A stretch of 64,000 nt of DNA, from assembly GCF_017488845.2 (NCBI RefSeq), contig NZ_CP083374.1:529501-593500 (forward strand). Direction: 5' to 3'. The translations under genes were made by a program, and so were the position numbers. The DNA comes from Ensifer canadensis. GTDB taxonomy: Bacteria; Pseudomonadota; Alphaproteobacteria; Rhizobiales; Rhizobiaceae. This document shows positions 1 through 64,000 of this stretch, piece by piece (the first letter of the stretch is position 1; each line of letters opens with the position of its first letter). The notes under the pieces were generated by a model, which was given only the letters and a program-made list of their open reading frames with translations, did no database searches and had not been told where the DNA came from.

Positions 1-1389
1 ACGGCGGCCGAATCCGCCGAGGAAGCCTTCTGGTCCTACGGTTATTCGTCCCGCGAGACGCGCGCTGCCTTCCTCGACACCATTGCCGACGAAATCGAGG
101 TCCGTGGCGCCAAGATCACTGAGATCGGCGCCTCGGAAACCGGCTTGCCCGCCGCCCGCCTCGAAGGCGAGCGCGGCCGCACCACCGGTCAGCTGCGCCT
201 CTTCGCTTCCCACATCCGCAAGGGCGAACATCTGGACAGGCGCCATGACGAGGCGCTGCCGAACCGCACCCCCCTGCCCCGACCGGATATTCGTTTGATG
301 CAGCGCCCAATCGGCCCGGTCGCCGTGTTCGGCGCTTCCAACTTCCCGCTTGCCTTCTCGACGATGGGCGGCGACACCGCCTCTGCGCTTGCCGCCGGGT
401 GTCCGGTCATCGTCAAGGGTCACTCCGCCCATCCCGGCACAAGTGAGATCGTGGCGGAAGCCGCCGATGCCGCCATCAGGAGACTTGGCCTCCACCCGGG
501 CGTCTTCTCTTTGATCCAAGGCGGTCGTCGCGATGTCGGCACCGCACTCGTCACGCATCCGCTCGTCAAAGCGGTCGGCTTTACCGGTTCGCTTGCCGGC
601 GGTCGCGCTCTCTTCGATCTCTGCGTCTCACGTCCCGAACCCATTCCCTTCTTCGGCGAACTGGGCTCGGTGAACCCGATGTTCATCCTGCCGGAAGCGC
701 TGAAAGCCCGCGGCGCGGAAATCGCAAAAGGGTGGGCGAGTTCGCTGACGATCGGCGCCGGGCAATTCTGCACCAATCCGGGCATCGCCATTATCCTTTC
801 CGATCAGGTCGACACGTTCGCCGAAGCGACCCGTTCCGCGCTCTCAGGGGTTGGTCCGCAGGTGATGCTGAATGACGGCATGGCCAAAGCCTATCGCGAG
901 GGAAGCATGCGCATCGCTGCCGGTGCCGGTGTGCGCGCGGTCTTGACCACCACCTGCGACCAGCGCGACGCCACACCCTTCCTCTTCCGCGTTTCCGCCG
1001 AGGACTGGCTCTCCAACCATCTACTTTCCGAAGAAGTGTTTGGTCCGCTCGGCCTTATTGTGACGGTCGAGACTATCGAGGAGATGATTGCCGTAGCAAA
1101 GAGCTTCAATGGCCAGCTTACCGCCACGTTGCATCTTGATGCGGGCGACACGCAAGTTGCACGCAGCCTGTTGGCGATCCTGGAGCGCAAGGCGGGGCGT
1201 GTTCTGGCAAATGGTTACCCGACCGGGGTCGAAGTCTGCGATGCCATGGTCCACGGCGGCCCCTATCCGGCATCCACAAACTTCGGCGCAACGTCCGTTG
1301 GAACCCTTTCCATCCGAAGGTTCCTCAGGCCCGTCTGCTACCAGAACCTGCCTGAGGAGCTGCAGCCGGACGACCTCAAATCGATCTAG
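1..1389 (+). CDS. alpha-ketoglutaric semialdehyde dehydrogenase, 5' partial
   Basis: Aldehyde dehydrogenase superfamily protein, 462 residues visible; the reading frame is open to the first base, so the N-terminus lies outside the window. The catalytic cysteine is in GAGQFCTNPG (about residue 257 of the visible part) and the general-base glutamate is in FFGELGS (about residue 220). Overall sequence matches the NADP-dependent KGSADH branch that oxidises 2,5-dioxopentanoate to 2-oxoglutarate, the last step of several sugar-acid and hydroxyproline pathways. The acid-sugar dehydratase and importer downstream support a sugar-acid role. The substrate is inferred from family resemblance. Confidence 0.88.
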   Translation, partial: TAAESAEEAFWSYGYSSRETRAAFLDTIADEIEVRGAKITEIGASETGLPAARLEGERGRTTGQLRLFASHIRKGEHLDRRHDEALPNRTPLPRPDIRLMQRPIGPVAVFGASNFPLAFSTMGGDTASALAAGCPVIVKGHSAHPGTSEIVAEAADAAIRRLGLHPGVFSLIQGGRRDVGTALVTHPLVKAVGFTGSLAGGRALFDLCVSRPEPIPFFGELGSVNPMFILPEALKARGAEIAKGWASSLTIGAGQFCTNPGIAIILSDQVDTFAEATRSALSGVGPQVMLNDGMAKAYREGSMRIAAGAGVRAVLTTTCDQRDATPFLFRVSAEDWLSNHLLSEEVFGPLGLIVTVETIEEMIAVAKSFNGQLTATLHLDAGDTQVARSLLAILERKAGRVLANGYPTGVEVCDAMVHGGPYPASTNFGATSVGTLSIRRFLRPVCYQNLPEELQPDDLKSI

Positions 1390-1471
1390 GCACGGATTGC
1401 GCCGTTGTGGGGCAATGGCGTATCCACAATCAACGGCGGATTCCCGCCTTATTCACCGAATGGCGGCACGC

Positions 1472-2209
1472 ATGACGAAAGTGACCACCCACGAACCGGC
1501 TCCGCTGCCAACCACGACGCTGGTGGTCAAGGTTGCAGACGCGCTTCGCGCACGAATGTCCAAGGGTCATCACAAGCCGGGTGATCGGCTGCCCTCCGAA
1601 GCCCAACTGACGCAGGAATTCGGCGTCAGCCGCACGGTCGTGCGCGAAGCAATTGCAGCACTTCGTTCCGACGGACTGGTGGAGCCACGCCAAGGAGCGG
1701 GCGTCTTTGTTCTCGATCCAACGCTTGCCACCCGCCGTCCGTTTCAAAACGTCGATCTGGCGCGCGTATCTTCGCTGATCGAGATGCTCGAACTTCGCAC
1801 CGCCGTAGAAGGAGATGCTGCAGCCCTTGCCGCGCTTCGCCGCTCGCCCGGACAGGAGGAAAAGATCATCGAGGCCCTCGATGCTTTCCGCACGAGTTCC
1901 GCGGAGGGCCGACCGAGCGCAGAGACCGATTTTGCCTTCCACCTCGCGATTGCTCAGGCCACCAACAACCCGCGCTTCGCAGAATTCCTGCAGATGCTCG
2001 GTCCAACGCTTATTCCGCGCCGGGCGGTGACCGAGAACGGCGTGGAGACGGCGCTGCCCTTGGCCGATATCGAGCGGCTCGTGGACGAACATGAAGCGAT
2101 CCTCGTCGCCATTCAAAATGGCGACGAAACACTGGCTCGCTCAGCCATGCGCGCTCACCTGAAGAACAGTCAGGCGCGGTACCGCGCCATGCTACGAGTG
2201 CTTCGCTGA
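1472..2209 (+). CDS. FCD-type GntR transcriptional regulator 1
   Basis: FadR/GntR-family DNA-binding regulator, about 245 residues. The N-terminal winged helix-turn-helix is clear (PGDRLPSEAQLTQEFGVSR, then TVVREAIAAL), followed by an all-helical FCD ligand-binding domain with metal-ligand-type acidic and histidine residues (for example FAFHLAIAQATNNPRF). ATG at 1472 is preferred; an in-frame ATG at 1460 is also possible and neither has a strong ribosome binding site. It lies 83 bases after the dehydrogenase and is followed by a close paralogue. It probably represses the locus in the absence of its acid ligand, an inference from family behaviour. Confidence 0.87.
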   Translation: MTKVTTHEPAPLPTTTLVVKVADALRARMSKGHHKPGDRLPSEAQLTQEFGVSRTVVREAIAALRSDGLVEPRQGAGVFVLDPTLATRRPFQNVDLARVSSLIEMLELRTAVEGDAAALAALRRSPGQEEKIIEALDAFRTSSAEGRPSAETDFAFHLAIAQATNNPRFAEFLQMLGPTLIPRRAVTENGVETALPLADIERLVDEHEAILVAIQNGDETLARSAMRAHLKNSQARYRAMLRVLR

Positions 2210-2292
2210 GGTACAGGTTTAGACAGCCTGCCCTTGCATTCGGACAGATAACCGATAACATGCCAGACAGGTTCAATGCAGGTGAAGCAGCA

Positions 2293-3042
2293 ATGGAAGC
2301 CCAAAACAATCACGCGAGAGGCACGTCGCTGGCGGCAAAGATCAGCGCCGATCTGCGTCGCGACCTGACCGAAGGCGTCTTCCAGCCCGGCGACCGGCTT
2401 CCGAGCGAAAGTGCGCTCACACGCGAATATTCCGTGAGCCGCACCGTAGTGCGCGAAGCAATTGCAATCCTTCGCGCCGACGGCCTGGTGGAAGCGCGCA
2501 AGGGCGCCGGCATCTTCGCGCTGCAGACGCTCGAAGACAAGAAACAACCATTCAAGGACCTGACCACCGAGCGAATTTCCTCGGTCATAGAGCTTTTGGA
2601 GCTTAGGACAGTCTTTGAGGTGGAGTCCGCCGGGCTTGCGGCCTCGCGCCGTTCTGCTGCACAGATCGAGGCGATCCTCGAGGCCCATCACCACGTTGGC
2701 GAATGCCTCGCCACCGGGAGCCCCACCCGTGACGCCGATTTCGAACTGCATCTCGCCATCGCGGAGGCTACGCAGAACCGTCGCTTTCCCGAATTCCTGC
2801 AGCTCATCCGGTCCGGCATCATTCCTCGAGGCGAACTGCAAGGCTCCGCTCCCGGCTCGCGCCCGAAGGACTATAACCTTCACCTTCAGGAAGAGCACGG
2901 CCTGATCGTGGATGCCATTATCGAAGGCAATAGCGACACTGCGCGCGAGCGCATGCGCGCCCATCTTCGCGGCAGCCTGGATCGCTACAAGGTATTGCTG
3001 CGCTCGCGCACACTGGCCCCCGAAGAGGTCAACCTGTCTTAG
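2293..3042 (+). CDS. FCD-type GntR transcriptional regulator 2
   Basis: Second FadR/GntR-family regulator, about 249 residues and closely similar to its upstream neighbour throughout (shared PGDRLPSE, SRTVVREAIA, DGLVE, GAG[IV]F and the FCD stretch ending in NRRFPEFLQ). The start at 2293 is chosen because AGGTGA precedes it at usual spacing; an ATG at 2260 in the same frame lacks one. The pair looks like a tandem duplication with diverged effector domains. GT-NNN-AC operators begin just after its stop codon, ahead of the cupin gene. Confidence 0.87.
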   Translation: MEAQNNHARGTSLAAKISADLRRDLTEGVFQPGDRLPSESALTREYSVSRTVVREAIAILRADGLVEARKGAGIFALQTLEDKKQPFKDLTTERISSVIELLELRTVFEVESAGLAASRRSAAQIEAILEAHHHVGECLATGSPTRDADFELHLAIAEATQNRRFPEFLQLIRSGIIPRGELQGSAPGSRPKDYNLHLQEEHGLIVDAIIEGNSDTARERMRAHLRGSLDRYKVLLRSRTLAPEEVNLS

Positions 3043-3043
3043 C

Positions 3044-3089
3044 TTGTCATACAGCCTGCAATGCATGTATGTTGGAGATGTCGTACATC
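3044..3089. promoter_or_regulatory. paired GntR/FadR-type operators upstream of the cupin gene
   Basis: Two GT-NNN-AC palindromes: TTGTCATACAG at 3044-3054 and the perfect dyad GATGT-CGT-ACATC at 3077-3089. Both fit the general FadR-subfamily pattern (T-x-GT-NNN-AC-x-A). The first overlaps a possible -35 (TTGTCA, 3045-3050); a weak -10 (TGTATG) lies near 3067-3072, between the two sites. This placement suits repression. Confidence 0.6.
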
Positions 3090-3104
3090 ATCAACGAGGC
3101 ATCC

Positions 3105-3419
3105 ATGACCCTTCCCACCTATCCCGCGATCTCGACCGATACTGGCGTTACCCGGCAAGTTCTTTCGCACTCACCGGAGATCATGGTCGTATCTTTCCGC
3201 TTCGAAAGCGGCGCTAGCGGCCGACTACATAGCCATCCGCACGTTCAATCCACCTACGTCTCGCGTGGCCGTTTCCGCTTTTTCCGTGACGGCGAAGCCC
3301 ATGAATTGAAGGCCGGCGATAGTCTCGTCATCCCCTCAAACACTGAGCATGGGTGCCAATGCCTGGAGACCGGCGAACTTATTGACTGCTTCACACCCCG
3401 CCGAGACGACTTCCTGTGA
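3105..3419 (+). CDS. small cupin-domain protein
   Basis: Single-domain cupin, about 104 residues. The metal-site motif 1 is visible (G-R-L-H-S-H-P-H-V-Q, then the downstream Y-V-S-R-G turn) and motif 2 follows (AGDSLVIPSNTEHG with a histidine ligand). Such small cupins often act as sugar-acid isomerases or ligand sensors; the reaction cannot be assigned here. Start 3105 has GAGG six bases upstream; an upstream ATG at 3069 would begin inside the operator region. It is first in the rightward gene set, ahead of the importer. Confidence 0.8.
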   Translation: MTLPTYPAISTDTGVTRQVLSHSPEIMVVSFRFESGASGRLHSHPHVQSTYVSRGRFRFFRDGEAHELKAGDSLVIPSNTEHGCQCLETGELIDCFTPRRDDFL

Positions 3420-3429
3420 GCAGATTAGC

Positions 3430-3477
3430 TTGACAGTACCCATAACCTGTGACAGATTTCCTTAAGTTGTCATACAG
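3430..3477 (+). promoter_or_regulatory. promoter with operator ahead of the ABC importer operon
   Basis: A perfect -35 TTGACA (3430-3435) is followed after 17 bases by a weak -10 CAGATT (3453-3458). The operator TTGTCATACAG (3467-3477) lies at the expected transcription start and is identical to the first site in front of the cupin gene. This is the layout of a repressor-controlled promoter. Confidence 0.55.
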
Positions 3478-3528
3478 GACGGGAGCCTGTACCGCCTCAC
3501 CTTCCGGCGGATGACAAACGGAGGATTC

Positions 3529-4551
3529 ATGTCTTTACGTCGCATACGCTTCTACGGAGCGGCCGGGCAGATCGGGACCATTGCGGTCACGCTTCTCGGC
3601 CTGCTTCTCCTGACTTTTTTCATTGGCCGGCTCATGCCCGCTGATCCGGTGCGGGCCATAGTCGGAGAAGATGCGACCCGCGAGACCTATGAACAGGTCT
3701 ACAACGCGCTCGGCCTGGACCGTCCTCTTTGGGAACAGTTCATATATTACCTAGGCGATGTCTTCACCGGCAATTTCGGTACCTCTATTCGCACCGGTCA
3801 GCCGGTCATACAGGACATCCTTCATGTCATGCCGGCGACGATCGAACTGGCCACTTTCGCAATCCTTATTGGAGCAGGCCTGGGTGTGCCGCTTGGCGTC
3901 TTTGCCGCCGTCAACAAGGATCGTTGGCCGGATCATGTGGTGCGTGTCTTCAGCCTTTTCGGCCATTCGATGCCGATCTTCTGGACAGGTATGATTGCGC
4001 TCATCGTCTTTTACGCCCATCTCGGGCTGGTCGGCGGCAGCGGGCGGATGGACCAGTTCTACATCGGTCTCGTCGAAGAGCGTACCGGCTTTCTCTTGAT
4101 CGACAGCCTGATCGCCGGCGAGATGGACGTCTTCTGGTCCGCGGTGAACCACATCATCCTGCCAGCGGCGCTACTTGGCTATTCCTCCTCCGCCTACATC
4201 ACCCGCATGACCCGCAGTTTCATGCTCGATCAACTCGGGCAGGAATATGTGACGACCGCGAGAGTGAAGGGGCTTTCGCGCAATCAGACGATCTGGCAGC
4301 ACGCCTTCGTCAATATCCGGGTTCAGCTCGTCACCATCATCGCGCTCGCCTACGGTTCACTGCTCGAAGGAGCGGTCCTTATCGAGACCGTCTTTGCCTG
4401 GCCGGGCTTTGGTCAGTATCTCACCAACAATCTCATCACCGGCGACATGAATGCCGTCATGACCTGCGTATTGATCGTCGGCGTCATCTTCATCGGGCTC
4501 AATCTACTGTCCGACGTTCTCTACCGCATCTTCGATCCAAGGACACGCTGA
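3529..4551 (+). CDS. ABC importer permease, DppB/OppB type
   Basis: Inner-membrane permease of the peptide/opine/nickel ABC importer family, 340 residues. It has the family's N-terminal membrane helix, a short periplasmic stretch with PADPVRAIVG, and five more helices; the cytoplasmic EAA loop (arginine-rich TTARVKGLSRNQTIWQHA) is intact. Start 3529 has CGGAGG five bases upstream; the longer frame from 3511 lacks a site. The stop codon overlaps the next permease start at ATG 4551. Substrate is unknown, but the company of dehydratase and KGSADH suggests a carbohydrate acid or derivative. Confidence 0.9.
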   Translation: MSLRRIRFYGAAGQIGTIAVTLLGLLLLTFFIGRLMPADPVRAIVGEDATRETYEQVYNALGLDRPLWEQFIYYLGDVFTGNFGTSIRTGQPVIQDILHVMPATIELATFAILIGAGLGVPLGVFAAVNKDRWPDHVVRVFSLFGHSMPIFWTGMIALIVFYAHLGLVGGSGRMDQFYIGLVEERTGFLLIDSLIAGEMDVFWSAVNHIILPAALLGYSSSAYITRMTRSFMLDQLGQEYVTTARVKGLSRNQTIWQHAFVNIRVQLVTIIALAYGSLLEGAVLIETVFAWPGFGQYLTNNLITGDMNAVMTCVLIVGVIFIGLNLLSDVLYRIFDPRTR

Positions 4552-5437
4552 TGTCTACCCGCACCGAACCTACGTTCCGCCTGCCGGCTCCGTTGCACGC
4601 ATTGAAGAACATCGTGCTGTTCCTTTTGAAAAGCCCGACCTCGACATTCGGCCTCGCCGTCCTGGTGCTGCTCATTCTGGTAGCTGCCTTTGCACCTTTG
4701 ATCGCCACGCACGACCCCTATGTGCAGGATCTTGCCAAAACGCTGCAGCCGCCGGGCAACGGGCATGTCTTCGGTACCGACGAGCTTGGCCGCGACATTT
4801 TCAGCCGCCTTGTCTGGGGTGCCCGCATCACGCTGACAATCATCTTCCTCGTGTCGATCGTCGTCGGCCCCATCGGCCTCATCATCGGTACGACCGCCGG
4901 CTATCTCGGTGGCAAGATCGATACGGTGATGATGCGCATCACCGACATTTTCCTGTCGTTTCCGAGCCTCATTCTCTCGCTCGCCTTCGTCGCGGCGCTA
5001 GGCCCAAGCCTCAACAACGCCATTGTCGCCATCGCGCTGACCTCCTGGCCACCGATCGCTCGGCTTGCCCGCGCCGAGGCAATGACCTTCCGCAAGGCAG
5101 ATTACATTTCTGCCGCAAGACTTCAGGGGCATCGCCGGCGCGCATCATCTTCAAGTCGATCATGCCCATGTGCCTGCCTTCGGTCCTCATCCGCCTGACC
5201 CTCAACATGGCGACCGTCATCCTCACGGCTGCCGGCCTCGGTTTCCTCGGCCTCGGCGCCCAGCCGCCGCTGCCCGAATGGGGCGCGATGATCGCAACCG
5301 GCCGCCGGTACATGCTGGACAGCTGGTGGCTCGTCACCTTCCCGGGCATCTCGATCCTGTCTGTCAGCCTCGCATTCAACCTGCTCGGCGATGGATTGCG
5401 CGATGCGCTCGATCCCAAGCAGATAAATCGGAGGTAG
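4551..5437 (+). pseudogene. ABC importer permease, DppC/OppC type, interrupted by a one-base frameshift
   Basis: Second permease of the importer, expected to be about 295 residues. Frame one runs from ATG 4551 through the OppC N-terminal domain, FGTDELGRDIFSR, the membrane helices and the EAA loop start (ISAARLQG). It then goes out of frame at the GGGG run 5126-5129. The remainder (GASPARIIFKSI onward, then the last helices to 5437) is intact one frame over. Adding a single G restores an uninterrupted family-length protein. Either the gene is broken or the base call is wrong; all neighbours are intact, which favours a sequence error. Confidence 0.85.
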
Positions 5438-5441
5438 CCCC

Positions 5442-6278
5442 GTGGAAAAATCCATACTCGAGGTCGAAAATCTCCGCATTCGCTATGGCGGCGCGCCGGC
5501 AGAGGCCGTGCGTGGGGTTTCCTTCACGCTTGGCCGGGAACGGTTGGGGATCGTCGGAGAATCCGGTTCAGGCAAGTCCACGGTTGGACGCGCTCTTTTG
5601 CGTCTTCTGCCCGGCGCGACAATCACGGCCGACACGTTGCGCTTTGGGAACCTCGACCTCCTGACGCTCTCCGAAAAAGAGATGCTGAAGGTTCGTGGCC
5701 GGCGGATGTCAATGATCCTCCAGGATCCCAAATTCTCGCTCAACCCGATCCGGCGTGTTGGCGACCAGGTGGCAGAGACCTATCTGCGCCACTTCAGATG
5801 CTCGAAGGCAGAGGCCCGTGACAAGGCGCTCACCATGCTGGAAGCCGTCAAGATTCGTGACCCGAAGCGGGTCTATGATCAATACCCGCATGAAATATCC
5901 GGCGGCATGGGTCAGCGTGTAATGATCGCGATGATGCTTTTGGCAGACCCAGATCTCGTCATCGCCGACGAACCCACCTCCGCGCTCGACGTTACCGTCC
6001 GGCTTCAAGTGTTGAATATCCTCGACGGCCTCGTGCGCGACCGCGGCATTGGCCTCATCATGATCAGTCACGACCTGAACCTTGTGCGCAATTTCTGCGA
6101 CCGCGTTCTCATCATGTATGCCGGTCGCGTGGTTGAAACACTCGCCGCCCGCGACCTCGACAGGGCCGAACACCCCTATACTCGCGGCCTGTTGGCAGCC
6201 CAACCAAGGATCGGTGGCGGGCGTGCGCCTCTGGCCGTGCTCGACCGCCAACCCGAATGGCTGGAGGAGAAAGCCTGA
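5442..6278 (+). CDS. ABC importer ATPase, DppD/OppD type
   Basis: Cytoplasmic ATP-binding subunit, 278 residues. Walker A is GESGSGKST, the signature is ISGGMGQR (the usual ISGGQ with a changed residue) and Walker B is LVIADEPTSALD, followed by the switch histidine in ISHDL. The C-terminal oligopeptide-transporter extension is short. It begins with GTG at 5442; GGAGG at 5430-5434 overlaps the end of the preceding permease, so the genes are translationally coupled. It forms the importer with the two permeases, DppF and the binding protein encoded at 8087-9685. Confidence 0.92.
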   Translation: MEKSILEVENLRIRYGGAPAEAVRGVSFTLGRERLGIVGESGSGKSTVGRALLRLLPGATITADTLRFGNLDLLTLSEKEMLKVRGRRMSMILQDPKFSLNPIRRVGDQVAETYLRHFRCSKAEARDKALTMLEAVKIRDPKRVYDQYPHEISGGMGQRVMIAMMLLADPDLVIADEPTSALDVTVRLQVLNILDGLVRDRGIGLIMISHDLNLVRNFCDRVLIMYAGRVVETLAARDLDRAEHPYTRGLLAAQPRIGGGRAPLAVLDRQPEWLEEKA

Positions 6279-7039
6279 TGTCCGTTTCCGTCGAAACCCG
6301 CGATGTGTCCATCACCTTCGGCGCTGGACCAACCGCCACCAAAGTCTTGCCGAGTGTCAGTTTCTCGGTAAGCCCGGGCGAGTGCTTCGGCCTCGTCGGA
6401 GAAAGCGGCTCGGGCAAATCCACCGTGTTGCGCTGCATCTCGATGCTGACCGATATCTGGACGGGCGACATCCTCATCGGCGGCAAGCCTGTGCGCGAGA
6501 TGCCGCTTATCGAGCGCTGCCGCACGCTGCAGATGGTGTTTCAGGATCCGTACGGCTCGCTGCATCCGCGCCAGTCGGTACGCACCGTGCTCAGCGAGCC
6601 ACTCGTCATTCACAAGCTCGGCGATCGCGAGGATCGCATGCGCAAGGCCATTGCCGATGTCGGCCTGCCCGTTTCCTTCCTCGACCGCTTTCCACACCAG
6701 CTCTCCGGTGGCCAGCGGCAGCGGGTGGCGATTGCCCGCGCGCTCATCCTGGAGCCCTCTTTGTTGCTACTGGACGAACCCACGTCGGCGCTCGATGTCT
6801 CCGTTCAGGCGGAGATCCTGAACCTGCTGCAGCGCCTGCGCGAGGAGCGCGGTTTCACCTACATCATGGTCACGCACGATCTCGCGGTGGTCGACCACAT
6901 GTGCGATCGTTTTGCCGTCATGCTGCATGGAGAGATCACCGAGGTGCTTCCACGCGATGCGATCCCCGGAAACGGAGCGACCCACCCCTATGCCCGAGAA
7001 CTCATCGGCGCCTCACTCGAATACGAAAGCGCGCACTGA
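6278..7039 (+). CDS. ABC importer ATPase, DppF/OppF type
   Basis: Second ATP-binding subunit, 253 residues, start ATG 6278 overlapping the DppD stop as ATGA. Walker A GESGSGKST, Q-loop in MVFQDPYGSLHP, signature LSGGQRQRVAIARAL, Walker B LLLLDEPTSALD and switch histidine in VTHDLAV are all present, so it should be fully active. It is the last gene of the rightward importer operon. Confidence 0.92.
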   Translation: MSVSVETRDVSITFGAGPTATKVLPSVSFSVSPGECFGLVGESGSGKSTVLRCISMLTDIWTGDILIGGKPVREMPLIERCRTLQMVFQDPYGSLHPRQSVRTVLSEPLVIHKLGDREDRMRKAIADVGLPVSFLDRFPHQLSGGQRQRVAIARALILEPSLLLLDEPTSALDVSVQAEILNLLQRLREERGFTYIMVTHDLAVVDHMCDRFAVMLHGEITEVLPRDAIPGNGATHPYARELIGASLEYESAH

Positions 7040-7345
7040 GCTCGACTAATTGAAGCTCGGGCACTCCGTCTGAAATTGCCCTCGACGTGCCAGCTCCCCG
7101 GTCACGCGAAAGTGGCATAAGCAAGCCCAGAGCGCTGCCGATCGGCAGCAGCCCAATTCTTCACATGACAACCCACAACGGCCCGTGGCTTAGCGCAAGC
7201 CGTGGGCAACACAGGCCGACGGGATGAGATGCCAGCGCGTGAAGCTCCGTGGCATCCACGCGCCACAAGCAGTCACGGCAGCAGGCCCTGGTCAAAATCA
7301 AACGTCAGGACACTCACCGAGCATGGAATGGCGGGTTGTTCGCCA
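7040..7345. other. intergenic gap between convergent genes
   Basis: 306 bases between the importer operon and the convergent VOC gene. A short perfect hairpin (GCTGCC-GATC-GGCAGC, 7134-7149) and an imperfect one near 7170-7205 are visible, neither with a U run. No credible gene was found. Confidence 0.5.
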
Positions 7346-7705
7346 TCACTCCTTCGTTGGTTCCCAGAGCTCGATCGGATTGCCCTCGGGATCGTGGATC
7401 CGGGCAAAGCGACCGACTTCCGAGTTCCACTCGGCTCGCGTTTCCACCGCGATCCCGCTCGCCGTGAGGTTTGAAATGAGCCCTTCCAGATCATCTACCC
7501 TGAAATTGATCATCCATTGTTGTTCTCTTCGTCCCAAATAGTCGGTGTTCTCAGAGAAGGGCCCAAAAATTGTCATTCCTGCCTCTTGCTGCCACACGGA
7601 CTTGTGCAGGTCATCAACACCAAGATGCCTCTCATACCATTCGGCCAGCCCAGCCGGGTCCGCTGCCCTGAAGAACACACCGCCTATTCCAACGACCTTT
7701 GGCAT
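7346..7705 (-). CDS. VOC/glyoxalase-fold protein
   Basis: Vicinal-oxygen-chelate family protein, 119 residues, one module pair: an N-terminal beta-alpha-beta (VGIGGVFFRAADPAGLAEWY) and a C-terminal half ending in the typical IHDPEGNPIELWEP. A GGGG-rich ribosome binding site precedes the ATG. Members of this subgroup include glyoxalases, dioxygenases and antibiotic-binding proteins, so no reaction is assigned. It stands alone on the minus strand between the importer operon and the binding-protein operon. Confidence 0.85.
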   Translation of the reverse strand: MPKVVGIGGVFFRAADPAGLAEWYERHLGVDDLHKSVWQQEAGMTIFGPFSENTDYLGRREQQWMINFRVDDLEGLISNLTASGIAVETRAEWNSEVGRFARIHDPEGNPIELWEPTKE

Positions 7706-8030
7706 GAGCCCCCCTTGGCTTGAGAGAGGACAATGCCGGCGAAGGGGCTCACATGCAACCTGAAGGTCAAGCTCGACGTGACGTCCGCAAGGTTGCAGAA
7801 CATCGGTTACCTTTTAGTACTGCTGAGTCTGGAACATCGCCTCGGATGGAAAAGCGTGTCCTGGCGTCATTGCTTGCCGATAGATGTCGGGCGGCTCCCG
7901 ACAGGTAAAAAGGCGCCCCATCGGGCCACTCCGGCCCGTGGGAAATCCACTTGCATGGGGGAGATGCTTGCCGTCGAGCAACGCCACGCCTCTGGGGCCA
8001 TTATGGGGCCAAACCTCATTGAAACGCGAG
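7706..8030. other. intergenic gap without a recognised gene
   Basis: About 325 bases. A 7-bp hairpin (TGTCGGG ... CCCGACA, 7885-7903) is the only clear structure. Open frames here have no family resemblance and no ribosome binding site. Confidence 0.45.
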
Positions 8031-8056
8031 AAAGGCGCGTGCCAGCACGCGCCTTT
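8031..8056 (-). terminator. hairpin terminator downstream of the binding-protein gene
   Basis: A 12-bp perfect stem (AAAGGCGCGTGC / GCACGCGCCTTT) with almost no loop, 30 bases past the stop of the binding-protein gene. The T residues at the stem end are few on either strand, so termination strength is uncertain. Its position suits the end of the leftward operon. Confidence 0.6.
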
Positions 8057-8086
8057 TGGTTTTGGAGAATGAGACGGGTGGTGGTA

Positions 8087-9685
8087 TCAGCGCTCCTTGG
8101 TCACGCCCTCGAAACGTGAAAGCCATGGGCTTACGATCATACCCTTGACGTCGCTGCGATACGCCGCAGTGTCGACAACTTCGGAGAAGGGCTGGATCGA
8201 CATCACCGCCTCATCCATGTAGGCCTGCACGCCTTCATAGAGCTTGGCCTGCTTGGCGGGATCGCGCTCGACAAGTGCTTCCTCGATCAGCTTGTTCAGC
8301 TTCTCGTCGTAGAAGCTGGTGCGCCAGCTCTGGTAGTTGGTCAGCTTCGCCTCGTCGGAATTGTCAGGATTGTAGGCGATGGAGCGCAGGTTGTTGTCCG
8401 GATGCGGCTGCTGACCACCGCCGCCGCGGCCGACCAGCAATTCGAAGTTTCTCTCCCGCATTGCGCCGTAAATCTGGTCACCCGAACCGCTGATGAGCTC
8501 CGCCTGGATGCCGGCCTGGCCGAGCGTGTTCTGGATCGCCGTCGCCGCCTTCATGAACGGATCTTCGGACAGGACCCGCAGCGTGGTGCTGAAACCGTTC
8601 GGATAGCCGGCTTCGGCGAGCAACGCCTTTGCCTTTTCCACGTCCAACTTGTAGCCCTCGTCCGGAAGGGCGCCGAGCACGCCGGACGACAACGGACGCT
8701 GATGCAGCTTGCCGTAATAGGGCATGACCGCCTTGTCGAGGCCTTCATAATCGATGAGGTAGCGCAGCGCCTCGCGGACCTTCTTGTTGGCAAAACGCTC
8801 ATCTTTCATCGAAACGCTGAGGTAGTAGAAACCTGAACCCGGCGTCGATTCGATGGCAATCGCCTTGTCGGCCTCCAGTGACTTGAGGTCCGGTGCCTGC
8901 AGGGAGTAGGCGACGTCTATGTCGCCTTTTTCCAACAGCAGCCGCTGCGACTGGGATTCCGGCAAGTGGCGCATCAACACGCGCTTCATCGCGGCCTTTT
9001 CACCCCAATAGTCATCGTTGCGTGTGAGGATGATGTATTCGTTCGACTTCCACTGCGTCAGTGTAAAGGGACCTGAACCAGCGGAATTCAGCGTCAGCCA
9101 ACCAGCACCGAGGTCGCCGTCCTTCTCGTTCTCGAGCGCGACCTTGCTGTCCAGAATGGAGCCAGGGCCATTCTGCGCAAGGATCATCAGCAACAGGTTC
9201 GGGTCGTCGGGCTTCTGCAGATGAATCACGAAGGTGTGGTCGTCTTCAGCGACCAACGCCTTGTCGGCATTCTCAAGCGTGAAGCCACGCGACTTGAGGA
9301 AAGATGACTGCGCCAGGTTGCGGGCAAGCAGCCGCTTCAGGCTCCAGGCGACGTCGCCGGCCGTGACAGGATTGCCCGAAGCAAATTTTGCATCGCCGCG
9401 CAGGTGGAAGCGGATCGACTTGCGATCCTCGGCGATCTCCCAGCGTTCGGCGAGGCGAGGCTGAACGCTACGGTCTTGCGGCGAAAGGACGACCAAAGTG
9501 TCATAGATGTTGTTGAGCACCTGTACGGTCTCGCGGCCGGTAATGGCAGCGGGATCCAGCGTCAGGATGTTGCTCATGGTCGTGGCGACGACCAATTGGT
9601 CGGCCGGTGTCTCGGCGAACACGCCAATCGGCGAGGCTGTGGTGAGCAGCACGCCGAGGGCGGCCGTTGCAAAAAAGTGTCTCAT
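8087..9685 (-). CDS. ABC importer solute-binding protein, DppA/SBP family 5
   Basis: Periplasmic binding protein, 532 residues. The N-terminal signal peptide is clear (MRHFFATAALGVLLTTASP, cleavage after VFA). The mature protein shows the family-5 pattern: LDPAAITGRETVQVLNNIYDT near the start, RFHLRGDAKFASGNPVTAGD, and the later domain II signature EALRYLIDYEGL. The start is set at 9685 because AAGGAGG precedes it by four bases; the frame is open 84 codons further upstream without a site. It is the last gene of a leftward operon behind the dehydratase and SGNH hydrolase, and probably serves the DppBCDF-like permease encoded at 3529-7039 although on the other strand. Confidence 0.9.
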   Translation of the reverse strand: MRHFFATAALGVLLTTASPIGVFAETPADQLVVATTMSNILTLDPAAITGRETVQVLNNIYDTLVVLSPQDRSVQPRLAERWEIAEDRKSIRFHLRGDAKFASGNPVTAGDVAWSLKRLLARNLAQSSFLKSRGFTLENADKALVAEDDHTFVIHLQKPDDPNLLLMILAQNGPGSILDSKVALENEKDGDLGAGWLTLNSAGSGPFTLTQWKSNEYIILTRNDDYWGEKAAMKRVLMRHLPESQSQRLLLEKGDIDVAYSLQAPDLKSLEADKAIAIESTPGSGFYYLSVSMKDERFANKKVREALRYLIDYEGLDKAVMPYYGKLHQRPLSSGVLGALPDEGYKLDVEKAKALLAEAGYPNGFSTTLRVLSEDPFMKAATAIQNTLGQAGIQAELISGSGDQIYGAMRERNFELLVGRGGGGQQPHPDNNLRSIAYNPDNSDEAKLTNYQSWRTSFYDEKLNKLIEEALVERDPAKQAKLYEGVQAYMDEAVMSIQPFSEVVDTAAYRSDVKGMIVSPWLSRFEGVTKER

Positions 9686-9773
9686 GCTTCCTCCTTTTGC
9701 GGCCGTCCATGCGGATTTCGGCCTACCAGTTTCATGATCCGCCTGCCTGCTCCTCCGCAGGTGTTGGGACGGA

Positions 9774-10403
9774 TCAGCCAAGAATTGCGCCGACGGGCGC
9801 GGCGAGCGCCCGGCCAACGGCTGCGGTCGCCGCGGCTTCCAGATGCACACCATCGACCTGTGATCCACGGGCAACCGCGCCGGCATCGAAGAACGCGTGC
9901 CCGAGTTCGCAGGCGAGTTTGTGGTAAAGCGGGGCAAGCCGCTCGGATTCTGCTACGCTTCTGCCAGCCGCCGGGTGTCCATCTGGACCGGGCGAACAGG
10001 GTGGTGGCGCAACGATCAGAAGCTTCGGTTTCGCGCCACTCGGCTTGTACGGAAATGTGTCCACGATCTGCGCCAGGCGGCGCATGCCGGAAACCGCACC
10101 CTCCGCACGACCTCCGTGCACCGGCTTGATATCATTGGTCCCAAGCATGATGATCACGAGATCGAGCGGCATATGGCTGGCAAGCGCCACTTCCAACGCC
10201 TTGGCGCCATTGCGGCAAGCGGGCCCGGCATGATCGTCATAGCAGGTGGTGCGGCCACCGAGCCCTTCCGATATGATCGCCGCCGCGTCACCAAGTTCCC
10301 GGTCGAGAACCTCGGGCCAGCGGCCCTCGGGCGGATGACGCAGCCCAGTTGCAGGGTCCGCCCCCCAGGTCAGGCTGTCGCCAAAGGCGAGAACTGTCTT
10401 CAT
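9774..10403 (-). CDS. SGNH/GDSL-family hydrolase
   Basis: Serine esterase/lipase-type hydrolase, 209 residues. The four conserved blocks are visible: FGDSLTWG (nucleophile serine) near the N-terminus, the glycine of block II in SEGLGGRT, block III GTND, and DGVHL carrying the catalytic Asp-His pair near the C-terminus. There is no signal peptide, so it is cytoplasmic. Eighteen bases separate it from the dehydratase gene. It may remove an acyl or other ester group from the imported substrate; this is inferred from context only. Confidence 0.87.
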   Translation of the reverse strand: MKTVLAFGDSLTWGADPATGLRHPPEGRWPEVLDRELGDAAAIISEGLGGRTTCYDDHAGPACRNGAKALEVALASHMPLDLVIIMLGTNDIKPVHGGRAEGAVSGMRRLAQIVDTFPYKPSGAKPKLLIVAPPPCSPGPDGHPAAGRSVAESERLAPLYHKLACELGHAFFDAGAVARGSQVDGVHLEAAATAAVGRALAAPVGAILG

Positions 10404-10421
10404 TGCCCAATCACCTCACTG

Positions 10422-11570
10422 TCATCGCGCGCGGTTGTTGTCGATGAAGTCGAAATCGATATCCTCGCCGAGCCCGGGGCGATCAGGCACGTGGACGTAG
10501 CCGTCCCCATCCATCGGGTCGGAAAGTGACTTCAGATAATCGTGGCCATCATCATATTCGAGGAACGGGTGCAGCAGGCCGCGTTCGTACCAGCGGCAGT
10601 TTTTGGTGGCGGCGACCACATGCAGGTTCATCGCAGTGTTGCCGTGCACCTCGCATTCCATGCCGAAAGCTTCAGCGAGATGCATGGTCTTGAGCGCAGG
10701 GGTTATGCCGCCGACGTCGTTGACGCCGGTGCGAAGTATGTCGCAGGCACCGGCCTTGATCCACTCGGCGCGATGCCAATGCTTGCCCGCGGCACTTTCC
10801 GGCCCGACCACAGGAATGTCGAGATTGTCGGCAAGCCACTTGTAGGAAGACAGCGACTGCTCGTCCATCGGCTCCTCGATCCAGTCGAAGCCGAGCTTTT
10901 CCAAGCCCCGCCCAAGTTCGAGCGCATCCGTACGGGAATACCAGTGGAAGGCGTCGATCATCAGACGGATATCCGGACCCACCGCTTCGCGCACGGCAGC
11001 ACAGGCCTTGATATCCATCTTAACATCCGGCGCCCAACTGACCGGCGGCATCCAGGTGTGTAGTTTGATGCCCTTGTAGCCGCGCTTGACCAGCGTTTCG
11101 CCAAAACGGCCGTAATCGTCCGGCGTCGCCAGGCCGCCGTCCAGTTCATCGCCGCACATGATGGAGCCATAGGCCAGTACCTTGTCGCGGTAAGCGCCGA
11201 TCAACTTGTATACAGGTTGGTTGAGCGTCCTGCCTGCAAGATCCCACAGCGCACAATCGACAGCCGCAAGCGTGCGATCGGTGAGCTGCGCGGCTGAGCC
11301 CCGCTGCCAGTGGGCGAGGTCCTGCCACAGCTTTTCTCGATCACGATGGTCCTTGCCGATAAGAACCTTCTTCACGAACTTATCGATCAGGTGCGGACGA
11401 ACAATTTCCGGCGCGGTGAAGGAGTGCCCTTCATGGCCGTCTTCCGTGCGAATGGTCAGAATTGCCTGCTCCACCTGATGCGGCCGGCCTGGATGCGCGT
11501 GGCCAGCACTGTCCGAATGGCGGCGCGTGGTCGTGCGGAAGACTCGCACATCGACGTCGGTGATGATCAT
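10422..11570 (-). CDS. enolase-superfamily acid-sugar dehydratase (mandelate racemase type)
   Basis: 382 residues. The N-terminal capping domain is followed by the TIM-barrel of the MR/MLE superfamily. Candidate catalytic groups are the K-x-H at the second strand (IKLHTW), metal ligands in MIDAFHW, IEEPM and GPESA, and the Asp/His dyad (RTGVNDVGG, EVHGNTA) of the mandelate racemase subgroup. Such enzymes dehydrate acid sugars (galactarate, gluconate and similar). Together with KGSADH this suggests an aldonate or aldarate route to 2-oxoglutarate; the exact substrate is unknown. GGAGG lies five bases upstream of the ATG. First gene of the leftward operon. Confidence 0.87.
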   Translation of the reverse strand: MIITDVDVRVFRTTTRRHSDSAGHAHPGRPHQVEQAILTIRTEDGHEGHSFTAPEIVRPHLIDKFVKKVLIGKDHRDREKLWQDLAHWQRGSAAQLTDRTLAAVDCALWDLAGRTLNQPVYKLIGAYRDKVLAYGSIMCGDELDGGLATPDDYGRFGETLVKRGYKGIKLHTWMPPVSWAPDVKMDIKACAAVREAVGPDIRLMIDAFHWYSRTDALELGRGLEKLGFDWIEEPMDEQSLSSYKWLADNLDIPVVGPESAAGKHWHRAEWIKAGACDILRTGVNDVGGITPALKTMHLAEAFGMECEVHGNTAMNLHVVAATKNCRWYERGLLHPFLEYDDGHDYLKSLSDPMDGDGYVHVPDRPGLGEDIDFDFIDNNRAR

Positions 11571-11612
11571 TGTTCCTCCGGTATGCGAAAGTGGCCGGCT
11601 CCCCGCACCATT

Positions 11613-11670
11613 CTGTATGACACATATTTAGACAGATCATCACAGCTTTGTCAAATCTGTATGACAGATT
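11613..11670 (-). promoter_or_regulatory. promoter bracketed by two GntR-type operators, dehydratase operon
   Basis: On the minus strand a perfect TTGACA (-35, 11654-11649) is followed after 17 bases by CTAAAT (-10, 11631-11626). A perfect 17-base palindrome AATCTGTATGACAGATT (11654-11670) abuts the -35 and a second TGTATGACA (11614-11622) covers the expected start. Both contain the GT-NNN-AC core seen at 3044, 3077 and 3467. Confidence 0.68.
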
Positions 11671-12258
11671 ATTAAAAATGACGGACAGGTTCGCCCGATG
11701 CCGTACGGCCAGCGGCGAGAATACTGGCCCCCGGCGGCAAGTTCGCAACGAACGTTGGCCATTTGAGACGAGGCTCAAATGATCCGAGTTCAGTTGCAGT
11801 TGTGAGAGAGTTCGGTCCGGTAGCCGGTAGAAGAGATATCTCAAAGAAAGCGGAAGAAAACCGAGACGTAATCGGTCGAGCGACCCAAAGGTATTGCGAT
11901 CACCAGCTGTTTTCGCAATTTACGCCGCTCAATGCCGGCAACCCCTGCTTCAAAGATCGCTCATGCTGCCGTTTCCAGCAGATCCATTTTGCGCGTTTGA
12001 TACAGTCATCCCGACCGCGGAGAATTGCACTTGGCGAGCTTGTGAAACAATACACCGAGCCCTGCCAGTTGCCTGGAATTTAATGCAACGGGAGCCAGAG
12101 GAAACCAAAGTCTCCGGTTCGTTAGGACCGGTCCACCCGACACCTCAACCAGAACTGCCGCCCCGCCCGGTAGAGCGAGGCAGAGCGACAACGAATTCGC
12201 AACGATAACAGCGCCACGCCGATATCGGTCGCGACCATCTGTCCACCGATGGAAGATG
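11671..12258. other. intergenic gap of about 590 bases
   Basis: Separates the catabolic locus from the nitrogen-oxide block. Short open frames on both strands have no recognisable family, signal or ribosome binding site. I see no repeat or tRNA in it. Confidence 0.45.
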
Positions 12259-12945
12259 TCATGACGGAGACGCTACGTCCTCAACGCTGGAAAAGCGCGG
12301 AAACAAAATCTTGTTTTCCAGATGCATATGCGTGACCAAGTCCTCGGAAAACTTTTGAAGACCGACGTAAAGAGCCGTCCAGGATCGGCAGGCGCCGTCT
12401 GGAAGTGCAAACCCGTGGGTGAGATGCTCGATGGTGGCTAGGCTTTGGCCTTCGCACGCATGATCGTCTCGCATTCTGCCTATCAAGTGCTCGATATCGG
12501 GGTCCGGCTCGTGGCGCATCATCGGAAAGAGGGCGAGTTCCTCGCGGGCCATGTGGGGGATCAGTTGGTCTTGAAGGTCGACAAGCGCCTTCGCAAGGCC
12601 CATCGGCGCGCTGCTATGGGCGGCGTGAACGTGTTCCACTTTCTGCGCAAGCGGGATCAGCCATTCGAGGTCGTTTCGGTGTGTCTGGTGATATCGCTCC
12701 AGAATATGAGCGATAAGCTCGTTGGTGCCGTCCGGCGCATCGCGCCTTGCGGCTTGCTCGAGTGCCCGAAGGCGGTCAAGCAGGTCGCTCGCCACAACTC
12801 CGGCATCGGCCGCCGCATCACCAAGCGAGACATCGCCATCGCAGCAAAAACCGATTCCAAGCTGTCTGAAGAGTTCGGCTGCACCCGGAAGTTCGCATGC
12901 AATCGTCCCGACGGTGGCGTCCAAGTTCAAGTTCAATTCCGTCAA
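12259..12945 (-). CDS. di-iron iron-sulfur cluster repair protein (RIC/YtfE/ScdA family)
   Basis: 228 residues. The N-terminal ScdA_N (DUF542) domain has the paired cysteines FCCDG near residue 34. The hemerythrin-like domain carries the expected histidines and glutamates (H in ERYHQTHRND, IPHMAREE, RDDHACEG, VTHMHLENKILFP). RIC proteins repair Fe-S centres damaged by nitric oxide or oxidants and may deliver iron. The start is TTG at 12945 with GGAG seven bases upstream. An NnrR/FNR-type box lies 74 bases upstream (13013-13026). Its position beside the nos cluster fits nitrosative stress protection. Confidence 0.9.
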   Translation of the reverse strand: MTELNLNLDATVGTIACELPGAAELFRQLGIGFCCDGDVSLGDAAADAGVVASDLLDRLRALEQAARRDAPDGTNELIAHILERYHQTHRNDLEWLIPLAQKVEHVHAAHSSAPMGLAKALVDLQDQLIPHMAREELALFPMMRHEPDPDIEHLIGRMRDDHACEGQSLATIEHLTHGFALPDGACRSWTALYVGLQKFSEDLVTHMHLENKILFPRFSSVEDVASPS

Positions 12946-13012
12946 TGTGCTCTCCTCAATGCCCGGAAGGTTATGTCAGGAGAGACGTTGCGGTAGTTCG
13001 GCCGATCGTTCT

Positions 13013-13026
13013 TTGTCGAAACGCAA
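13013..13026 (-). promoter_or_regulatory. NnrR/FNR-type box upstream of the RIC gene
   Basis: TTGTCGAAACGCAA fits TTG-N8-CAA; the right half CGCAA matches the NnrR consensus half-site. Centred 74 bases from the RIC start, leaving room for a -41.5 arrangement and a roughly 30-base leader. Confidence 0.55.
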
Positions 13027-13028
13027 GT

Positions 13029-13916
13029 TCATTGTGGCGAGGTCGCAAGCGTTGCCGCATTCTTCTTCGCTCTGCCACGGAGGGCCTGCAAACAATCGAT
13101 CGTGGCTGCTGCAAAGGTCTGCGCGCGTTGCCGCAGACCATCGTCGCCCTCACGCTCGGACAGGTCGAGATAACGCTCAAGCAGGAACTCGCAGAGCACC
13201 ATCGCCGAAATCGTGCCCCCCTCAGGCAGTGGCGCTAAACCCAAGGGGGCGGCGAAGGGAACATCGATCATCTGGCGGGCTCTTTGCCGGGCATCAGTTG
13301 AAAGGGACGACCATGACGCGGTGCCCTCTGCCCTTGCATCGCCTGCGTTCATTTCCAGCCAATCGGCAAGCTGCGTTTCAACCGCCGCCAGGTCGTCAGC
13401 AACGATTAATCGATGGCTCCGCAGGTCGTGAAACGCTGTTCGCCTGGCTTTGCGCAGGATGCGGACATGGCCGAGTTCCTCCAGCGCCATGCGTTCTGCT
13501 GCCTGTCTGATTTCGGTGGAAGCCGCATCCGCCGCCACATAGCTCCAAAGCATGAACGCCTGCTCCTCGTTGCGCACGGCGACTGAAAAAGCCCTGTAGG
13601 CGTTGAGCAGTTCCGGGGCCACGATAAGCGCATCCCCATCGTCAAACATACCTGCATTGTCTGTCGCGGCGAAAATCCGTGCCGGACCTACAGGTGGGTT
13701 CGCCTCTTCAATCCAAGCGGAAACCATATCGAGATGTCCGCGCTCATCAGCTGCAAGCCCTTCGAACAGATCCGCTAGATCGGCTCGATTTTCGCGGCGC
13801 ATGCGTTTTGCGAGCATGACGTAGCCGTCGATGGCTTCGCGCTCAAGCCTGACGGCAAGTTCAAGAAGTTCCCCAAGCGTTGCGACCAACGGCGGATCGA
13901 TCCTGAGTGTCGGCAT
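13029..13916 (-). CDS. ferritin-like di-iron protein with two ferritin-type modules
   Basis: 295 residues. Two ExxH-containing modules are visible: EREAIDGY ... DERGHLDM in the first 70 residues and NEEQAF ... LEELGHVRIL between about 115 and 155, as in rubrerythrin/ferritin-like folds. The C-terminal third is helical and unassigned. GGAG lies five bases before the ATG. It is transcribed divergently from nosR and shares a TTG-N8-CAA box with it, so co-regulation by a nitric-oxide or oxygen regulator is likely. The biochemical role is unknown; iron handling for denitrification proteins or RIC is a reasonable guess. Confidence 0.75.
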   Translation of the reverse strand: MPTLRIDPPLVATLGELLELAVRLEREAIDGYVMLAKRMRRENRADLADLFEGLAADERGHLDMVSAWIEEANPPVGPARIFAATDNAGMFDDGDALIVAPELLNAYRAFSVAVRNEEQAFMLWSYVAADAASTEIRQAAERMALEELGHVRILRKARRTAFHDLRSHRLIVADDLAAVETQLADWLEMNAGDARAEGTASWSSLSTDARQRARQMIDVPFAAPLGLAPLPEGGTISAMVLCEFLLERYLDLSEREGDDGLRQRAQTFAAATIDCLQALRGRAKKNAATLATSPQ

Positions 13917-13972
13917 GACGGCTCCTTCGCTTGCGCTATGCGACTGTTTTACAGGAACAAACGCACCTCCGT

Positions 13973-13986
13973 TTGTTGCAGCGCAA
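13973..13986. promoter_or_regulatory. NnrR/FNR-type box between ferritin-like gene and nosR
   Basis: TTGTTGCAGCGCAA (TTG-N8-CAA with a CGCAA half). It is centred 107 bases before the nosR ATG and 63 bases before the divergent ferritin-like ATG, so it could serve both. Confidence 0.55.
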
Positions 13987-14086
13987 AGAAGGTGATCGGA
14001 CTTTGCGTAGGTTGCCGGTCAATTCGCCGGAAACAAGGATGCCCGCCAAACCGAGCAGCCAGTCTGTCGGGACGGAACGACAAGAA

Positions 14087-16345
14087 ATGCGCAACAACAA
14101 CAAAAACCGCCACCGTCTCCGCTTGCTCTGCATGATGCTCGCGACGCTCCTTGTTTTGCTTGGAGCACACGGCTCCTATGCCGCCGGCGGGCTCGATGAC
14201 TATCTTTCAAAGATAGTGCCCGCCGAGCTCTTTGCGGGTGCAGATCGCTTCGGCGCCACTGTCGGCGAACCACCGATCGCGCCGGTGTTTCGGGGTACCG
14301 AACTGCTCGGCTATGCCTATCTCAACTCGGATTTCACCAGCGCTATAGGCTACTCCGGCAAGCCCATTCACATCGCCGTCGGCATCGATCCAAACGGCAT
14401 CGTCAAGGGGATCAAACTTGTCGATCACAAGGAACCGATCGTCCTGATCGGCATTCCGGAACGCAAGGTCGTCGCCGCCTTGAACGCCATCATCGGCCGC
14501 GACCTCGGTCGCGTTGCGAGGGGACAGGAGCGACCGCCACAGGTCGATATCGTCAGCGGCGCGACCGTCACGGTTCTGGTCATGGGCGACAGTGTTGTTC
14601 GTTCGGCCGTTCGCCTGATCCGCAGCAATCGCCTTGGTACCAAGGCGAGCGTCGCCCAAGAGCCTGCGCCTCCCGTCCGCAAGCTCGATCCGGCAATGAA
14701 CGAGACGGCCGACTGGCAGAGCCTGCTCGGCGACGGCTCGATCCGCAGCCTTAGAATGACGGTCGGCGAAGTGTCGGATGCATTTCGCCAGGCCAATCAA
14801 ACGACAGCGGCAGAACGGCCGGAAACGGTAACGCCCAACGACCGCTTCATCGACCTTTACACAGCGCCCGTGAGCGTTCCGGCCATCGGCAAAAGCCTGC
14901 TCGGTGAGGAAGGCTACGGTCGCCTTGTCAAACGCCTTAAACCCGGTCAGAGCGCATTGCTCGTCGCGGGCGATGGAGCCTACTCCTTCAAGGGTTCGGG
15001 CTATGTGCGCGGCGGCATCTTCGATCGGATTGAATTGCTCCAGGACGGCCAGGGCATGCGGTTTCGCGACCGCGACCACACGCGCCTGACATCGCTTGCA
15101 GCGCAAGGTGCGCCTCATCTTCGCGAGATCGCCCTTTTTGTCGTGTCGCCCGACTTCGCCTTCGATGTCACGGCACCATGGGAGGTACAACTTCTGGTGC
15201 AGCGAAGCGCCGGTGGGCGAGACAAGGCGACATTGCCTTTCAACCTCGGCTATGCCCTGCCACAGAAGTATCTGGTTGCCGACACGCACCCGCTCGAGGT
15301 CAGCCCTTCTGACGGCACAGCGCCAATTGTTGGCGAGGAAGCAGACGGCCAACCACTGTGGGTCAGCATCTGGCAGATGAACCGTGTCTCGGTCGCCCTC
15401 ACCGCAACGGCACTTGTGTTTCTGACTGCGATCTTCTTCTTCCAGGACTGGCTCGTCCGACGCCCCATTCTGTTTGCCTGGATCCGCCGCGGTTTCCTTG
15501 TCTATGCACTTGTCTGGCTCGGCTGGTACGCCAATGCGCAGCTTTCAGTGGTCAATGTCCTGACGTTCACAAACGCCTTGATCACCGGTTTCCGCTGGGA
15601 GTTCTTCCTGTCGGCACCCCTCATCTTTTTGCTGTGGGCCGCCGTGGCGGCAGGACTTCTATTTTGGGGGCGTGGTCCGTTTTGCGGCTGGCTGTGCCCC
15701 TTCGGCGCCCTTCAGGAACTGACCAACGACATCGCGAAGTGGCTCAAGGTACCGCAGATCAAGGTTCGTTGGGGCCTTCACGAGCGTCTCTGGCCGATCA
15801 AGTACATCGTTTTTCTCGGCCTTTTCGGTCTGTCCTTCTATTCACTGGCGCTCGCCGAAGTCTTTGCCGAAGTCGAGCCCTTCAAGACCGCGATCGTCCT
15901 TAAGTTCGCCCGTGAATGGCCCTTCGTCGTCTTTGCACTGACGCTGTTGGCGGCCGGTCTTTTTATCGAGCGCTTCTACTGCCGTTACCTTTGCCCGCTG
16001 GGGGCAGCCCTCGCCATTCCAGGACGCATCCGCATGTTCGAATGGCTAAAGCGTTGGCCCGAATGCGGCTCGCCCTGCCAGCGCTGTGCCAAGGAATGTC
16101 CGGTTCAGTCGATCCACCCTGAAGGGCAGATCAATGTCAACGAGTGCATCTACTGCATGCACTGCCAGGAACTCTACCAGGACGATACGCGCTGTCCGCA
16201 CATGATCCAGGTCCGGCTCAAGAGAGAAAAGTTTCAGGCCCTTTCGACCCCCACATCGCGAGGCGAAGCGCCAAGCAGGACGGCGGTTACGCACAAGGGA
16301 AAACCGATCGTGCGCGACGAGCCGCCGCCAGCCACACCCATCTGA
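14087..16345 (+). CDS. nosR: nitrous oxide reductase expression/maturation regulator NosR
   Basis: Polytopic membrane flavo-iron-sulfur protein, about 752 residues, needed for nosZ expression and activity in vivo, probably by electron delivery. An N-terminal signal peptide ([20 protein letters not shown]) is followed by a periplasmic FMN-binding domain with SGATVT. A membrane section begins near residue 420, with [12 protein letters not shown] and CRYLCPLGA on the cytoplasmic side, and the C-terminal ferredoxin part has C-x2-C-x3-CP and C-x2-C-x2-C clusters. Start 14087 places the signal peptide correctly; ATG 14039 is an alternative. First gene of nosRZDFYLX. Confidence 0.95.
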
Positions 16346-16368
16346 AATCCACACAAGGAGAAATCGAA

Positions 16369-18288
16369 ATGGCAACAGAAGACAAAGCAGTGCGCCTCAA
16401 TCGACGTCAGCTTCTCGGCACGACAGCCGCGGCGGCCGTCGCCGGGGCGGCAGGTGTTGGTGGGGCGCTTGCCCTGTCCGGCACAACCGCATCACCGGCA
16501 TTCGCTCAAGGCACAGGCGGCTTGCCCTTCGAGGTAAAGCCAGGCGAGCTCGATGAATACTATGTCTTCTTCTCCGGCGGACACAGCGGCGAACTGCGCA
16601 TTCTCGGATTGCCATCCATGCGCGAGCTGATGCGTATCCCGGTCTTCAATCGCGACAGCGCCACCGGCTGGGGCCAGACCAATGAAAGCCGCAAGGTGCT
16701 CACCGAAGGACTTTTGCCCGAAACGAAAGCATATCTGGAAGACAAGGGCGGCATCTATCTCAATGGCGACCTGCATCATCCGCACCCCTCATTCACGGAG
16801 GGAACCTATGACGGGCGCTACCTGTTTGCCAACGACAAGGCAAATACCCGCGTCTGCCGCATTCGCCTCGACGTGATGCGCTGCGACAAGATCATCCAAT
16901 TGCCGAACCAGCATACGGTTCACGGTCTGCGCGTACAGAAATATCCCAAGACGGGCTATGTCTTCTGCAACGGTGAGGACCGTGTACCAGTGCCGAACGA
17001 CGGCTCGGTTCTCGACGATCACAAGCAGTATCACGCCATATTCACCGCCGTGGACGGCGAGACCATGAAGGTCGCCTGGCAGGTCATGATCGACGGCAAC
17101 CTCGACAATGTCGATGCCGACTACCAGGGCAAATATGCCTTCGCCACCTGCTACAATTCCGAAGAGGGCGTCAATCTTGCGGAGATGATGGCCAAGGACC
17201 AGGATTGGGTGGTTGTCTTTGACCTCAAGCGGATCGAGGAGGCCGTCGCAAAGGGCGAATTCAAGGAGATGGGCGGCGTCCCCGTCCTCGATGGTCGCCA
17301 CGGCTCACCCTATACGCGCTACATCCCCGTATCGAACGGACCGCATGGAATGAACACTGCGCCTGACGGTATTCACATCGTCGCCAACGGCAAGCTCTCG
17401 CCCACTGTTACGGTCATGGATGTGCGCAAATTCGACGACCTTTTCGCCGACAAGATCAAGCCGAGGGACACCGTTGTTGCCGAGCCGGAGCTTGGTCTCG
17501 GGCCGCTGCACACGGCCTATGACGGCAAGGGCAATGCCTATACCACGCTGTTCATCGACAGCCAGATCTGCAAGTGGAACATCGACGACGCCAAACGAGC
17601 CTTTGCCGGCGAAAAGGTAGACCCGATCCGCCAGAAGCTTGATGTCCACTACCAGCCCGGACACAACCACACGTCCATGGGACAGACAAAAGACGCCGAT
17701 GGCAAATGGCTGATCTCGCTGAACAAGTTCTCCAAGGACCGCTATTTGAACGTCGGTCCGTTGAAGCCGGAAAACGATCAGCTGATCGACATTTCGGGCG
17801 ACCAGATGGTTCTGGTGCACGATAATCCGACCTTCGCCGAGCCGCATGACGCGACGATCGTCCACAATTCCAAGATCAATCCGGTGAGCGTCTGGAGCCG
17901 GGACGATGTCTTCTTTGCCGATGCCGTGGCTCAGGCAAAGAAGGACGGTATCGATCTTTTGATTGATTCCGAAGTCATTCGGGATGGCGACAAAGTGCGT
18001 GTCTACATGACTTCGGCCGCACCGGCCTTTGGCCTCGAAAGCTTCACGGTCAAGCAGGGCGACGAAGTGACCGTCTACATCACCAACATCGATGAGGTGG
18101 AGGATCTGACGCACGGCTTCTCGATCATCAACTATGGCATCAACATGGAAGTGGCGCCCCAGGCGACAGCCTCCGTCACATTCCGCGCCGATAAGCCCGG
18201 CGTGTGGTGGTATTACTGCTCCTGGTTCTGCCATGCGATGCACATGGAAATGAAGGGCCGCATGCTCGTCGAGCCGAAGAAGGCCTGA
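16369..18288 (+). CDS. nosZ: nitrous oxide reductase NosZ
   Basis: Periplasmic enzyme that reduces N2O to N2, 639 residues (usual length). A twin-arginine signal peptide is present ([12 protein letters not shown]) with cleavage near AFA. The seven-bladed propeller carries the CuZ histidines in [32 protein letters not shown] and EPHDA. The C-terminal cupredoxin domain binds CuA through [12 protein letters not shown] and an upstream histidine (DLTHGF). AAGGAG lies eight bases before the ATG. The motifs and the Tat signal place it in clade I. Nothing appears damaged. Confidence 0.98.
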
Positions 18289-19658
18289 TGCACGCGCGCA
18301 CTCTCATGCTCGGTGTTTCGATGGCGGCGCTCTGCGCCGCCATCGGCACCGCTTGCGCTGCGACGATCCGTGTCGACGCTGATGCCAGGCTGCAAGATGT
18401 CATCGAAGCCGCAACGCCCGGCGACACGCTCATATTGCCACCGGCGCGCTTTCTGGGGCCAGTTACGATCGACAGCGCGATCTCGCTGATCGGCGAGCCT
18501 GGCGCGACCATTCTCGGTAGTGGCAAGGGCAGCGTCGTCACCATCAACGCCGCTGACACGATCCTGCGCGGGCTTCGGATCGAGGGTTCGGGCAGCAACC
18601 TTGAAACCATGGACTCCGGTGTTTTCGTTGCCGCGACGGCAAAAGGTGCATCCGTTGAAGACAACGAGATCATCGGCAATCTCTATGGCATCTACCTGCA
18701 TGGCGCCGCCCGATCCCTGGCGCGCGGCAATCGCATTGTCGGGACGAAGGACAGGCGCTTCAGCGAAACCGGCAACGGCGTCACGGTCTGGAACGCTCCC
18801 GGGGCACGTGTCATCGACAACACTATCAGCTTCGGACGCGATGGGATCGCGACCAACGCCAGCAAACGCAACGTGTTCAACGGGAACAGGTTTGAGAACC
18901 TGCGCTTTGCCATCCACTACATGTACACCAACGACAGCGAGATCAGCGGCAACATCTCCACCGGCAATTCTGTCGGCTACGCCATCATGTTTTCAAGCCG
19001 CCTGAAGATCATCGGAAATGTCTCGGACGGCGATCGCGATCACGGCCTGCTCCTCAACTACGCCAACAGCTCCAAGATCACCGGAAACGTCGTACGCGGG
19101 CGGCTTCAGAATTCCGACCGGTGGCTGGCGAGCGGTGGCGCCAAGGAAAAACCCGAACACGGGCTGCCCGCCGCGCAAGACACGTTTGCCGAGGGGACGA
19201 CCGTCCGATTGGGGCCGGAAAAATGCGTCTTCATCTACAACGCCAACAAGAACCGCTTCCGCGGCAATGTCTTTGAGGGTTGCTCGATCGGCATTCACTT
19301 CACGGCGGGCTCGGAGGGCAATGCACTGTCCGACAATGCCTTCATCAACAATCGAAACCAGGTCAAATATGTCGGCGCCCGGTATCTCGACTGGTCCGAA
19401 AATGGCCGCGGCAATTACTGGAGCGACAATCCGGCCTTCGATCTCAACGGTGACGGGGTCGGCGACAATCCCTACCGGCCGAACGACCTGATCGACCGGG
19501 TACTTTGGACCGCACCGCAGGCCAAGGTTCTGATCACAAGCCCAGCCGTTCAAGTCATTCGCTTTGCCCAGTCGCGCTTTCCGGCGCTGTTGCCGGGCGG
19601 CGTAATCGACAGCCATCCCCTGATGATGCGTCCGGACGACGAGGACCAGCAACCATGA
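18288..19658 (+). CDS. nosD: NosD, periplasmic copper-site maturation protein
   Basis: 456 residues, start ATG overlapping the nosZ stop (TGATG). A signal peptide (LGVSMAALCAAIGTACA) precedes a parallel beta-helix built of carbohydrate-binding/CASH-type repeats, with many G-N-x-I/V turns such as DNEIIGNLYGIYLHG. NosD works with the NosFY ABC transporter to assemble the CuZ centre in NosZ. Length and gene order match other rhizobial nos clusters. Confidence 0.95.
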   Translation: MHARTLMLGVSMAALCAAIGTACAATIRVDADARLQDVIEAATPGDTLILPPARFLGPVTIDSAISLIGEPGATILGSGKGSVVTINAADTILRGLRIEGSGSNLETMDSGVFVAATAKGASVEDNEIIGNLYGIYLHGAARSLARGNRIVGTKDRRFSETGNGVTVWNAPGARVIDNTISFGRDGIATNASKRNVFNGNRFENLRFAIHYMYTNDSEISGNISTGNSVGYAIMFSSRLKIIGNVSDGDRDHGLLLNYANSSKITGNVVRGRLQNSDRWLASGGAKEKPEHGLPAAQDTFAEGTTVRLGPEKCVFIYNANKNRFRGNVFEGCSIGIHFTAGSEGNALSDNAFINNRNQVKYVGARYLDWSENGRGNYWSDNPAFDLNGDGVGDNPYRPNDLIDRVLWTAPQAKVLITSPAVQVIRFAQSRFPALLPGGVIDSHPLMMRPDDEDQQP

Positions 19659-20566
19659 CACCTACGGTGAGCGTCACCAATGCAGGCAAGAACTATGGCA
19701 AGACGGAGGCTCTTCGAGACGTCTCGTTTGAGCTGGGTGCCGGTGAAACTATCGCCCTTGTCGGCCATAACGGCGCTGGCAAGACAACCTTGATCAAACT
19801 GATGCTCGGCCTTATCCGACCGACGACGGGCCGGGTCAGCGTCCTTGGCGAAGACCCGGCCTCAGGCGATTTCGGCGTTCGCGCAAGACTTGGCTATCTG
19901 CCTGAGAGCGTGTCCTTTCACCTCGCCCTGACCGGTCGGGAAACGCTTGCCTTTTATGCCCGCCTGAAGCGCGCTGACACGACCACTGCGACCGAACTTT
20001 TCGATCGCGTCGGCCTTTCCAGGGCGGCAGTTGACCGGCCGGTGCGAACCTATTCGAAGGGGATGCGCCAGCGTCTCGGCTTGGCCCAGGCTCTGCTTGG
20101 CGACCCACATGTCCTGCTTCTCGACGAACCCACGAGCGGGCTTGACCCGGCGCTGAGGCACAATTTTTACGAACTCATCGAGGCCTTGCGCGCCAAGGGA
20201 ACGACGATCCTGCTTTCGTCGCACGCGCTGACGGAACTCGAGGGACGTGCCGATCGCGTCATCATCGTCAACGGTGGCAACAAGATCGCAGACGGCACCC
20301 TCGATGATCTTCGCAAGCTTGCAAGGCTGCCAACCCGCATTCGCGTGACCACCAAGGCTGGAAAGTCGCTTGAGGAGGAAATCGCGGGCCAGGTCGTCAA
20401 ACACCACGACGGCGATCTCGAAATAGAGGTCAGGCAGGAGGACAAGCTCGCCGTCCTGCACCGTTTGAGCGCCGCCGCATTGGGGATTGCAAACCTCGTC
20501 GTCCTGGAGCCGACCCTCGACGAACTCTACGCACACTTCCTTCAGGGTCAAAAGGATAGCCGATGA
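19655..20566 (+). CDS. nosF: NosF, ABC ATPase for copper-centre assembly
   Basis: 303 residues, start ATG inside the nosD stop (ATGA). Walker A GHNGAGKT, signature YSKGMRQRL, Walker B VLLLDEPTSGLD and a switch histidine in SSHALTE are present. The C-terminal part (after about 220) is the family's extension. It pairs with NosY in the inner membrane and NosD in the periplasm to drive sulfur or copper delivery to CuZ. Confidence 0.96.
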   Translation: MTPTVSVTNAGKNYGKTEALRDVSFELGAGETIALVGHNGAGKTTLIKLMLGLIRPTTGRVSVLGEDPASGDFGVRARLGYLPESVSFHLALTGRETLAFYARLKRADTTTATELFDRVGLSRAAVDRPVRTYSKGMRQRLGLAQALLGDPHVLLLDEPTSGLDPALRHNFYELIEALRAKGTTILLSSHALTELEGRADRVIIVNGGNKIADGTLDDLRKLARLPTRIRVTTKAGKSLEEEIAGQVVKHHDGDLEIEVRQEDKLAVLHRLSAAALGIANLVVLEPTLDELYAHFLQGQKDSR

Positions 20567-21390
20567 ACAACATCATGATCATTGCGCGCAAGGAGATCCA
20601 GGAGGGCATGCGCAACCGCTGGGTCGTGGCGACGACCCTTCTGCTGGCGGCTCTGGCGCTCACCTTGTCGTTCCTCGGTAGTGTGCCGACAGGCAATGTC
20701 GGTGCCAGCCGGCTTGATATTGTCGTCGTCAGCCTCTCGAGCCTGACCATTTTTCTTGTTCCGCTCATCGCGCTCCTGCTCTCGCACGATGCGATCGTCG
20801 GCGAAACCGAGCGTGGCACGATGTTGTTGTTGCTCAGTTATCCCATCGGCCGCAGGCAGATTCTCATTGGGAAGTTTACAGGTCACCTGACGATCCTGCT
20901 GTTTGCAACGCTTTGCGGCTATGGCGCTGCCGCCGTTGCACTTGCAGTCGTCGATGGCAACATAGCGCGCTCAAGCTGGCTTGCTTTCGCCTCCATGATC
21001 GGCTCGTCCGTCCTGTTGGGCGCGGTCTTCATCGCGATCGGCTACCTCGCAAGCACCGTTGCCAGCGAACGCAGCACTGCTGGCGGCATCGCAATCGCGG
21101 TGTGGCTGTTTTTCGTTCTGATCTATGACATGGCCCTGCTCGGGGCGCTTGTGGCAGGGCAAGGCCAGGCACTGCCGGCGGGCCTGCTCGATACCTTGCT
21201 GCTGCTCAATCCGACCGACGCCTATCGACTGCTCAATCTGGGCTCGGGCGACGCAGCGTCGCTGTCGGGGATGGGTGGCGTGGCCGAGCAATCGGCACTC
21301 GGCAAGACCGGGCTCATCCTGGCGCTGGTGTCATGGACATTTGCGCCGCTTGCGGTAGCCACTGCGATATTCTCAAGGAGAGAGCTATGA
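20563..21390 (+). CDS. nosY: NosY, ABC permease for copper-centre assembly
   Basis: 275 residues with about six membrane helices (for example SLTIFLVPLIALLLSHDAIVGE and SVLLGAVFIAIGYLA). ABC-2 type permease with the typical cytoplasmic N-terminus ARKEIQEGMRNRW. Start overlaps the nosF stop and its own stop overlaps nosL, so the nos genes are tightly coupled. Confidence 0.95.
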   Translation: MNNIMIIARKEIQEGMRNRWVVATTLLLAALALTLSFLGSVPTGNVGASRLDIVVVSLSSLTIFLVPLIALLLSHDAIVGETERGTMLLLLSYPIGRRQILIGKFTGHLTILLFATLCGYGAAAVALAVVDGNIARSSWLAFASMIGSSVLLGAVFIAIGYLASTVASERSTAGGIAIAVWLFFVLIYDMALLGALVAGQGQALPAGLLDTLLLLNPTDAYRLLNLGSGDAASLSGMGGVAEQSALGKTGLILALVSWTFAPLAVATAIFSRREL

Positions 21391-21941
21391 AAACGCGCAA
21401 CCTCGTCGCCGTGGCGATGAGTGCCTTCGTGCTGGTTGGATGTGCCGCCGAAGAAGCAGACAGCCCGCCTCTTCCATATTCACTGACCGACGACGCCATG
21501 GGGCGCTATTGCGGCATGAACGTGCTCGAACATCCCGGCCCCAAGGGTCAGGTCATCCTCAAGCAGATACCCGAACCGATCTGGTTTTCGTCGGCCCGCG
21601 ACACAGTCGCCTTCACCTTGCTGCCAGAAGAACCAAAGGAGATCGCCGCTATCTACGTGTCTGACATGGGCAAGGCGCCGACCTGGGAGAAGCCCGGAGC
21701 GGACAACTGGATCGACGCCAAAAGCGCCTTTTATGTCGTCGGCAGCAGATTGCGTGGCGGCATGGGGGCAGCCGAGGCCGTTCCCTTCTCCTCAAGGCAA
21801 GATGCGCTCAGCTTCACCGAAAGGCATGGCGGCCAAATCGTCGGCTTTGGCAACATACCGCAAGACTATGTGCTGGGAGCAGATGGGGCATCGCCTGCGT
21901 TGACATCATTTTCCGAACCGACGGAGGCTAGTCATGACTAG
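21387..21941 (+). CDS. nosL: NosL, copper chaperone lipoprotein
   Basis: 184 residues. A lipoprotein signal with lipobox VLVGC anchors it in the periplasm. The conserved copper-binding segment MGRYCGMNVLEHPGPKGQ is present, with the Cys/Met pair that binds Cu(I). Later residues (IYVSDMGK, WIDAKSAFYVVGS) match the NosL/MerB-like fold. It supplies copper for NosZ maturation through NosD/NosFY. Start ATG overlaps the nosY stop. Confidence 0.95.
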   Translation: MKTRNLVAVAMSAFVLVGCAAEEADSPPLPYSLTDDAMGRYCGMNVLEHPGPKGQVILKQIPEPIWFSSARDTVAFTLLPEEPKEIAAIYVSDMGKAPTWEKPGADNWIDAKSAFYVVGSRLRGGMGAAEAVPFSSRQDALSFTERHGGQIVGFGNIPQDYVLGADGASPALTSFSEPTEASHD

Positions 21942-22938
21942 GATTATCGGGCGGCGGCGTGCAATCGCTATCATCGGGGCGACCATAGGCCTGCCTCTGC
22001 TGCCATTACCCGGCGCAGCCAGAGCGGCCCTGCGTCCGGTCACGTGGAGTGGCCAGGCGCTTGGGGCATCGGCAACACTGATCCTTAATCATGAAGACGA
22101 AGCAGTGGCACGCCGACTGCTGGACAGAGTCGTGGTCGAAATTGACCGTCTGGAGGCGATATTCAGCCTCTACCGCAGTGATTCAGCCCTTTCGGTCTTG
22201 AACAGGATGGGCGCGCTCGTCGCCCCGCCGGCGGAACTGGTACATCTTCTTGAAATCTGCGCGTCCTTTCACAAAATGACCGGCGGCACATTCGATCCGA
22301 CGGTTCAACCGCTCTGGACGCTCTATGCCGATCATTTCGCCAAACCGTCCTCCGATCAGCGCGGTCCGTCGGCACGCGCAATCCGACAGGCACTGGCTTA
22401 CGTCGACCTCACCCGTGTCCGGTTCAATGGCGACCGGATCGCGTTTGCAATGCCTGACATGGCTCTGACTCTGAACGGCATAGCACAGGGCTACATTACC
22501 GATCGCATCGTCGATCTGCTTCGTCAAAACGGCGTGGCGAGCAGCCTGGTCCATATGGGGGAAAGCCGGACGATCGGGGCCCGCGCAGATGGCAGCCCAT
22601 GGCAGGTTGGGCTGGCGGCAAGCGACGTGGACGCTGCCTCAGACATCGTTTTACCGCTCGTCGACAGGGCGGTCGCGACGTCTGGCATTGCAGGCTTCAG
22701 TTTTGATGAGGCGGGACGGCTGTCGCATATTCTCGATCCCCGCACCGGCTTGACGATGCAGTCTTATCGGCGCGTGAGCGTTGTCGCCGATGACGCGGTC
22801 ACAGCGGATGCGCTGTCGACAGCCTTCAGCCTCATGGAGCCGCAAGAGATAAAGGCCCTGATCGATACCCGGACCGATCTTGGCGCGGATCTTTTGAGCC
22901 GGGCAGGCACTCGGAGGCGCTTTGGTCTCGGCGCGTAA
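21934..22938 (+). CDS. nosX: NosX, ApbE-family FAD:protein FMN transferase
   Basis: 334 residues, overlapping the nosL end by eight bases. A twin-arginine-like N-terminus (IIGRRRAIAIIG) exports it. The ApbE fold is clear: SLYRSDSALSVLNR, GGTFDPTVQPLW, LNGIAQGYITDRI with the lipobox-independent FAD site, and a late DPRTG and SVVADDAVTADALSTA. It transfers FMN to the periplasmic flavin domain of NosR. It ends the nos operon. Confidence 0.93.
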   Translation: MTRIIGRRRAIAIIGATIGLPLLPLPGAARAALRPVTWSGQALGASATLILNHEDEAVARRLLDRVVVEIDRLEAIFSLYRSDSALSVLNRMGALVAPPAELVHLLEICASFHKMTGGTFDPTVQPLWTLYADHFAKPSSDQRGPSARAIRQALAYVDLTRVRFNGDRIAFAMPDMALTLNGIAQGYITDRIVDLLRQNGVASSLVHMGESRTIGARADGSPWQVGLAASDVDAASDIVLPLVDRAVATSGIAGFSFDEAGRLSHILDPRTGLTMQSYRRVSVVADDAVTADALSTAFSLMEPQEIKALIDTRTDLGADLLSRAGTRRRFGLGA

Positions 22939-22979
22939 CGAGGCCGACGCACCCGATGCCAAGACAAACCTGGCGCCTG

Positions 22980-23309
22980 TCAGCGACGCTGGCTTGCGTC
23001 CAGGTGACGCCGGCGCCAGTTCGCCAAGCGCTCGCGATCAAACGAAAAGACTTCGTCGATGACCGTTCCGTCCGCAAACACCGTCGCAGTCCAGCAGCGA
23101 CCGCCACATCGCAGCGTTAGCCTGAACGTTCCAACGTGCTCGCCCTGACCGACCTCGACCTGGCTCTTGACCTCGCCTCGGCTCAGGCGGTTTTTCAACT
23201 CCGCCGGGGGCAGGCGGAGTGCCGATGACATCGTTGGCGCCGGCACGGAAAAATCGCCCTCGGGGTCGCGTTCGACGCGGATAACCCGCCTATTGGTCAA
23301 TGTCAGCAT
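22980..23309 (-). CDS. DUF6522-like small protein
   Basis: 109 residues, cytoplasmic, convergent with nosX. The segment LPPAELKNRLSRGEVKSQVEVGQ followed by GTFRLTLRCGG and a short beta pair resembles the DUF6522 family, which is often seen next to denitrification and nitrosative-stress genes. Function unknown. The ribosome binding site is weak (GAGAG about eight bases before the ATG). Confidence 0.65.
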   Translation of the reverse strand: MLTLTNRRVIRVERDPEGDFSVPAPTMSSALRLPPAELKNRLSRGEVKSQVEVGQGEHVGTFRLTLRCGGRCWTATVFADGTVIDEVFSFDRERLANWRRRHLDASQRR

Positions 23310-23454
23310 TGAACGGATCTCTCTGAGGACCAGGTTTTCGTCATGAAGGATAGAGCGCCATTCGCAAATATCTCAAGCCGGGGCCCGACATTGACGGCGT
23401 GTCGAGACGTTCTGGTATGCAAACAGCATCTAGCGATGATCTCAATGGCCACCC

Positions 23455-23670
23455 TCAAACGAGTGTCGTCGAGGTCGACAGGCGCGCGTCCGGCATGGTT
23501 CTCGCCCGTTCCGAGCGGTCGCGTATTCTCTCGAGGCGGTGCGCCAGAAGATCGAGTAACTGCCCGGCCTCAGCATTATACCCCGGCATGCAGGCGAACC
23601 ACTCGGCGACCTCGATCGTGCAATCGCACAATGTCTCATCCCTCATCCCAAACTCGATCATGTCCTGCAT
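23455..23670 (-). CDS. possible small acidic protein, unknown
   Basis: Up to 71 residues; in-frame ATGs at 23670, 23661 and 23646 leave the start open. The N-terminal half contains a compact Cys-rich stretch (ETLCDCTIEVAEWFACMPG) and a helix (AGQLLDLLAHRLERI). Support comes mainly from a perfect NnrR-type box 85 bases upstream (23749-23762). No family recognised; it could be non-coding. Confidence 0.35.
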   Translation of the reverse strand: MQDMIEFGMRDETLCDCTIEVAEWFACMPGYNAEAGQLLDLLAHRLERIRDRSERARTMPDARLSTSTTLV

Positions 23671-23748
23671 CTCCGCCTAGTCCGTGAAGACGGTTTCTCC
23701 ACGCGAGCTCGTCCACGTCCTTGGTAGGCGCAAAGCGGTGGAGCCTCT

Positions 23749-23762
23749 TTGCGCTGACGCAA
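23749..23762. promoter_or_regulatory. perfect NnrR-type box upstream of small ORF and haemoglobin gene
   Basis: TTGCGCTGACGCAA is an exact match to TTGCG-N4-CGCAA. It could drive the minus-strand small ORF (start about 85 bases away), the plus-strand haemoglobin gene (232 bases away, across a repeat), or both. Confidence 0.65.
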
Positions 23763-23850
23763 GCGATCATCGTTCGACCACCCGAACGGCCTATGTCAGG
23801 ACGACACCATGCCGCATGGCCGCGGATTTACAGCGCCGACCTCGTGGCCT

Positions 23851-23954
23851 ACTGCATGTTTCCTTAAATCCTATTCGATTTAAGGATAAAACATGCAGCC
23901 ATTCAAAGTGCTACAACGACCTTTGCGCGCCTAATAAGACGCGCGGCGCTGTAG
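23851..23954 (+). repeat. RIME-like intergenic mosaic repeat, copy 1
   Basis: About 104 bases made of two imperfect palindromes. The first is TGCATG...TTAAATC/GATTTAA...CATGCA and the second runs from CTACAACG to CGCGGCGCTGTAG. Nearly identical to 35863-35963. The layout matches Rhizobium-specific intergenic mosaic elements described in rhizobia. Confidence 0.8.
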
Positions 23955-23987
23955 GGAATGGTGAACCACAAAGCATCGGTGAAGACC

Positions 23988-24407
23988 ATGTGTGCGACAC
24001 TGCTTCCAGCCAGCATGTCCGAAGAACTGATAAGGGCGGTCGTTCACGACTTCTACGGCCGCATCCGCCACGATCCCATGCTCGGGCCGATCTTCAACGC
24101 CCGCATTGGCGAACATTGGGATCTGCACCTTTCAACGCTGGTCGACTTCTGGTCGTCGATAGCCCTGAAAACGGGACACTATGGCGGGAAGCCCCATGTC
24201 GCCCACCAGGGTCTCGATCTTGTTCCCGAGCATTTCAATCACTGGCTGGAAATTTTCGAAGGGACTGTCGGCAAACATTGCAAGGGCGAGGCCGCTGCCT
24301 TCTTTCTCGACCGAGCGAGGCGCATCGCCGACAGCCTGCAGATTGGCCTGAACATCGGACCGCATGCCATCAAGCTGCCGCTAGCCCACACCACCGGGCA
24401 GGTTTAG
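23988..24407 (+). CDS. group III truncated haemoglobin
   Basis: About 139 residues. The truncated globin fold is visible: VVHDFYGRIRHDPMLGPIF (helix B/E entry with the B10 Tyr), HWDLHLSTLVDFWSSIAL, then the proximal-histidine region GGKPHVAHQGLD, and WLEIFEGTV. It lacks the glycine motifs of groups I/II, which fits group III. Such proteins bind oxygen or nitric oxide and are found with denitrification genes. ATG 23988 is chosen because GGTGA precedes it; ATG 23958 directly abuts the repeat and has no usable site. Confidence 0.85.
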   Translation: MCATLLPASMSEELIRAVVHDFYGRIRHDPMLGPIFNARIGEHWDLHLSTLVDFWSSIALKTGHYGGKPHVAHQGLDLVPEHFNHWLEIFEGTVGKHCKGEAAAFFLDRARRIADSLQIGLNIGPHAIKLPLAHTTGQV

Positions 24408-24511
24408 AGAGCAAGCTGCCAATCCGCGACCAATCCAAGCCTGGCCGGCATCCCGTCACGTCGTAAGAAGGCTAGCGCACGATCCGACCGCCACGAATGC
24501 AAACTCAGAGT

Positions 24512-26803
24512 TTATCGACCATGCTCAACTGCATCCTTTAATTGCCTGATGAGTTCTGCAATCTGTAAATTGTCCGGCTGCAGACGGGCCAAGGCCTGTG
24601 CAAATTGGAGCGTATCGGCATAACGGCGGAGTTTGAGACCGATCTGAATTGCCGTGCCGAGCAGACTGGCGTCCGTTGCTCCGCTTAAGGCAGCAGCATC
24701 GAAGAGCGCAAACGCCTGCTCCGTTCGCCCGACTGAATCCAGGGCAATCGCCGCTGTCGTCCTGTATCTGGAATTGACGGGATCCAGGCGAACGGCCGCG
24801 TTCAGTTCTTCTGTCGCCTCCTCCATTGCCTTCTGACGCACAAGCGACAAGCCATGCCCGTAGCGAAGGTCGGCTCGATCCGGATCGGTTGCCACGGCTT
24901 CAGCGTAGGTCTGTTCGGATTTCTCGCCCTCCCCTGTTGCGCGGTAGAGTTCGGCGAGGTTGATGCGCGCGCCCGCAAGGGTTGGATCGAGATGGATCGC
25001 CTGACGGAGCGCCTTCTCCGCTTCCTCTGGACGTCCTTGTTCAAGCAGAAACGTTCCATAACTGCTTTGTGTCTCGGCAACGTGCGCGTTCGCTTGAACA
25101 TACGTTTTCAAATCGGCCACCGCACGGTCGAAATCACGACGTCGATCACCGAGCAAGTCCAGCGACTGCGTGCTTCCTAGTGCCCTGGCAGCAGCCACCC
25201 GCACTGCGCGTACGTCGTCGCTGACAAGTCCGCCGATGGCATCAAGCCGATACTCCCGCGGCAGGTTGGCAGCAGCCTCGGCTGCCCCCAGACGCACCAG
25301 CGGATCGGGGCTCTCCGCCGCCGCCTTCACGTCTGCGGCGACGTCAGCTCCAGCGAGCCTGCTCATCTCGGCAATGGCGCTTCCTGTGACTATTCCAGCT
25401 TGTTTTTCGTCCCCGACGAATGCCCGCAAGGCCTCGATCGAGGCAGCGTCGTTTTTCGCCGCGGCGGCGAACGCATGTGCGATCGTCGGGCGCTTGCGCC
25501 AGCCTGCACCAAACCAAGTATCCAGGGTCTCCGATGCCCACTTGTTCGACCTACCGTCGTGGCACGACGTACAGGCGTTCGGCGTTCCGTACATGTCGGA
25601 AAGGTCTGGGCGCGGAATCACGAAAGAATGGTCACGCCGACGATCGACCTTCATGTATGTCCGCTCGGGCATATGGCAGTTGGCGCAGAGCGCGCCAGCG
25701 GAGCCTTCCGGATGATGCGTATGGGCTGGAGTGTCGAAAGCGCCGCCCGGATCGGTGCTGGCAAAGCGCTTTGGCGCATCCTGGGTGTGGCATTGGGTGC
25801 ATAGCGCGTTTCCAACGGCCTTGACGCTGCCCTCATGCGGACGGTGGCAGTCGAAACACGTCACACCTGCTCTTGCCATCTTGCTCTGCTGGAACGATCC
25901 GTATTCGAAGACCTCATCCAGAATCTGTCCGTCCGGAAAGTAGAGATCGCTACGCAGCAACGCCGGGGAAAAATTGTCGAGAAAGGAGCCTCCCGGCTGA
26001 TAGCCATCGACAAGCCGGGCGCGCCGCGCGTGGCAGGCGAAGCAAGTGTTCGCATCGACCTTCGACAGGCCGAGGCCCGCAATTGCTGCCGTTTGAGCAT
26101 TCCCGACCTTGGCTCTCGCCCATTCGACATGTTTTGCACCGCCGCCGTGGCAGGACTGGCAGCCGATGCTGGTCGCGACATAGGATGATTGATACTCGTC
26201 CGTCTGCGGCTGGAAGTTGGTCTGGGGATCGGTGGAATGACAGTCGATGCAGGTGCGGTTCCATCGATAGAACGGGCCTGTCCAGTGAAACGTCGAGCCA
26301 GGTTTCGCCGAGGAGCCTTCGCCGAGCCAGAACCATTTTTGCTTTTGCGTGTCCCAGGCGATGTCGAGAGCCTGCAGCTTGCCACCCCCAATATCGACCA
26401 GGTACTGCTGCAGAGGCTCGTAGGCAAACGTGTACTTCACCTCGAAGTCCGCCGGTTTGCCGTCAGGCCCTTCGGTGCTAACGAAGAAGCGGCCATCCCG
26501 GCGGGAAAAAACTGCCTTGACGCTGTTCCATTCGAACTGGGTATTGTTGAAATCGGCGAGCACCGTCTTCTCGTTGGCAAGAGCCATCGCCTTTGCATGG
26601 TGGGATTTCGCGAATGCGGCGGCTTGACCAGCGTGGCAGGAAGCACACGCCTTCTCATCTACGAAGCTATCGTGAATTTCGATCTGCGGGTCCGCGGCAG
26701 GCGGCACAGCCATTTCCGCCGTAGCGGCGGCGGCGAACACCGATAATCCGCAAGTCAGCAGTGCCGTCCGAGAAACAGCCGCTAGACAGAATGCAATCTT
26801 CAA
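24512..26803 (-). CDS. octaheme c-type cytochrome with C-terminal TPR domain
   Basis: 763 residues. A signal peptide (residues 1-29, ending AAAATA) is followed by eight C-x2-C-H haem sites between about residues 53 and 410 (CASCH, CIDCH, CQSCH, CFACH, CFDCH, CTQCH, CANCH, CTSCH). A HEAT-like helical stretch (about 430-560) and three to four TPRs (about 590-740) follow. The start is TTG 26803, with GGGAGG seven bases upstream and the signal peptide directly after it; the frame is open 41 codons further. It probably transfers electrons in the periplasm. Partners are unknown; the sulfatase/phosphatase genes beside it are on the same strand. Confidence 0.85.
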   Translation of the reverse strand: MKIAFCLAAVSRTALLTCGLSVFAAAATAEMAVPPAADPQIEIHDSFVDEKACASCHAGQAAAFAKSHHAKAMALANEKTVLADFNNTQFEWNSVKAVFSRRDGRFFVSTEGPDGKPADFEVKYTFAYEPLQQYLVDIGGGKLQALDIAWDTQKQKWFWLGEGSSAKPGSTFHWTGPFYRWNRTCIDCHSTDPQTNFQPQTDEYQSSYVATSIGCQSCHGGGAKHVEWARAKVGNAQTAAIAGLGLSKVDANTCFACHARRARLVDGYQPGGSFLDNFSPALLRSDLYFPDGQILDEVFEYGSFQQSKMARAGVTCFDCHRPHEGSVKAVGNALCTQCHTQDAPKRFASTDPGGAFDTPAHTHHPEGSAGALCANCHMPERTYMKVDRRRDHSFVIPRPDLSDMYGTPNACTSCHDGRSNKWASETLDTWFGAGWRKRPTIAHAFAAAAKNDAASIEALRAFVGDEKQAGIVTGSAIAEMSRLAGADVAADVKAAAESPDPLVRLGAAEAAANLPREYRLDAIGGLVSDDVRAVRVAAARALGSTQSLDLLGDRRRDFDRAVADLKTYVQANAHVAETQSSYGTFLLEQGRPEEAEKALRQAIHLDPTLAGARINLAELYRATGEGEKSEQTYAEAVATDPDRADLRYGHGLSLVRQKAMEEATEELNAAVRLDPVNSRYRTTAAIALDSVGRTEQAFALFDAAALSGATDASLLGTAIQIGLKLRRYADTLQFAQALARLQPDNLQIAELIRQLKDAVEHGR

Positions 26804-27080
26804 TCTCACGCCTCCCACTACTCCAAAAATGATCAGGACGCACGGAGCGGCGCAGCCGAAGCATCGGCAAAGGAACGAACCGAGGTAGCCTTGGTCAGCG
26901 ATGCTTGGCACGTTTCTCGGGACCAATTGCTCTTCTGTTTACTGGAATAGGCTTCCGGCTAGTAGAAGGGAGGAAGGGGGAGACGACACAGCCTATCAAA
27001 CCCGCGATGCGATTGATCCTCATTGTGATTTCTCCTCCCCATTGGAAATATCGGCGATGCCGCGTGCGAAACGCTCGGCT

Positions 27081-28094
27081 TCATTTCGCGGGAAAGATCT
27101 GCTTCCAGTCTGCCTTCATGTCGACCACCGTCCAATTGTTGTCGGCCGCGGCATCCAGTGCCTTGTCGAGGCGGCCGAACGGGCTGTCGCGGTCATATGC
27201 GTATTCGCGCTCCGCATCGGTATGATGGACGATCAGGCCGAAGCGAGTGGTCGTGCCGCCCAACGTGGTCCATTGGAGCATTTCGAGGTCGCCGTCAGAA
27301 TTTCCGAAGGCGGCGATCGGCCGGCGGCCAATAAACTGGTTGATCGCAACAGGCTTGCCGGCCTTGTCATCGATAAAGTCGATCTGTGGCAGGCGAAACA
27401 AGGTCGACACGCCCTCACGCATCTCGAACTGCGTTTTGATGGTCGACCCGATGACTTGCTCAGGTGGGACCCCGTAGACCTGCTCGGCCCAGGGGCGAAT
27501 GAACTCCACGCCTCCACCGGAGACGATGAACGTCTTGAAGCCGTTTTCACGCAGATAGGCGAGCAGTTCGAGCATTGGCTGATAGACCAGCTCGGTATAG
27601 GGTTTATTGAACCTCGGTTGGCGCGCCGTGGCGATCCAGTCGGAGGCGATCTTCTGGAATTCCTCCGTTGTCATCCCGCTATGGGTCGCCAGGACCAACT
27701 CCACAAGTCCCTTTTCTCCCGTTGCGGCAAGGGCTTTCATATCGTTGTCGAGCACGGCCTTGAACGGCTGCGTGTCCTTCCATTCCGGGTGGGTGGCAGC
27801 TTCCGTCTTGACACGATCAAGTGCGAAGGCGAGTTGCACGTACATCGGCTGCTCGGTCCACAGTGTGCCGTCATTGTCAAAGACCGCGATGCGTTCGACC
27901 TCGGGCACATAACCAGGCGTATCTTCCGCGGTTACCCTGTCCACAAAGGCAACGATGGCCGCCTTGGCCCCGGTGTTGTTCCACGAGGGCAATGGATCTG
28001 TCTGGGCGAGCACGGATGTCGTGACAAACAGGCAGGCTGCCATGCCGAGCAGCACGGTGCGGGTGAATTTAAAGAAAATACATGTTGCAATCAT
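27081..28094 (-). CDS. periplasmic HAD-family phosphatase
   Basis: 337 residues with a signal peptide (LLGMAACLFVTTSVLAQ). HAD motif I is FDNDGTLW (nucleophile Asp), motif II lies in FIVSGGGVEF, and motif IV is AFGNSDGDLEML. This resembles the SerB-like/plasma HAD group that hydrolyses phosphoesters. GGAGG precedes the ATG by five bases. It lies 85 bases downstream of a sulfatase gene on the same strand, so the two may be co-transcribed. Confidence 0.85.
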   Translation of the reverse strand: MIATCIFFKFTRTVLLGMAACLFVTTSVLAQTDPLPSWNNTGAKAAIVAFVDRVTAEDTPGYVPEVERIAVFDNDGTLWTEQPMYVQLAFALDRVKTEAATHPEWKDTQPFKAVLDNDMKALAATGEKGLVELVLATHSGMTTEEFQKIASDWIATARQPRFNKPYTELVYQPMLELLAYLRENGFKTFIVSGGGVEFIRPWAEQVYGVPPEQVIGSTIKTQFEMREGVSTLFRLPQIDFIDDKAGKPVAINQFIGRRPIAAFGNSDGDLEMLQWTTLGGTTTRFGLIVHHTDAEREYAYDRDSPFGRLDKALDAAADNNWTVVDMKADWKQIFPAK

Positions 28095-28179
28095 CAGAGC
28101 CTCCGTCGACTAACTGTGTGCAATCTCAGACCGTTAAAGAAACGGCGGCCCCCGAACGAACGGAGCCGCCGCGCCAAGG

Positions 28180-29844
28180 TCAGTTGCCGGTTGGCATCGG
28201 AATACTAACACCCTCCTTCGCCAAGGAGTCCCGCACCCATTGGAAACGCTCATAGTTTGAAAGCGTAATCGGGCCCGTATATCCCATGCTCTGCAGCTTG
28301 CGTGGAGGATATTTCACGTATGTCGCCATGATCTTCTTCAGTTCTTCCCCCATGACAACGCCCATCCAAGTCCGCTCAGTGAAGTTGTTCATGAAGATAT
28401 CGTAGCGTTCCTGAGGGTCCTGCCAAAGGTCAAACACCTGAGGTACGGTGGCCACGTATTTCTCCGCGCCCTTCCATCCAAGGTTTGAGTCAACGGCCAG
28501 TCCGCCGGTCTGGGCTCCATCGTCGCCGCGAAGATTGAACGCGAACTTGTAGTTGTTTACGCGGATTGCGCCGGGTGAAAGTTCGTTCTCCGTGAAGTAG
28601 AACCAGGATTTGCGTGGCGATGGGCCGCTACCCGTCAGGACCGGTGTCATATCGTAGCTGTCGAAAATGATTGGCTTGTCTTCACGATCATTTTCGGGCA
28701 GTGGGACACCGCCGACCGAAGCGAACGTCGCCATGAGATCGAGACCGCCGATGAGTTCGTGGTTCCTGGTATCGGGCTTGATCTTGCCCGGCCAAACTGC
28801 GATTGCGGGAACACGATTTCCACCCTCGCGCAATGTGCCCTTGGTGCCGCGAAACGGAGTGTATCCCGCGTCCGGATAGACGTCTTGCCAAGCGCCGTTG
28901 TCGGTTGTGTAGAACACCAGCGTGTTCCGGTCCATTCCGGTTTCGCGCAGCTTGTCCATGATCCGGCCGATACGGGTGTCGAGCTCCACGACCGAGTCGG
29001 CATATTTCGACTTGGACATCGATTTGTGCTCGAACTCCGGTGCCGGCATGTTCGGCTGATGCACCTTCATGAAGTTGACATTGATGAAGAACGGCTCATC
29101 CGGCTTCTTTGCAGCCTCATCGAGGAATTCGATGGCCGCTTTCTCGACATAGCCGTCGAAGAACGGAATGCCGACAACGCCTTCCTTGCCGTCGATCACC
29201 GGAGTATCGACATACTGGCCGTTGATCTTGAAGTCTTCCTTCGCCTCGCCGCCGGCCTTGCCCGAAAGCGCGCCTTTCGTCACCTTCTGGAACATAGCCC
29301 GCAGTGCCGGGTCCATGTCAGGGAACCAGGTCGGATCCGCATAGGTATAGGCGTTGAGATGGTAAAGGCCGACATATTTCATCTCGTCATAGCCCTGGGC
29401 GATCGGAAGCGCATAGTCCGCCTCGCCGAGATGCCACTTTCCGGTGAAGTACGTATGATAGCCGCCGCGCTTCAGCACTGACGCCAGCGTCCACTCCGCT
29501 GCCGGCAGACCACCACCCTGCCCCTGGAAAGCCACGGTCGTCATGCCGCTCCGGTTCGGAATGCGCCCGGTCTGCATTGCAGCCCGGCCTGGCGTGCAGC
29601 TCGGCTGGGCATAGAAGGAGAAGAAGGTCATGCCTTCATCGGCCAGCTTGTCGATGTTCGGCGTCGGCATGCCGCGTCCTTGGCCGCCGCCATAGGGGCC
29701 CAGATCGCCATAGCCCGTGTCGTCGGAAACGATAAAGAGAATGTTGGGTTTTGACGGCGACTGGGCTTGCACTTGGGATGCGGCCCCAACGAGAAATGTC
29801 GAAGCCGCCAAGGCTCCGACAGAGCACATGAAGCGAAAATTCAT
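28180..29844 (-). CDS. periplasmic formylglycine-type sulfatase
   Basis: 554 residues with a signal peptide ending AQA. Alkaline phosphatase superfamily, S1 sulfatase type: metal-binding VSDDTGYGDLG near residue 40, the modification motif PSCTPGRAAMQTGR (Cys to formylglycine), GKWHLG, and a later VFYTTDNGAW with metal ligands Asp and Asn. It should hydrolyse sulfate or possibly other esters in the periplasm. No formylglycine-generating enzyme is encoded in this window. GGAGGAG lies eight bases before the ATG. First gene of a leftward set with the HAD phosphatase and octaheme cytochrome. Confidence 0.9.
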   Translation of the reverse strand: MNFRFMCSVGALAASTFLVGAASQVQAQSPSKPNILFIVSDDTGYGDLGPYGGGQGRGMPTPNIDKLADEGMTFFSFYAQPSCTPGRAAMQTGRIPNRSGMTTVAFQGQGGGLPAAEWTLASVLKRGGYHTYFTGKWHLGEADYALPIAQGYDEMKYVGLYHLNAYTYADPTWFPDMDPALRAMFQKVTKGALSGKAGGEAKEDFKINGQYVDTPVIDGKEGVVGIPFFDGYVEKAAIEFLDEAAKKPDEPFFINVNFMKVHQPNMPAPEFEHKSMSKSKYADSVVELDTRIGRIMDKLRETGMDRNTLVFYTTDNGAWQDVYPDAGYTPFRGTKGTLREGGNRVPAIAVWPGKIKPDTRNHELIGGLDLMATFASVGGVPLPENDREDKPIIFDSYDMTPVLTGSGPSPRKSWFYFTENELSPGAIRVNNYKFAFNLRGDDGAQTGGLAVDSNLGWKGAEKYVATVPQVFDLWQDPQERYDIFMNNFTERTWMGVVMGEELKKIMATYVKYPPRKLQSMGYTGPITLSNYERFQWVRDSLAKEGVSIPMPTGN

Positions 29845-30180
29845 ATTGACTACTCCTCCGAAGGCTTGGGCGGATCGGGTTCACCAAACGCACGAGTTCT
29901 GATGCGTTTAAGGGGATCCGCCGCCTGTCCTTGCTGTATCGAAACGAAGCAAATTGAAGCAATGCTGTAGCCTGAACGCCCTCGATCGAGGGCCTCTCGT
30001 CTGGATGCCTGTGGCCAGCGCGAGGCCACCCACGACGGTGAAACTATCGGACGTCTTGCGGCGGGGATATTGTACCATCGGGCAAAACCGCACTTCGTTA
30101 GCTTGCGCTTGAATTCTAAAGCTCTGGTTGTATTAGCAAGTTCGCCTTGGTAGATTGCGCCTATCTGTCGGGGGAAAGTC
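29845..30180. other. divergent intergenic region, sulfatase/sensor kinase
   Basis: 336 bases holding the promoters of two divergent units. For the kinase a weak candidate is TTGTAT (30128-30133), 17 bases, TAGATT (30151-30156). No FNR, EcfG or sigma-54 match was seen. Confidence 0.4.
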
Positions 30181-32064
30181 ATGGGCGTTCTGGGTAACCG
30201 GACCAGGCAATCGCACTGGCTGATCAGGGGTGTGGTTCCGGGCCTGTGTGCATTCCTGGCGACTGCGTCAGCGGCGACGGCCGGTCAGGCAGTTGTTGAC
30301 AGTGTGCCGCGTGTGCTGGTGCTCTATCCTTATGACGAGCGGATCGCGGCGACCACCGCAGCCGGGGAGGCCGTCAGGTCGCGGCTTCTCGACGCAACCA
30401 AAGGCCGGATCGATCTTTTCTCCGAATTTCTCGACCTTTCGCGATTTCCTGAGCCGAAGCACATGCGCCGTATGGCTGAATATCTTACGGCCAAGTACGG
30501 CGATCGCCGCCCTGACGTGGTGATTGCGCTCGGCGAGGAGTCGGCTCGGTTCATCTCTGCCAACCGCAAGGAAATCTCGGGCGATGCAAGGATAATCGTC
30601 GCGGGCTTCAGCAGTTCCGCTGCCGAAGCAATGGACTTGCCCAGCGACGTGATCGGAGCTTTCAGCGAATTTGACATCGTAAAGACCGCTGAGATGGCCC
30701 GCGGTCTCCAGCCTGATGCGCGGCATCTCTTCATAGTTGGAGGATCATCCGAATTCGACCGTTCATGGCTTGCTACCGCGCGAGCCGATCTTGCGGTTTT
30801 CTCAAGAACGTTTGAAACGACATACTTGGAAGACCTGACGATCGAAGAGTTCACCAAGCGAGCCGCCGAGCTACCTCCCGACAGCATTGTACTGGCGCTG
30901 ACGATTTTCAAGGACGTTACCGGGCGCAATTTCGTTCCGCGCGAAGCGATCAAGCAAATATCGAAGACTGCCAGTGCGCCGATCTACGGCCCGTACCCGA
31001 CCTACATCGACTATGGCATTGTTGGAGGCAACGTGGTCACGTTTGGGTCACTGGGCAAAACGGCGGCCGACCTTGCGCTCGATGCCATCGCTGGCAAGCC
31101 AATCTCCAGTCTCCGGTCGCCCCAAACATATGTCGCCGACGTGAGGCAGCTCCGACGCTGGGGGTTGTCGGAAAAGGATCTTCCTGCAGGCACGGTCCAG
31201 ATGTTCAAAGAGCCCACTTTCTGGGAACAATACTGGTTCGCGACCGTCGTCGCCCTTGCCATTGTTGCTCTGCAAGGCACAGTCATTGCCGGACTTCTTG
31301 TCGAACGCCGTCGCCGCCAGGCGGCGGAGGTCGAATCGCGCCTCCGTCTGCTCGAAGTGGTTCACCTCAATCAATCCGCAACAGCCGGCGCGCTTTCAGC
31401 CTCAATCGCGCACGAGCTTAACCAGCCGCTGGGTGCAATCCGCAGCAACGCCGAGGCGGCGGAGGCAATTCTGATGTCCGAGAGGCCCGATCTCGAGCTG
31501 ATCAAGCAGATCCTCATAGACATTCAAGACGACGATCAGCGTGCCCATGACGTCATTTCGCGGATGCGAGGCCTACTTAAGAAGCGAGGAGAGATCGACT
31601 GGCAGGAGTTCGACCTCAATGAGGTCATCACAAGTGCGATCAGGATTCTCCGCGGCGAAGCCGAGCAGAGGGGCGTCGTCGTGAGTTCCAATTGGGCCCG
31701 GCGGGAACTGCCGGTCCGAGCCGACCGGGTCCACGTCCAGCAGATCATTCTCAATCTGGCAACCAATGCAATGGATGCAATGCTCGACGTGGTCGCGACC
31801 GAGCGGAGGCTTATGCTTGAGACAACACTGACGAAGGATTCCAAGGTCGAGCTGTCGATTTCGGACACCGGTCGTGGAATACCAAACGAACAGCTCGCCA
31901 GCATTTTCGAGCCGTTCTATACTACAAAGCCCTCCGGAACGGGGCTTGGCCTTTCCATCGTGCGCGCAATAGTCGAAACCTACGGCGGCACGATCTGGGC
32001 CGCCAACCGCCCAGAAGGCGGAGCAGTTTTCAGAGTTTTACTGCCTCTCGCGCAAACTGGATGA
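30181..32064 (+). CDS. membrane sensor histidine kinase with periplasmic binding-protein-like sensor
   Basis: 627 residues. An N-terminal hydrophobic segment is followed by a periplasmic domain of about 310 residues that looks like an ABC-type substrate-binding fold (VLVLYPYDERI, RPDVVIALGEESARF, VIGAFSEFDIVKTAEM). Then one membrane helix (WFATVVALAIVALQGTVIAGLL), the H-box IAHELNQPLG with His near 411, the N-box LATNAMDAM, G1 DTGRGIPN and G2 GTGLGL. The H-box type is that of FixL-like (HPK4) kinases. The ATG follows GGGGGAAAG. Paired with the FixJ-type regulator three bases downstream. Confidence 0.9.
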   Translation: MGVLGNRTRQSHWLIRGVVPGLCAFLATASAATAGQAVVDSVPRVLVLYPYDERIAATTAAGEAVRSRLLDATKGRIDLFSEFLDLSRFPEPKHMRRMAEYLTAKYGDRRPDVVIALGEESARFISANRKEISGDARIIVAGFSSSAAEAMDLPSDVIGAFSEFDIVKTAEMARGLQPDARHLFIVGGSSEFDRSWLATARADLAVFSRTFETTYLEDLTIEEFTKRAAELPPDSIVLALTIFKDVTGRNFVPREAIKQISKTASAPIYGPYPTYIDYGIVGGNVVTFGSLGKTAADLALDAIAGKPISSLRSPQTYVADVRQLRRWGLSEKDLPAGTVQMFKEPTFWEQYWFATVVALAIVALQGTVIAGLLVERRRRQAAEVESRLRLLEVVHLNQSATAGALSASIAHELNQPLGAIRSNAEAAEAILMSERPDLELIKQILIDIQDDDQRAHDVISRMRGLLKKRGEIDWQEFDLNEVITSAIRILRGEAEQRGVVVSSNWARRELPVRADRVHVQQIILNLATNAMDAMLDVVATERRLMLETTLTKDSKVELSISDTGRGIPNEQLASIFEPFYTTKPSGTGLGLSIVRAIVETYGGTIWAANRPEGGAVFRVLLPLAQTG

Positions 32065-32067
32065 ACC

Positions 32068-32700
32068 ATGGAACCAATCGTTCACATCGTCGATGATGAT
32101 CGATCCTTCCGCACCGCAGTCGGGCGGCTGCTTTCGGCATCCGGGTACCGCGTGTCTCTCTATGAATCAGGCGATCAGTTTCTGGCGCAGTTTCCGCATG
32201 ACGAACCTGGCTGTGTCCTCCTTGACCTTGATTTACCTGGGCTGAGCGGTCTGGAGCTACAGAACAGGGTCACTGAGCGAGCGCCGCTTCTGCCTGTCGT
32301 GTTTCTCACGGGACGTGGCAACGTCAAAGCCAGCGTTCAGGCGATGAAAGCGGGCGCCGAGGATTTCTTGGAAAAGCCGGCGCCCAGGGGGGCACTGCTG
32401 GAGGCCGTCGAGCGGGCGTTGCGCCGGTGCGAGACGCAGCGTGTCGAGCAGGATCGTATCCAAGCCCTTAGGGCGCGCATTGCGCACCTGACACCACGTG
32501 AGTTCGAGGTTTTCGGCTTCATCGTCCGCGGCAAGCTCAACAAGCAGATCGCTCATGCTCTCGGCACATCCGAACGGACGGTCAAGGCGCACCGCCACAA
32601 CGTCATGGAAAAGCTTGAAGCCCGGTCCCTGGCCGAGACCGTGTCGATCGCCGAGAGATTGCGCCTTTTCGATCCAGCCTCGGATGCGCTCCCACGATAA
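32068..32700 (+). CDS. FixJ-type response regulator with LuxR-type HTH
   Basis: 210 residues. Receiver domain with the acidic pair VDDD and phospho-acceptor Asp in LLDLDLPG, Lys in EKPAPR; C-terminal LuxR-type HTH LTPREFEVFGFIVRG ... NKQIAHALGTSERTVKAHRHN. Length and domain order match FixJ. It follows the kinase with a three-base gap and is likely its partner. The target genes may include the flanking sulfatases, inferred from position. Confidence 0.9.
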   Translation: MEPIVHIVDDDRSFRTAVGRLLSASGYRVSLYESGDQFLAQFPHDEPGCVLLDLDLPGLSGLELQNRVTERAPLLPVVFLTGRGNVKASVQAMKAGAEDFLEKPAPRGALLEAVERALRRCETQRVEQDRIQALRARIAHLTPREFEVFGFIVRGKLNKQIAHALGTSERTVKAHRHNVMEKLEARSLAETVSIAERLRLFDPASDALPR

Positions 32701-32806
32701 CTTGGAACGCGGCGCTTCACCAAAGGTCAATAGCCAGCCTCCAATGTTGGTCCTACGTTCGTCGTGATCGGGGCTGCTCCTGTTCTTGGCTCCAGAAAGG
32801 CCTCAA

Positions 32807-33178
32807 GTGGAAAGCCCACAACGCACAGTGGCCGTTGTCGAGAACGACGCAAGCGTGCGCCGGAGCGTCGTGCGACTGTTGAACGCAAATGGTTTTGCAA
32901 CCGAAGCATTTGCATCTGCCGAGGCCTTTTTAAGCCATGCCGACGCAAGTCAGTTTGGCTGTATCGTCCTCGATATTCATTTGGGTGGCATTTCAGGCAT
33001 CGAACTATGGCACCGCTTAAAGGCATCGGGCAGCGAACTCCCGGTTATCTTCATCACCGCCGTTGAGGATGAGGCGCTTCACGTGGAGGCGGTTAAGGCG
33101 GGCTGCATCGCGTATCTACGCAAGCCGTTCCCCGCCGCCTTGTTGATCAATGCTGTCGACAGGGCATTGGGGCTTTGA
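32807..33178 (+). CDS. stand-alone receiver-domain protein
   Basis: About 123 residues, one receiver domain and no output domain. VENDASVR at the start, phospho-acceptor Asp in IVLDIHLGG, Thr in FITAVED and Lys in LRKPFP are all in place, so it should be phosphorylated. The start is GTG 32807 with AAAGG six bases upstream; TTG 32786 is an alternative. It lies 106 bases behind the FixJ-type gene and may act as a phosphate sink or modulator of that kinase. Confidence 0.75.
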   Translation: MESPQRTVAVVENDASVRRSVVRLLNANGFATEAFASAEAFLSHADASQFGCIVLDIHLGGISGIELWHRLKASGSELPVIFITAVEDEALHVEAVKAGCIAYLRKPFPAALLINAVDRALGL

Positions 33179-33379
33179 ATGCATTGCGATCCCGCTTCCC
33201 CGAAGGACAATAGGCAGGGTTCTGTTTTTGGCGCACAAACGAAACAGCGGATCGGGAGGCCAGCGGGCGATCATTTTGGAGCGGCGAGCAGACGCAGCGG
33301 TATTGAAAGATGTTCCCGTCCGCAGCAGGAGCACCCGGCGTCCGCCTGCCCGGATTTGGAAACAGTGGAGAGACGCAGC

Positions 33380-34887
33380 ATGACTTGGCTCAAACTGTGG
33401 CCGTGGACGCGCGACGCACTTGCGATCGGAGCGTCTCTCATTGCTCAATCGTTGTTTGTCGGAGCGGCATTTGCGCAGCAATCGACGCCAAACATCCTGT
33501 TCATTCTGGCTGATAACATCGGCTATGGCGACATTGGCGCCTATGGCGGCGGGGAGCTGCGCGGCTCACCGACGCCGCGCATCGACCAACTTGCTGCGGA
33601 AGGGCTGCGGCTGACGCAGTTCCTAGTCGAGCCGTCTTGTACGCCATCGCGCGCCGCGTTGATGACAGGACGCTACTCCATACGGTCCGGGCTTTCGTTG
33701 GTGGCGGTGGCTGGCACATCTATCTCGCTGCCAGCCGACGAGATTACCATGGCAGAGATGCTACGCGACGCCGGCTACGCCACGGCGATCTTCGGCAAGT
33801 GGCACCTTGGCGGACAAATCTACAGTCAGCCGCAGAACCAGGGCTTCGACGAATTTTATGGAATCCCGCCCAGCGACACCTGGGACGCGTTCGGCATGAT
33901 CCGCCAAGGTCTCCAGACCAAGTCCGTCGACATCTCGCTCGAAAATGGACCGCACATCGTTGAAGCTAAACGTGGAGAGCCGCTAACGCTGGTCAAACCC
34001 TACACGGAGGAAGTGCGTCGCGGGATCGACTGGGAACTGGTGGACCACGGCATCGATTTCATGACGCGCCAAAAGGCAGCAGGAAAGGCGTTCTTCCTGT
34101 ATTTGCCGATCTCTCGCACGCACTTTCCCAATCTGCCTTCGAAGCGTTTCGAGGGAGCTTCACGCATCGGCCAGTTCGGGGACTCGCTGATGGAGGGCGA
34201 TGCAATCGTCGGCACAGTACTCGATGCATTGAAAGCGCTTGGCCTTGAGGAAAACACGATTGTCGTTTTCGCATCCGACAATGGGCCAGACGGCCCTGGA
34301 GCGAGCCGGTTCGGCGCTGACATGCCCGACATGGGAACGACGGGCCCCTATCGTGGCGCGCTGGGCGATGTCAGCGAGGGCGCGATCCGCACCGCCGCCG
34401 TGATCCGCTGGCCGCAAATGATCAAGCCGCGCTCCTCCTATGCGATGTTCTCAATCATGGATTTCTTCCCGACCTTCGCACGTCTTGCCGGCGGCAAGGT
34501 CCCCAGCGATCGGCCAATTGACGGAATCGACCAAAGCGACCTGCTGCTCGGCAAGAATGACACCGGACGGCGAGAGCATCTGCTGACCTTCGTCGGGTCT
34601 GATCTCGTCTCCGTCCGCTGGAAGCAATTCCGGGCGTATTTCGTCGACGTAGGGCCTGGCCGCAGCGGCCCTGGCGGCATGATGCCAATGGGGGAGTGGG
34701 ATCCAGCGCCGCGCCGATGAATGGTTACCCAAAGGTGTTCAACGTCGAGTCGGACCCGCAGGAAGAGCACAATATCGGCGAAATGTACAACTGGGTTCTT
34801 GGGCCATTGCTGAAGGCAGTGGAGGAATACAAGACAACTCTGGTGCGGTCACCCAACCCGCCCGGTGCGAACATGACGAAGTTCTGA
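33380..34887 (+). CDS. periplasmic formylglycine-type sulfatase, frameshifted near the C-terminus
   Basis: Second sulfatase, distinct from the one at 28180 but of the same S1 class. Signal peptide ends AFA; the metal site reads LADNIGYGD (Asn where the other has Asp), the modification motif is PSCTPSRAALMTGR, then FGKWHLGG and VVFASDNGPDG. The first frame stops at 34720 (about 446 residues) after GGMMPMGE. Adding one G to the G5 run at 34690-34694 gives GGVGSSAAPMNGYPKVFNVESDP and continues to 34887, restoring the family's C-terminal end. Catalytic residues are before the break. The downstream part could start alone only at a poor GTG. Confidence 0.82.
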
Positions 34888-35040
34888 AAGCGCTGGCCGT
34901 CAGAGCCGAAGAAAGCTCAGCTTGAGCTGCCAATAACGACCGGAACCGGAATAACTATCCCCCGGCAACCCGCACCGCTTTGTTAAGGAGGCGCACCCGA
35001 AGCAAACACGCGGTACATACCCCACCTGCTCTCGGCTCGA

Positions 35041-35826
35041 TCAATCAATGATGTGATAGCCGCCATCGACATAGAGCACCTGCCCTGTCATCAGGCGCGC
35101 GGCATCGTGGGCAAGAAAGGCGGTGGCGACACCTACGTCGTCAATACTGACGAGTTCGCGGGCTGGAGACTTCCGGATGGTCTTTTCCAGTAGTTCGTCG
35201 AATTCCGGAATGCCCGACGCAGCACGCGTCGCTACCGCTCCCGGCGAAATCGCGTGGACGCGAATTCCCTTCGGCCCGAGTTCTGCGGCAAGGTATCGAA
35301 CAGCACTTTCGAGTGCCGCCTTCGCCACACCCATGATGTTGTAGTTCTCGACGACCATCTGCGAACCGTAATAGGTCATCGTGAACAGTGTGCCTCCGTT
35401 TTTCATCAACGGTTCGGCGAGGCGAGCCATGTGGATAAAAGACCAGCAAGAGATATCCATGGTCGTGAGAAAACCATCGCGCGGCACGTCGACGACCCGA
35501 CCACCGAGCGTGTCCTTTGGCGAAAAGGCAATTGAGTGGACGACGAAATCGAGCTCACCCCAGGTCCTTTCAATCCGATCGAACACAGCTTCGATTTGCC
35601 CGGGAATGGCCAGATCCACCGGCATCAAGATCGACGCCCCGACCTCATGCGCGAGAGGCTCCACATAGGGCTTGGCCTTATCGTTCAGATAGGTGACGGC
35701 CAGCTCGGCACCAAAGGCGCGAAAGGCCCGCGCGCAACCCCATGCAATGGAACGATCGTTCGCGATACCGACAATCAGCCCCTTTTTCCCTTTGAGAAGC
35801 TCCGCTTTGACGACCGGGCTGGACAT
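35041..35826 (-). CDS. fabI: enoyl-ACP reductase FabI
   Basis: 261 residues, NADH-dependent short-chain dehydrogenase fold. The FabI-specific nucleotide loop GLIVGIANDRSIAWG is present, with the Y-x6-K pair in NYNIMGVAK (plus the extra upstream Tyr in TYYGS) and SPARELVSIDDVG. It reduces enoyl-ACP in the last step of fatty acid elongation. It is probably a second FabI in the cell, as it sits at the end of an acetate/acetyl-phosphate operon. AGGAG lies about eight bases before the ATG. A mosaic repeat separates it from ackA. Confidence 0.92.
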   Translation of the reverse strand: MSSPVVKAELLKGKKGLIVGIANDRSIAWGCARAFRAFGAELAVTYLNDKAKPYVEPLAHEVGASILMPVDLAIPGQIEAVFDRIERTWGELDFVVHSIAFSPKDTLGGRVVDVPRDGFLTTMDISCWSFIHMARLAEPLMKNGGTLFTMTYYGSQMVVENYNIMGVAKAALESAVRYLAAELGPKGIRVHAISPGAVATRAASGIPEFDELLEKTIRKSPARELVSIDDVGVATAFLAHDAARLMTGQVLYVDGGYHIID

Positions 35827-35862
35827 TGATTGCTGCTCCTGTGAGATCTGGTTTCAGGGCGT

Positions 35863-35963
35863 ACTGCATGTTTCCTTAAATCGTATTCGATCTAAGGAAA
35901 CATGCAGCCACTCAAAGTGCTACAGCGACCTTGGCGCGTCTAATAAGACGCGCGGCGCTGTAG
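35863..35963 (+). repeat. RIME-like intergenic mosaic repeat, copy 2
   Basis: About 101 bases, nearly identical to 23851-23954: the first palindrome (TGCATG...CATGCA) then the second (CTACAGCG...CGCGGCGCTGTAG). It lies between ackA and fabI and could form strong hairpins in a joint transcript. Confidence 0.8.
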
Positions 35964-35966
35964 TGG

Positions 35967-37145
35967 TCAGGGCCTGGTGATAAGCGCATGAACGTGGCGC
36001 GCGATCATCAACTCCTCATCCGTCGGCAAGACATAGAGCGCTACGCGGCTCGTCTGCGTCGATATACGGGTTTTACCCGCGTTGTTTGCTGCGTCATCAA
36101 GCTCAACCCCGAGCCAAGAAAGGCGCTCACTGATACGCGCGCGAATTGGCGCCGAATTCTCACCAACCCCGCCCGTGAAGACGAACGCGTCGAGACCTTC
36201 GAGGGCGGCGGCAAGCATGCCCACGCTGAGCGCGCAACGATGGACGAAATGATCGATCGCGAACGCGGCGCGCGGATCATCGCTAGCCAGAAGATCACGC
36301 ATATCGCCGGAGATGCCTGAAAGACCTTTGAGACCAGACGCACGGTAAAGAAGATCTGTAACCTCTCCCGTTGTCATTCCTTTCTGATCGATCAAGTAGA
36401 GCACGACGCCCGGATCCATCTGCCCTGGCCTGGTGCCCATCGGCACACCATCAAGTGCTGTAAAGCCCATCGTCGTCTCGACGCTGCGCCCTGCCTTCAT
36501 TGCGCACATGGAAGCGCCGCTGCCGAGATGAGCAACCACGACCCTTCCTTGGCCGACATCGGGCGCTAGGTTGCCGATCCGGTCTGCGATGTACTCGTAA
36601 GACAACCCGTGGAAGCCATATCTTCGTACACCTTCCTCGTAGAAAGCCATCGGCAAGGCGTAGCAGTCCGTATGAGGAGCATGGCCGCGGTGGAAAGCCG
36701 TGTCGAAACAGGCGACCTGCGGAACCAGCGGATTAATCTCCATGGCAAGCCGGATCGGCGCGAGGTTGTTCGGCTGGTGCAATGGCGCAAGTTCTTGGAA
36801 CGTGGCGAGCTTATCGAGGATGTCGTGATCGAGCAGGATCGGTTGCGCATAGTTGGGTCCGCCATGGACGACGCGGTGGCCAATCGCCCGTAGGACGAAA
36901 CCATCAAGTGACCGCAGCCAGTCACCTGCTTCAGCGATGGCAGCGGGCAGATCGCCCATCGCGGCCTGCTCGTAACTGCGATCGACGAGGACCTCGCCCG
37001 AAGCGGTCGCCGCACGCAAGCGGGGCCGCGCCCCGATCCCGTCGATCTGACCACGGATGCGCCGCTCCAACTCTTTGCCCACGATCTCGAAAATCTGGAA
37101 CTTGAGGCTGGATGAGCCGGCGTTGACGACAAGGATCGCGTCCAC
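35967..37145 (-). CDS. ackA: acetate kinase
   Basis: 392 residues (usual about 395-400). NAGSSSLKF at the N-terminus, RVVHGG, HLGSGAS and TGGVGENS near the ATP site are the family's landmarks. It interconverts acetyl phosphate and acetate with ATP/ADP. Starts with GTG at 37145, three bases after the phosphotransacetylase stop, so the pair is translationally linked. It gives the cell substrate-level ATP or acetyl phosphate as a signal under low oxygen. Confidence 0.95.
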
Positions 37146-37148
37146 GCT

Positions 37149-38105
37149 TCAAGCCGCCACTTGTGTAGAGCGACGGCGGGCCGTCGCATAAAGGGTTGCA
37201 ACTGCGCATGATGCCAGGCGACTGCGCACTGTGTCTGCCCGCGAGGTAAGAATAATGGGAACGCGCGCACCAAGCACGATCCCCGCGGCGTCCGCATGGG
37301 CCAGGAACGTCAGGTTCTTGGCAAGCATGTTGCCGGCTTCAAGATCTGGCACGACGATGATCTGCGCCCTGCCGGCTACGGGCGAGTTGAGCCCTTTGAT
37401 ACGGGCGGCCTCCGGGCTTATCGCGTTGTCGAACGCAAGCGGGCCGTCGAGCAGGCCGCCGGTGATCTGACCGCGCTCTGCCATCTTGCACAATGCCGCT
37501 GCATCAAGGGTCGAAGGGATCTTGGTCGTCACTGTCTCGACTGCTGACACGATCGCGACGCGGGGTTCGCCGAGGCCAATGGTGACCCAGAGGTCGATCG
37601 CGTTCTGCACGATGTCGCGCTTGACATCGAGGTCGGGAAAAATGTTGATCGCCGCATCGGTGATGAACAGCGTGTCCGCGTGACCAGGAACGTCCATCAC
37701 GAACACATGGCTGATGCGGCGTTCCGTTCTAAGACCGGTGGCAGAAGCGGTTACTTCCCGCATCAATTCGTCAGTGTGCAGGCTACCCTTCATCAAGAGC
37801 TCGCCTTTCCCCTCGCGAATGAGTGCCACGGCTTTCGCCGCTGCGGCGTGGCTGTGTGGCGCATCGATAATCTCGCATGCCTTGAGATCAAGTTCGGCCT
37901 CGGCTGCGACTTTGCGGAGCTTCGCCTCGGGCCCAATCAGAACCGGAACAATCAGCCGGTGCTGGGCTGCTTCCAAGGCACCACGCAGTGAGGTCTCGTC
38001 GCAGGGATGCGCTACGATGGTGATTGCGGGAGGAACCTCTTGTGCAGCCGCAATCAGGCGGTCGTATTTTGATGGCTCCAGAGTTGTCGCGCTAGAGAAA
38101 GCCAC
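37149..38105 (-). CDS. pta: phosphate acetyltransferase (Pta/Ptb family)
   Basis: 318 residues, short Pta/phosphate butyryltransferase class without the DRTGG domain. VPVLIGPEAKLR, ITDAAINIFPDL, GLGEPRVAIVSAVE and the C-terminal GLNSPVAGRAQIIVVPDLEAGN are characteristic. It interconverts acetyl-CoA and acetyl phosphate. Starts with GTG, GGAG seven bases upstream, ten bases after the DUF3141 gene. With ackA it forms a two-step route from acetyl-CoA to acetate. Confidence 0.93.
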   Translation of the reverse strand: MAFSSATTLEPSKYDRLIAAAQEVPPAITIVAHPCDETSLRGALEAAQHRLIVPVLIGPEAKLRKVAAEAELDLKACEIIDAPHSHAAAAKAVALIREGKGELLMKGSLHTDELMREVTASATGLRTERRISHVFVMDVPGHADTLFITDAAINIFPDLDVKRDIVQNAIDLWVTIGLGEPRVAIVSAVETVTTKIPSTLDAAALCKMAERGQITGGLLDGPLAFDNAISPEAARIKGLNSPVAGRAQIIVVPDLEAGNMLAKNLTFLAHADAAGIVLGARVPIILTSRADTVRSRLASCAVATLYATARRRSTQVAA

Positions 38106-38115
38106 TGATAATCTC

Positions 38116-40359
38116 CTACAATCTTGATCGCACGGCGCCGCGGTTGCGCGCGGCAGGTCTAACAGCCATCGGCGTCGGCTTGACGCCCACGCGCCCCTTA
38201 TCCAGGCTGAAAAGCTCGGTCACGTAGGCAAAGCGCTCCGCCGCAGCTTCCGTCAACGCGCCGGAGGCCTCGAGCACGCCCCGCAGGCTCTGCAAGGCGG
38301 CCTGACGCTGTTCAAGCTCGTTCGGCAGCATCGCTGGAATGGCTGCGAGCGCTGCCGCCTCATCGACAAGCAGGATGTAGTATTGATCCCGAACCAGCGC
38401 CTTGAACTCCGAAAGGTTCAGTTGCCGAGCATCTCGATGGCCACGCCGAAGCACGCGAATGGCCTGAAACCCGCGTTCGTCGGCCCCGCCACGGGCCATC
38501 CCCACGAACAGCAGCGATCGAACGAGAGCCTCCAGGAGACCGCCAACGGATATTCTTTCCTTCAACGCCGCAGTGCGAGCTTCGACAAGCGCGTTGATCA
38601 GCTTGCTCTTCGGCGCCTTACGTGGTGGCAGATTTGACTTTGGATCGACGCCAAGGGCGGCCTGAAGCGCAGACGAGCCATAGATCGCACCGAAGGTTTG
38701 CTCGGCCAGCCGTTCCGTCATTTTACGCCAGGACTCCAGCCCTTCGACGATTTGGCCGGAAACCTGCTCTTGGAGGGCGCTGAAGGGATTGTCCGTCCAT
38801 GTGGGGCGACGGTCGGCGCGAACGCGCTCTGCTGCCTGGGGAACCCAGTCGAGAAAAGGATTGGAGGGGCCGAAAATCTCGTAACCCAGGCGGAGGGGGT
38901 GAAGTCGTCGCATTGTCTCTGCCGATGAAGGGGTCACGGCAGCGCGCACCCAAGGTTGGGCAAACGCACGGTAAAGTGCAAGATTGACCTCCGAAAGCTG
39001 AGCCGCCGCCGCAAATCGCTTCTCATCGTCAAGATCGTTACCGCCGAGAGCACGAATATCGTCGAGGGTCCGTGCCTCGCAACGCATGATCCACTCCCCG
39101 GTGACCAGTTCCGGATGATCGAGCGCATCTGCTTTCGGCTCGAGAACCGCTTCATAAAGGCCAGGTGGCAGCACATCGATCAGATCGATGTTTGACGCGA
39201 ATTCATCATGCTCCTTACGAGCAACCCCGGCGGAGACAAAAATCCCCAGATGGCCGACGCTTTCGTGGACGACATAGACAATCGTCTGGCCAAGCGCGCG
39301 AATTTCATCGACGCTGTCGTAAATGTCGAGAATCCAGTCGAGGGCCTGCTGAGGCGGTGTTATGTTGTCCCCCTTGGAGCAGAAGACCACAATCGGCGAA
39401 CGGATCGTGCGAAGGTCGATGGCCATGCCATCAGATGTGCGGATCTCCCCTGCTGCGAGCTTGTTGCCGACGAACAGGTCATCGACGATGAACTGCATTT
39501 CATCCGCCGTCAGAGTGACGTGTCCACCCCACCAACGCTCAAAACCGAGATAGCGTTCGGCTTCCGTATCCACCTTTGCGTAGAGATTATACTGCTTGGT
39601 CCACAGAGTGTTGGCTGGGTTCTGGTTCTCGAAATTCTGGACAAGCCAGGCGCCGTCGAATTTTCCCGCGCCAAGATCGCTGACCAATGCTGTCAGCCAA
39701 CTTCCACCGAGAAGTCCTCCCGAATAACGCATCGGATTTTGCCCGTGGACACCCGCCCAGTAGGCAAGCGGTGAACCGGCGATGATAATAGGCCCGAAAA
39801 GCTCGGGCCTGAGCGCGGCCAGCATCATCACTGCCCATCCCGCTTGGCAGTTGCCGATGACGCAGGGCTTGCCATCCGCTTCTGGGTGGCGGGAAATGAC
39901 CGTCTCCAGGAACTGCGCTTCCGCGTACAGGACCTTCTCGATCGTCTGTCCGGGCACTGGTTCCGGCAGGAAACCGACAAAATAGCAGGTATGACCGGCC
40001 TTCATGGCCACGCCGATTTCGCTGTCGGCCTTGAAGCCACCGATGCCTGGCCCATGCCCTGCCCGTGGATCCACAACGATGAATGGACGCTTGAGAGGAT
40101 CTATCGTGCAGTCGGCGGGAGGTATGATGCGCACGAGAGCGTAGTTGACCGGCTCTTTCAGGGTCCTGCCGTCTAAGATGAGCTCGGCTTCATAGTCCAG
40201 CACATGAGGCGCGCTGCGTGCAGCGTGTTCCTCATATTGCTCGCCGCGCCTGCGCATTACATCAAGGAACAGGACCCACCGTTGCCACGCATCCACGGAG
40301 TACTCCGTCAATGCATTGCCAGGCATGGGTAAGGCCGGAAGACTGGAAAGCTTGGACAT
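38116..40359 (-). CDS. DUF3141 protein, PhaC-like alpha/beta-hydrolase
   Basis: 747 residues, cytoplasmic. The first 400 residues look like an alpha/beta-hydrolase related to polyhydroxyalkanoate synthase: the nucleophile elbow is GNCQAGW with Cys in place of Ser, the acid is in SKGDNITPP, and a His in SVGHLG. The rest is helical and specific to DUF3141. A polyester synthase or depolymerase role is possible but unproven. ATG 40359 follows GGAG; a GTG three codons upstream is an alternative. First gene of the pta-ackA-fabI operon and placed downstream of an FNR/FixK box. Confidence 0.82.
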   Translation of the reverse strand: MSKLSSLPALPMPGNALTEYSVDAWQRWVLFLDVMRRRGEQYEEHAARSAPHVLDYEAELILDGRTLKEPVNYALVRIIPPADCTIDPLKRPFIVVDPRAGHGPGIGGFKADSEIGVAMKAGHTCYFVGFLPEPVPGQTIEKVLYAEAQFLETVISRHPEADGKPCVIGNCQAGWAVMMLAALRPELFGPIIIAGSPLAYWAGVHGQNPMRYSGGLLGGSWLTALVSDLGAGKFDGAWLVQNFENQNPANTLWTKQYNLYAKVDTEAERYLGFERWWGGHVTLTADEMQFIVDDLFVGNKLAAGEIRTSDGMAIDLRTIRSPIVVFCSKGDNITPPQQALDWILDIYDSVDEIRALGQTIVYVVHESVGHLGIFVSAGVARKEHDEFASNIDLIDVLPPGLYEAVLEPKADALDHPELVTGEWIMRCEARTLDDIRALGGNDLDDEKRFAAAAQLSEVNLALYRAFAQPWVRAAVTPSSAETMRRLHPLRLGYEIFGPSNPFLDWVPQAAERVRADRRPTWTDNPFSALQEQVSGQIVEGLESWRKMTERLAEQTFGAIYGSSALQAALGVDPKSNLPPRKAPKSKLINALVEARTAALKERISVGGLLEALVRSLLFVGMARGGADERGFQAIRVLRRGHRDARQLNLSEFKALVRDQYYILLVDEAAALAAIPAMLPNELEQRQAALQSLRGVLEASGALTEAAAERFAYVTELFSLDKGRVGVKPTPMAVRPAARNRGAVRSRL

Positions 40360-40523
40360 CGCACCCACTCCGTTAGACGGTTCAAGGGATTAGTTCTTGA
40401 CGCTGCCAGTAACGACTGCCTGCCGTCGTGACCGAAGCCCTGCGGGGCTCACGCGCAAGGGCGAGGTTTTTGTGCAGTCAGAAGAAATTGCAGCATACCG
40501 CTCGATCGTGTCACTGGTGTAAC

Positions 40524-40565
40524 CTTATAGGGCCACCATCCGTTAGCAACGTTGATTTCGATCAA
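40524..40565 (-). promoter_or_regulatory. FNR/FixK-dependent promoter of the DUF3141-pta-ackA operon
   Basis: TTGATTTCGATCAA (40552-40565) is a perfect TTGAT-N4-ATCAA box. On the minus strand TATAAG (40529-40524) lies so that the box is centred at about -41.5 from the predicted start near 40517, the class II FNR geometry. The leader would be about 160 bases. Confidence 0.8.
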
Positions 40566-40614
40566 ACGGCCGCCTATGCGACAGACCGGAAGAACATCCT
40601 CGCGTTTCTGGCAA

Positions 40615-41574
40615 CTAATCCAGGACGACACTCCACTTGTCATCCGGATTGAAGCGGTCGATAAACGGCACGATCGCTTCGGTGCTCGTACCCAAATCCG
40701 CTTCATAGACAATGCCCTGTTGGTTGACGACGAAAGTCTTCACACCGGTTTCAGCATATTTCACCGGCCAGGCGATCAACCCGAAGCCTCCGATCATATT
40801 GTCATTGATGATGAAGTCGTATTTCCCGCCGGCAATATTATCGCCTTGTGACGTCAGAATGCGGAAGCGATAGCCGAAATAACCCTCTCCAGCCTTCGCC
40901 TTCTCCAGAGCTGCTTCGCTGATCTCGTCGCCGACCGGGCTCTCACCATCGCCCTGCTCGGCCGGCCAGTACAATCCATCGGTCTGGCCTGGGCTGCTGA
41001 TCAGCTTCTGGGCATATTCGAGCACGCCGTCGGCGTCGCGGTCCTGCGAGGCATAATCCTTCTGTGCTTCGACATAGGCGCGCACGGTCTCTATCGCCTC
41101 AAGTTCGTTCTCCCCGACGCGGCGGTTCACGATCTCCTCAAGCCCGACATAGGTGTCGAAAGCCCACTTGCCGTCCCGACCCTTTGTGATCGGAAACGGC
41201 AGCGGCCAGAGCCGATCACCGATTTCGAGAATCTTGCTTTCGCCGAGGTCGCGCACCACGACATTGCGTGCCACACCTTCGCGAATAAGCGCGAAGGTTT
41301 CCATCGTCCCTTCGCCCGTTTTCAGCTTTGCGGCGTCAAGGCCCAGAAGCTTTGCAAGACCATCGAGGTCGTTGGCGGCGAGCGCCGACTTGAACATTTC
41401 CACCGCCTTGGCCGGGTCGTCGAACAGCGGCGGATCCTCCGCCGCGGCATAGTTCTCGATGTCGCCGGCGTCTGGTACCGCCTGGGCACGGGCCCCGTCG
41501 ACAGCGAGCGGAAATGCAGCAACGGAGAAGGAAATGGCCGATGCCAGAAGAAGAGTCTGAGAAAGCTTGCTCAT
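40615..41574 (-). CDS. DUF2950 secreted protein
   Basis: 319 residues with a signal peptide (ending AQA) and the DUF2950 pattern: a helical N-terminal half (DDPAKAVEMFKSALAANDLDGL), GRDGKWAFDTYVGLEEI, YASQDRDADGVLEYAQK and a late GGFGLIAWPVKYAETGVKTFVV. Function is unknown. It follows a DUF3300 gene after 21 bases, a pairing found in other proteobacteria. Confidence 0.83.
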   Translation of the reverse strand: MSKLSQTLLLASAISFSVAAFPLAVDGARAQAVPDAGDIENYAAAEDPPLFDDPAKAVEMFKSALAANDLDGLAKLLGLDAAKLKTGEGTMETFALIREGVARNVVVRDLGESKILEIGDRLWPLPFPITKGRDGKWAFDTYVGLEEIVNRRVGENELEAIETVRAYVEAQKDYASQDRDADGVLEYAQKLISSPGQTDGLYWPAEQGDGESPVGDEISEAALEKAKAGEGYFGYRFRILTSQGDNIAGGKYDFIINDNMIGGFGLIAWPVKYAETGVKTFVVNQQGIVYEADLGTSTEAIVPFIDRFNPDDKWSVVLD

Positions 41575-41595
41575 GATCGTGCTCCTGTCGCTCCG

Positions 41596-42975
41596 TTAAC
41601 GCCTGCCACCGCCACGGCCGCCACCGCCACGGCCCCCGCCACCCGATGGCCTTCCACCGCCACTTCTCATCTGAGGCCGCCCGCCGCCGCGATGACCGCC
41701 GCCCATACTCTGTCCGCCACGCTTCGAAGAGGCGACCTCGCGACGACCCGAGTTGACGTTGCCGAGGCCGGACGGCTTCTTGGGCCGGTTCTGTGCCTTG
41801 GCGGCCATCTTCTTCTTGCCGGCGGGTCGGTTTGCCTGCGAGGGCTTGTTGCCTTTGGGCCTGTTCACGCTCGGCTTCGAGCCGCCTGGCCTGGCCTTCG
41901 CTACCGCCTGACCGCCGCCTGGGCGTGCCGCCGGTCGCTGCTGCGCCTTCAGCCCATCGAGCGTGCTCTTGCGCACGTCGTTGAGCTGACCGCCACCTGC
42001 ACCGCCCGGTCGCGCCTGCGGCCGGTCGCGATTGATCTCGGCGGCGCGGTTACGAATGTTGTTGTTGCCGTTGGCCTTGATGTTGTTCTTGATGTTGGTG
42101 CGATCAAACTTCTGCAACTGATTGCGGTCGAAGTTGATCTTGCTGCGATCGACATTCTTCCAGTCGACGTCGTTCCATTTCATCTTGCCGTCGAAGTCGA
42201 TGTTGTTGAAACAGTTATTGCAATCGACATCGATGTCGCCGCCCCAATTGCCACCCCAGACGCCCCAGTCATCCCAGTCGACGATGGCCGCGAAGGCCGC
42301 GCCGGTGACTGCTCCGGCGAAAAAGGCGGCGCCCGGGTACCAATAGGCAGGATAGGGATCGTCATAATAGCCGATCGGTACCGGCGCATAATCGGGCTGG
42401 TAGAGCATTTCCGGCGCATACTGCGGCACATAGATCGTTTCGGGATTTGCCGACTGGATGACGACGTTGTCACCCTCCTCGACGACTTTAATCTTGTCGT
42501 CGGTCTTGATTATATCCTTGGCAACGGCTTCGTCACGCAGCTGCTGTATCGCTATGAGAACATCTTTCTGTTGGTTGGCGATCGCCTCGCCGAAGCTTTG
42601 CGTCCACTCGAGGTCGGTGCTCATCATCTTGACGATCTCGGGATAGTTGAGCAGCGAAACGATGCTGCCGTCCCAGCTTTCCTTCGGCTTCAGATCGCGA
42701 TTTTTTGAACTCTCCTGAAGAAAACGTTCGGCCTCGACCACCTGCAAAGGATAGAGCGATGCAGCGGAGATGAGCGCGACCAACTCGTCGGGATAAAGCG
42801 CGATCCGGGCAACGAGGATCTCGAGCTCATCGTCGCTTAGCGGTTCTGGAGCCGCCTCCGCGGGCGTGGAAGGCGCTGTGGCGGTCTGCTGGGCCAGCAC
42901 AACCCCAGAGGGCACAAGCATCGACAAAACGATCACCGTCGCGCGGAAAAACGTAAACACCCGCTCAATCGCCAT
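41596..42975 (-). CDS. DUF3300 secreted protein with low-complexity tail
   Basis: 459 residues. A signal peptide is followed by the DUF3300 domain (ARIALYPDELVALISAASLYPLQVVEA, NYPEIVKMMSTDLEWTQSFGEAI, PETIYVPQYAPEMLYQPD). The C-terminal half is asparagine-rich, then Lys/Arg/Gly-rich, ending in Gly/Arg repeats; it is probably disordered. ATG 42975 has GGAGG five bases upstream. Function unknown; the basic tail could bind polyanions such as exopolysaccharide or nucleic acid. Confidence 0.83.
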   Translation of the reverse strand: MAIERVFTFFRATVIVLSMLVPSGVVLAQQTATAPSTPAEAAPEPLSDDELEILVARIALYPDELVALISAASLYPLQVVEAERFLQESSKNRDLKPKESWDGSIVSLLNYPEIVKMMSTDLEWTQSFGEAIANQQKDVLIAIQQLRDEAVAKDIIKTDDKIKVVEEGDNVVIQSANPETIYVPQYAPEMLYQPDYAPVPIGYYDDPYPAYWYPGAAFFAGAVTGAAFAAIVDWDDWGVWGGNWGGDIDVDCNNCFNNIDFDGKMKWNDVDWKNVDRSKINFDRNQLQKFDRTNIKNNIKANGNNNIRNRAAEINRDRPQARPGGAGGGQLNDVRKSTLDGLKAQQRPAARPGGGQAVAKARPGGSKPSVNRPKGNKPSQANRPAGKKKMAAKAQNRPKKPSGLGNVNSGRREVASSKRGGQSMGGGHRGGGRPQMRSGGGRPSGGGGRGGGGRGGGRR

Positions 42976-43737
42976 TTCTTCCTCCAAAAGAGGCTGGAAG
43001 GCCTCTTGCTCAAAACACTTGCGGGCGCAGGATCAACGCACCAGTTTCTGAACCGGGTCCCGATCGAGCACTTGAAGCTGTCGTCCCCATAACGGATGCT
43101 GTGGCGAGGCAATGTTGCGCGCACCCCAGAATCCGAACTTGATAGAGCGTTTCGACACTAGAGTAGACACGCGCCAATGAGCTCGTGTGCCATTTATATA
43201 GCTGCGATTTCTGTCGGCGTCCTTCGCCGTCATTACCAGAACAGTTGTCTGCCAAAGATAAAGGACAGGTATGTGAGCCTTGCGGTAGAATAAACTAGCA
43301 CAGAGATCAGAATAGTCCATTTTCAATTCATTGCGTTCAGTTTTTTCCACTCACTGGCTTTTGATTGCCGCCTAGCGTTCGCTGGTCCGTCCGAAGTAAG
43401 GACCGCAAAGACACCGCCACGCCATCTGCCAGGGCGGCCCCGATTGTTTTTGCTCCGGGGTCGTTTTGTGATGGCGAGCCTTGCCGGGCGAGCGACACAA
43501 CAATCGACCTCACCCCATTGATCGACTTCTTCTTGGCGTTCGAGCAACGCCGCAATACATTTCGCGGCTTCTCCGATGAAATTCGGCCTATTATTTGCGT
43601 AGCGCAGTTAACTTCCCTGAAAACTGTTGTGTAGATTTGCAAATACGGTACGAATGCACCCTGAAAATGTTGATTTGCGCATCATACAAATAAGTCTTAA
43701 CGTATTGTTCGAAACCTCAGTGTGGAGGAGGACGACT
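42976..43737. other. gene-poor stretch between DUF3300 and a small lipoprotein gene
   Basis: About 760 bases, partly more AT-rich than the neighbours (especially 43540-43740). Open frames on both strands lack a family, signal or ribosome binding site. It may hold a decayed gene or unlisted RNA; I cannot show either. Confidence 0.4.
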
Positions 43738-43899
43738 TTGCCTAATATCTCCCTGGTTATCGCAATGCTGGCGCTTATGGCGATCTCGGGCTGTGCAACG
43801 AGTGGAGGAGGCAATACCACCTACGCTCAATGGCAGGGTTCTTACCCCGATCCAAGCTTCGCCGCGATCCGGTCAGGCGGCGTCAATCCGGGGTATTAA
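43738..43899 (+). CDS. small lipoprotein, unknown
   Basis: 53 residues. TTG start at 43738 with GGAGGAGG six bases upstream. A lipoprotein signal (IAMLALMAISGC, lipobox ISGC) leads to a 34-residue mature part rich in Gly, Ser and Pro. No family recognised. It faces the SulP gene with a 33-base gap. Confidence 0.65.
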   Translation: MPNISLVIAMLALMAISGCATSGGGNTTYAQWQGSYPDPSFAAIRSGGVNPGY

Positions 43900-43932
43900 C
43901 GATGTCGTTGAAAGGCGAGGAGCCGTAGCCTT

Positions 43933-45654
43933 CTAGGCTGCGGTCTTGGCGTTGCCAGCTTCGAAAGCGGCGATCGCGTCCTCCAGGTCGTCGAAGATCA
44001 TGCCGTTGCCGATCTTGTCGATGACGCCCGAGCGCAGCAAGGTTTCTCGAGGTTCGCTATGGAGCTCGACAATGCCGAACTTCAAGCCGCGCCCCTCGAC
44101 GAAATCCCGTAGATCATCGAGCATCGCCGCTGCGGTGCTGTCGATCTGCGCTGCCGCGCCAGCATCAAAAATGAACCATCGCGTATCGGCAGGCAGGTTC
44201 TTGACGATCTCTTCCACGCGGCCGCGCACATGGTCGGCATTGAAAAACAACAGACTGCCTTGCAGAAGATAGATGGCAACGCCAGGGATCGGTCTTACGT
44301 CCTTGTAGCGATGCAGCTTGTAGAAGCCTTCGCGTCCGGGAATGCGGCCGAGAAGCGCATCGCGCGGCGTCAGCCCCTTCATCAGGATGTAGAGCAACGT
44401 CGCTCCGATAGCGAAAATCACGCCATGCAGCACCCCAAGGGTCAACACGCCGGTGATGCTGATGAGTGCGAAGACGAATTCGATCGGGCTGATGCGCCAC
44501 AATTCTCGCAGAGCGCGCAGATCGATAAGGCCGATGGCTGCAGACGCCAGGATGGCGCCGAGCGCGGGGGTCGGCAGCAAGGACAGAGCGCCGGTGAGAA
44601 ACAGCACCGTCAACGCCAGGGCGATAGCCGAGAAAATACCGGCCAGTTGAGTCTTGCCGCCCATGGAATCATTTATAGCCGTGCGCGAATCCGATGCTGT
44701 GACGGCAAAGCCCCCGAACAACCCGGAGGCGATGTTTGCTGCGCCGAAGCCCAGCAGTTCTCGGTTGGCGTCGACCGGATATTTGTTCTTCGCACCGAAG
44801 CTGCGAGCTGTCACGATGCCCGCGCCGAAACTGACGATCAACACGGCGACAGCGCCCAAGAAGAGATCACCGATCGAGACCCCGGTGGTGATAGGTAGCA
44901 TCGGCGTCGGCAGGCGCGACGGGATCTCACCGACCACACGAATGCCCGCGGCGGAAAAATTGAAGGCGGCCGACATGGCCGTTGCAATCGCCACGGCCAC
45001 CAGAGGTCCAGGAATGCCGGGTCGCCAGGTGTTGAGCAAACGCAGGAGGATGAAAAGGCCAACGCCGAGGGTGAGCGACGGCCAGTGGATCTGGTCGGCC
45101 TTGTCCAACAGTTCCATGATCGGTCGAAGCACGCCTTCGCTTTCGATCTTCACGCCCGTCAGGCGCCCGATCTGACCTATCAGGATCGATAGGGAAATAC
45201 CGGTCATGAAGCCGGTCAGGATCGGCCGCGATAAAAAGTTTGCTATGAAGCCCAGCCGTAGCGCGTAAGCGGCAAAGCACAACCCGCCGACGATGACAGC
45301 GATTGCTGCGGTCGCGACGAGCCGATCTTCTGCGGTCGGAAGATTGAGCGACAATAGCACGGCGGCCAGCACCGTAACCGTTCCGGCGTCTGGGCCGACG
45401 ATGAGTTGTCGCGAAGATCCGAGGAGAGCGTAGCCCAGAAGCGGCAATATGCTGGAATAAAGGCCCACCTCCGGCGGCAACCCGGCAATGGCCGGATAGG
45501 CGATGGCGCTCGGCAACCCGACCGCTGCAATCGCTAGACCCGACGTCAGATCATAGCGAAGCCACTCGGCGCGGTACTCTTTCAAACTCGCGATTAACGG
45601 CAAGGTCGGCATGGCCCAATTATACCTCATGATCGGATCTTCGCCATCGCTCAT
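43933..45654 (-). CDS. SulP-family anion transporter with STAS domain
   Basis: About 573 residues. It has 10-14 membrane helices with the sulfate transporter signature region (LASGLAIAAVGLPSAIAYPAIAGL-like start, AVTASDSRTAINDSMGGKTQLAG), and a C-terminal cytoplasmic STAS domain (FIFDAGAAAQIDSTAAAMLDDL). It probably moves sulfate, bicarbonate or another anion. A start at 45654 (AGGGG nine bases upstream) is preferred to the GTG-initiated longer frame. Sulfate uptake is attractive given the two sulfatases at 28-35 kb, but this is inference. Confidence 0.87.
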   Translation of the reverse strand: MSDGEDPIMRYNWAMPTLPLIASLKEYRAEWLRYDLTSGLAIAAVGLPSAIAYPAIAGLPPEVGLYSSILPLLGYALLGSSRQLIVGPDAGTVTVLAAVLLSLNLPTAEDRLVATAAIAVIVGGLCFAAYALRLGFIANFLSRPILTGFMTGISLSILIGQIGRLTGVKIESEGVLRPIMELLDKADQIHWPSLTLGVGLFILLRLLNTWRPGIPGPLVAVAIATAMSAAFNFSAAGIRVVGEIPSRLPTPMLPITTGVSIGDLFLGAVAVLIVSFGAGIVTARSFGAKNKYPVDANRELLGFGAANIASGLFGGFAVTASDSRTAINDSMGGKTQLAGIFSAIALALTVLFLTGALSLLPTPALGAILASAAIGLIDLRALRELWRISPIEFVFALISITGVLTLGVLHGVIFAIGATLLYILMKGLTPRDALLGRIPGREGFYKLHRYKDVRPIPGVAIYLLQGSLLFFNADHVRGRVEEIVKNLPADTRWFIFDAGAAAQIDSTAAAMLDDLRDFVEGRGLKFGIVELHSEPRETLLRSGVIDKIGNGMIFDDLEDAIAAFEAGNAKTAA

Positions 45655-45739
45655 GGCAGGATCCCCTACAGCAACCATCGGAAGGGACCCGGTGGATCGC
45701 CCAACCCGCTGGTCGTCACGTCACAGGCAATTGATTTGA

Positions 45740-45762
45740 TCAACCGATACCTGTCCGGTTGA
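45740..45762. promoter_or_regulatory. inverted repeat between SulP and molybdenum hydroxylase genes
   Basis: TCAACCG (45740-45746) and CGGTTGA (45756-45762) form a 7-9-7 dyad in the divergent promoter region. No regulator gene lies alongside. It may be an operator; its owner is unknown. Confidence 0.4.
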
Positions 45763-45861
45763 CTGGCTTAATCGCCTATTTTGCCCAGTCTCTTTCCATC
45801 CTCGACTGGTGCCATAAGTCTTGGTTATGAGCCTGCCCCAGCGGCTCCATGAGAAGGATGC

Positions 45862-46326
45862 ATGGACATGGTGACTTTCACGCTCAATGGTAAAAATCGG
45901 ACGTTCGACGGCGACCCCGATACGCCTCTCCTTTGGGTGATCCGAGATTTCGAAAAGCTGACCGGCACAAAATACGGATGCGGCATCGCGCAATGCGGCG
46001 CCTGTACGGTGCATCTGGACGGCATGCCGCGACGGTCCTGCATCACACCGATTGCCATGATCGATGGTTCCGACGTGGTAACGATCGAGGGCATTGCCGG
46101 CAAGGAAGCCGAGGCTGTCCAGACGGCATGGGCGGGGCTGGATGTGCCGCAATGCGGCTACTGCCAGTCCGGCCAGATCATGTCGGCGGTGGCGCTGCTG
46201 CAGATGGTGCCCAAGCCGACGGACGACGAGATCGATGGCGCCATGACCGGCAATCTCTGTCGGTGCGCCACCTATCATCGCATTCGAGCAGCGATCCACA
46301 ACGCTGCCAATTCGATGGAGGGCTGA
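45862..46326 (+). CDS. molybdenum hydroxylase, [2Fe-2S] subunit (isoquinoline oxidoreductase type)
   Basis: 154 residues. Two [2Fe-2S] cluster motifs: [17 protein letters not shown] near the N-terminus and CGYCQSGQ ... [12 protein letters not shown] in the helical domain. This is the small electron-transfer subunit of xanthine-oxidase-family enzymes. ATG at 45862 or 45868 is possible. Three bases after its stop lies the large subunit. Substrate unknown; isoquinoline and aldehydes are known for relatives. Confidence 0.9.
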
Positions 46327-46329
46327 GCA

Positions 46330-48483
46330 ATGACGATCCATGACATCAAAACCAGCCGTCGTGGCTTCCTCGCCGGCACCGGCCTGATCATTGGCGTGGC
46401 GATCGCGCCGAAATTCCTCTCGGCGGCACAGACCGGGGTGCCGGCCGGCGGGAGCGGCGAACTCCGGCCGCTGAACGCCTTCGTCAAGATCGGTACGGAT
46501 GACACCGTCACCGTGCTTTCCAAGCACATCGAGTTCGGCCAGGGGCCTTTCACCGGCCTTGCCACTCTGGTTGCCGAAGAACTCGATGCGGACTGGAGCC
46601 AGATGCGCGCCGTCCACTCGCCGACTGACAACAAGATCTACGCCAATCTCGCTTTCGGCCTGCAGGGCACCGGCGGGTCGAGTTCGATTGCCAACGCCTA
46701 CGAGCAGATGCGCAAGGCCGGCGCCACCGCAAGGGCCATGCTGGTTGCTGCGGCTGCCGAAGAATGGAAGGTACCGGTCGCCGAAATCACCGTCGAAAAG
46801 GGCCGCGTAAAGCATGCGTCTTCCGGCAAGGAGAGCGGCTTCGGCGCGCTGGCGGACAGTGCCGCACGGCAAACTCCGCCTGCAGATGTCAAACTCAAGG
46901 ATCCGAAGGACTTCGTGCTGATCGGAACCGAGCTTCCAAAGCTCGACACCCAGGGCAAGATCAACGGAACGGCGATTTTCACGCTCGATATCACGCCGGA
47001 CAATCTGCTGGTTGCCGTGGTCGCCCATCCGAAGCATTTCGGCGCCACCGTGAAAACCTTCGATGACAGCGAGGCGCGCAAGGTCATGGGTGTGGTCGAT
47101 GTCAAACAGATCCCTCAAGGCGTCGCGGTCTACGCGGACAACACGTTCGCGGCACTGAAGGGCCGCGAAGCCCTCAAGGTCGAATGGGATCTTGCAAAGG
47201 CGGAAACCCGCTCATCACAGGAGCTCGCTGCCGAATACATCAGACATTTTGACGAGCCGGGCCTCGAGGCGGCGAATACCGGGAATGTCGACGAGGCTTT
47301 CCGGAAAGAAGGCCTCCAGACGGTCGAGGCGGAGATCGTTTTCCCGTTTCTCGCACACGCCCCGATGGAGCCGCTCGACGCGGTTTTCATCAAGGCCGCC
47401 GACGGCTCCGTCGACATTTACAACGGTGCGCAGTTCCCGGGCTTCGACCAGCAGGTGGCGGCCAAGATTCTCGGCCTCGACGAAAAGAAAGTCCGCGTGA
47501 ATACCCAGCTCGCCGGCGGCAGCTTCGGCCGTAAGGCGCAATTCGGCTCGCCCTATATGCAGGAGGCGGCAACGACCTATGCTGCAATCGGCGGCGATCG
47601 ACCACTCAAGCACATGTGGACGCGCGAGGACGACATCCAGGGCGGCTTCTATCGGCCGATGTATGCCCACAAGATGCGTGGGGCGATCGATGCCGAGGGC
47701 CATATCACCGCCTGGGAACAGATCATTGTCGGACAGTCGATCATGGCCAAGGCGGACCTGGATCAGACATCGGTGGAGGGCGCATCCAACCTTCCCTATC
47801 AGATCCCCAATCTCAAGGTCACGTCACACAACATCGTGCTTCCGATCCCGCCTTTGTGGTGGCGCTCGGTCGGCCACACCCATACCGGCTTTGCGGTCGA
47901 AACCTTTGTCGACGAACTGCTGGCCCGCGTCGGTCGGGACCCGGTCGAAGGACGGCTTGCGCTGCTTGACAAGGGGTCGCGTCACGCCGGCGTCCTGCGC
48001 AAGGCATCGGAAATGGCGGACTGGGGATCAACACCTCCTGACGGGCGCGCCCGTGGTGTCGCCGTCGTCGAAAGCTTCGGCTCGTTCGTCGGTCAGGTCG
48101 CGGAAGTTTCGGTCGGCTCCGATGGCGCCCCGCGTGTCCATAAAGTCTGGTGTGCGGTCGATTGCGGCGTCGCGGTCAATCCCAACATCATCAAGGCACA
48201 GATGGAGGGCGGCATCGGCTATGGGCTCGGTGCCGTTCTGTTCGACGCCGTTACTCTCGGCCAAGGCGGACGGATCGTGCAGTCGAATTTCCACGACTAC
48301 CGCTCGATCCGCATCAATGAAATGCCCGATGTGGCAGTGGAGATCATCAGATCTGCGGAAAAACCGACTGGCGTCGGCGAGCCCGGCGTGCCGCCCATAG
48401 GGCCGGCGGTCGCCAATGCGTGGCGAAAGCTGACCGGCACCCCCGTGCGGCAGCTTCCCATCGTCAGTGTCATCTCATCGTGA
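46330..48483 (+). CDS. molybdenum hydroxylase, catalytic subunit (isoquinoline oxidoreductase type)
   Basis: 717 residues with a twin-arginine signal ([12 protein letters not shown]), so the enzyme acts in the periplasm. The molybdopterin-cytosine-dinucleotide domain is visible ([50 protein letters not shown], and the active-site Glu in [11 protein letters not shown]). It hydroxylates an N-heterocycle or aldehyde with the [2Fe-2S] subunit carried along. Overlaps no neighbour; 13 bases separate it from the diheme cytochrome gene. Confidence 0.9.
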
Positions 48484-48496
48484 GGGATATCGTCAG

Positions 48497-49138
48497 ATGA
48501 CAATCAAGCTCCTGTTTGCAGGCATAGCAGTGCAGTGTCTTATCGTCGGGGCGGGCGTGATGCTCGCCCCGACGTCCGTGGCCCAGAACGCCAACGCACT
48601 ACGCTCTGCAGAGTCGTTCCAGTCGATTTCCGACAAGCAGGCGCGCTCGGTCGCCCTCTTCGAAGAAGCCGGAAAGGTCATCCAGCATCCGCGATGCGTC
48701 AACTGTCACCCGGCGACGGAACGCCCATTGCAAGGAATGTCGATGCATCCGCATCAACCGCCGGTGTTCCGCGGCGATGGCGGCATGGGTCTCGTGGGCA
48801 TGCAGTGCAACACCTGCCACAGCGAAAAAAACACGCCGGTCATCGGCCAGGCGGACACACTGAAGAGTATTCCAGGCAATCCCGCCTGGCATCTCGCCCC
48901 GATCGAAATGGCCTGGGAGGGCAAGACCCTTGCCCAGATCTGCGAACAATTGAAGGACCCGGCTCGCAACGGCGACAAGACCATGGCTGAAATGGTGGAA
49001 CACATGGCGCATGACGAGCTGGTTGGGTGGGGGTGGCACCCCGGCGATGGCCGCGAACCGGTGCCCGGCACACAGGAAGAATTCGGCAAGATCATTCAAG
49101 CCTGGGTGGATGCCGGGGCTGCTTGTCCGTCGGGCTGA
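48497..49138 (+). CDS. secreted diheme c-type cytochrome
   Basis: 213 residues with a signal peptide (ending SVAQ) and two C-x2-C-H motifs, CVNCH near 75 and CNTCH near 107. A helical C-terminal half ends [11 protein letters not shown]. As the third gene of the operon it is probably the electron acceptor of the molybdenum hydroxylase, passing electrons to the respiratory chain. Relatives are often called isoquinoline 1-oxidoreductase subunits. Confidence 0.85.
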
Positions 49139-49182
49139 AGGTCGACCTTCAGCCCGAGGCAAGGGAAACGACATTCTGCGGC

Positions 49183-51156
49183 TCAAATTTCATCCCGAGT
49201 TTTCGCACGGTCTGCAGGTCGGGACAATCGGAGTAGATATTCGCGGCCGTTGAATGGATCGACACCGGAACGCTTGCGCGAACGCTGCGGGTCGGCTGCC
49301 GGGGCATAGTGGTGGAAGGAGGTTTCCATGGTCCCCATGCCGCTTGTCAGTCCCGGCAATTGCTGCTGAATGCCTTGAACCCTCTCGGAGGCGACATGCC
49401 CTTCCAGCCGCGCTACGCCATCGGCCACAATCGATTCCTTGGTGACAGCGCCCGACTTGGCAAGCAGGGTCAGCAAGCCACCCAAAGTCTGCGAAGGTGC
49501 TTCGAGGTAAAATTGGTCGATCGGCTCACAGACGACCGTTTTTGCCGTTGATAAAGCCGTTGCGAGGACCCACGGCGTCAACTGCCGAAAGTCTGCAGCG
49601 GTGCTCGACGGGGAACTGTGCCGCGCAGCGGTCATGGCAACGTGGCAATCGATGACTTGCCAGCCGAAGATGCCCTGCCTAAGCGTCTCGAATACGGTTT
49701 CCTCGACTGCCCGGTAGAGGCTTGCCGGCATCTGGCCAACGTCCACTTCCAGCGTGAAGCTGTTGCCCGCCCCTTCCGGTCGCGGTTCGACGCGCAAACC
49801 AACGGTCGCCAGGAATGGATTCGGCTCCTTGAAGATGACCTGAAGGCCTGTGCCGATTCCGGCGAGCCTCTCGGCGCAGATGACTGTACTATCCTCAAAC
49901 GTTACTTCGAGACCGAAATCCGTCAACAGTGTCGACTGGATCACCTCCTTCTGCACCTCGCCATAGAGAGACACGAAGATGTCGTTCGTGTCCTCGTTCT
50001 TGCGCAGGTCAATCAGCGGGTCCTGTTCGGCCAACTGGTTTAGCGCCAGCCAGAGCGCCGCACGCTCGGAGGGACGCTGCGCTTGGGCCCGGGATTCCAA
50101 CGTTGGAGGCGCAAAATGGTGCGGGACGTCTGCGAGGCGGGTGGTGCCGACCACGTCGCCGATGCGGGCGCTGCCAAGGCCGCTGACCCGAGCAATCTGG
50201 CCTGCCTTGAAGCTGTTTGCGCTGTGAATTTTGCCGGCGTCGAAAAGTTGGATTCCGGTCACCCTTGCCGACCCCTGAGGCAGGTCGAGATATTCCCGCA
50301 CGCGGACCGTGCCAGATGAGAGATAGAGATAGGAGAGCTTCTCACCGCCCCATCCACGCTCGATCTTGAAGATCCTGCCGGTGACAGCAGCATCAGGATC
50401 GAGGTCGCGGCAGGGCAGTAGGGTCGCAATTGCCGATGTCAGAGCTGGCAGGCCAACGCCGGTTACCGCCGCGCCAGCAAATGCCGGCTGCAACAGACCG
50501 CGAGAAACCTGATCCCGCAGCGAGCGGTCAAGTCTTTCGTCGGTAAGACGATCCGGCGCTTGCAGATAATCGCGCAGCAGCTCGTCATCGTTTTCCGCCA
50601 GGGTCTCGCACAGCGCGGTGAAAAGCGGCTCGCTTCCCGGATCGAACGCCTTTACCTGAGCGAGTTTACTACCGGCATCAATGACGGCCGACATGGCGAT
50701 GGGTCGAACCGGTAGTTGGCCGGCAATGGCTTGCAGCACTTCGTCGTAGCGCGCACCGAGACGATCGACCTTGTTGATGAAGAATAGGAAGGGAACCCCA
50801 ACACGCTGCAACGCCCGCACCAGCACTCGCGTCTGCGCTTGCACGCCTTCGACTGCAGAAACAACGACGACTGCAGCGTCCAGCAACCCAAGCACGCGCT
50901 CGATCTCGGCGATGAAGTCGGGGTGACCGGGCGTATCAATGAGGTTCACCACCGTGTCGCCGATCGTGAATGAAACGACGGCAGCTCGGATGGTGATGCC
51001 ACGCTGCCGCTCCAGAGCGAGGCTATCTGTCTGTGTATTGCCGGCGTCGACGCTGCCTAGCTTGTCGATGACACTGGCGTCAAAAAGGAGTCGTTCGGTA
51101 AGGCTAGTTTTGCCTGCATCCACATGGGCCAGGACGCCCAGATTTAAGGTGCGCAT
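49183..51156 (-). CDS. TetM/OtrA-like ribosomal protection GTPase
   Basis: 657 residues, EF-G-like. GTPase motifs AHVDAGKTSL, RGITI, DTPGHPDF, NKVD and SA are in place; domain IV and V follow with FEDSTVICAERLAGIG and LTPWV. The closest recognisable branch is the tetracycline ribosomal protection proteins, which displace the drug from the ribosome. Many rhizobia have such a gene with no proven resistance role. GAGG lies four bases before the ATG. It stands alone. Confidence 0.87.
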   Translation of the reverse strand: MRTLNLGVLAHVDAGKTSLTERLLFDASVIDKLGSVDAGNTQTDSLALERQRGITIRAAVVSFTIGDTVVNLIDTPGHPDFIAEIERVLGLLDAAVVVVSAVEGVQAQTRVLVRALQRVGVPFLFFINKVDRLGARYDEVLQAIAGQLPVRPIAMSAVIDAGSKLAQVKAFDPGSEPLFTALCETLAENDDELLRDYLQAPDRLTDERLDRSLRDQVSRGLLQPAFAGAAVTGVGLPALTSAIATLLPCRDLDPDAAVTGRIFKIERGWGGEKLSYLYLSSGTVRVREYLDLPQGSARVTGIQLFDAGKIHSANSFKAGQIARVSGLGSARIGDVVGTTRLADVPHHFAPPTLESRAQAQRPSERAALWLALNQLAEQDPLIDLRKNEDTNDIFVSLYGEVQKEVIQSTLLTDFGLEVTFEDSTVICAERLAGIGTGLQVIFKEPNPFLATVGLRVEPRPEGAGNSFTLEVDVGQMPASLYRAVEETVFETLRQGIFGWQVIDCHVAMTAARHSSPSSTAADFRQLTPWVLATALSTAKTVVCEPIDQFYLEAPSQTLGGLLTLLAKSGAVTKESIVADGVARLEGHVASERVQGIQQQLPGLTSGMGTMETSFHHYAPAADPQRSRKRSGVDPFNGREYLLRLSRPADRAKTRDEI

Positions 51157-51237
51157 GAATCCTCAACTTCTCAGAAATTCCAACGTGATTTTCGTGAGAA
51201 GGGACTCGGCGCATTGGGACCTCTAAGAGCTGATGCC

Positions 51238-51285
51238 GCATGTTTTGATCCTTGAATCGGATAGGATTTAAGGAACCATGCAGTA
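51238..51285 (-). repeat. half RIME-like repeat (first palindrome only)
   Basis: About 48 bases: GCATG...CTTGAATC/GATTTAAGG...CATGC, matching the first palindrome of the copies at 23851 and 35863. The second palindrome is absent. Confidence 0.65.
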
Positions 51286-51696
51286 GGGTTTCCGCACAAC
51301 TCTGCTGCTTTGCAGAGCCGCTCAACAAACTTAAAAGCCGTATCTGAATACATGTCAAGAACCGCCATACCTCCCGTTGTGTCGGCAATTCACAGACAAC
51401 GGTTGATTATCCGAATGCCGGATGGATGCGCGCTTGCTGTGTTTGCCGCCGGCGGCTTTGCGTAGTCGTGCCTCGGCGGTCCGTCGATCTGTTCGTCGTT
51501 GAAGACACCGCCTGATGGTGCACTGGTTACTTGTGGGCCAAACACTCCACAAGGGCGACCTCGGGCTCGGTCAGGCGCATACGTCACCGTACGGATAGCG
51601 TCGGCCGGTCGGGCCAACAGCAAACGCCATAGCGGTCGCACGTCGGCCCTAAGTAGCCGGCGTGCGTCAATTCATCGGCCCGCAGGACCCATTTTT
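51286..51696. other. gene-poor gap between repeat and ompA-like gene
   Basis: About 410 bases downstream of an OmpA-type gene and upstream of the TetM-like gene. Open frames here have biased composition and no family. Nothing supported. Confidence 0.4.
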
Positions 51697-52290
51697 CTAC
51701 CGCTTTGGAAAAACGAACTCGACGCGCCGGTTGAGAGCGCGCCCTTGGGGATTGTCCGCTCCGTTTTTCGTATTGGGTTCGATCGGACGGCTATCACCTA
51801 GCCCTTCGACCGATAGCCGCGCTTTATCTGCTCCATGTTTCACAAGCCATTGCATGACGGCACTAGCTCGCTGAAGGGACAGTTCCTTATTGTACTGAGC
51901 CGACCCTTTGGAATCGGTATGACCCTCGATGATGATCGTGCCGGCGGGGACGGATGTGATGAGACGCGCGATGTCCATGAGTGTCGGTTCGGCCGCCGAT
52001 TGGATGTCGGCCTTGTCGAAATCGAACAGCACATCGCCCGTCATGGACACCCTGACGGTCGTTGCGTCTTGTCGTACGGAAAGACCACCGTGCTGAGCGG
52101 TAAGCCCATCGGCTTTCGCAGACAGATCAAACACGGCGCTGTTCAGATCGGAGGGTAGCCCCTTCAAATCAAGAACCGTGGCCTTAAGATCACGTATTTC
52201 GCGATGGTAAGGTGACACCTGCGCATAAGAACCGCTGGCCGCTATCATGATCACGACCATCGCGAGGGAACATTTCGCTGGACCAGCCAT
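51697..52290 (-). CDS. OmpA-family peptidoglycan-binding protein
   Basis: 197 residues. A signal peptide (ending SYA) precedes a coiled region (HREIRDLKATVLDLKGLP) and the C-terminal OmpA domain: DVLFDFDKADI, IIIEGHTDSKGSAQYNKELS, QRASAVMQWL and GEGDSRPIEPN-like GLGDSRPIEPN, then NRRVEFVF. It should anchor to peptidoglycan. It starts two bases after the preceding secreted-protein gene and has no separate ribosome binding site. Confidence 0.87.
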   Translation of the reverse strand: MAGPAKCSLAMVVIMIAASGSYAQVSPYHREIRDLKATVLDLKGLPSDLNSAVFDLSAKADGLTAQHGGLSVRQDATTVRVSMTGDVLFDFDKADIQSAAEPTLMDIARLITSVPAGTIIIEGHTDSKGSAQYNKELSLQRASAVMQWLVKHGADKARLSVEGLGDSRPIEPNTKNGADNPQGRALNRRVEFVFPKR

Positions 52291-52292
52291 GG

Positions 52293-52793
52293 CTATCGGT
52301 CGGTAAGTTTGATCGCGTCGAGTGTCTCGACGCCCGGGATCGTCAGTGACACCTCGGTGACGTCCTTTGGCGGAGCAGGGAACCTACCATGCCAGGAACC
52401 CGCGATCAGAGAATCCTTGTTAGCTTTGATAACGAGGTTTGGATTTGTCAGCGGCTTATCACTGCTGTCCGTAAGCAGCAGGTATTTCTTATTGCCAGCA
52501 AGAACGTAGAAGCTGTTTTCATACGCGTCCTGGCTAATCGAATCATATATTCGTTCCAGCTGGTTCGTCGCGAGCGGCTTGAAGCGGAGTTTGATTGTTA
52601 AAACGTCCCCGGCGCGGACAGCTTCGACGACCTGCGCTTCCGCGGCCCCGCCATCGGTCAAGCCTGTGGCTAAGGGTGCGACAGAAGTGGTTTCAGCCTG
52701 AGTTTGGGCGAAGGCCGTTTGAGCCAATCCAGTTGTTGCTAGGAGGGCACCAAGAGCACAGACAGTCGTGGCAATTCTGGTCACTTTTACCAT
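52293..52793 (-). CDS. secreted protein, unknown, partner of OmpA-like protein
   Basis: 166 residues with a signal peptide (LATTGLAQTAFAQ). The mature part has two beta-rich stretches (AGDVLTIKLRFKPLATNQ, EVSLTIPGVETLDAIKL) and no known motif. GAGG is six bases upstream of the ATG. Tight coupling with the OmpA gene suggests a shared envelope function. Confidence 0.78.
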   Translation of the reverse strand: MVKVTRIATTVCALGALLATTGLAQTAFAQTQAETTSVAPLATGLTDGGAAEAQVVEAVRAGDVLTIKLRFKPLATNQLERIYDSISQDAYENSFYVLAGNKKYLLLTDSSDKPLTNPNLVIKANKDSLIAGSWHGRFPAPPKDVTEVSLTIPGVETLDAIKLTDR

Positions 52794-53039
52794 ATCAATC
52801 CTCGATTTTTACAAAATTGCAGGCAGTGCATACGAATCACAAAACAACCTCCAGTAACTTTCTCGCATGGGAGAAATGTGGCGAAGTCTTGAAATTCCCA
52901 CATTTTCGCCCCGCTTTCATTCGCTGCAGGACCGAGGGCCTGTTCTCTTTCACTGATGAACTGTTGCGATCCCACACAGTTTCCCTGCAATTCGGTGATG
53001 TCATCGCTGGTCTGTCAAACCGCTTACGCAATTGTGATT
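52794..53039. other. divergent intergenic gap before the stress promoter at 53040
   Basis: Promoter region of the leftward secreted-protein/OmpA pair. No gene or repeat was seen. The next feature rightward is the promoter at 53040-53064. Confidence 0.4.
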
Positions 53040-53064
53040 GGAACCATTACTTTTCCCTGCGGTT
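53040..53064 (+). promoter_or_regulatory. candidate EcfG/RpoE2 stress promoter
   Basis: GGAAC (53040-53044), 16 bases, GGTT (53061-53064), matching GGAAC-N18/19-TT. The small membrane protein starts about 147 bases downstream. Confidence 0.5.
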
Positions 53065-53210
53065 GGTCAATCAACCAAGGGAGTTGCGCAGAGTTCGTTC
53101 GTTGAAGTGCAGCGCTACTCTGTCCCGGTGTCAGGCTCACAGGCACCAGGTGATCGTATTGGCTGTTCTCACAGCTGCGCACGCGACCCTGGCGCACAAT
53201 GGAGAAAACC

Positions 53211-53444
53211 ATGTCCATAACCGCGATCCTGATCGGTGCTGCCCTCGTGATCGCCGGTGTACTCGATTTGTTTTGGGGTGCGCTCAGGCGTCGACCTCTC
53301 AGCGATCCTCACCGATCCATTTCAGATGCCAAGCCGACCCTGGAGCCCAGAGGACAGGGGCTTAGATTTCTTGGTTTGGTGAGGAACTGGCTCGGTATAG
53401 GCATGATCGCGATCGGCATGGCAATATTGATCGCCTACACATAG
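53211..53444 (+). CDS. small two-helix membrane protein
   Basis: 77 residues with an N-terminal helix (ITAILIGAALVIAGVLDLFWG) and a C-terminal helix (NWLGIGMIAIGMAILIAY) joined by a polar loop. No family recognised. ATG 53211 has GGAG six bases upstream; ATG 53199 does not. Preceded by a possible general-stress promoter. Confidence 0.65.
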   Translation: MSITAILIGAALVIAGVLDLFWGALRRRPLSDPHRSISDAKPTLEPRGQGLRFLGLVRNWLGIGMIAIGMAILIAYT

Positions 53445-53545
53445 GATTTGACCTGCAACGGAGAGTTTCCTCCGAAATGAGACGGCCCATAGAAGGACGG
53501 ATCGATAAAAGAATAGAGGTTTACGGCAGAGCAGATCGTTGCGGG

Positions 53546-54340
53546 TTAAAGTAGCTCGATCCAAACCGGCGCGTGGTCACTCGTGTGATCCCAAGCTCGC
53601 ACTGACTTGTCCACCTTGGCCCGCTTGAGATCGCCAGCAAGCGCCGGGCTTAACAGGAAATGATCGATGCGAAGCCCGGCGTCTCGGGCAAATGCGTTTC
53701 GGAAATACTTCCAGAATGTATAGATCCGCTCATTCGGATGGAGATGCCTCACCGCATCCGTCCAGCCCTGATCAAGAAGTGCGGCGTAGGCCGCCTTCAC
53801 CTCCGGTCTGAAGAGCGCATCGTCTCGCCACCGCTCCGGCTTGTAAACATCCAGATCGGTTGGCATGACATTGAAGTCGCCAGCCAAGACAACCGGGATC
53901 TCCAGGTCTATCAGTTGCGCCGCATAGTGCTGCAGCCGGTCAAACCAACGCAGCTTGTAGTCAAACCTGGGTCCAGGGGCGGGATTGCCATTCGGCAGAT
54001 AAAGGCATCCGACGATTATTCCCTCGATTGCCGCCTCGATGTAGCGGCTGTGACTGTCATCAGGATCGCCCGGCAAACCGCGACGCGTCTCCATTGGGGT
54101 CCGTCCTCGAGCCAGGATGGCCACCCCATTCCATGATTTCTGTCCGTGCCAGATCGCGCCATAGCCGGCTTTCTCGATTTCCCGATGAGGAAACCTGCTG
54201 TCGGGCGCTTTCAGTTCCTGCAGGCACACGACGTGGGGCTGCCTCTCCTCGAGCCACCGCAGCAGCACGTCGAGGCGACCGTTGATGCCGTTGACATTGT
54301 AGGTGGCGAGTTTCACCAGAATGATCTGCGCTGCCGGCAT
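53546..54340 (-). CDS. xthA: exodeoxyribonuclease III-type AP endonuclease
   Basis: About 264 residues (or 256 if it starts at GTG 54316, giving the usual KLATYNVNGI start). Catalytic motifs: NVNG, CLQELKAPD, GDFNVMPTD, and DHTSDHAPVW with the Asp-His pair. It cuts DNA at abasic sites and removes 3'-blocking groups. Its placement beside ku and ligD fits a DNA repair island. Confidence 0.88.
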   Translation of the reverse strand: MPAAQIILVKLATYNVNGINGRLDVLLRWLEERQPHVVCLQELKAPDSRFPHREIEKAGYGAIWHGQKSWNGVAILARGRTPMETRRGLPGDPDDSHSRYIEAAIEGIIVGCLYLPNGNPAPGPRFDYKLRWFDRLQHYAAQLIDLEIPVVLAGDFNVMPTDLDVYKPERWRDDALFRPEVKAAYAALLDQGWTDAVRHLHPNERIYTFWKYFRNAFARDAGLRIDHFLLSPALAGDLKRAKVDKSVRAWDHTSDHAPVWIELL

Positions 54341-54526
54341 GCGATGGGCAGCGACGACGAAGCTTCGTTGCCCTTCTTGGACTCGCGATCCTCCTCGCGC
54401 CGCCGACGGCGTTCACCGCTGCCGGTATCGATTGGCTCGCGCATTCTCATGGCAGACCTCCCTTGTGATTTTCCCCTCCACAAACGCGGCTGCGGCGCAA
54501 AAGATGCATTCGATTGAGAACGGTCG

Positions 54527-54551
54527 GGAACGAAACGCCGGCTGAGCGGTT
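54527..54551 (+). promoter_or_regulatory. candidate EcfG/RpoE2 stress promoter of the ku operon
   Basis: GGAAC (54527-54531), 16 bases, GGTT (54548-54551). The first ku gene starts 35 bases downstream, leaving a short leader with AGGAG. In S. meliloti some ku genes are known to depend on RpoE2. Confidence 0.65.
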
Positions 54552-54585
54552 GAGTTCCGTTGGCCGCGTCAGGAGAACTTGTATC

Positions 54586-55485
54586 ATGGTTGCCCCAAGA
54601 GCGAATTGGAAAGGCTACATCAAGTTCGGCGAGGTGACCTGTCCCGTGGCGCTCTATACGGCGGCATCAACTTCTGACCGCATCGCCTTCAACACTCTCA
54701 ATCGCAAGACGGGAAACCGAGTCAAACGCGAATTCGTCGATGGCGAGACGGGAGATACGGTTGAGCGTGACGACCAGGTCAAAGGCTATGAGATGGAGAA
54801 TGGCCAGTACGTCGTCCTGGAACCCGAGGAAATGGCCGAAGCCGTTCCCGAGAGCGACAAGACCCTGAAGATAGAGGCCTTCATCCCCTGCTCCCAGATC
54901 GACACAATCTACTTCGACAAGCCCTATTATCTCGCTCCCGACAAGCTGGGCACCGATGCCTTCGTGCTGCTGCGCGACGGGATGAAACAGGAAAAGGTCG
55001 CCGCGATTGCGCGAACGGTACTGTTCCGACGGGTGCGCACCGTCCTTATCCGAGTGCATGGCAAGGGGCTGATCGCCTCCACGCTCAACTTTGATTACGA
55101 GGTCCGTTCGGCCGACAAGGCTTTCGAGGATCTCCCCGACCTCAAGATCGAAGGCGAGATGCTGGATCTTGCCGAACATATCATCGAAACCAAGATGGGT
55201 AGCTTCGACGCCAGCAGCTTCGACGATCGATATGAGGCTGCGGTGGCCGAACTGGTCAAAGCCAAAATCGAAGGACGCTCGCTTCCCAAAAGGAAGGCGC
55301 CCGCTGCGTCGAAGCCTGGAGATCTGCTGCTGGCACTGCGCGAAAGTGCGGGCATGGCTGCGAAGAAAACAAAAGCAAAGCGCACCGCAGCGAATGTCAA
55401 CAAGGGCGCCGCTCGCAAGCCAGCTGCAAAATCTGCAACTGCCAAATCCAAGCCCGCTACCGCGCAAAAACGGCGCGCCAGCTAG
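54586..55485 (+). CDS. ku: Ku-type DNA end-binding protein, first copy
   Basis: 299 residues. The Ku core begins at once (NWKGYIKFGEVTCPVALYTA), followed by VERDDQVKGYEM, IDTIYFDKPYYLAPDK and KIEGEMLDLAEHIIE. The C-terminal 50 residues are Lys/Ala-rich and probably bind DNA. Ku binds double-strand ends and recruits LigD for non-homologous end joining. AGGAG is ten bases before ATG 54586. Fifteen bases separate it from the second ku. Confidence 0.93.
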   Translation: MVAPRANWKGYIKFGEVTCPVALYTAASTSDRIAFNTLNRKTGNRVKREFVDGETGDTVERDDQVKGYEMENGQYVVLEPEEMAEAVPESDKTLKIEAFIPCSQIDTIYFDKPYYLAPDKLGTDAFVLLRDGMKQEKVAAIARTVLFRRVRTVLIRVHGKGLIASTLNFDYEVRSADKAFEDLPDLKIEGEMLDLAEHIIETKMGSFDASSFDDRYEAAVAELVKAKIEGRSLPKRKAPAASKPGDLLLALRESAGMAAKKTKAKRTAANVNKGAARKPAAKSATAKSKPATAQKRRAS

Positions 55486-55500
55486 TCGGAGGACGCTTTC

Positions 55501-56307
55501 ATGGCCGTTCGGCCCTACTGGAAAGGTTATCTCAAGCTGTCGCTGGTCACCTGCCCCGTGCAGATGATGCCGGCAACGTCCGACGAAGAAAAGGTCCGTT
55601 TTCATACGCTCAACCGCGCGACACAGAACCGTGTTATCAGCCACTACGTCGATGCGGTCACCGGGCACGAAGTCAAGGAGGACGACCAGGTCAAGGGCTA
55701 TCAACGCGCCGAAGACGAGTACGTCATGCTGGAGGACGACGAGCTCGAAAATGTCGCGCTGGACAGCACCAAAACCATCGACATATCCACCTTCGCACCC
55801 CGCGACAGCGTCGAATGGATCTGGTTCGATACCCCGTACTTTCTCTCCCCGAACGACCCTGTCGGTCAGGAAGCCTTTTCCGTCATTCGTGAAGCGATGG
55901 AGGCCAAGCGGGTGGTTGGCATTTCGCGACTGGTCATCTCGCGTCGCGAACGCGCCGTCTTGCTGGAGCCGCGTGGTAAAGGCATCATCCTGTGGACTTT
56001 GCGCTACGGGGATGAGGTCAGGGACGAGAAAGCCTATTTTGAGGATATCGGCAACGAGAAAGCGGATTCCGACATGATGCCGCTCGTCCAGCAATTGATC
56101 GAAAAGAAGACCCAGGACTGGAACCCGAAGATAGTCGTCGACCCGGTCCAGGATCGGCTGCTCGACATCATCAACGCGAGAAAGAAACAGCTGAAAAAAC
56201 CCCAGAAGGGCAAAGCGAAATCGCCAGCGTCGGAACCGAGCAATGTCATCAACATCATGGATGCGCTGCGCAAATCTGTGGCCGCCGAAACCCGACCCCG
56301 TAAATGA
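55501..56307 (+). CDS. ku: Ku-type DNA end-binding protein, second copy
   Basis: 268 residues, similar to its neighbour (YWKGYLKLSLVTCPVQM, VKEDDQVKGYQ, WIWFDTPYFLSPND, SDMMPLVQQLIEKK) but with a shorter basic tail. Two adjacent Ku proteins suggest a heterodimer. GGAGG lies eight bases before the ATG. Convergent with ligD. Confidence 0.93.
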   Translation: MAVRPYWKGYLKLSLVTCPVQMMPATSDEEKVRFHTLNRATQNRVISHYVDAVTGHEVKEDDQVKGYQRAEDEYVMLEDDELENVALDSTKTIDISTFAPRDSVEWIWFDTPYFLSPNDPVGQEAFSVIREAMEAKRVVGISRLVISRRERAVLLEPRGKGIILWTLRYGDEVRDEKAYFEDIGNEKADSDMMPLVQQLIEKKTQDWNPKIVVDPVQDRLLDIINARKKQLKKPQKGKAKSPASEPSNVINIMDALRKSVAAETRPRK

Positions 56308-56376
56308 GCCGCGCACCATTGCCGAGGCTTCCGGTCCGCTACAGCCATCGCCCACGATCCATGTCGGGGTGAAAAG

Positions 56377-56397
56377 CATCCGCAATTTCGGCGGATG
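56377..56397. terminator. possible bidirectional hairpin between ku and ligD
   Basis: CATCCGC / GCGGATG stem with a 7-base loop in the gap between the convergent genes. The U run is short. Confidence 0.4.
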
Positions 56398-56398
56398 A

Positions 56399-59053
56399 CT
56401 ACGCCGCAGCCCTGTTCGTTTTGCTCAGGCGCTTGATCGCCTGCTCCAGCGAGCGCTGGCCTTCACAATAATCCTGCCAAGCGGTCCCCGCTCTCAGAAG
56501 CTCTGGCACGGTCCGGATCGTGAAGCGTTTGGGATCGAGACCCTTTTTGACCTGCGTCCAGTTGAGCGGCATCGACACCGGGGCGCCGGGGCGCGCCCGC
56601 GGCGACAGGGGCGCAACAGCGGTCGACATCCTGTCGTTGCGCAAGTAGTCGAGGAAGATGCGGCCCTCGCGCTGGCTCTTCGCCATCCTGATCAGGTAAA
56701 GATCTGGATTGTCGCGGGCCATCCGCTGACAGACATCATGGGCAAAAGCCTTCGCCTCTTCCCAACTCAATTTCTTCCGTCGCGACACGGCAAGCGGCGT
56801 TACGACGTGCAGTCCCTTGCCACCCGTCGTCTTGCAGAAGCTTACCAGCCCGAGTTCTGCCAACCGGTCGCGAATTTCCCGCGCCGCGTCAATGACGGTG
56901 GAAAACTCGACTTCGGGGCCCGGGTCCAGATCGAACACCAGGCGGCCGGGCACCTCCGGTTTCCCGGGCTCGCAATTCCAGGGATGCAGTTCGACACCAC
57001 CGATCTGGGCGATCGCCGCAAGCCCCTCGACGCGGTCGATCTGCAGGTAGGGCTTCTTGTCCCCGAATACGGTGACCAGCTCGAGCAGGTTCGATGTTCC
57101 CGGCATGGCATGTCGCTGGAAGAATTGCTCGCCGCCAATCCCGTCGGGAGTGCGAATGATCGAACAGGGCCGCCCTTTGATATGATCGATCAGCCAGGAC
57201 CCGACCGCCTCATAATATTGGGCAAGCTCAACCTTGGTCACCGGCTTCCCATCGCCACCATCCGGCCATAGAGGTTTTTCCGGGCTGGAAATCAGCACGT
57301 CCATGACCTCGGCCTTCCCGCCCTTGCGAATACGATTTGGTACTGGCTTTACCGTCGAAGGATCGGACACGGCAGCCTTTGACGGTGACGCCGGTTTTTC
57401 CGCTTTCACCTCGCCCGCGGGTTTGTCTTCCCTCAAGCCCTTGAATGCGGCCTGCCGCACCTGGCCATCGGCCGTCCAGCCGGCGAACTCGATCTCGGCA
57501 ACGAGATCCGGCTTGAGCCAAACGATATTCCGATCCTTCTTTGGCGCCCCGTTACCAGTGAAGGGTGACTTGGAGGCCTCTAGCTTTTGCAGCTTCGGCA
57601 ACAGCGTTTGGACGGTCTTTGCGCCATAGCCTGTCCCGACCCGGCCGACATAGACGAAATGCTCGCCACGATTGACGCCAACAAGGAGAGAACGGAACTT
57701 GCCGTTGGTCGTTGCATAGGCGCCGATGACGACTTCATGACCTGCGCGGCATTTGGATTTCGCCCATGTGTCGGAGCGGCCGGACTGGTACGGCGCATCC
57801 GCTTTCTTGGAAACGATGCCCTCAAGGGAAAGACGGCGGGCAGATCGCAGCACGGCATCACCGTCGGTTTCAAAATGCTCGGCGAAGCGCAGATGCGGAT
57901 CGTCGCCCGCATCCTCCAGGATCGCTGCGAGCCGTTCTTTCCGCTGTGTCAGCGCGAACTCTCGCAGGTCCTCATCGCCGGTAAACAGGAGATCGAATGC
58001 AAAGTAGACCAAGGCATCGGTCTCGCCTTCGGAAAGTGCTGCCTGAAGGGCAGCAAAATCGGGTGCTCCTTTTTCGTCAAGAGCACAGATCTCACCATCG
58101 ATGATGGCATCAGGCAGAGCTGCTGCCGACTTGGCGATGGCGGCAAATTTGGCTGCCCAGTCGAGACCTTTGCGGGTCTTCAAAGTCGCCTTGCCATTCT
58201 CGACCCGCATCTGAATGCGATAGCCATCAAATTTGATCTCATGGATCCAGCCACCGCCGTTCGGAGGGCGCTCCAGTGTTTCGCATAACTGCGGTGGGAT
58301 GAAATCAGGCATTCTGGATTTCGGGCGTCTGGCGGACACAGACTTTTTTCGGCTCCCCGCTCCCGCCTGGCGTTCCTCGGCGGCAAGACCGTGGTTGCTG
58401 TCCCACACCGCGTCGGCCCCAATAGCGCCGCCCTCCACCATGAAGGGCTTTGGCTTTCTGCCTTTGCCCGACGCGATCGCGTCCATCGAGCGTCCGGAGG
58501 CGACTGAGGTGTCGTTTTCCTCAAGGACAGCCGCTCCGTTCTCATCGACCGAAAAATCGTCACGATGTTTGATCAGGAGCCAATTCGTTCGTTTTCCACC
58601 ATCGCGATCATGACGCATGCGCACGAGCACAAAGCTGCCGTGGAGCCGTTTGCCCTCAAGGGTGAACTTGAAATCACCTTTGGCCAGCGCCTCTTCCGGC
58701 GTCCGATTTCCTTCCGGCTCCCAATAACCGCGATCCCACAGCATGACAGTGCCCCCGCCATACTGGCCTTTCGGAATGGTGCCTTCGAAATCGCCATAGT
58801 CGAGCGGGTGATCCTCGACCTCCACCGCAAGGCGCTTGTCTTGCGGATCGAGCGATGGCCCCTTGGTCACAGCCCAGGATTTGAAGACACCGTCGAGCTC
58901 CAAACGAAGATCGTAGTGCAGCTGGGTGGCGTCATGTTTCTGAATGACGAAGCGACGTCGATTGGAAGGGCTGAGCTTGCCCGCTCCGCTTGGTTCCTTG
59001 GTGACCTTGAAATCGCGCTTCTGTTTGTAGGTCGAAAGCTTGTCGCTGGCCAT
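56399..59053 (-). CDS. ligD: ATP-dependent DNA ligase D
   Basis: 884 residues with three domains in order. The 3'-phosphoesterase is at about 35-150 ([29 protein letters not shown]). The ATP-dependent ligase is at about 250-550 (adenylated Lys near 273 in [19 protein letters not shown]). The primase-polymerase is at about 600-860 ([12 protein letters not shown] with the metal Asp pair, [11 protein letters not shown]). It processes and seals double-strand breaks with Ku. Starts at ATG 59053; a possible stress promoter lies 164 bases upstream. Confidence 0.95.
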
Positions 59054-59216
59054 CGCTGTCCCCGGTCTCGTCCGCCATCCCCACCGACTTCCTTGAATGC
59101 AGATCAGATGCGTGCAGGCTCGCCTGCCAATCGTTGCTCATGGCAACACAAGGATTACGCGCCCGTGTTCACCGTGCTGTCACGTCTTGGAACGGCTCGC
59201 ATCCTCGCGAGACAAA
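59054..59216. other. leader region of ligD
   Basis: About 160 bases between the ligD ATG and the candidate promoter at 59217-59241. No other feature seen. Confidence 0.4.
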
Positions 59217-59241
59217 AACATTTTCGGGCGCGTTTGGTTCC
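59217..59241 (-). promoter_or_regulatory. candidate EcfG/RpoE2 stress promoter of ligD
   Basis: On the minus strand GGAAC (59241-59237), 16 bases, TGTT (59220-59217), matching GGAAC-N18-TT and the layout seen in front of ku. Confidence 0.6.
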
Positions 59242-59621
59242 TCTCGCGGTTAATGTCGGCGGGTGGAGGGAAGCTGCGGAGTATCGATCTTCAGCAAGCC
59301 GCTACCCTGTCAGCCGGACTTTGCACACTGCCCGAACGTCCGACAGCAGGTCTGGATAACGATCAAGATGCAGAGCAGCTTTACCAGTGGCACTGGCGGC
59401 TTCGCCCTGCGTGTTTGAGGAGGAACTTCGATGTTGCGGTGGCCACTTTGGAGTTTCTTAAGCGTCGAGAATGATCCGTGCGCGTCCGAAACGAATGCGT
59501 TCGCTCGGTCATGACCGTCCGGCGACAGACGGCCATCCCAAGGATGTCGCGGAAACAGCCCTGGGATGGCCAGTTCCCGCACGAGGCACATCATGTCTCT
59601 GTGCGGAAGATGCGAATTTGT
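59242..59621. other. intergenic gap between ligD promoter and secretion locus
   Basis: About 380 bases. A hairpin GGCCATCCCA / TGGGATGGCC (59531-59540 with 59562-59571) lies 50 bases past the stop of the HlyD gene and may end that transcript. No gene supported. Confidence 0.45.
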
Positions 59622-60953
59622 TCACTGTTCTCGAAAGGCCCGGCTGAATTGGTCGGTAAGCGGCTTCGATAGGAACGACAGTGCCGTTCTTTGCTCCGTT
59701 GAAACGAAGACCTCCACCGGCATGCCGGGCAAGAGTTTATTGTCACCAAGCTTGGCCAACTCCGCTTGGGCAACCCCGATATCCGCCAAGTAGTATGTCT
59801 CACCGGAACTTGGGTCGTTGCTCGTAGCGGCCGACACATAGGTGACGTGTCCGGAGAGCTCGGGAGTAGTGCGTTGATTGAAAGCCGAAAAGCGAAGCTT
59901 CGCCACCTGACCGGAGAACACCTGATCGATATCGGTGGGAGAAAGCCGGGCCTGGATCTTAAGTGCAGCGTCGGTAGGGACAAGCGTGACCAGCTTTTCC
60001 GCCGGCGTGATCACCCCACCAATCGTGTGGACGAAAAGCTCGTTCACGGTTCCCGACAAAGGGGCGCGTATATCGGTGCGTTGCAATCGATCTTCGACAG
60101 CCACCTTTCGTTCACTCAACTCCGAGATCTTCTGTTCGACGGTCGTTAGATCACGCTGTGCTTCGGTCCGAGCGGCCTCGTCGATGGCGATGATCTGAAG
60201 CTCGATTTCGCTGGTTCTGGCCTTGGAGCGCGCGATGTTGGCTTGTATCTCGCCGTACTCGCCGGTGATCTTCGCCATTTCGCGATCAATGATGTACTTG
60301 CGGGAGGTCTCGAGCAGGTTCTTGTCGGTGAGGCGCTTGATCTTCTTGTGCTCGGTTTTGATCAGCGCCAGTTCGTCCTGCTTTGCGGTGAGCTGAACCT
60401 TCAAGCCATTGACCTCCTCTTCCAATTGGGAAATTCCCAATTGGAGCTGTTGCTTCTGGCTTTCCCGGTTCTGGCGGTTCCCGTAGAAAAGCCGCGCCTC
60501 GCCCATGAAGACCGTCGGAACCACACTCATTGCCTCACTGAGGTCTGCTCCAAACTGCAATTCCGCCGCGTTGTCCCGTTCGGCGACAAGCCTCGTTTTT
60601 CGCGCCGCCAGTTCGACGAGCTGGTTCTTGACGATGGACAGTTCCGCTCGGGTTTGCACGTCGTCAAGCCGCAGCATGATGTCGCCTTTTCTGACGGCGT
60701 CGCCTTCCTTGACCAGGATCTCGCTGACGATGCCGCCGTCACGATGCTGGATTGCCTTCAGGTTCTGATCGACCTTGACCATTCCCGCCGCAACGATCGC
60801 GCCCGTAAGCTGGGCCGTGGCAGCCCATCCGCCGGCGCCGGCAAAAAGCAGAACGCCAAGCATGGCGCCGACGATAACCCGGAAGGTTACCGGGAACGCG
60901 GCGTCTGCCTCATCGTCGCCGATGGCTGGAGGATTTCGTTGTGATTTGAGCAT
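59622..60953 (-). CDS. type I secretion periplasmic adaptor, HlyD family
   Basis: 443 residues. An N-terminal cytoplasmic stretch and one membrane helix (FRVIVGAMLGVLLFAGAGGWA) precede a biotinyl-lipoyl half (IQHRDGGIVSEILVKEGDAVRKGD), a long coiled coil (about 130-290) and the second lipoyl half (RTDIRAPLSGTVNELFVHTIGG). It links the inner-membrane ABC exporter to a TolC-type channel. It lies 19 bases after the RTX protein gene and is the last gene of the leftward operon. Confidence 0.92.
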   Translation of the reverse strand: MLKSQRNPPAIGDDEADAAFPVTFRVIVGAMLGVLLFAGAGGWAATAQLTGAIVAAGMVKVDQNLKAIQHRDGGIVSEILVKEGDAVRKGDIMLRLDDVQTRAELSIVKNQLVELAARKTRLVAERDNAAELQFGADLSEAMSVVPTVFMGEARLFYGNRQNRESQKQQLQLGISQLEEEVNGLKVQLTAKQDELALIKTEHKKIKRLTDKNLLETSRKYIIDREMAKITGEYGEIQANIARSKARTSEIELQIIAIDEAARTEAQRDLTTVEQKISELSERKVAVEDRLQRTDIRAPLSGTVNELFVHTIGGVITPAEKLVTLVPTDAALKIQARLSPTDIDQVFSGQVAKLRFSAFNQRTTPELSGHVTYVSAATSNDPSSGETYYLADIGVAQAELAKLGDNKLLPGMPVEVFVSTEQRTALSFLSKPLTDQFSRAFREQ

Positions 60954-60972
60954 TTTATTTTTCCCCCCGGGA

Positions 60973-63474
60973 TTATATTTGAGCGGTCTCGACGACCACC
61001 AACATGTGATGACCGCTCAAAGTGACAGCCACCTCGTATTCCTGGTCGTTGTTGGTATCGAATTCGATCCGCGTTACGCCATGTTCCTCTGTCCCCTCAT
61101 GCCGCATTCTGATGGGAAGCGCGTCTTCATCGACATCTTCGCCATAGACAGCCTCGAAATGGTCCTCGAGGTTATCGACGATCTCCTCGAAGATCTGATA
61201 CCTCGACATCTCGATGCGGTCCCCGACCATGAAATCGAGGATGTGATGGATGGCGTCGCTGGTCGATGAACCCGCCGGCATATTGAAACGGAAGACGTCA
61301 TCGCCGCTGCCTCCCTCGAGGATCAACGCGGTTTGACCGACGTGGAAGACGTCCGCCTGGGCGCTGCCCACGATCTGTTCAAAGCTCGTGACAATGTCGG
61401 TTCCGATATCGACACCGGTCGCGATGCCGGTCTCAAGGTCGATGACAACCCCCTGCGTTGCCGCAGAATAATCCAGGGTGTCCAGACCCGATTGGCCATC
61501 ATAATGGTCATCGGCGCTGTCCGCCGCGGCCATGACGGTATCGTTTCCCGCTCCGGCCGAAACGACATCCGCGCCTGCTCCGTCGTGAATGGTATCGTTG
61601 CCGGCCCCCGTGACGATCGTCTCGGCGTTGTCGCTGCCGATCACGCTGTCATCGCCTTGACCGGTCAGGACCACCTCGAAATTCGCGACGGTGTCCTCGC
61701 CGATTTCTGCGCCCGAGGCTTGGCCTTCGCTGAGGTCGATCTCGATCGACCGTGACAAGCTGGAATAATCGAGCGTGTCGGTGCCATCTCCGCCATCGTA
61801 AAGATCGGGGAGAAGATCCCCTCCTGCATCTTTAACCGTATCGTCGCCGGCTCCGGTGGCGATTGTCTCGGCCCCAAGGCTGGCGGTCACGCTGTCATCC
61901 CCCTGACCGGTCAGGACCACCTCAAAATTCGAGATGGTATCTTCGCCGATCTCTTCGCCGGCGGCGTTGCCTTCGCCTAAATCGATGATGATTGATTGTG
62001 ACACGCTGGAATAATCGAGCGTGTCCAAACCGTCGCCGCCGTCATATTGGTCCGAGACGAGATCCCCTTCGCCCGCAATCGTGTCGTTACCAGCACCTCC
62101 CATGACGATATCCTCGTCGCCGCCCCCCACCAGAACATCCGCGCCTTCGTCCCCGACAAGATGATCCTTGCCCGCTTGCCCGAGCAGAGTATCGTTGCCG
62201 CTACCGCCGGACAGGCGATCGTCGCCGCTGCCGCCGTCGATGGCGTCGTTGCCTTCATCGCCGGCAACCAAATCGTTGCCGTCGCCGCCGAAGGCCAGAT
62301 CGTCGTCAGCGCCTCCATGCAGGGCGTCGTCTCCCTCGTCCCCAGACAGAATATCGCGCCCCTCCTCGCCAAACAGACGGTCGTTGCCGCTGCCGCCGTG
62401 AATCTGATCGTCGCCTGTGCCGCCGAAGACGACATCGTTTCCGATCCCTGCGAAAATGATGTCGTTGCCCCCGCCCGCGACGATGTTGTCGTTGCCGTCG
62501 CCACCATCCACCGTATCGGCACCACCGCGGGCATCGATGCTGTCATCGCCTGCCCTGCCGTCGATGGCATCGCTGCAATTGGTGCCGAGCAGCAGATCGT
62601 CACCCAGGGTCCCGACAATCGGCGGGGCGCTGACCACGGAAAAATACGCAGTCTGGGTAATCGAAAGCTGGCCATCTGTGATCTGGTAGGTAATCGTGAC
62701 CGGACCAAGCTCGGTCCAATCGTAGAGCCAACCTTCTGCGGTCCTAGTGATTGTGCCGGATGTCACCGTGATATCCCTGACGGAAAGCAAGTTGCCGTCC
62801 GGGTCGGACGCACCGCGCAATAGATCGGAAAGGCCGATGACGACCGCAGCACAACCGGAAGCATCCTTCAGCGTGACTGAGCCGTTCACGCGCGGTGCGC
62901 GGTTAACGGGGTCGTTATCTTCGTTGTCGTCATCATCGTCATCGTCATCACCACCACCCGGCTTGTCGTCTTCCCCATCCTTTACCGGGAAAGATTTGAC
63001 GGGAGAGCCGGCAACAGACGGCGCCGACGCGACATTGTCGTTCGACGCCCTCAAGACGGGCGACGGGCTTTCCAGCTCCCACCGTTCAGACATCGAGGTC
63101 GAGAAATCATCCGGCCGGAATGAGGGCGATCGAATATCAACGGCATCCATTTCTTCGTTCTGGCTACTGTAGTTTCGCATGGCGCCGCCAGCCTTCTTTT
63201 TGGCAGGCGCTTCCTCTTCCTTGACTTCTTCCGGCTTGTTCTCCGCCACCAACTGCAAGGGGGCCATATCTTCCTGCGGCTCCCTTGCTTGCGGAGGCTG
63301 CTCCTCCGCCGGCTCCGACGCCGTGCTGAAGGCGCTCTTCAGATAAAGCGCAAAGCCCGTCAAAAACATCGCGATAACAGCCGGTGCTCTTGACGGCGCT
63401 TCCTCGTTTTTCAGGCTGTAGCGCTGGTGCGGGTCTTCCTCTTTGACCGTTTTTGTTCCCTTCGCCTCGATCAT
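60973..63474 (-). CDS. RTX calcium-binding protein with N-terminal membrane segment
   Basis: 833 residues. N-terminal cytoplasmic-type stretch, a hydrophobic helix (about 33-53, VIAMFLTGFALYLKSAF), a charged low-complexity region with eight consecutive Asp, a cadherin-like domain (about 195-285, ASDPDGNLLSVRDITV) and then a long run of GGxGxDx(L/I/V)x repeats (about 290-480). Three diverged modules of about 85 residues follow (each with NFEVVLTGQGDDSV or a relative). A C-terminal non-repeat domain likely carries the secretion signal. Overlaps the ABC gene by four bases. The membrane helix is unusual for a secreted RTX protein. Confidence 0.85.
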   Translation of the reverse strand: MIEAKGTKTVKEEDPHQRYSLKNEEAPSRAPAVIAMFLTGFALYLKSAFSTASEPAEEQPPQAREPQEDMAPLQLVAENKPEEVKEEEAPAKKKAGGAMRNYSSQNEEMDAVDIRSPSFRPDDFSTSMSERWELESPSPVLRASNDNVASAPSVAGSPVKSFPVKDGEDDKPGGGDDDDDDDDNEDNDPVNRAPRVNGSVTLKDASGCAAVVIGLSDLLRGASDPDGNLLSVRDITVTSGTITRTAEGWLYDWTELGPVTITYQITDGQLSITQTAYFSVVSAPPIVGTLGDDLLLGTNCSDAIDGRAGDDSIDARGGADTVDGGDGNDNIVAGGGNDIIFAGIGNDVVFGGTGDDQIHGGSGNDRLFGEEGRDILSGDEGDDALHGGADDDLAFGGDGNDLVAGDEGNDAIDGGSGDDRLSGGSGNDTLLGQAGKDHLVGDEGADVLVGGGDEDIVMGGAGNDTIAGEGDLVSDQYDGGDGLDTLDYSSVSQSIIIDLGEGNAAGEEIGEDTISNFEVVLTGQGDDSVTASLGAETIATGAGDDTVKDAGGDLLPDLYDGGDGTDTLDYSSLSRSIEIDLSEGQASGAEIGEDTVANFEVVLTGQGDDSVIGSDNAETIVTGAGNDTIHDGAGADVVSAGAGNDTVMAAADSADDHYDGQSGLDTLDYSAATQGVVIDLETGIATGVDIGTDIVTSFEQIVGSAQADVFHVGQTALILEGGSGDDVFRFNMPAGSSTSDAIHHILDFMVGDRIEMSRYQIFEEIVDNLEDHFEAVYGEDVDEDALPIRMRHEGTEEHGVTRIEFDTNNDQEYEVAVTLSGHHMLVVVETAQI

Positions 63475-64000
63475 TCCGACACCTTTGACGTCATGCGCGC
63501 GGGCAGTGCGGGTCGGCCACCGGCGTCCCCTATCGCGGCTGGTTTCAGGATTTCGTTCTTGGGCCCAAACGCGACCAGCTTGCCGCCTTGAACCACGGCA
63601 ATCAGGTCGCAGGCGGTAAGCGCGCTCGGGCGATGGGCAATGACAATGGCGATGCCATTGCGGGCGCGAACGGCTTGTATGGCCTGCGTCAGTGCGGACT
63701 CGCCCTCGCCGTCGAGATTGGAGTTGGGCTCGTCCATGACGACGATGAACGGATTGCGGTACAACGCCCGTGCAAGCGCGATCCGCTGCCTCTGACCGGC
63801 AGACAGGGATGCCCCCTGAGGCCCGAGCGCCGTACGGTAACCGTCCGGCAGACGCACGATCATTTCGTGAATGCCGGTGGTTTGTGCCGCTTCCACGATT
63901 GCCCGTGCGTCGACATCAGGATCAAGGCGGGAAATGTTTTCCTCGACCGTGGCATCCAGGAGTGCCACGTCCTGCGGGAGATATCCGATGTGCTGTCCGA
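63471..64000 (-). CDS. type I secretion ABC ATPase, 5' partial
   Basis: C-terminal 176 residues only; the frame is open beyond the window edge, where IGYLPQDVALLDATV (Q-loop side) is seen. Signature LSAGQRQRIALARALY, Walker B IVVMDEPNSNLDGEG and switch His in IAHRPS are present. The pattern is that of PrtD/HasD-type exporters with an N-terminal membrane domain outside the window. Its stop overlaps the RTX gene start, so exporter, substrate and adaptor form one operon. Confidence 0.9.
   Translation of the reverse strand, partial: GQHIGYLPQDVALLDATVEENISRLDPDVDARAIVEAAQTTGIHEMIVRLPDGYRTALGPQGASLSAGQRQRIALARALYRNPFIVVMDEPNSNLDGEGESALTQAIQAVRARNGIAIVIAHRPSALTACDLIAVVQGGKLVAFGPKNEILKPAAIGDAGGRPALPARMTSKVSE

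Follow-up and report, generated by a model that had tools for sequence, protein, structure and literature searches.

A probable sensor-controlled regulon of secreted sulfatases and an octahaem cytochrome in Ensifer canadensis and rhizobial relatives

The locus described here raises the question of why secreted sulfatases, a HAD hydrolase and a multihaem cytochrome should be encoded around a single sensor kinase. The window, meaning the whole stretch of DNA analysed, comprises 64,000 nucleotides of Ensifer canadensis (NZ_CP083374.1, 529,501 to 593,500 of the forward strand; assembly GCF_017488845.2), and the part studied runs from 24512 to 34887. Profile searches found all seven genes in the window. 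A leftward unit leads from a sulfatase through the HAD hydrolase to an octahaem/TPR cytochrome, and a rightward unit from a kinase through a FixJ-type regulator to a lone receiver; the two diverge over 29845-30180. An earlier sequence-only reading had proposed this divergence, a HAD phosphatase and the placing of the three signalling genes between two sulfatases, and the coordinates and domain matches below agree with it, with some corrections. Signal peptides of the enzymes were judged by eye. We conclude that in soil and nodule bacteria of the Rhizobium kinship the secreted sulfatases and the octahaem protein are probably activated together, by the kinase and its regulator acting through a common DNA switch. 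The features are as follows.

24512..26803 (end approximate), minus strand: octahaem c-type cytochrome with a C-terminal HEAT-like and TPR region, encoded at the downstream end of the sulfatase-HAD-cytochrome operon
27081..28094, minus strand: HAD-type hydrolase with an apparent signal peptide (PF12710, E 1.9e-16; motifs DNDGT, SGGG, GNSDGD)
28180..29844, minus strand: first formylglycine-type S1 sulfatase (PF00884, E 3.3e-48; CTPGR), first gene of the operon
30066..30085, plus strand: putative promoter element of the sulfatase operon (matrix score 25.6, best in the window)
30181..32064, plus strand: histidine kinase with a substrate-binding-protein-like sensor (PF00512, PF02518)
32068..32700, plus strand: FixJ-type response regulator, receiver and LuxR-type HTH (PF00072, PF00196)
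32715..32734, minus strand: putative promoter element before the lone receiver (25.2, second in the window; four mismatches to the IUPAC pattern)
32786..33178, plus strand: lone receiver domain protein (PF00072, E 9.5e-24)
33195..33214, minus strand: putative promoter element before the second sulfatase (22.1, third in the window; four mismatches to the IUPAC pattern)
33380..34720, plus strand: second formylglycine-type sulfatase, frameshifted (PF00884, E 1.1e-48; CTPSR; the rest in another frame to about 34887)

The first sulfatase contains both the PF00884 domain and the CxPxR motif. The second had also been read as a formylglycine-type sulfatase, which holds for its domain and motif but not for its integrity, as comparison with the homologue in locus L010 places a frameshift near the 3' end; the last ~75 residues of that homologue lie in another frame of the window, ending at 34887 by hand count, the end coordinate of the earlier reading. 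The start of this gene is probably 33380 rather than 33179, since the extra stretch from 33179 lacks sulfatase homology and holds the putative promoter element at 33195-33214. The closest solved relative of the HAD hydrolase is 4ovy (E 9e-133), and its three motifs are intact. These motifs, together with the promiscuity of alkaline-phosphatase-superfamily enzymes, would suit a reading in which the enzymes serve mainly for phosphate, the sulfatase-fold proteins acting as phosphodiesterases or as hydrolases of phosphonates, with a HAD phosphatase as neighbour. We consider this highly unlikely: the CxPxR motif is present in both proteins, the best solved matches bear the names arylsulfatase or sulfatase, and genes for the formylglycine-generating enzyme (FGE) carry or follow the promoter element in two relatives.

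Within the rhizobia the arrangement is well conserved. Among 25 rhizobial cytochrome loci we found a sulfatase in 24, a HAD hydrolase in 24 and a kinase in 20, searching at most 10 kb of flanking DNA with sulfatase, HAD and other profiles built in-house from few sequences. Gene order is retained in most of these loci, and relatives of the first sulfatase are 83-93% identical in most; the exceptions are L020 and L021, with distant sulfatases only, L023, with a fragment, and L018, with none. Co-occurrence across the Rhizobiales had been put forward earlier as a check; the arrangement recurs in other species, and a coincidence peculiar to this strain is rejected. The same genes, order and element are found on pSymA of S. 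meliloti at ~943-952 kb, a locus we take to be SMa1683-SMa1688, and in R. johnstonii 3841 at RL_RS30875-RL_RS30900, where no second sulfatase is annotated beside the receiver. Literature searches, which covered few subscription papers, returned no paper on a system combining sulfatase, HAD hydrolase, cytochrome and kinase.

Outside the rhizobia the picture is different. Ten of the 52 cytochrome loci there have a sulfatase in the fetched flanks, whereas by chance roughly 5% of loci would have one in 20 kb (198 sulfatases in about 74 Mb of 15 hand-picked genomes, summed by hand). This excess has p 4e-4 if the loci are independent, but they are related, and three of the ten (L038, L052 and L063) share one distant placement. 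The case for a general partnership of cytochrome and sulfatase in all bacteria is weak. The core of the earlier proposal, one sensor for both sulfatases and the cytochrome, is supported by the shared element and its co-occurrence with the kinase. It is a real possibility, short of likely, that the cytochrome has a separate function, as a periplasmic reductase or electron carrier, under a sulfatase-type promoter and without any organosulfate step. The 42 non-rhizobial cytochromes without a sulfatase in their fetched flanks, some short, would fit such a function, as would a sulfatase-HAD run in L225 that has the element and no cytochrome. Against it stand the near-constant sulfatase and HAD genes of the rhizobial loci (24/25 each), and diverged cytochromes that again lie behind sulfatase and HAD genes in G147, G064 and G152.

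What the cytochrome itself might do was approached through its haem domain. The eight haems and TPR part described earlier are borne out: the protein has eight CXXCH motifs, Cytochrome_C7, C554 and C552-type profile matches, and TPRs. The HEAT part of that description falls just below the cut-off (24.7 of 27.7 bits). Its open reading frame opens at 26926 in the ORF list and, by eye, the hydrophobic leader starts near 26803. Eight CXXCH motifs occur in 75 of the 76 cytochrome ORFs listed, and an alignment of 64 cytochrome sequences revealed seven further invariant histidines, one fewer than the motifs, so one haem may be open. An invariant methionine could serve as the missing haem ligand. By structure and sequence comparison the haem domain resembles OcwA of Thermincola potens (6i5b), the only non-TPR multihaem chain among the best 50 fold matches listed, most of the others being TPR proteins, and it has the fold and motif order shared by the OcwA/MccA/HAO/NrfA superfamily. 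OcwA is a nine-haem terminal reductase. The window cytochrome has one haem fewer, with no counterpart of OcwA haem 5 in the alignment, nor was a counterpart seen of the His-His pair at haem 2, and it adds the HEAT-like/TPR extension.

The topology suggested for the window cytochrome matches that of MccA, the octahaem sulfite reductase, in which haem 2 is attached through an atypical long motif. In octahaem tetrathionate reductase the active haem is CXXCK-bound or Lys-ligated. The same is stated for NrfA in the portion of PMC6703420 available to us, which also gives MccA as OcwA minus haem 5, with the active site at haem 2. The window protein is not MccA proper, as all eight attachment motifs, that at haem 2 included, are CXXCH, and a pattern count found no CXXCK in the cytochrome ORFs, which sets aside NrfA and octahaem tetrathionate reductase.

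The kinase core and the regulator are similar to FixL and FixJ. FixL senses through a PAS haem domain. A profile search returned no match to this domain in the window kinase, whose sensor instead resembles a periplasmic binding protein. That resemblance, also noted earlier, is weak for the window protein (ABC_sub_bind, PF04392; E 0.06, 13 of 25.9 bits) and recurs weakly in 12 of 15 kinase family members at a limit of E 10, the best at 1.8e-5. The pair is not the FixLJ oxygen sensor system proper, as both proteins score below the NCBI cut-offs (regulator 187.3 bits against 255 for NF006900; kinase 151.8 of 850 for FixL), nor the TtrSR tetrathionate system (TtrS 109.1 of 750, TtrR 157.8 of 290 bits).

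The proposed switch is a promoter element of the form TA-N19-GATATTGYMCYWWNGGGNA, for which TTCCCCAAAGGACAATATC is the form proposed as the regulator's target. Stretches named within it are TTCCCC and ACAATATC. A weight matrix built from relatives only, with the window left out, placed its three best matches at 30066, 32715 and 33195, in front of the sulfatase operon, the lone receiver and the second sulfatase, and the next match scored 9.1; one of 30 shuffled windows reached 21.5. At the 30066 site a TA assigned to a putative -10 box is found 20 bp leftward, and transcription is predicted to start about 33 bp left of the element, near 30033. The 33195 site has no TA at the -10 place. Across 42 sites the proposed -10 places, which played no part in choosing them, hold T in 40, A in 36 and A in 35. 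This geometry would fit an activator centred near -41 with a TAnnnT -10 box.

The element keeps similar company elsewhere. Of 14 distinct genomes or records, with G155 and G167 taken as the one genome that they are, 12 have it at the same place before the lone receiver, and it precedes other sulfatases, FGE genes and DUF1254 genes; in L163 it lies between FGE and sulfatase, and L161 has the order kinase, element, sulfatase, FGE. A script placed 28 of 37 sites with at most one mismatch no more than 450 bp from the start of a gene for a sulfatase, kinase, receiver, FGE or HAD protein, and two more precede DUF1254 genes (30/37), leaving seven with no module gene found in front. Ten of 13 other two-mismatch sites in the selected loci are at module genes; the figure of 0/33 for background two-mismatch sites is descriptive only, since these were picked away from the module. 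In the strain's own genome a first pattern (TACC form, up to two mismatches) found the window site, one site with one mismatch and three with two, and its reversed control gave four matches. One of the two-mismatch sites, before a DUF1254 gene followed by a gene for a glycine-rich secreted protein, becomes exact once a TCC form is allowed. Sulfatase-HAD(-cytochrome) clusters in L109, L111, L115, L117 and L226 gave no matrix match above 13.

Does the kinase pair read this element? Within the genus, exact sites were found in 4 of 16 genomes, precisely those with a kinase at 59% or above (p 5e-4). Loci of G000 and G128 were among those on which the element was defined, and G155, G156 and G159 had been seen before it took its final form; the independence of the genus test is therefore partial. 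In the family, 4 of 151 genomes have exact sites, all among the seven with a kinase at E <= 1e-55 (p 1.7e-6; G000 is in both samples); without G000 and G128, both exact-site genomes are among the five kinase genomes of 149 (p 9e-4). These two, G064 and G147, are independent of the element definition, and in them exact sites again precede sulfatase-HAD-cytochrome runs with cytochromes ~37-38% identical. The correspondence is incomplete. One-mismatch sites occur in G152, G026 and G087 with no kinase match at the limits used; the kinase occurs without a site in G043 (76% complete) and G051 and with only a one-mismatch site in G067, and distant kinases (34-36%) without a site in G157 and G164 of the genus.

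It is conceivable that another regulator, for example one responding to iron or sulfur status, reads the element and the kinase pair merely travels with the sulfatases. The one published hint at regulation that was found is that RirA regulates SMa1686 (PMC4560400); L013 and L016 have the element upstream of a sulfatase with no kinase found within the fetched flanks; and G064, whose nearest kinase has just 39% identity, might use a different regulator at the element. In the family sample of 151, nine genomes have the cytochrome and all four exact-site genomes belong to these, nearly as strong an association, and co-occurrence alone therefore does not single out the kinase. Nevertheless we regard this alternative as unlikely. 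Exact sites accompany the kinase family in 4/4 cases in both samples, including G156, which has kinase and element without the cytochrome present in the other three exact-site genomes of the genus; copies lie in the kinase-sulfatase interval and ahead of the lone receiver; and the geometry suits an activator near -41.

Taken on sequence evidence, a two-component-controlled regulon for periplasmic sulfate-ester breakdown is the likely reading. The binding-protein-like domain of the kinase would sense a periplasmic small molecule, and the phosphorylated FixJ-type regulator would bind its target near -41 and recruit RNA polymerase at TAnnnT. This would switch on the sulfatase-HAD-cytochrome operon, the lone receiver, the second sulfatase, and the DUF1254 gene with the glycine-rich secreted protein. 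Being one of the targets, the lone receiver could in turn draw off phosphate and so dampen the signal. FGE would mature the sulfatases, which would release sulfate from an organic ester, and the HAD hydrolase may take phosphate off the same or a related compound. The cytochrome could make or carry electrons for a redox step, possibly at an open haem. We are rather doubtful of the fuller version, in which a dedicated kinase controls an entire periplasmic organosulfate pathway and a cytochrome with one open haem performs a redox step on the sulfatase/HAD product, so that the breakdown of sulfate esters is coupled to the respiratory chain.

Sulfate esters and sulfonates make up ~95% of the sulfur in aerobic soils, according to the part of PMC4053727 seen. 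A sulfatase regulon under sensor control, its promoter element defined, would offer a way to study how rhizobia perceive these compounds. It would also connect the sulfatases with the HAD and DUF1254 families, so far unexplained, and open the role of the TPR octahaem cytochrome, a widespread protein, to testing by simple reporters and knock-outs in laboratory strains. The sulfur-regulated arylsulfatase cluster of P. aeruginosa likewise places arylsulfatase genes under regulation, but the title of the reference cited for it in PMC4053727 assigns it to the cys regulon rather than to a dedicated sensor kinase.

Salicylate was considered as a signal. The sulfatases RL1911 and RL1918 of strain 3841 are salicylate-induced, with table P values of 0.03 and 0.09 in the part of PMC4136779 available, and, judged by position only, they may correspond to a HAD-FGE-sulfatase-VWA-DUF58-MoxR-sulfatase cluster at about 2.0 Mb. 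We rejected this candidate, as the cluster holds no matrix match above 13 and is thus not shown to be part of the regulon. In S. meliloti, a table on a tolC mutant gives SMa1683 the value -5.0 (PMC2912261).

The genome that contains the window measures 8.1 Mb and, going by its closest relatives, belongs to the Rhizobium group. The genes between 24512 and 34887 fall into two divergent groups:

Minus strand: formylglycine-type sulfatase, HAD hydrolase and octahaem cytochrome with HEAT-like and TPR parts
Plus strand: histidine kinase, FixJ-type regulator, lone receiver and second sulfatase

Signal peptides at the locus were assessed by eye. Relative to the L010 homologue, the second sulfatase is frameshifted, with its final ~75 residues in another frame ending at ~34887. 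We placed its start at 33380, because the preceding stretch contains a promoter element at 33195-33214. We consider it very likely that the neighbourhood is one regulated unit, and its purpose is probably organosulfate breakdown. No published description of the system was found in a search covering mainly open-access literature.

Searching with the cytochrome returned 78 related loci, including 25 rhizobial ones at 61-87% identity. In the flanks retrieved (10 kb at most), the rhizobial loci carry a sulfatase (24/25), the HAD protein (24/25) and the kinase (20/25), with one locus (L018) lacking all three. The commonest order is receiver-regulator-kinase, then sulfatase-(extra sulfatase)-HAD-cytochrome. 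Sulfatase identity is 83-93% across most rhizobial loci; L020 and L021 have distant sulfatases only and L023 a fragment. The block is also present on pRL11 of R. johnstonii 3841 and on S. meliloti pSymA. It is accessory in the genus, where close copies of all four proteins occur in 3 of 16 genomes and a HAD relative (58-63% identity) in all 16. Home-made profiles run on the flanks of 52 non-rhizobial cytochrome loci detected a sulfatase in 10 and neither HAD nor kinase in any, and a MoxR/DUF58/VWA operon adjoins the cytochrome in three. In the gammaproteobacterial loci L035, L057 and L072, a MoxR/DUF58/VWA/BatD-type operon is directly followed by the octahaem-TPR cytochrome (Pfam was run for L072 only). 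In two Colwellia loci (L050 and L054) a shared gene pair precedes the cytochrome, DUF1800 and DUF1501 in L054.

Aligning 17 kinase-sulfatase intergenic regions revealed a single strongly conserved block. Its match in the window lies at 30066-30085; 100 shuffles produced no match. Oriented towards the target gene, the element is TTCCCCAAAGGACAATATC, then 19 bases, then TAnnnT, whose T, A and T are kept in 36, 40 and 35 of 42 sites. This spacing would place the element near -41, where class II activators usually sit. All 15 genomes or records searched (14 distinct) have a site with no more than one mismatch, and L013 and L016 keep the element although their fetched flanks contain no kinase. A second copy, usually ~2.6 kb distant and often with two mismatches, lies between regulator and lone receiver in 12 of the 14. 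By script, 28 of 37 sites with 0-1 mismatch have a module gene no more than 450 bp away (exact, 12/14; one mismatch, 16/23), and two more, missed by the script, precede DUF1254 genes (contig C4 of the own genome; C72 of G128). Among the seven leftovers, L158, L167 and L169 resemble one another, L155 is close to a contig end, L168 lies upstream of a small membrane-protein gene, and L180 and L186 revealed no link.

A weight matrix drew on 36 sites, all from relatives and none from the own genome. Its top three scores in the 64 kb are at 30066 (25.6), 32715 (25.2) and 33195 (22.1), facing the sulfatase operon, the lone receiver and the second sulfatase respectively; the fourth is 9.1. The 33195 site has no TA at the -10 place. 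When the window was Markov-shuffled 30 times, the top single score reached was 21.5, followed by 16.9.

Elsewhere in the own genome the element lies in front of a DUF1254/DUF1214 gene; the gene after this one encodes a 64% relative of a glycine-rich protein that five further rhizobial loci encode between the HAD and cytochrome genes. A one-mismatch copy precedes an LssY_C membrane protein gene. The element also lies between divergent formylglycine-generating enzyme (FGE) and sulfatase genes in G171, separates a second kinase from a sulfatase-FGE pair in G128, and is present at a second kinase-receiver-sulfatase-HAD cluster at ~523-530 kb of pSymA.

Among the 16 genus genomes, exact sites (no mismatch to the IUPAC pattern) occur only in G000, G155, G156 and G159, the four with a kinase of at least 59% identity. 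In G157 and G164 the kinases are distant (34-36%) and a site is lacking; G152 has one one-mismatch site and no kinase match. In the family sample (151 genomes, 109 genera) four genomes have exact sites, namely G000, G064, G128 and G147, and a reversed control pattern matched once. All four are among seven genomes with a kinase match at E <= 1e-55, G064 at only 39% identity (chance 1.7e-6; 9e-4 for G064 and G147 alone). The other three of the seven have no exact site: G043 (76% complete), G051 and G067, the last with a single one-mismatch site. G026 and G087 have one-mismatch sites without such a kinase match. The four genomes with exact sites also belong to the nine of 151 that have the cytochrome (chance 6e-6), and therefore the family test ties the element to the module, not solely to the kinase. 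G156, which has the kinase and the element and no cytochrome, favours the kinase as the element's partner. The G147 and G064 sites lie in front of sulfatase-HAD-cytochrome runs whose cytochromes are only 37-38% identical; another G064 site precedes a sulfatase, followed by an opposite-strand ORF and then HAD and glycine-rich-protein genes. The L109, L111, L115, L117 and L226 clusters gave no matrix match above 13, so the element is absent from some sulfatase-HAD or cytochrome loci.

Directly left of the cytochrome block is a nitrous oxide reductase cluster (13931-22938) with NosR-, NosZ-type and NosD genes (NCBIfam; NosR scored under the curated cut-off), then an ABC pair and an ApbE gene. The intervening 149-residue ORF (23958-24407) matched nothing in Pfam or NCBIfam; by eye, we take it to resemble a truncated globin. 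Right of the second sulfatase (35041-40368) are FabI, phosphate acetyltransferase and, by eye, acetate-kinase-like genes, and a similar acetyltransferase-kinase pair, also by eye, lies near the kinase-FixJ-sulfatase-HAD-MoxR cluster of G064 (L226). The own genome also has a HAD-FGE-MoxR-DUF58-VWA-sulfatase cluster without the element (L111; C2, 1444000-1463000), and R. johnstonii 3841 a similar one at ~2.0 Mb. Judged by position, the latter may hold RL1911 and RL1918, sulfatases described as salicylate-induced in PMC4136779. At L109 (own genome C5, 700000-719000), sulfatase, HAD and glycine-rich-protein genes lie beside a metallo-beta-lactamase-type alkyl sulfatase.
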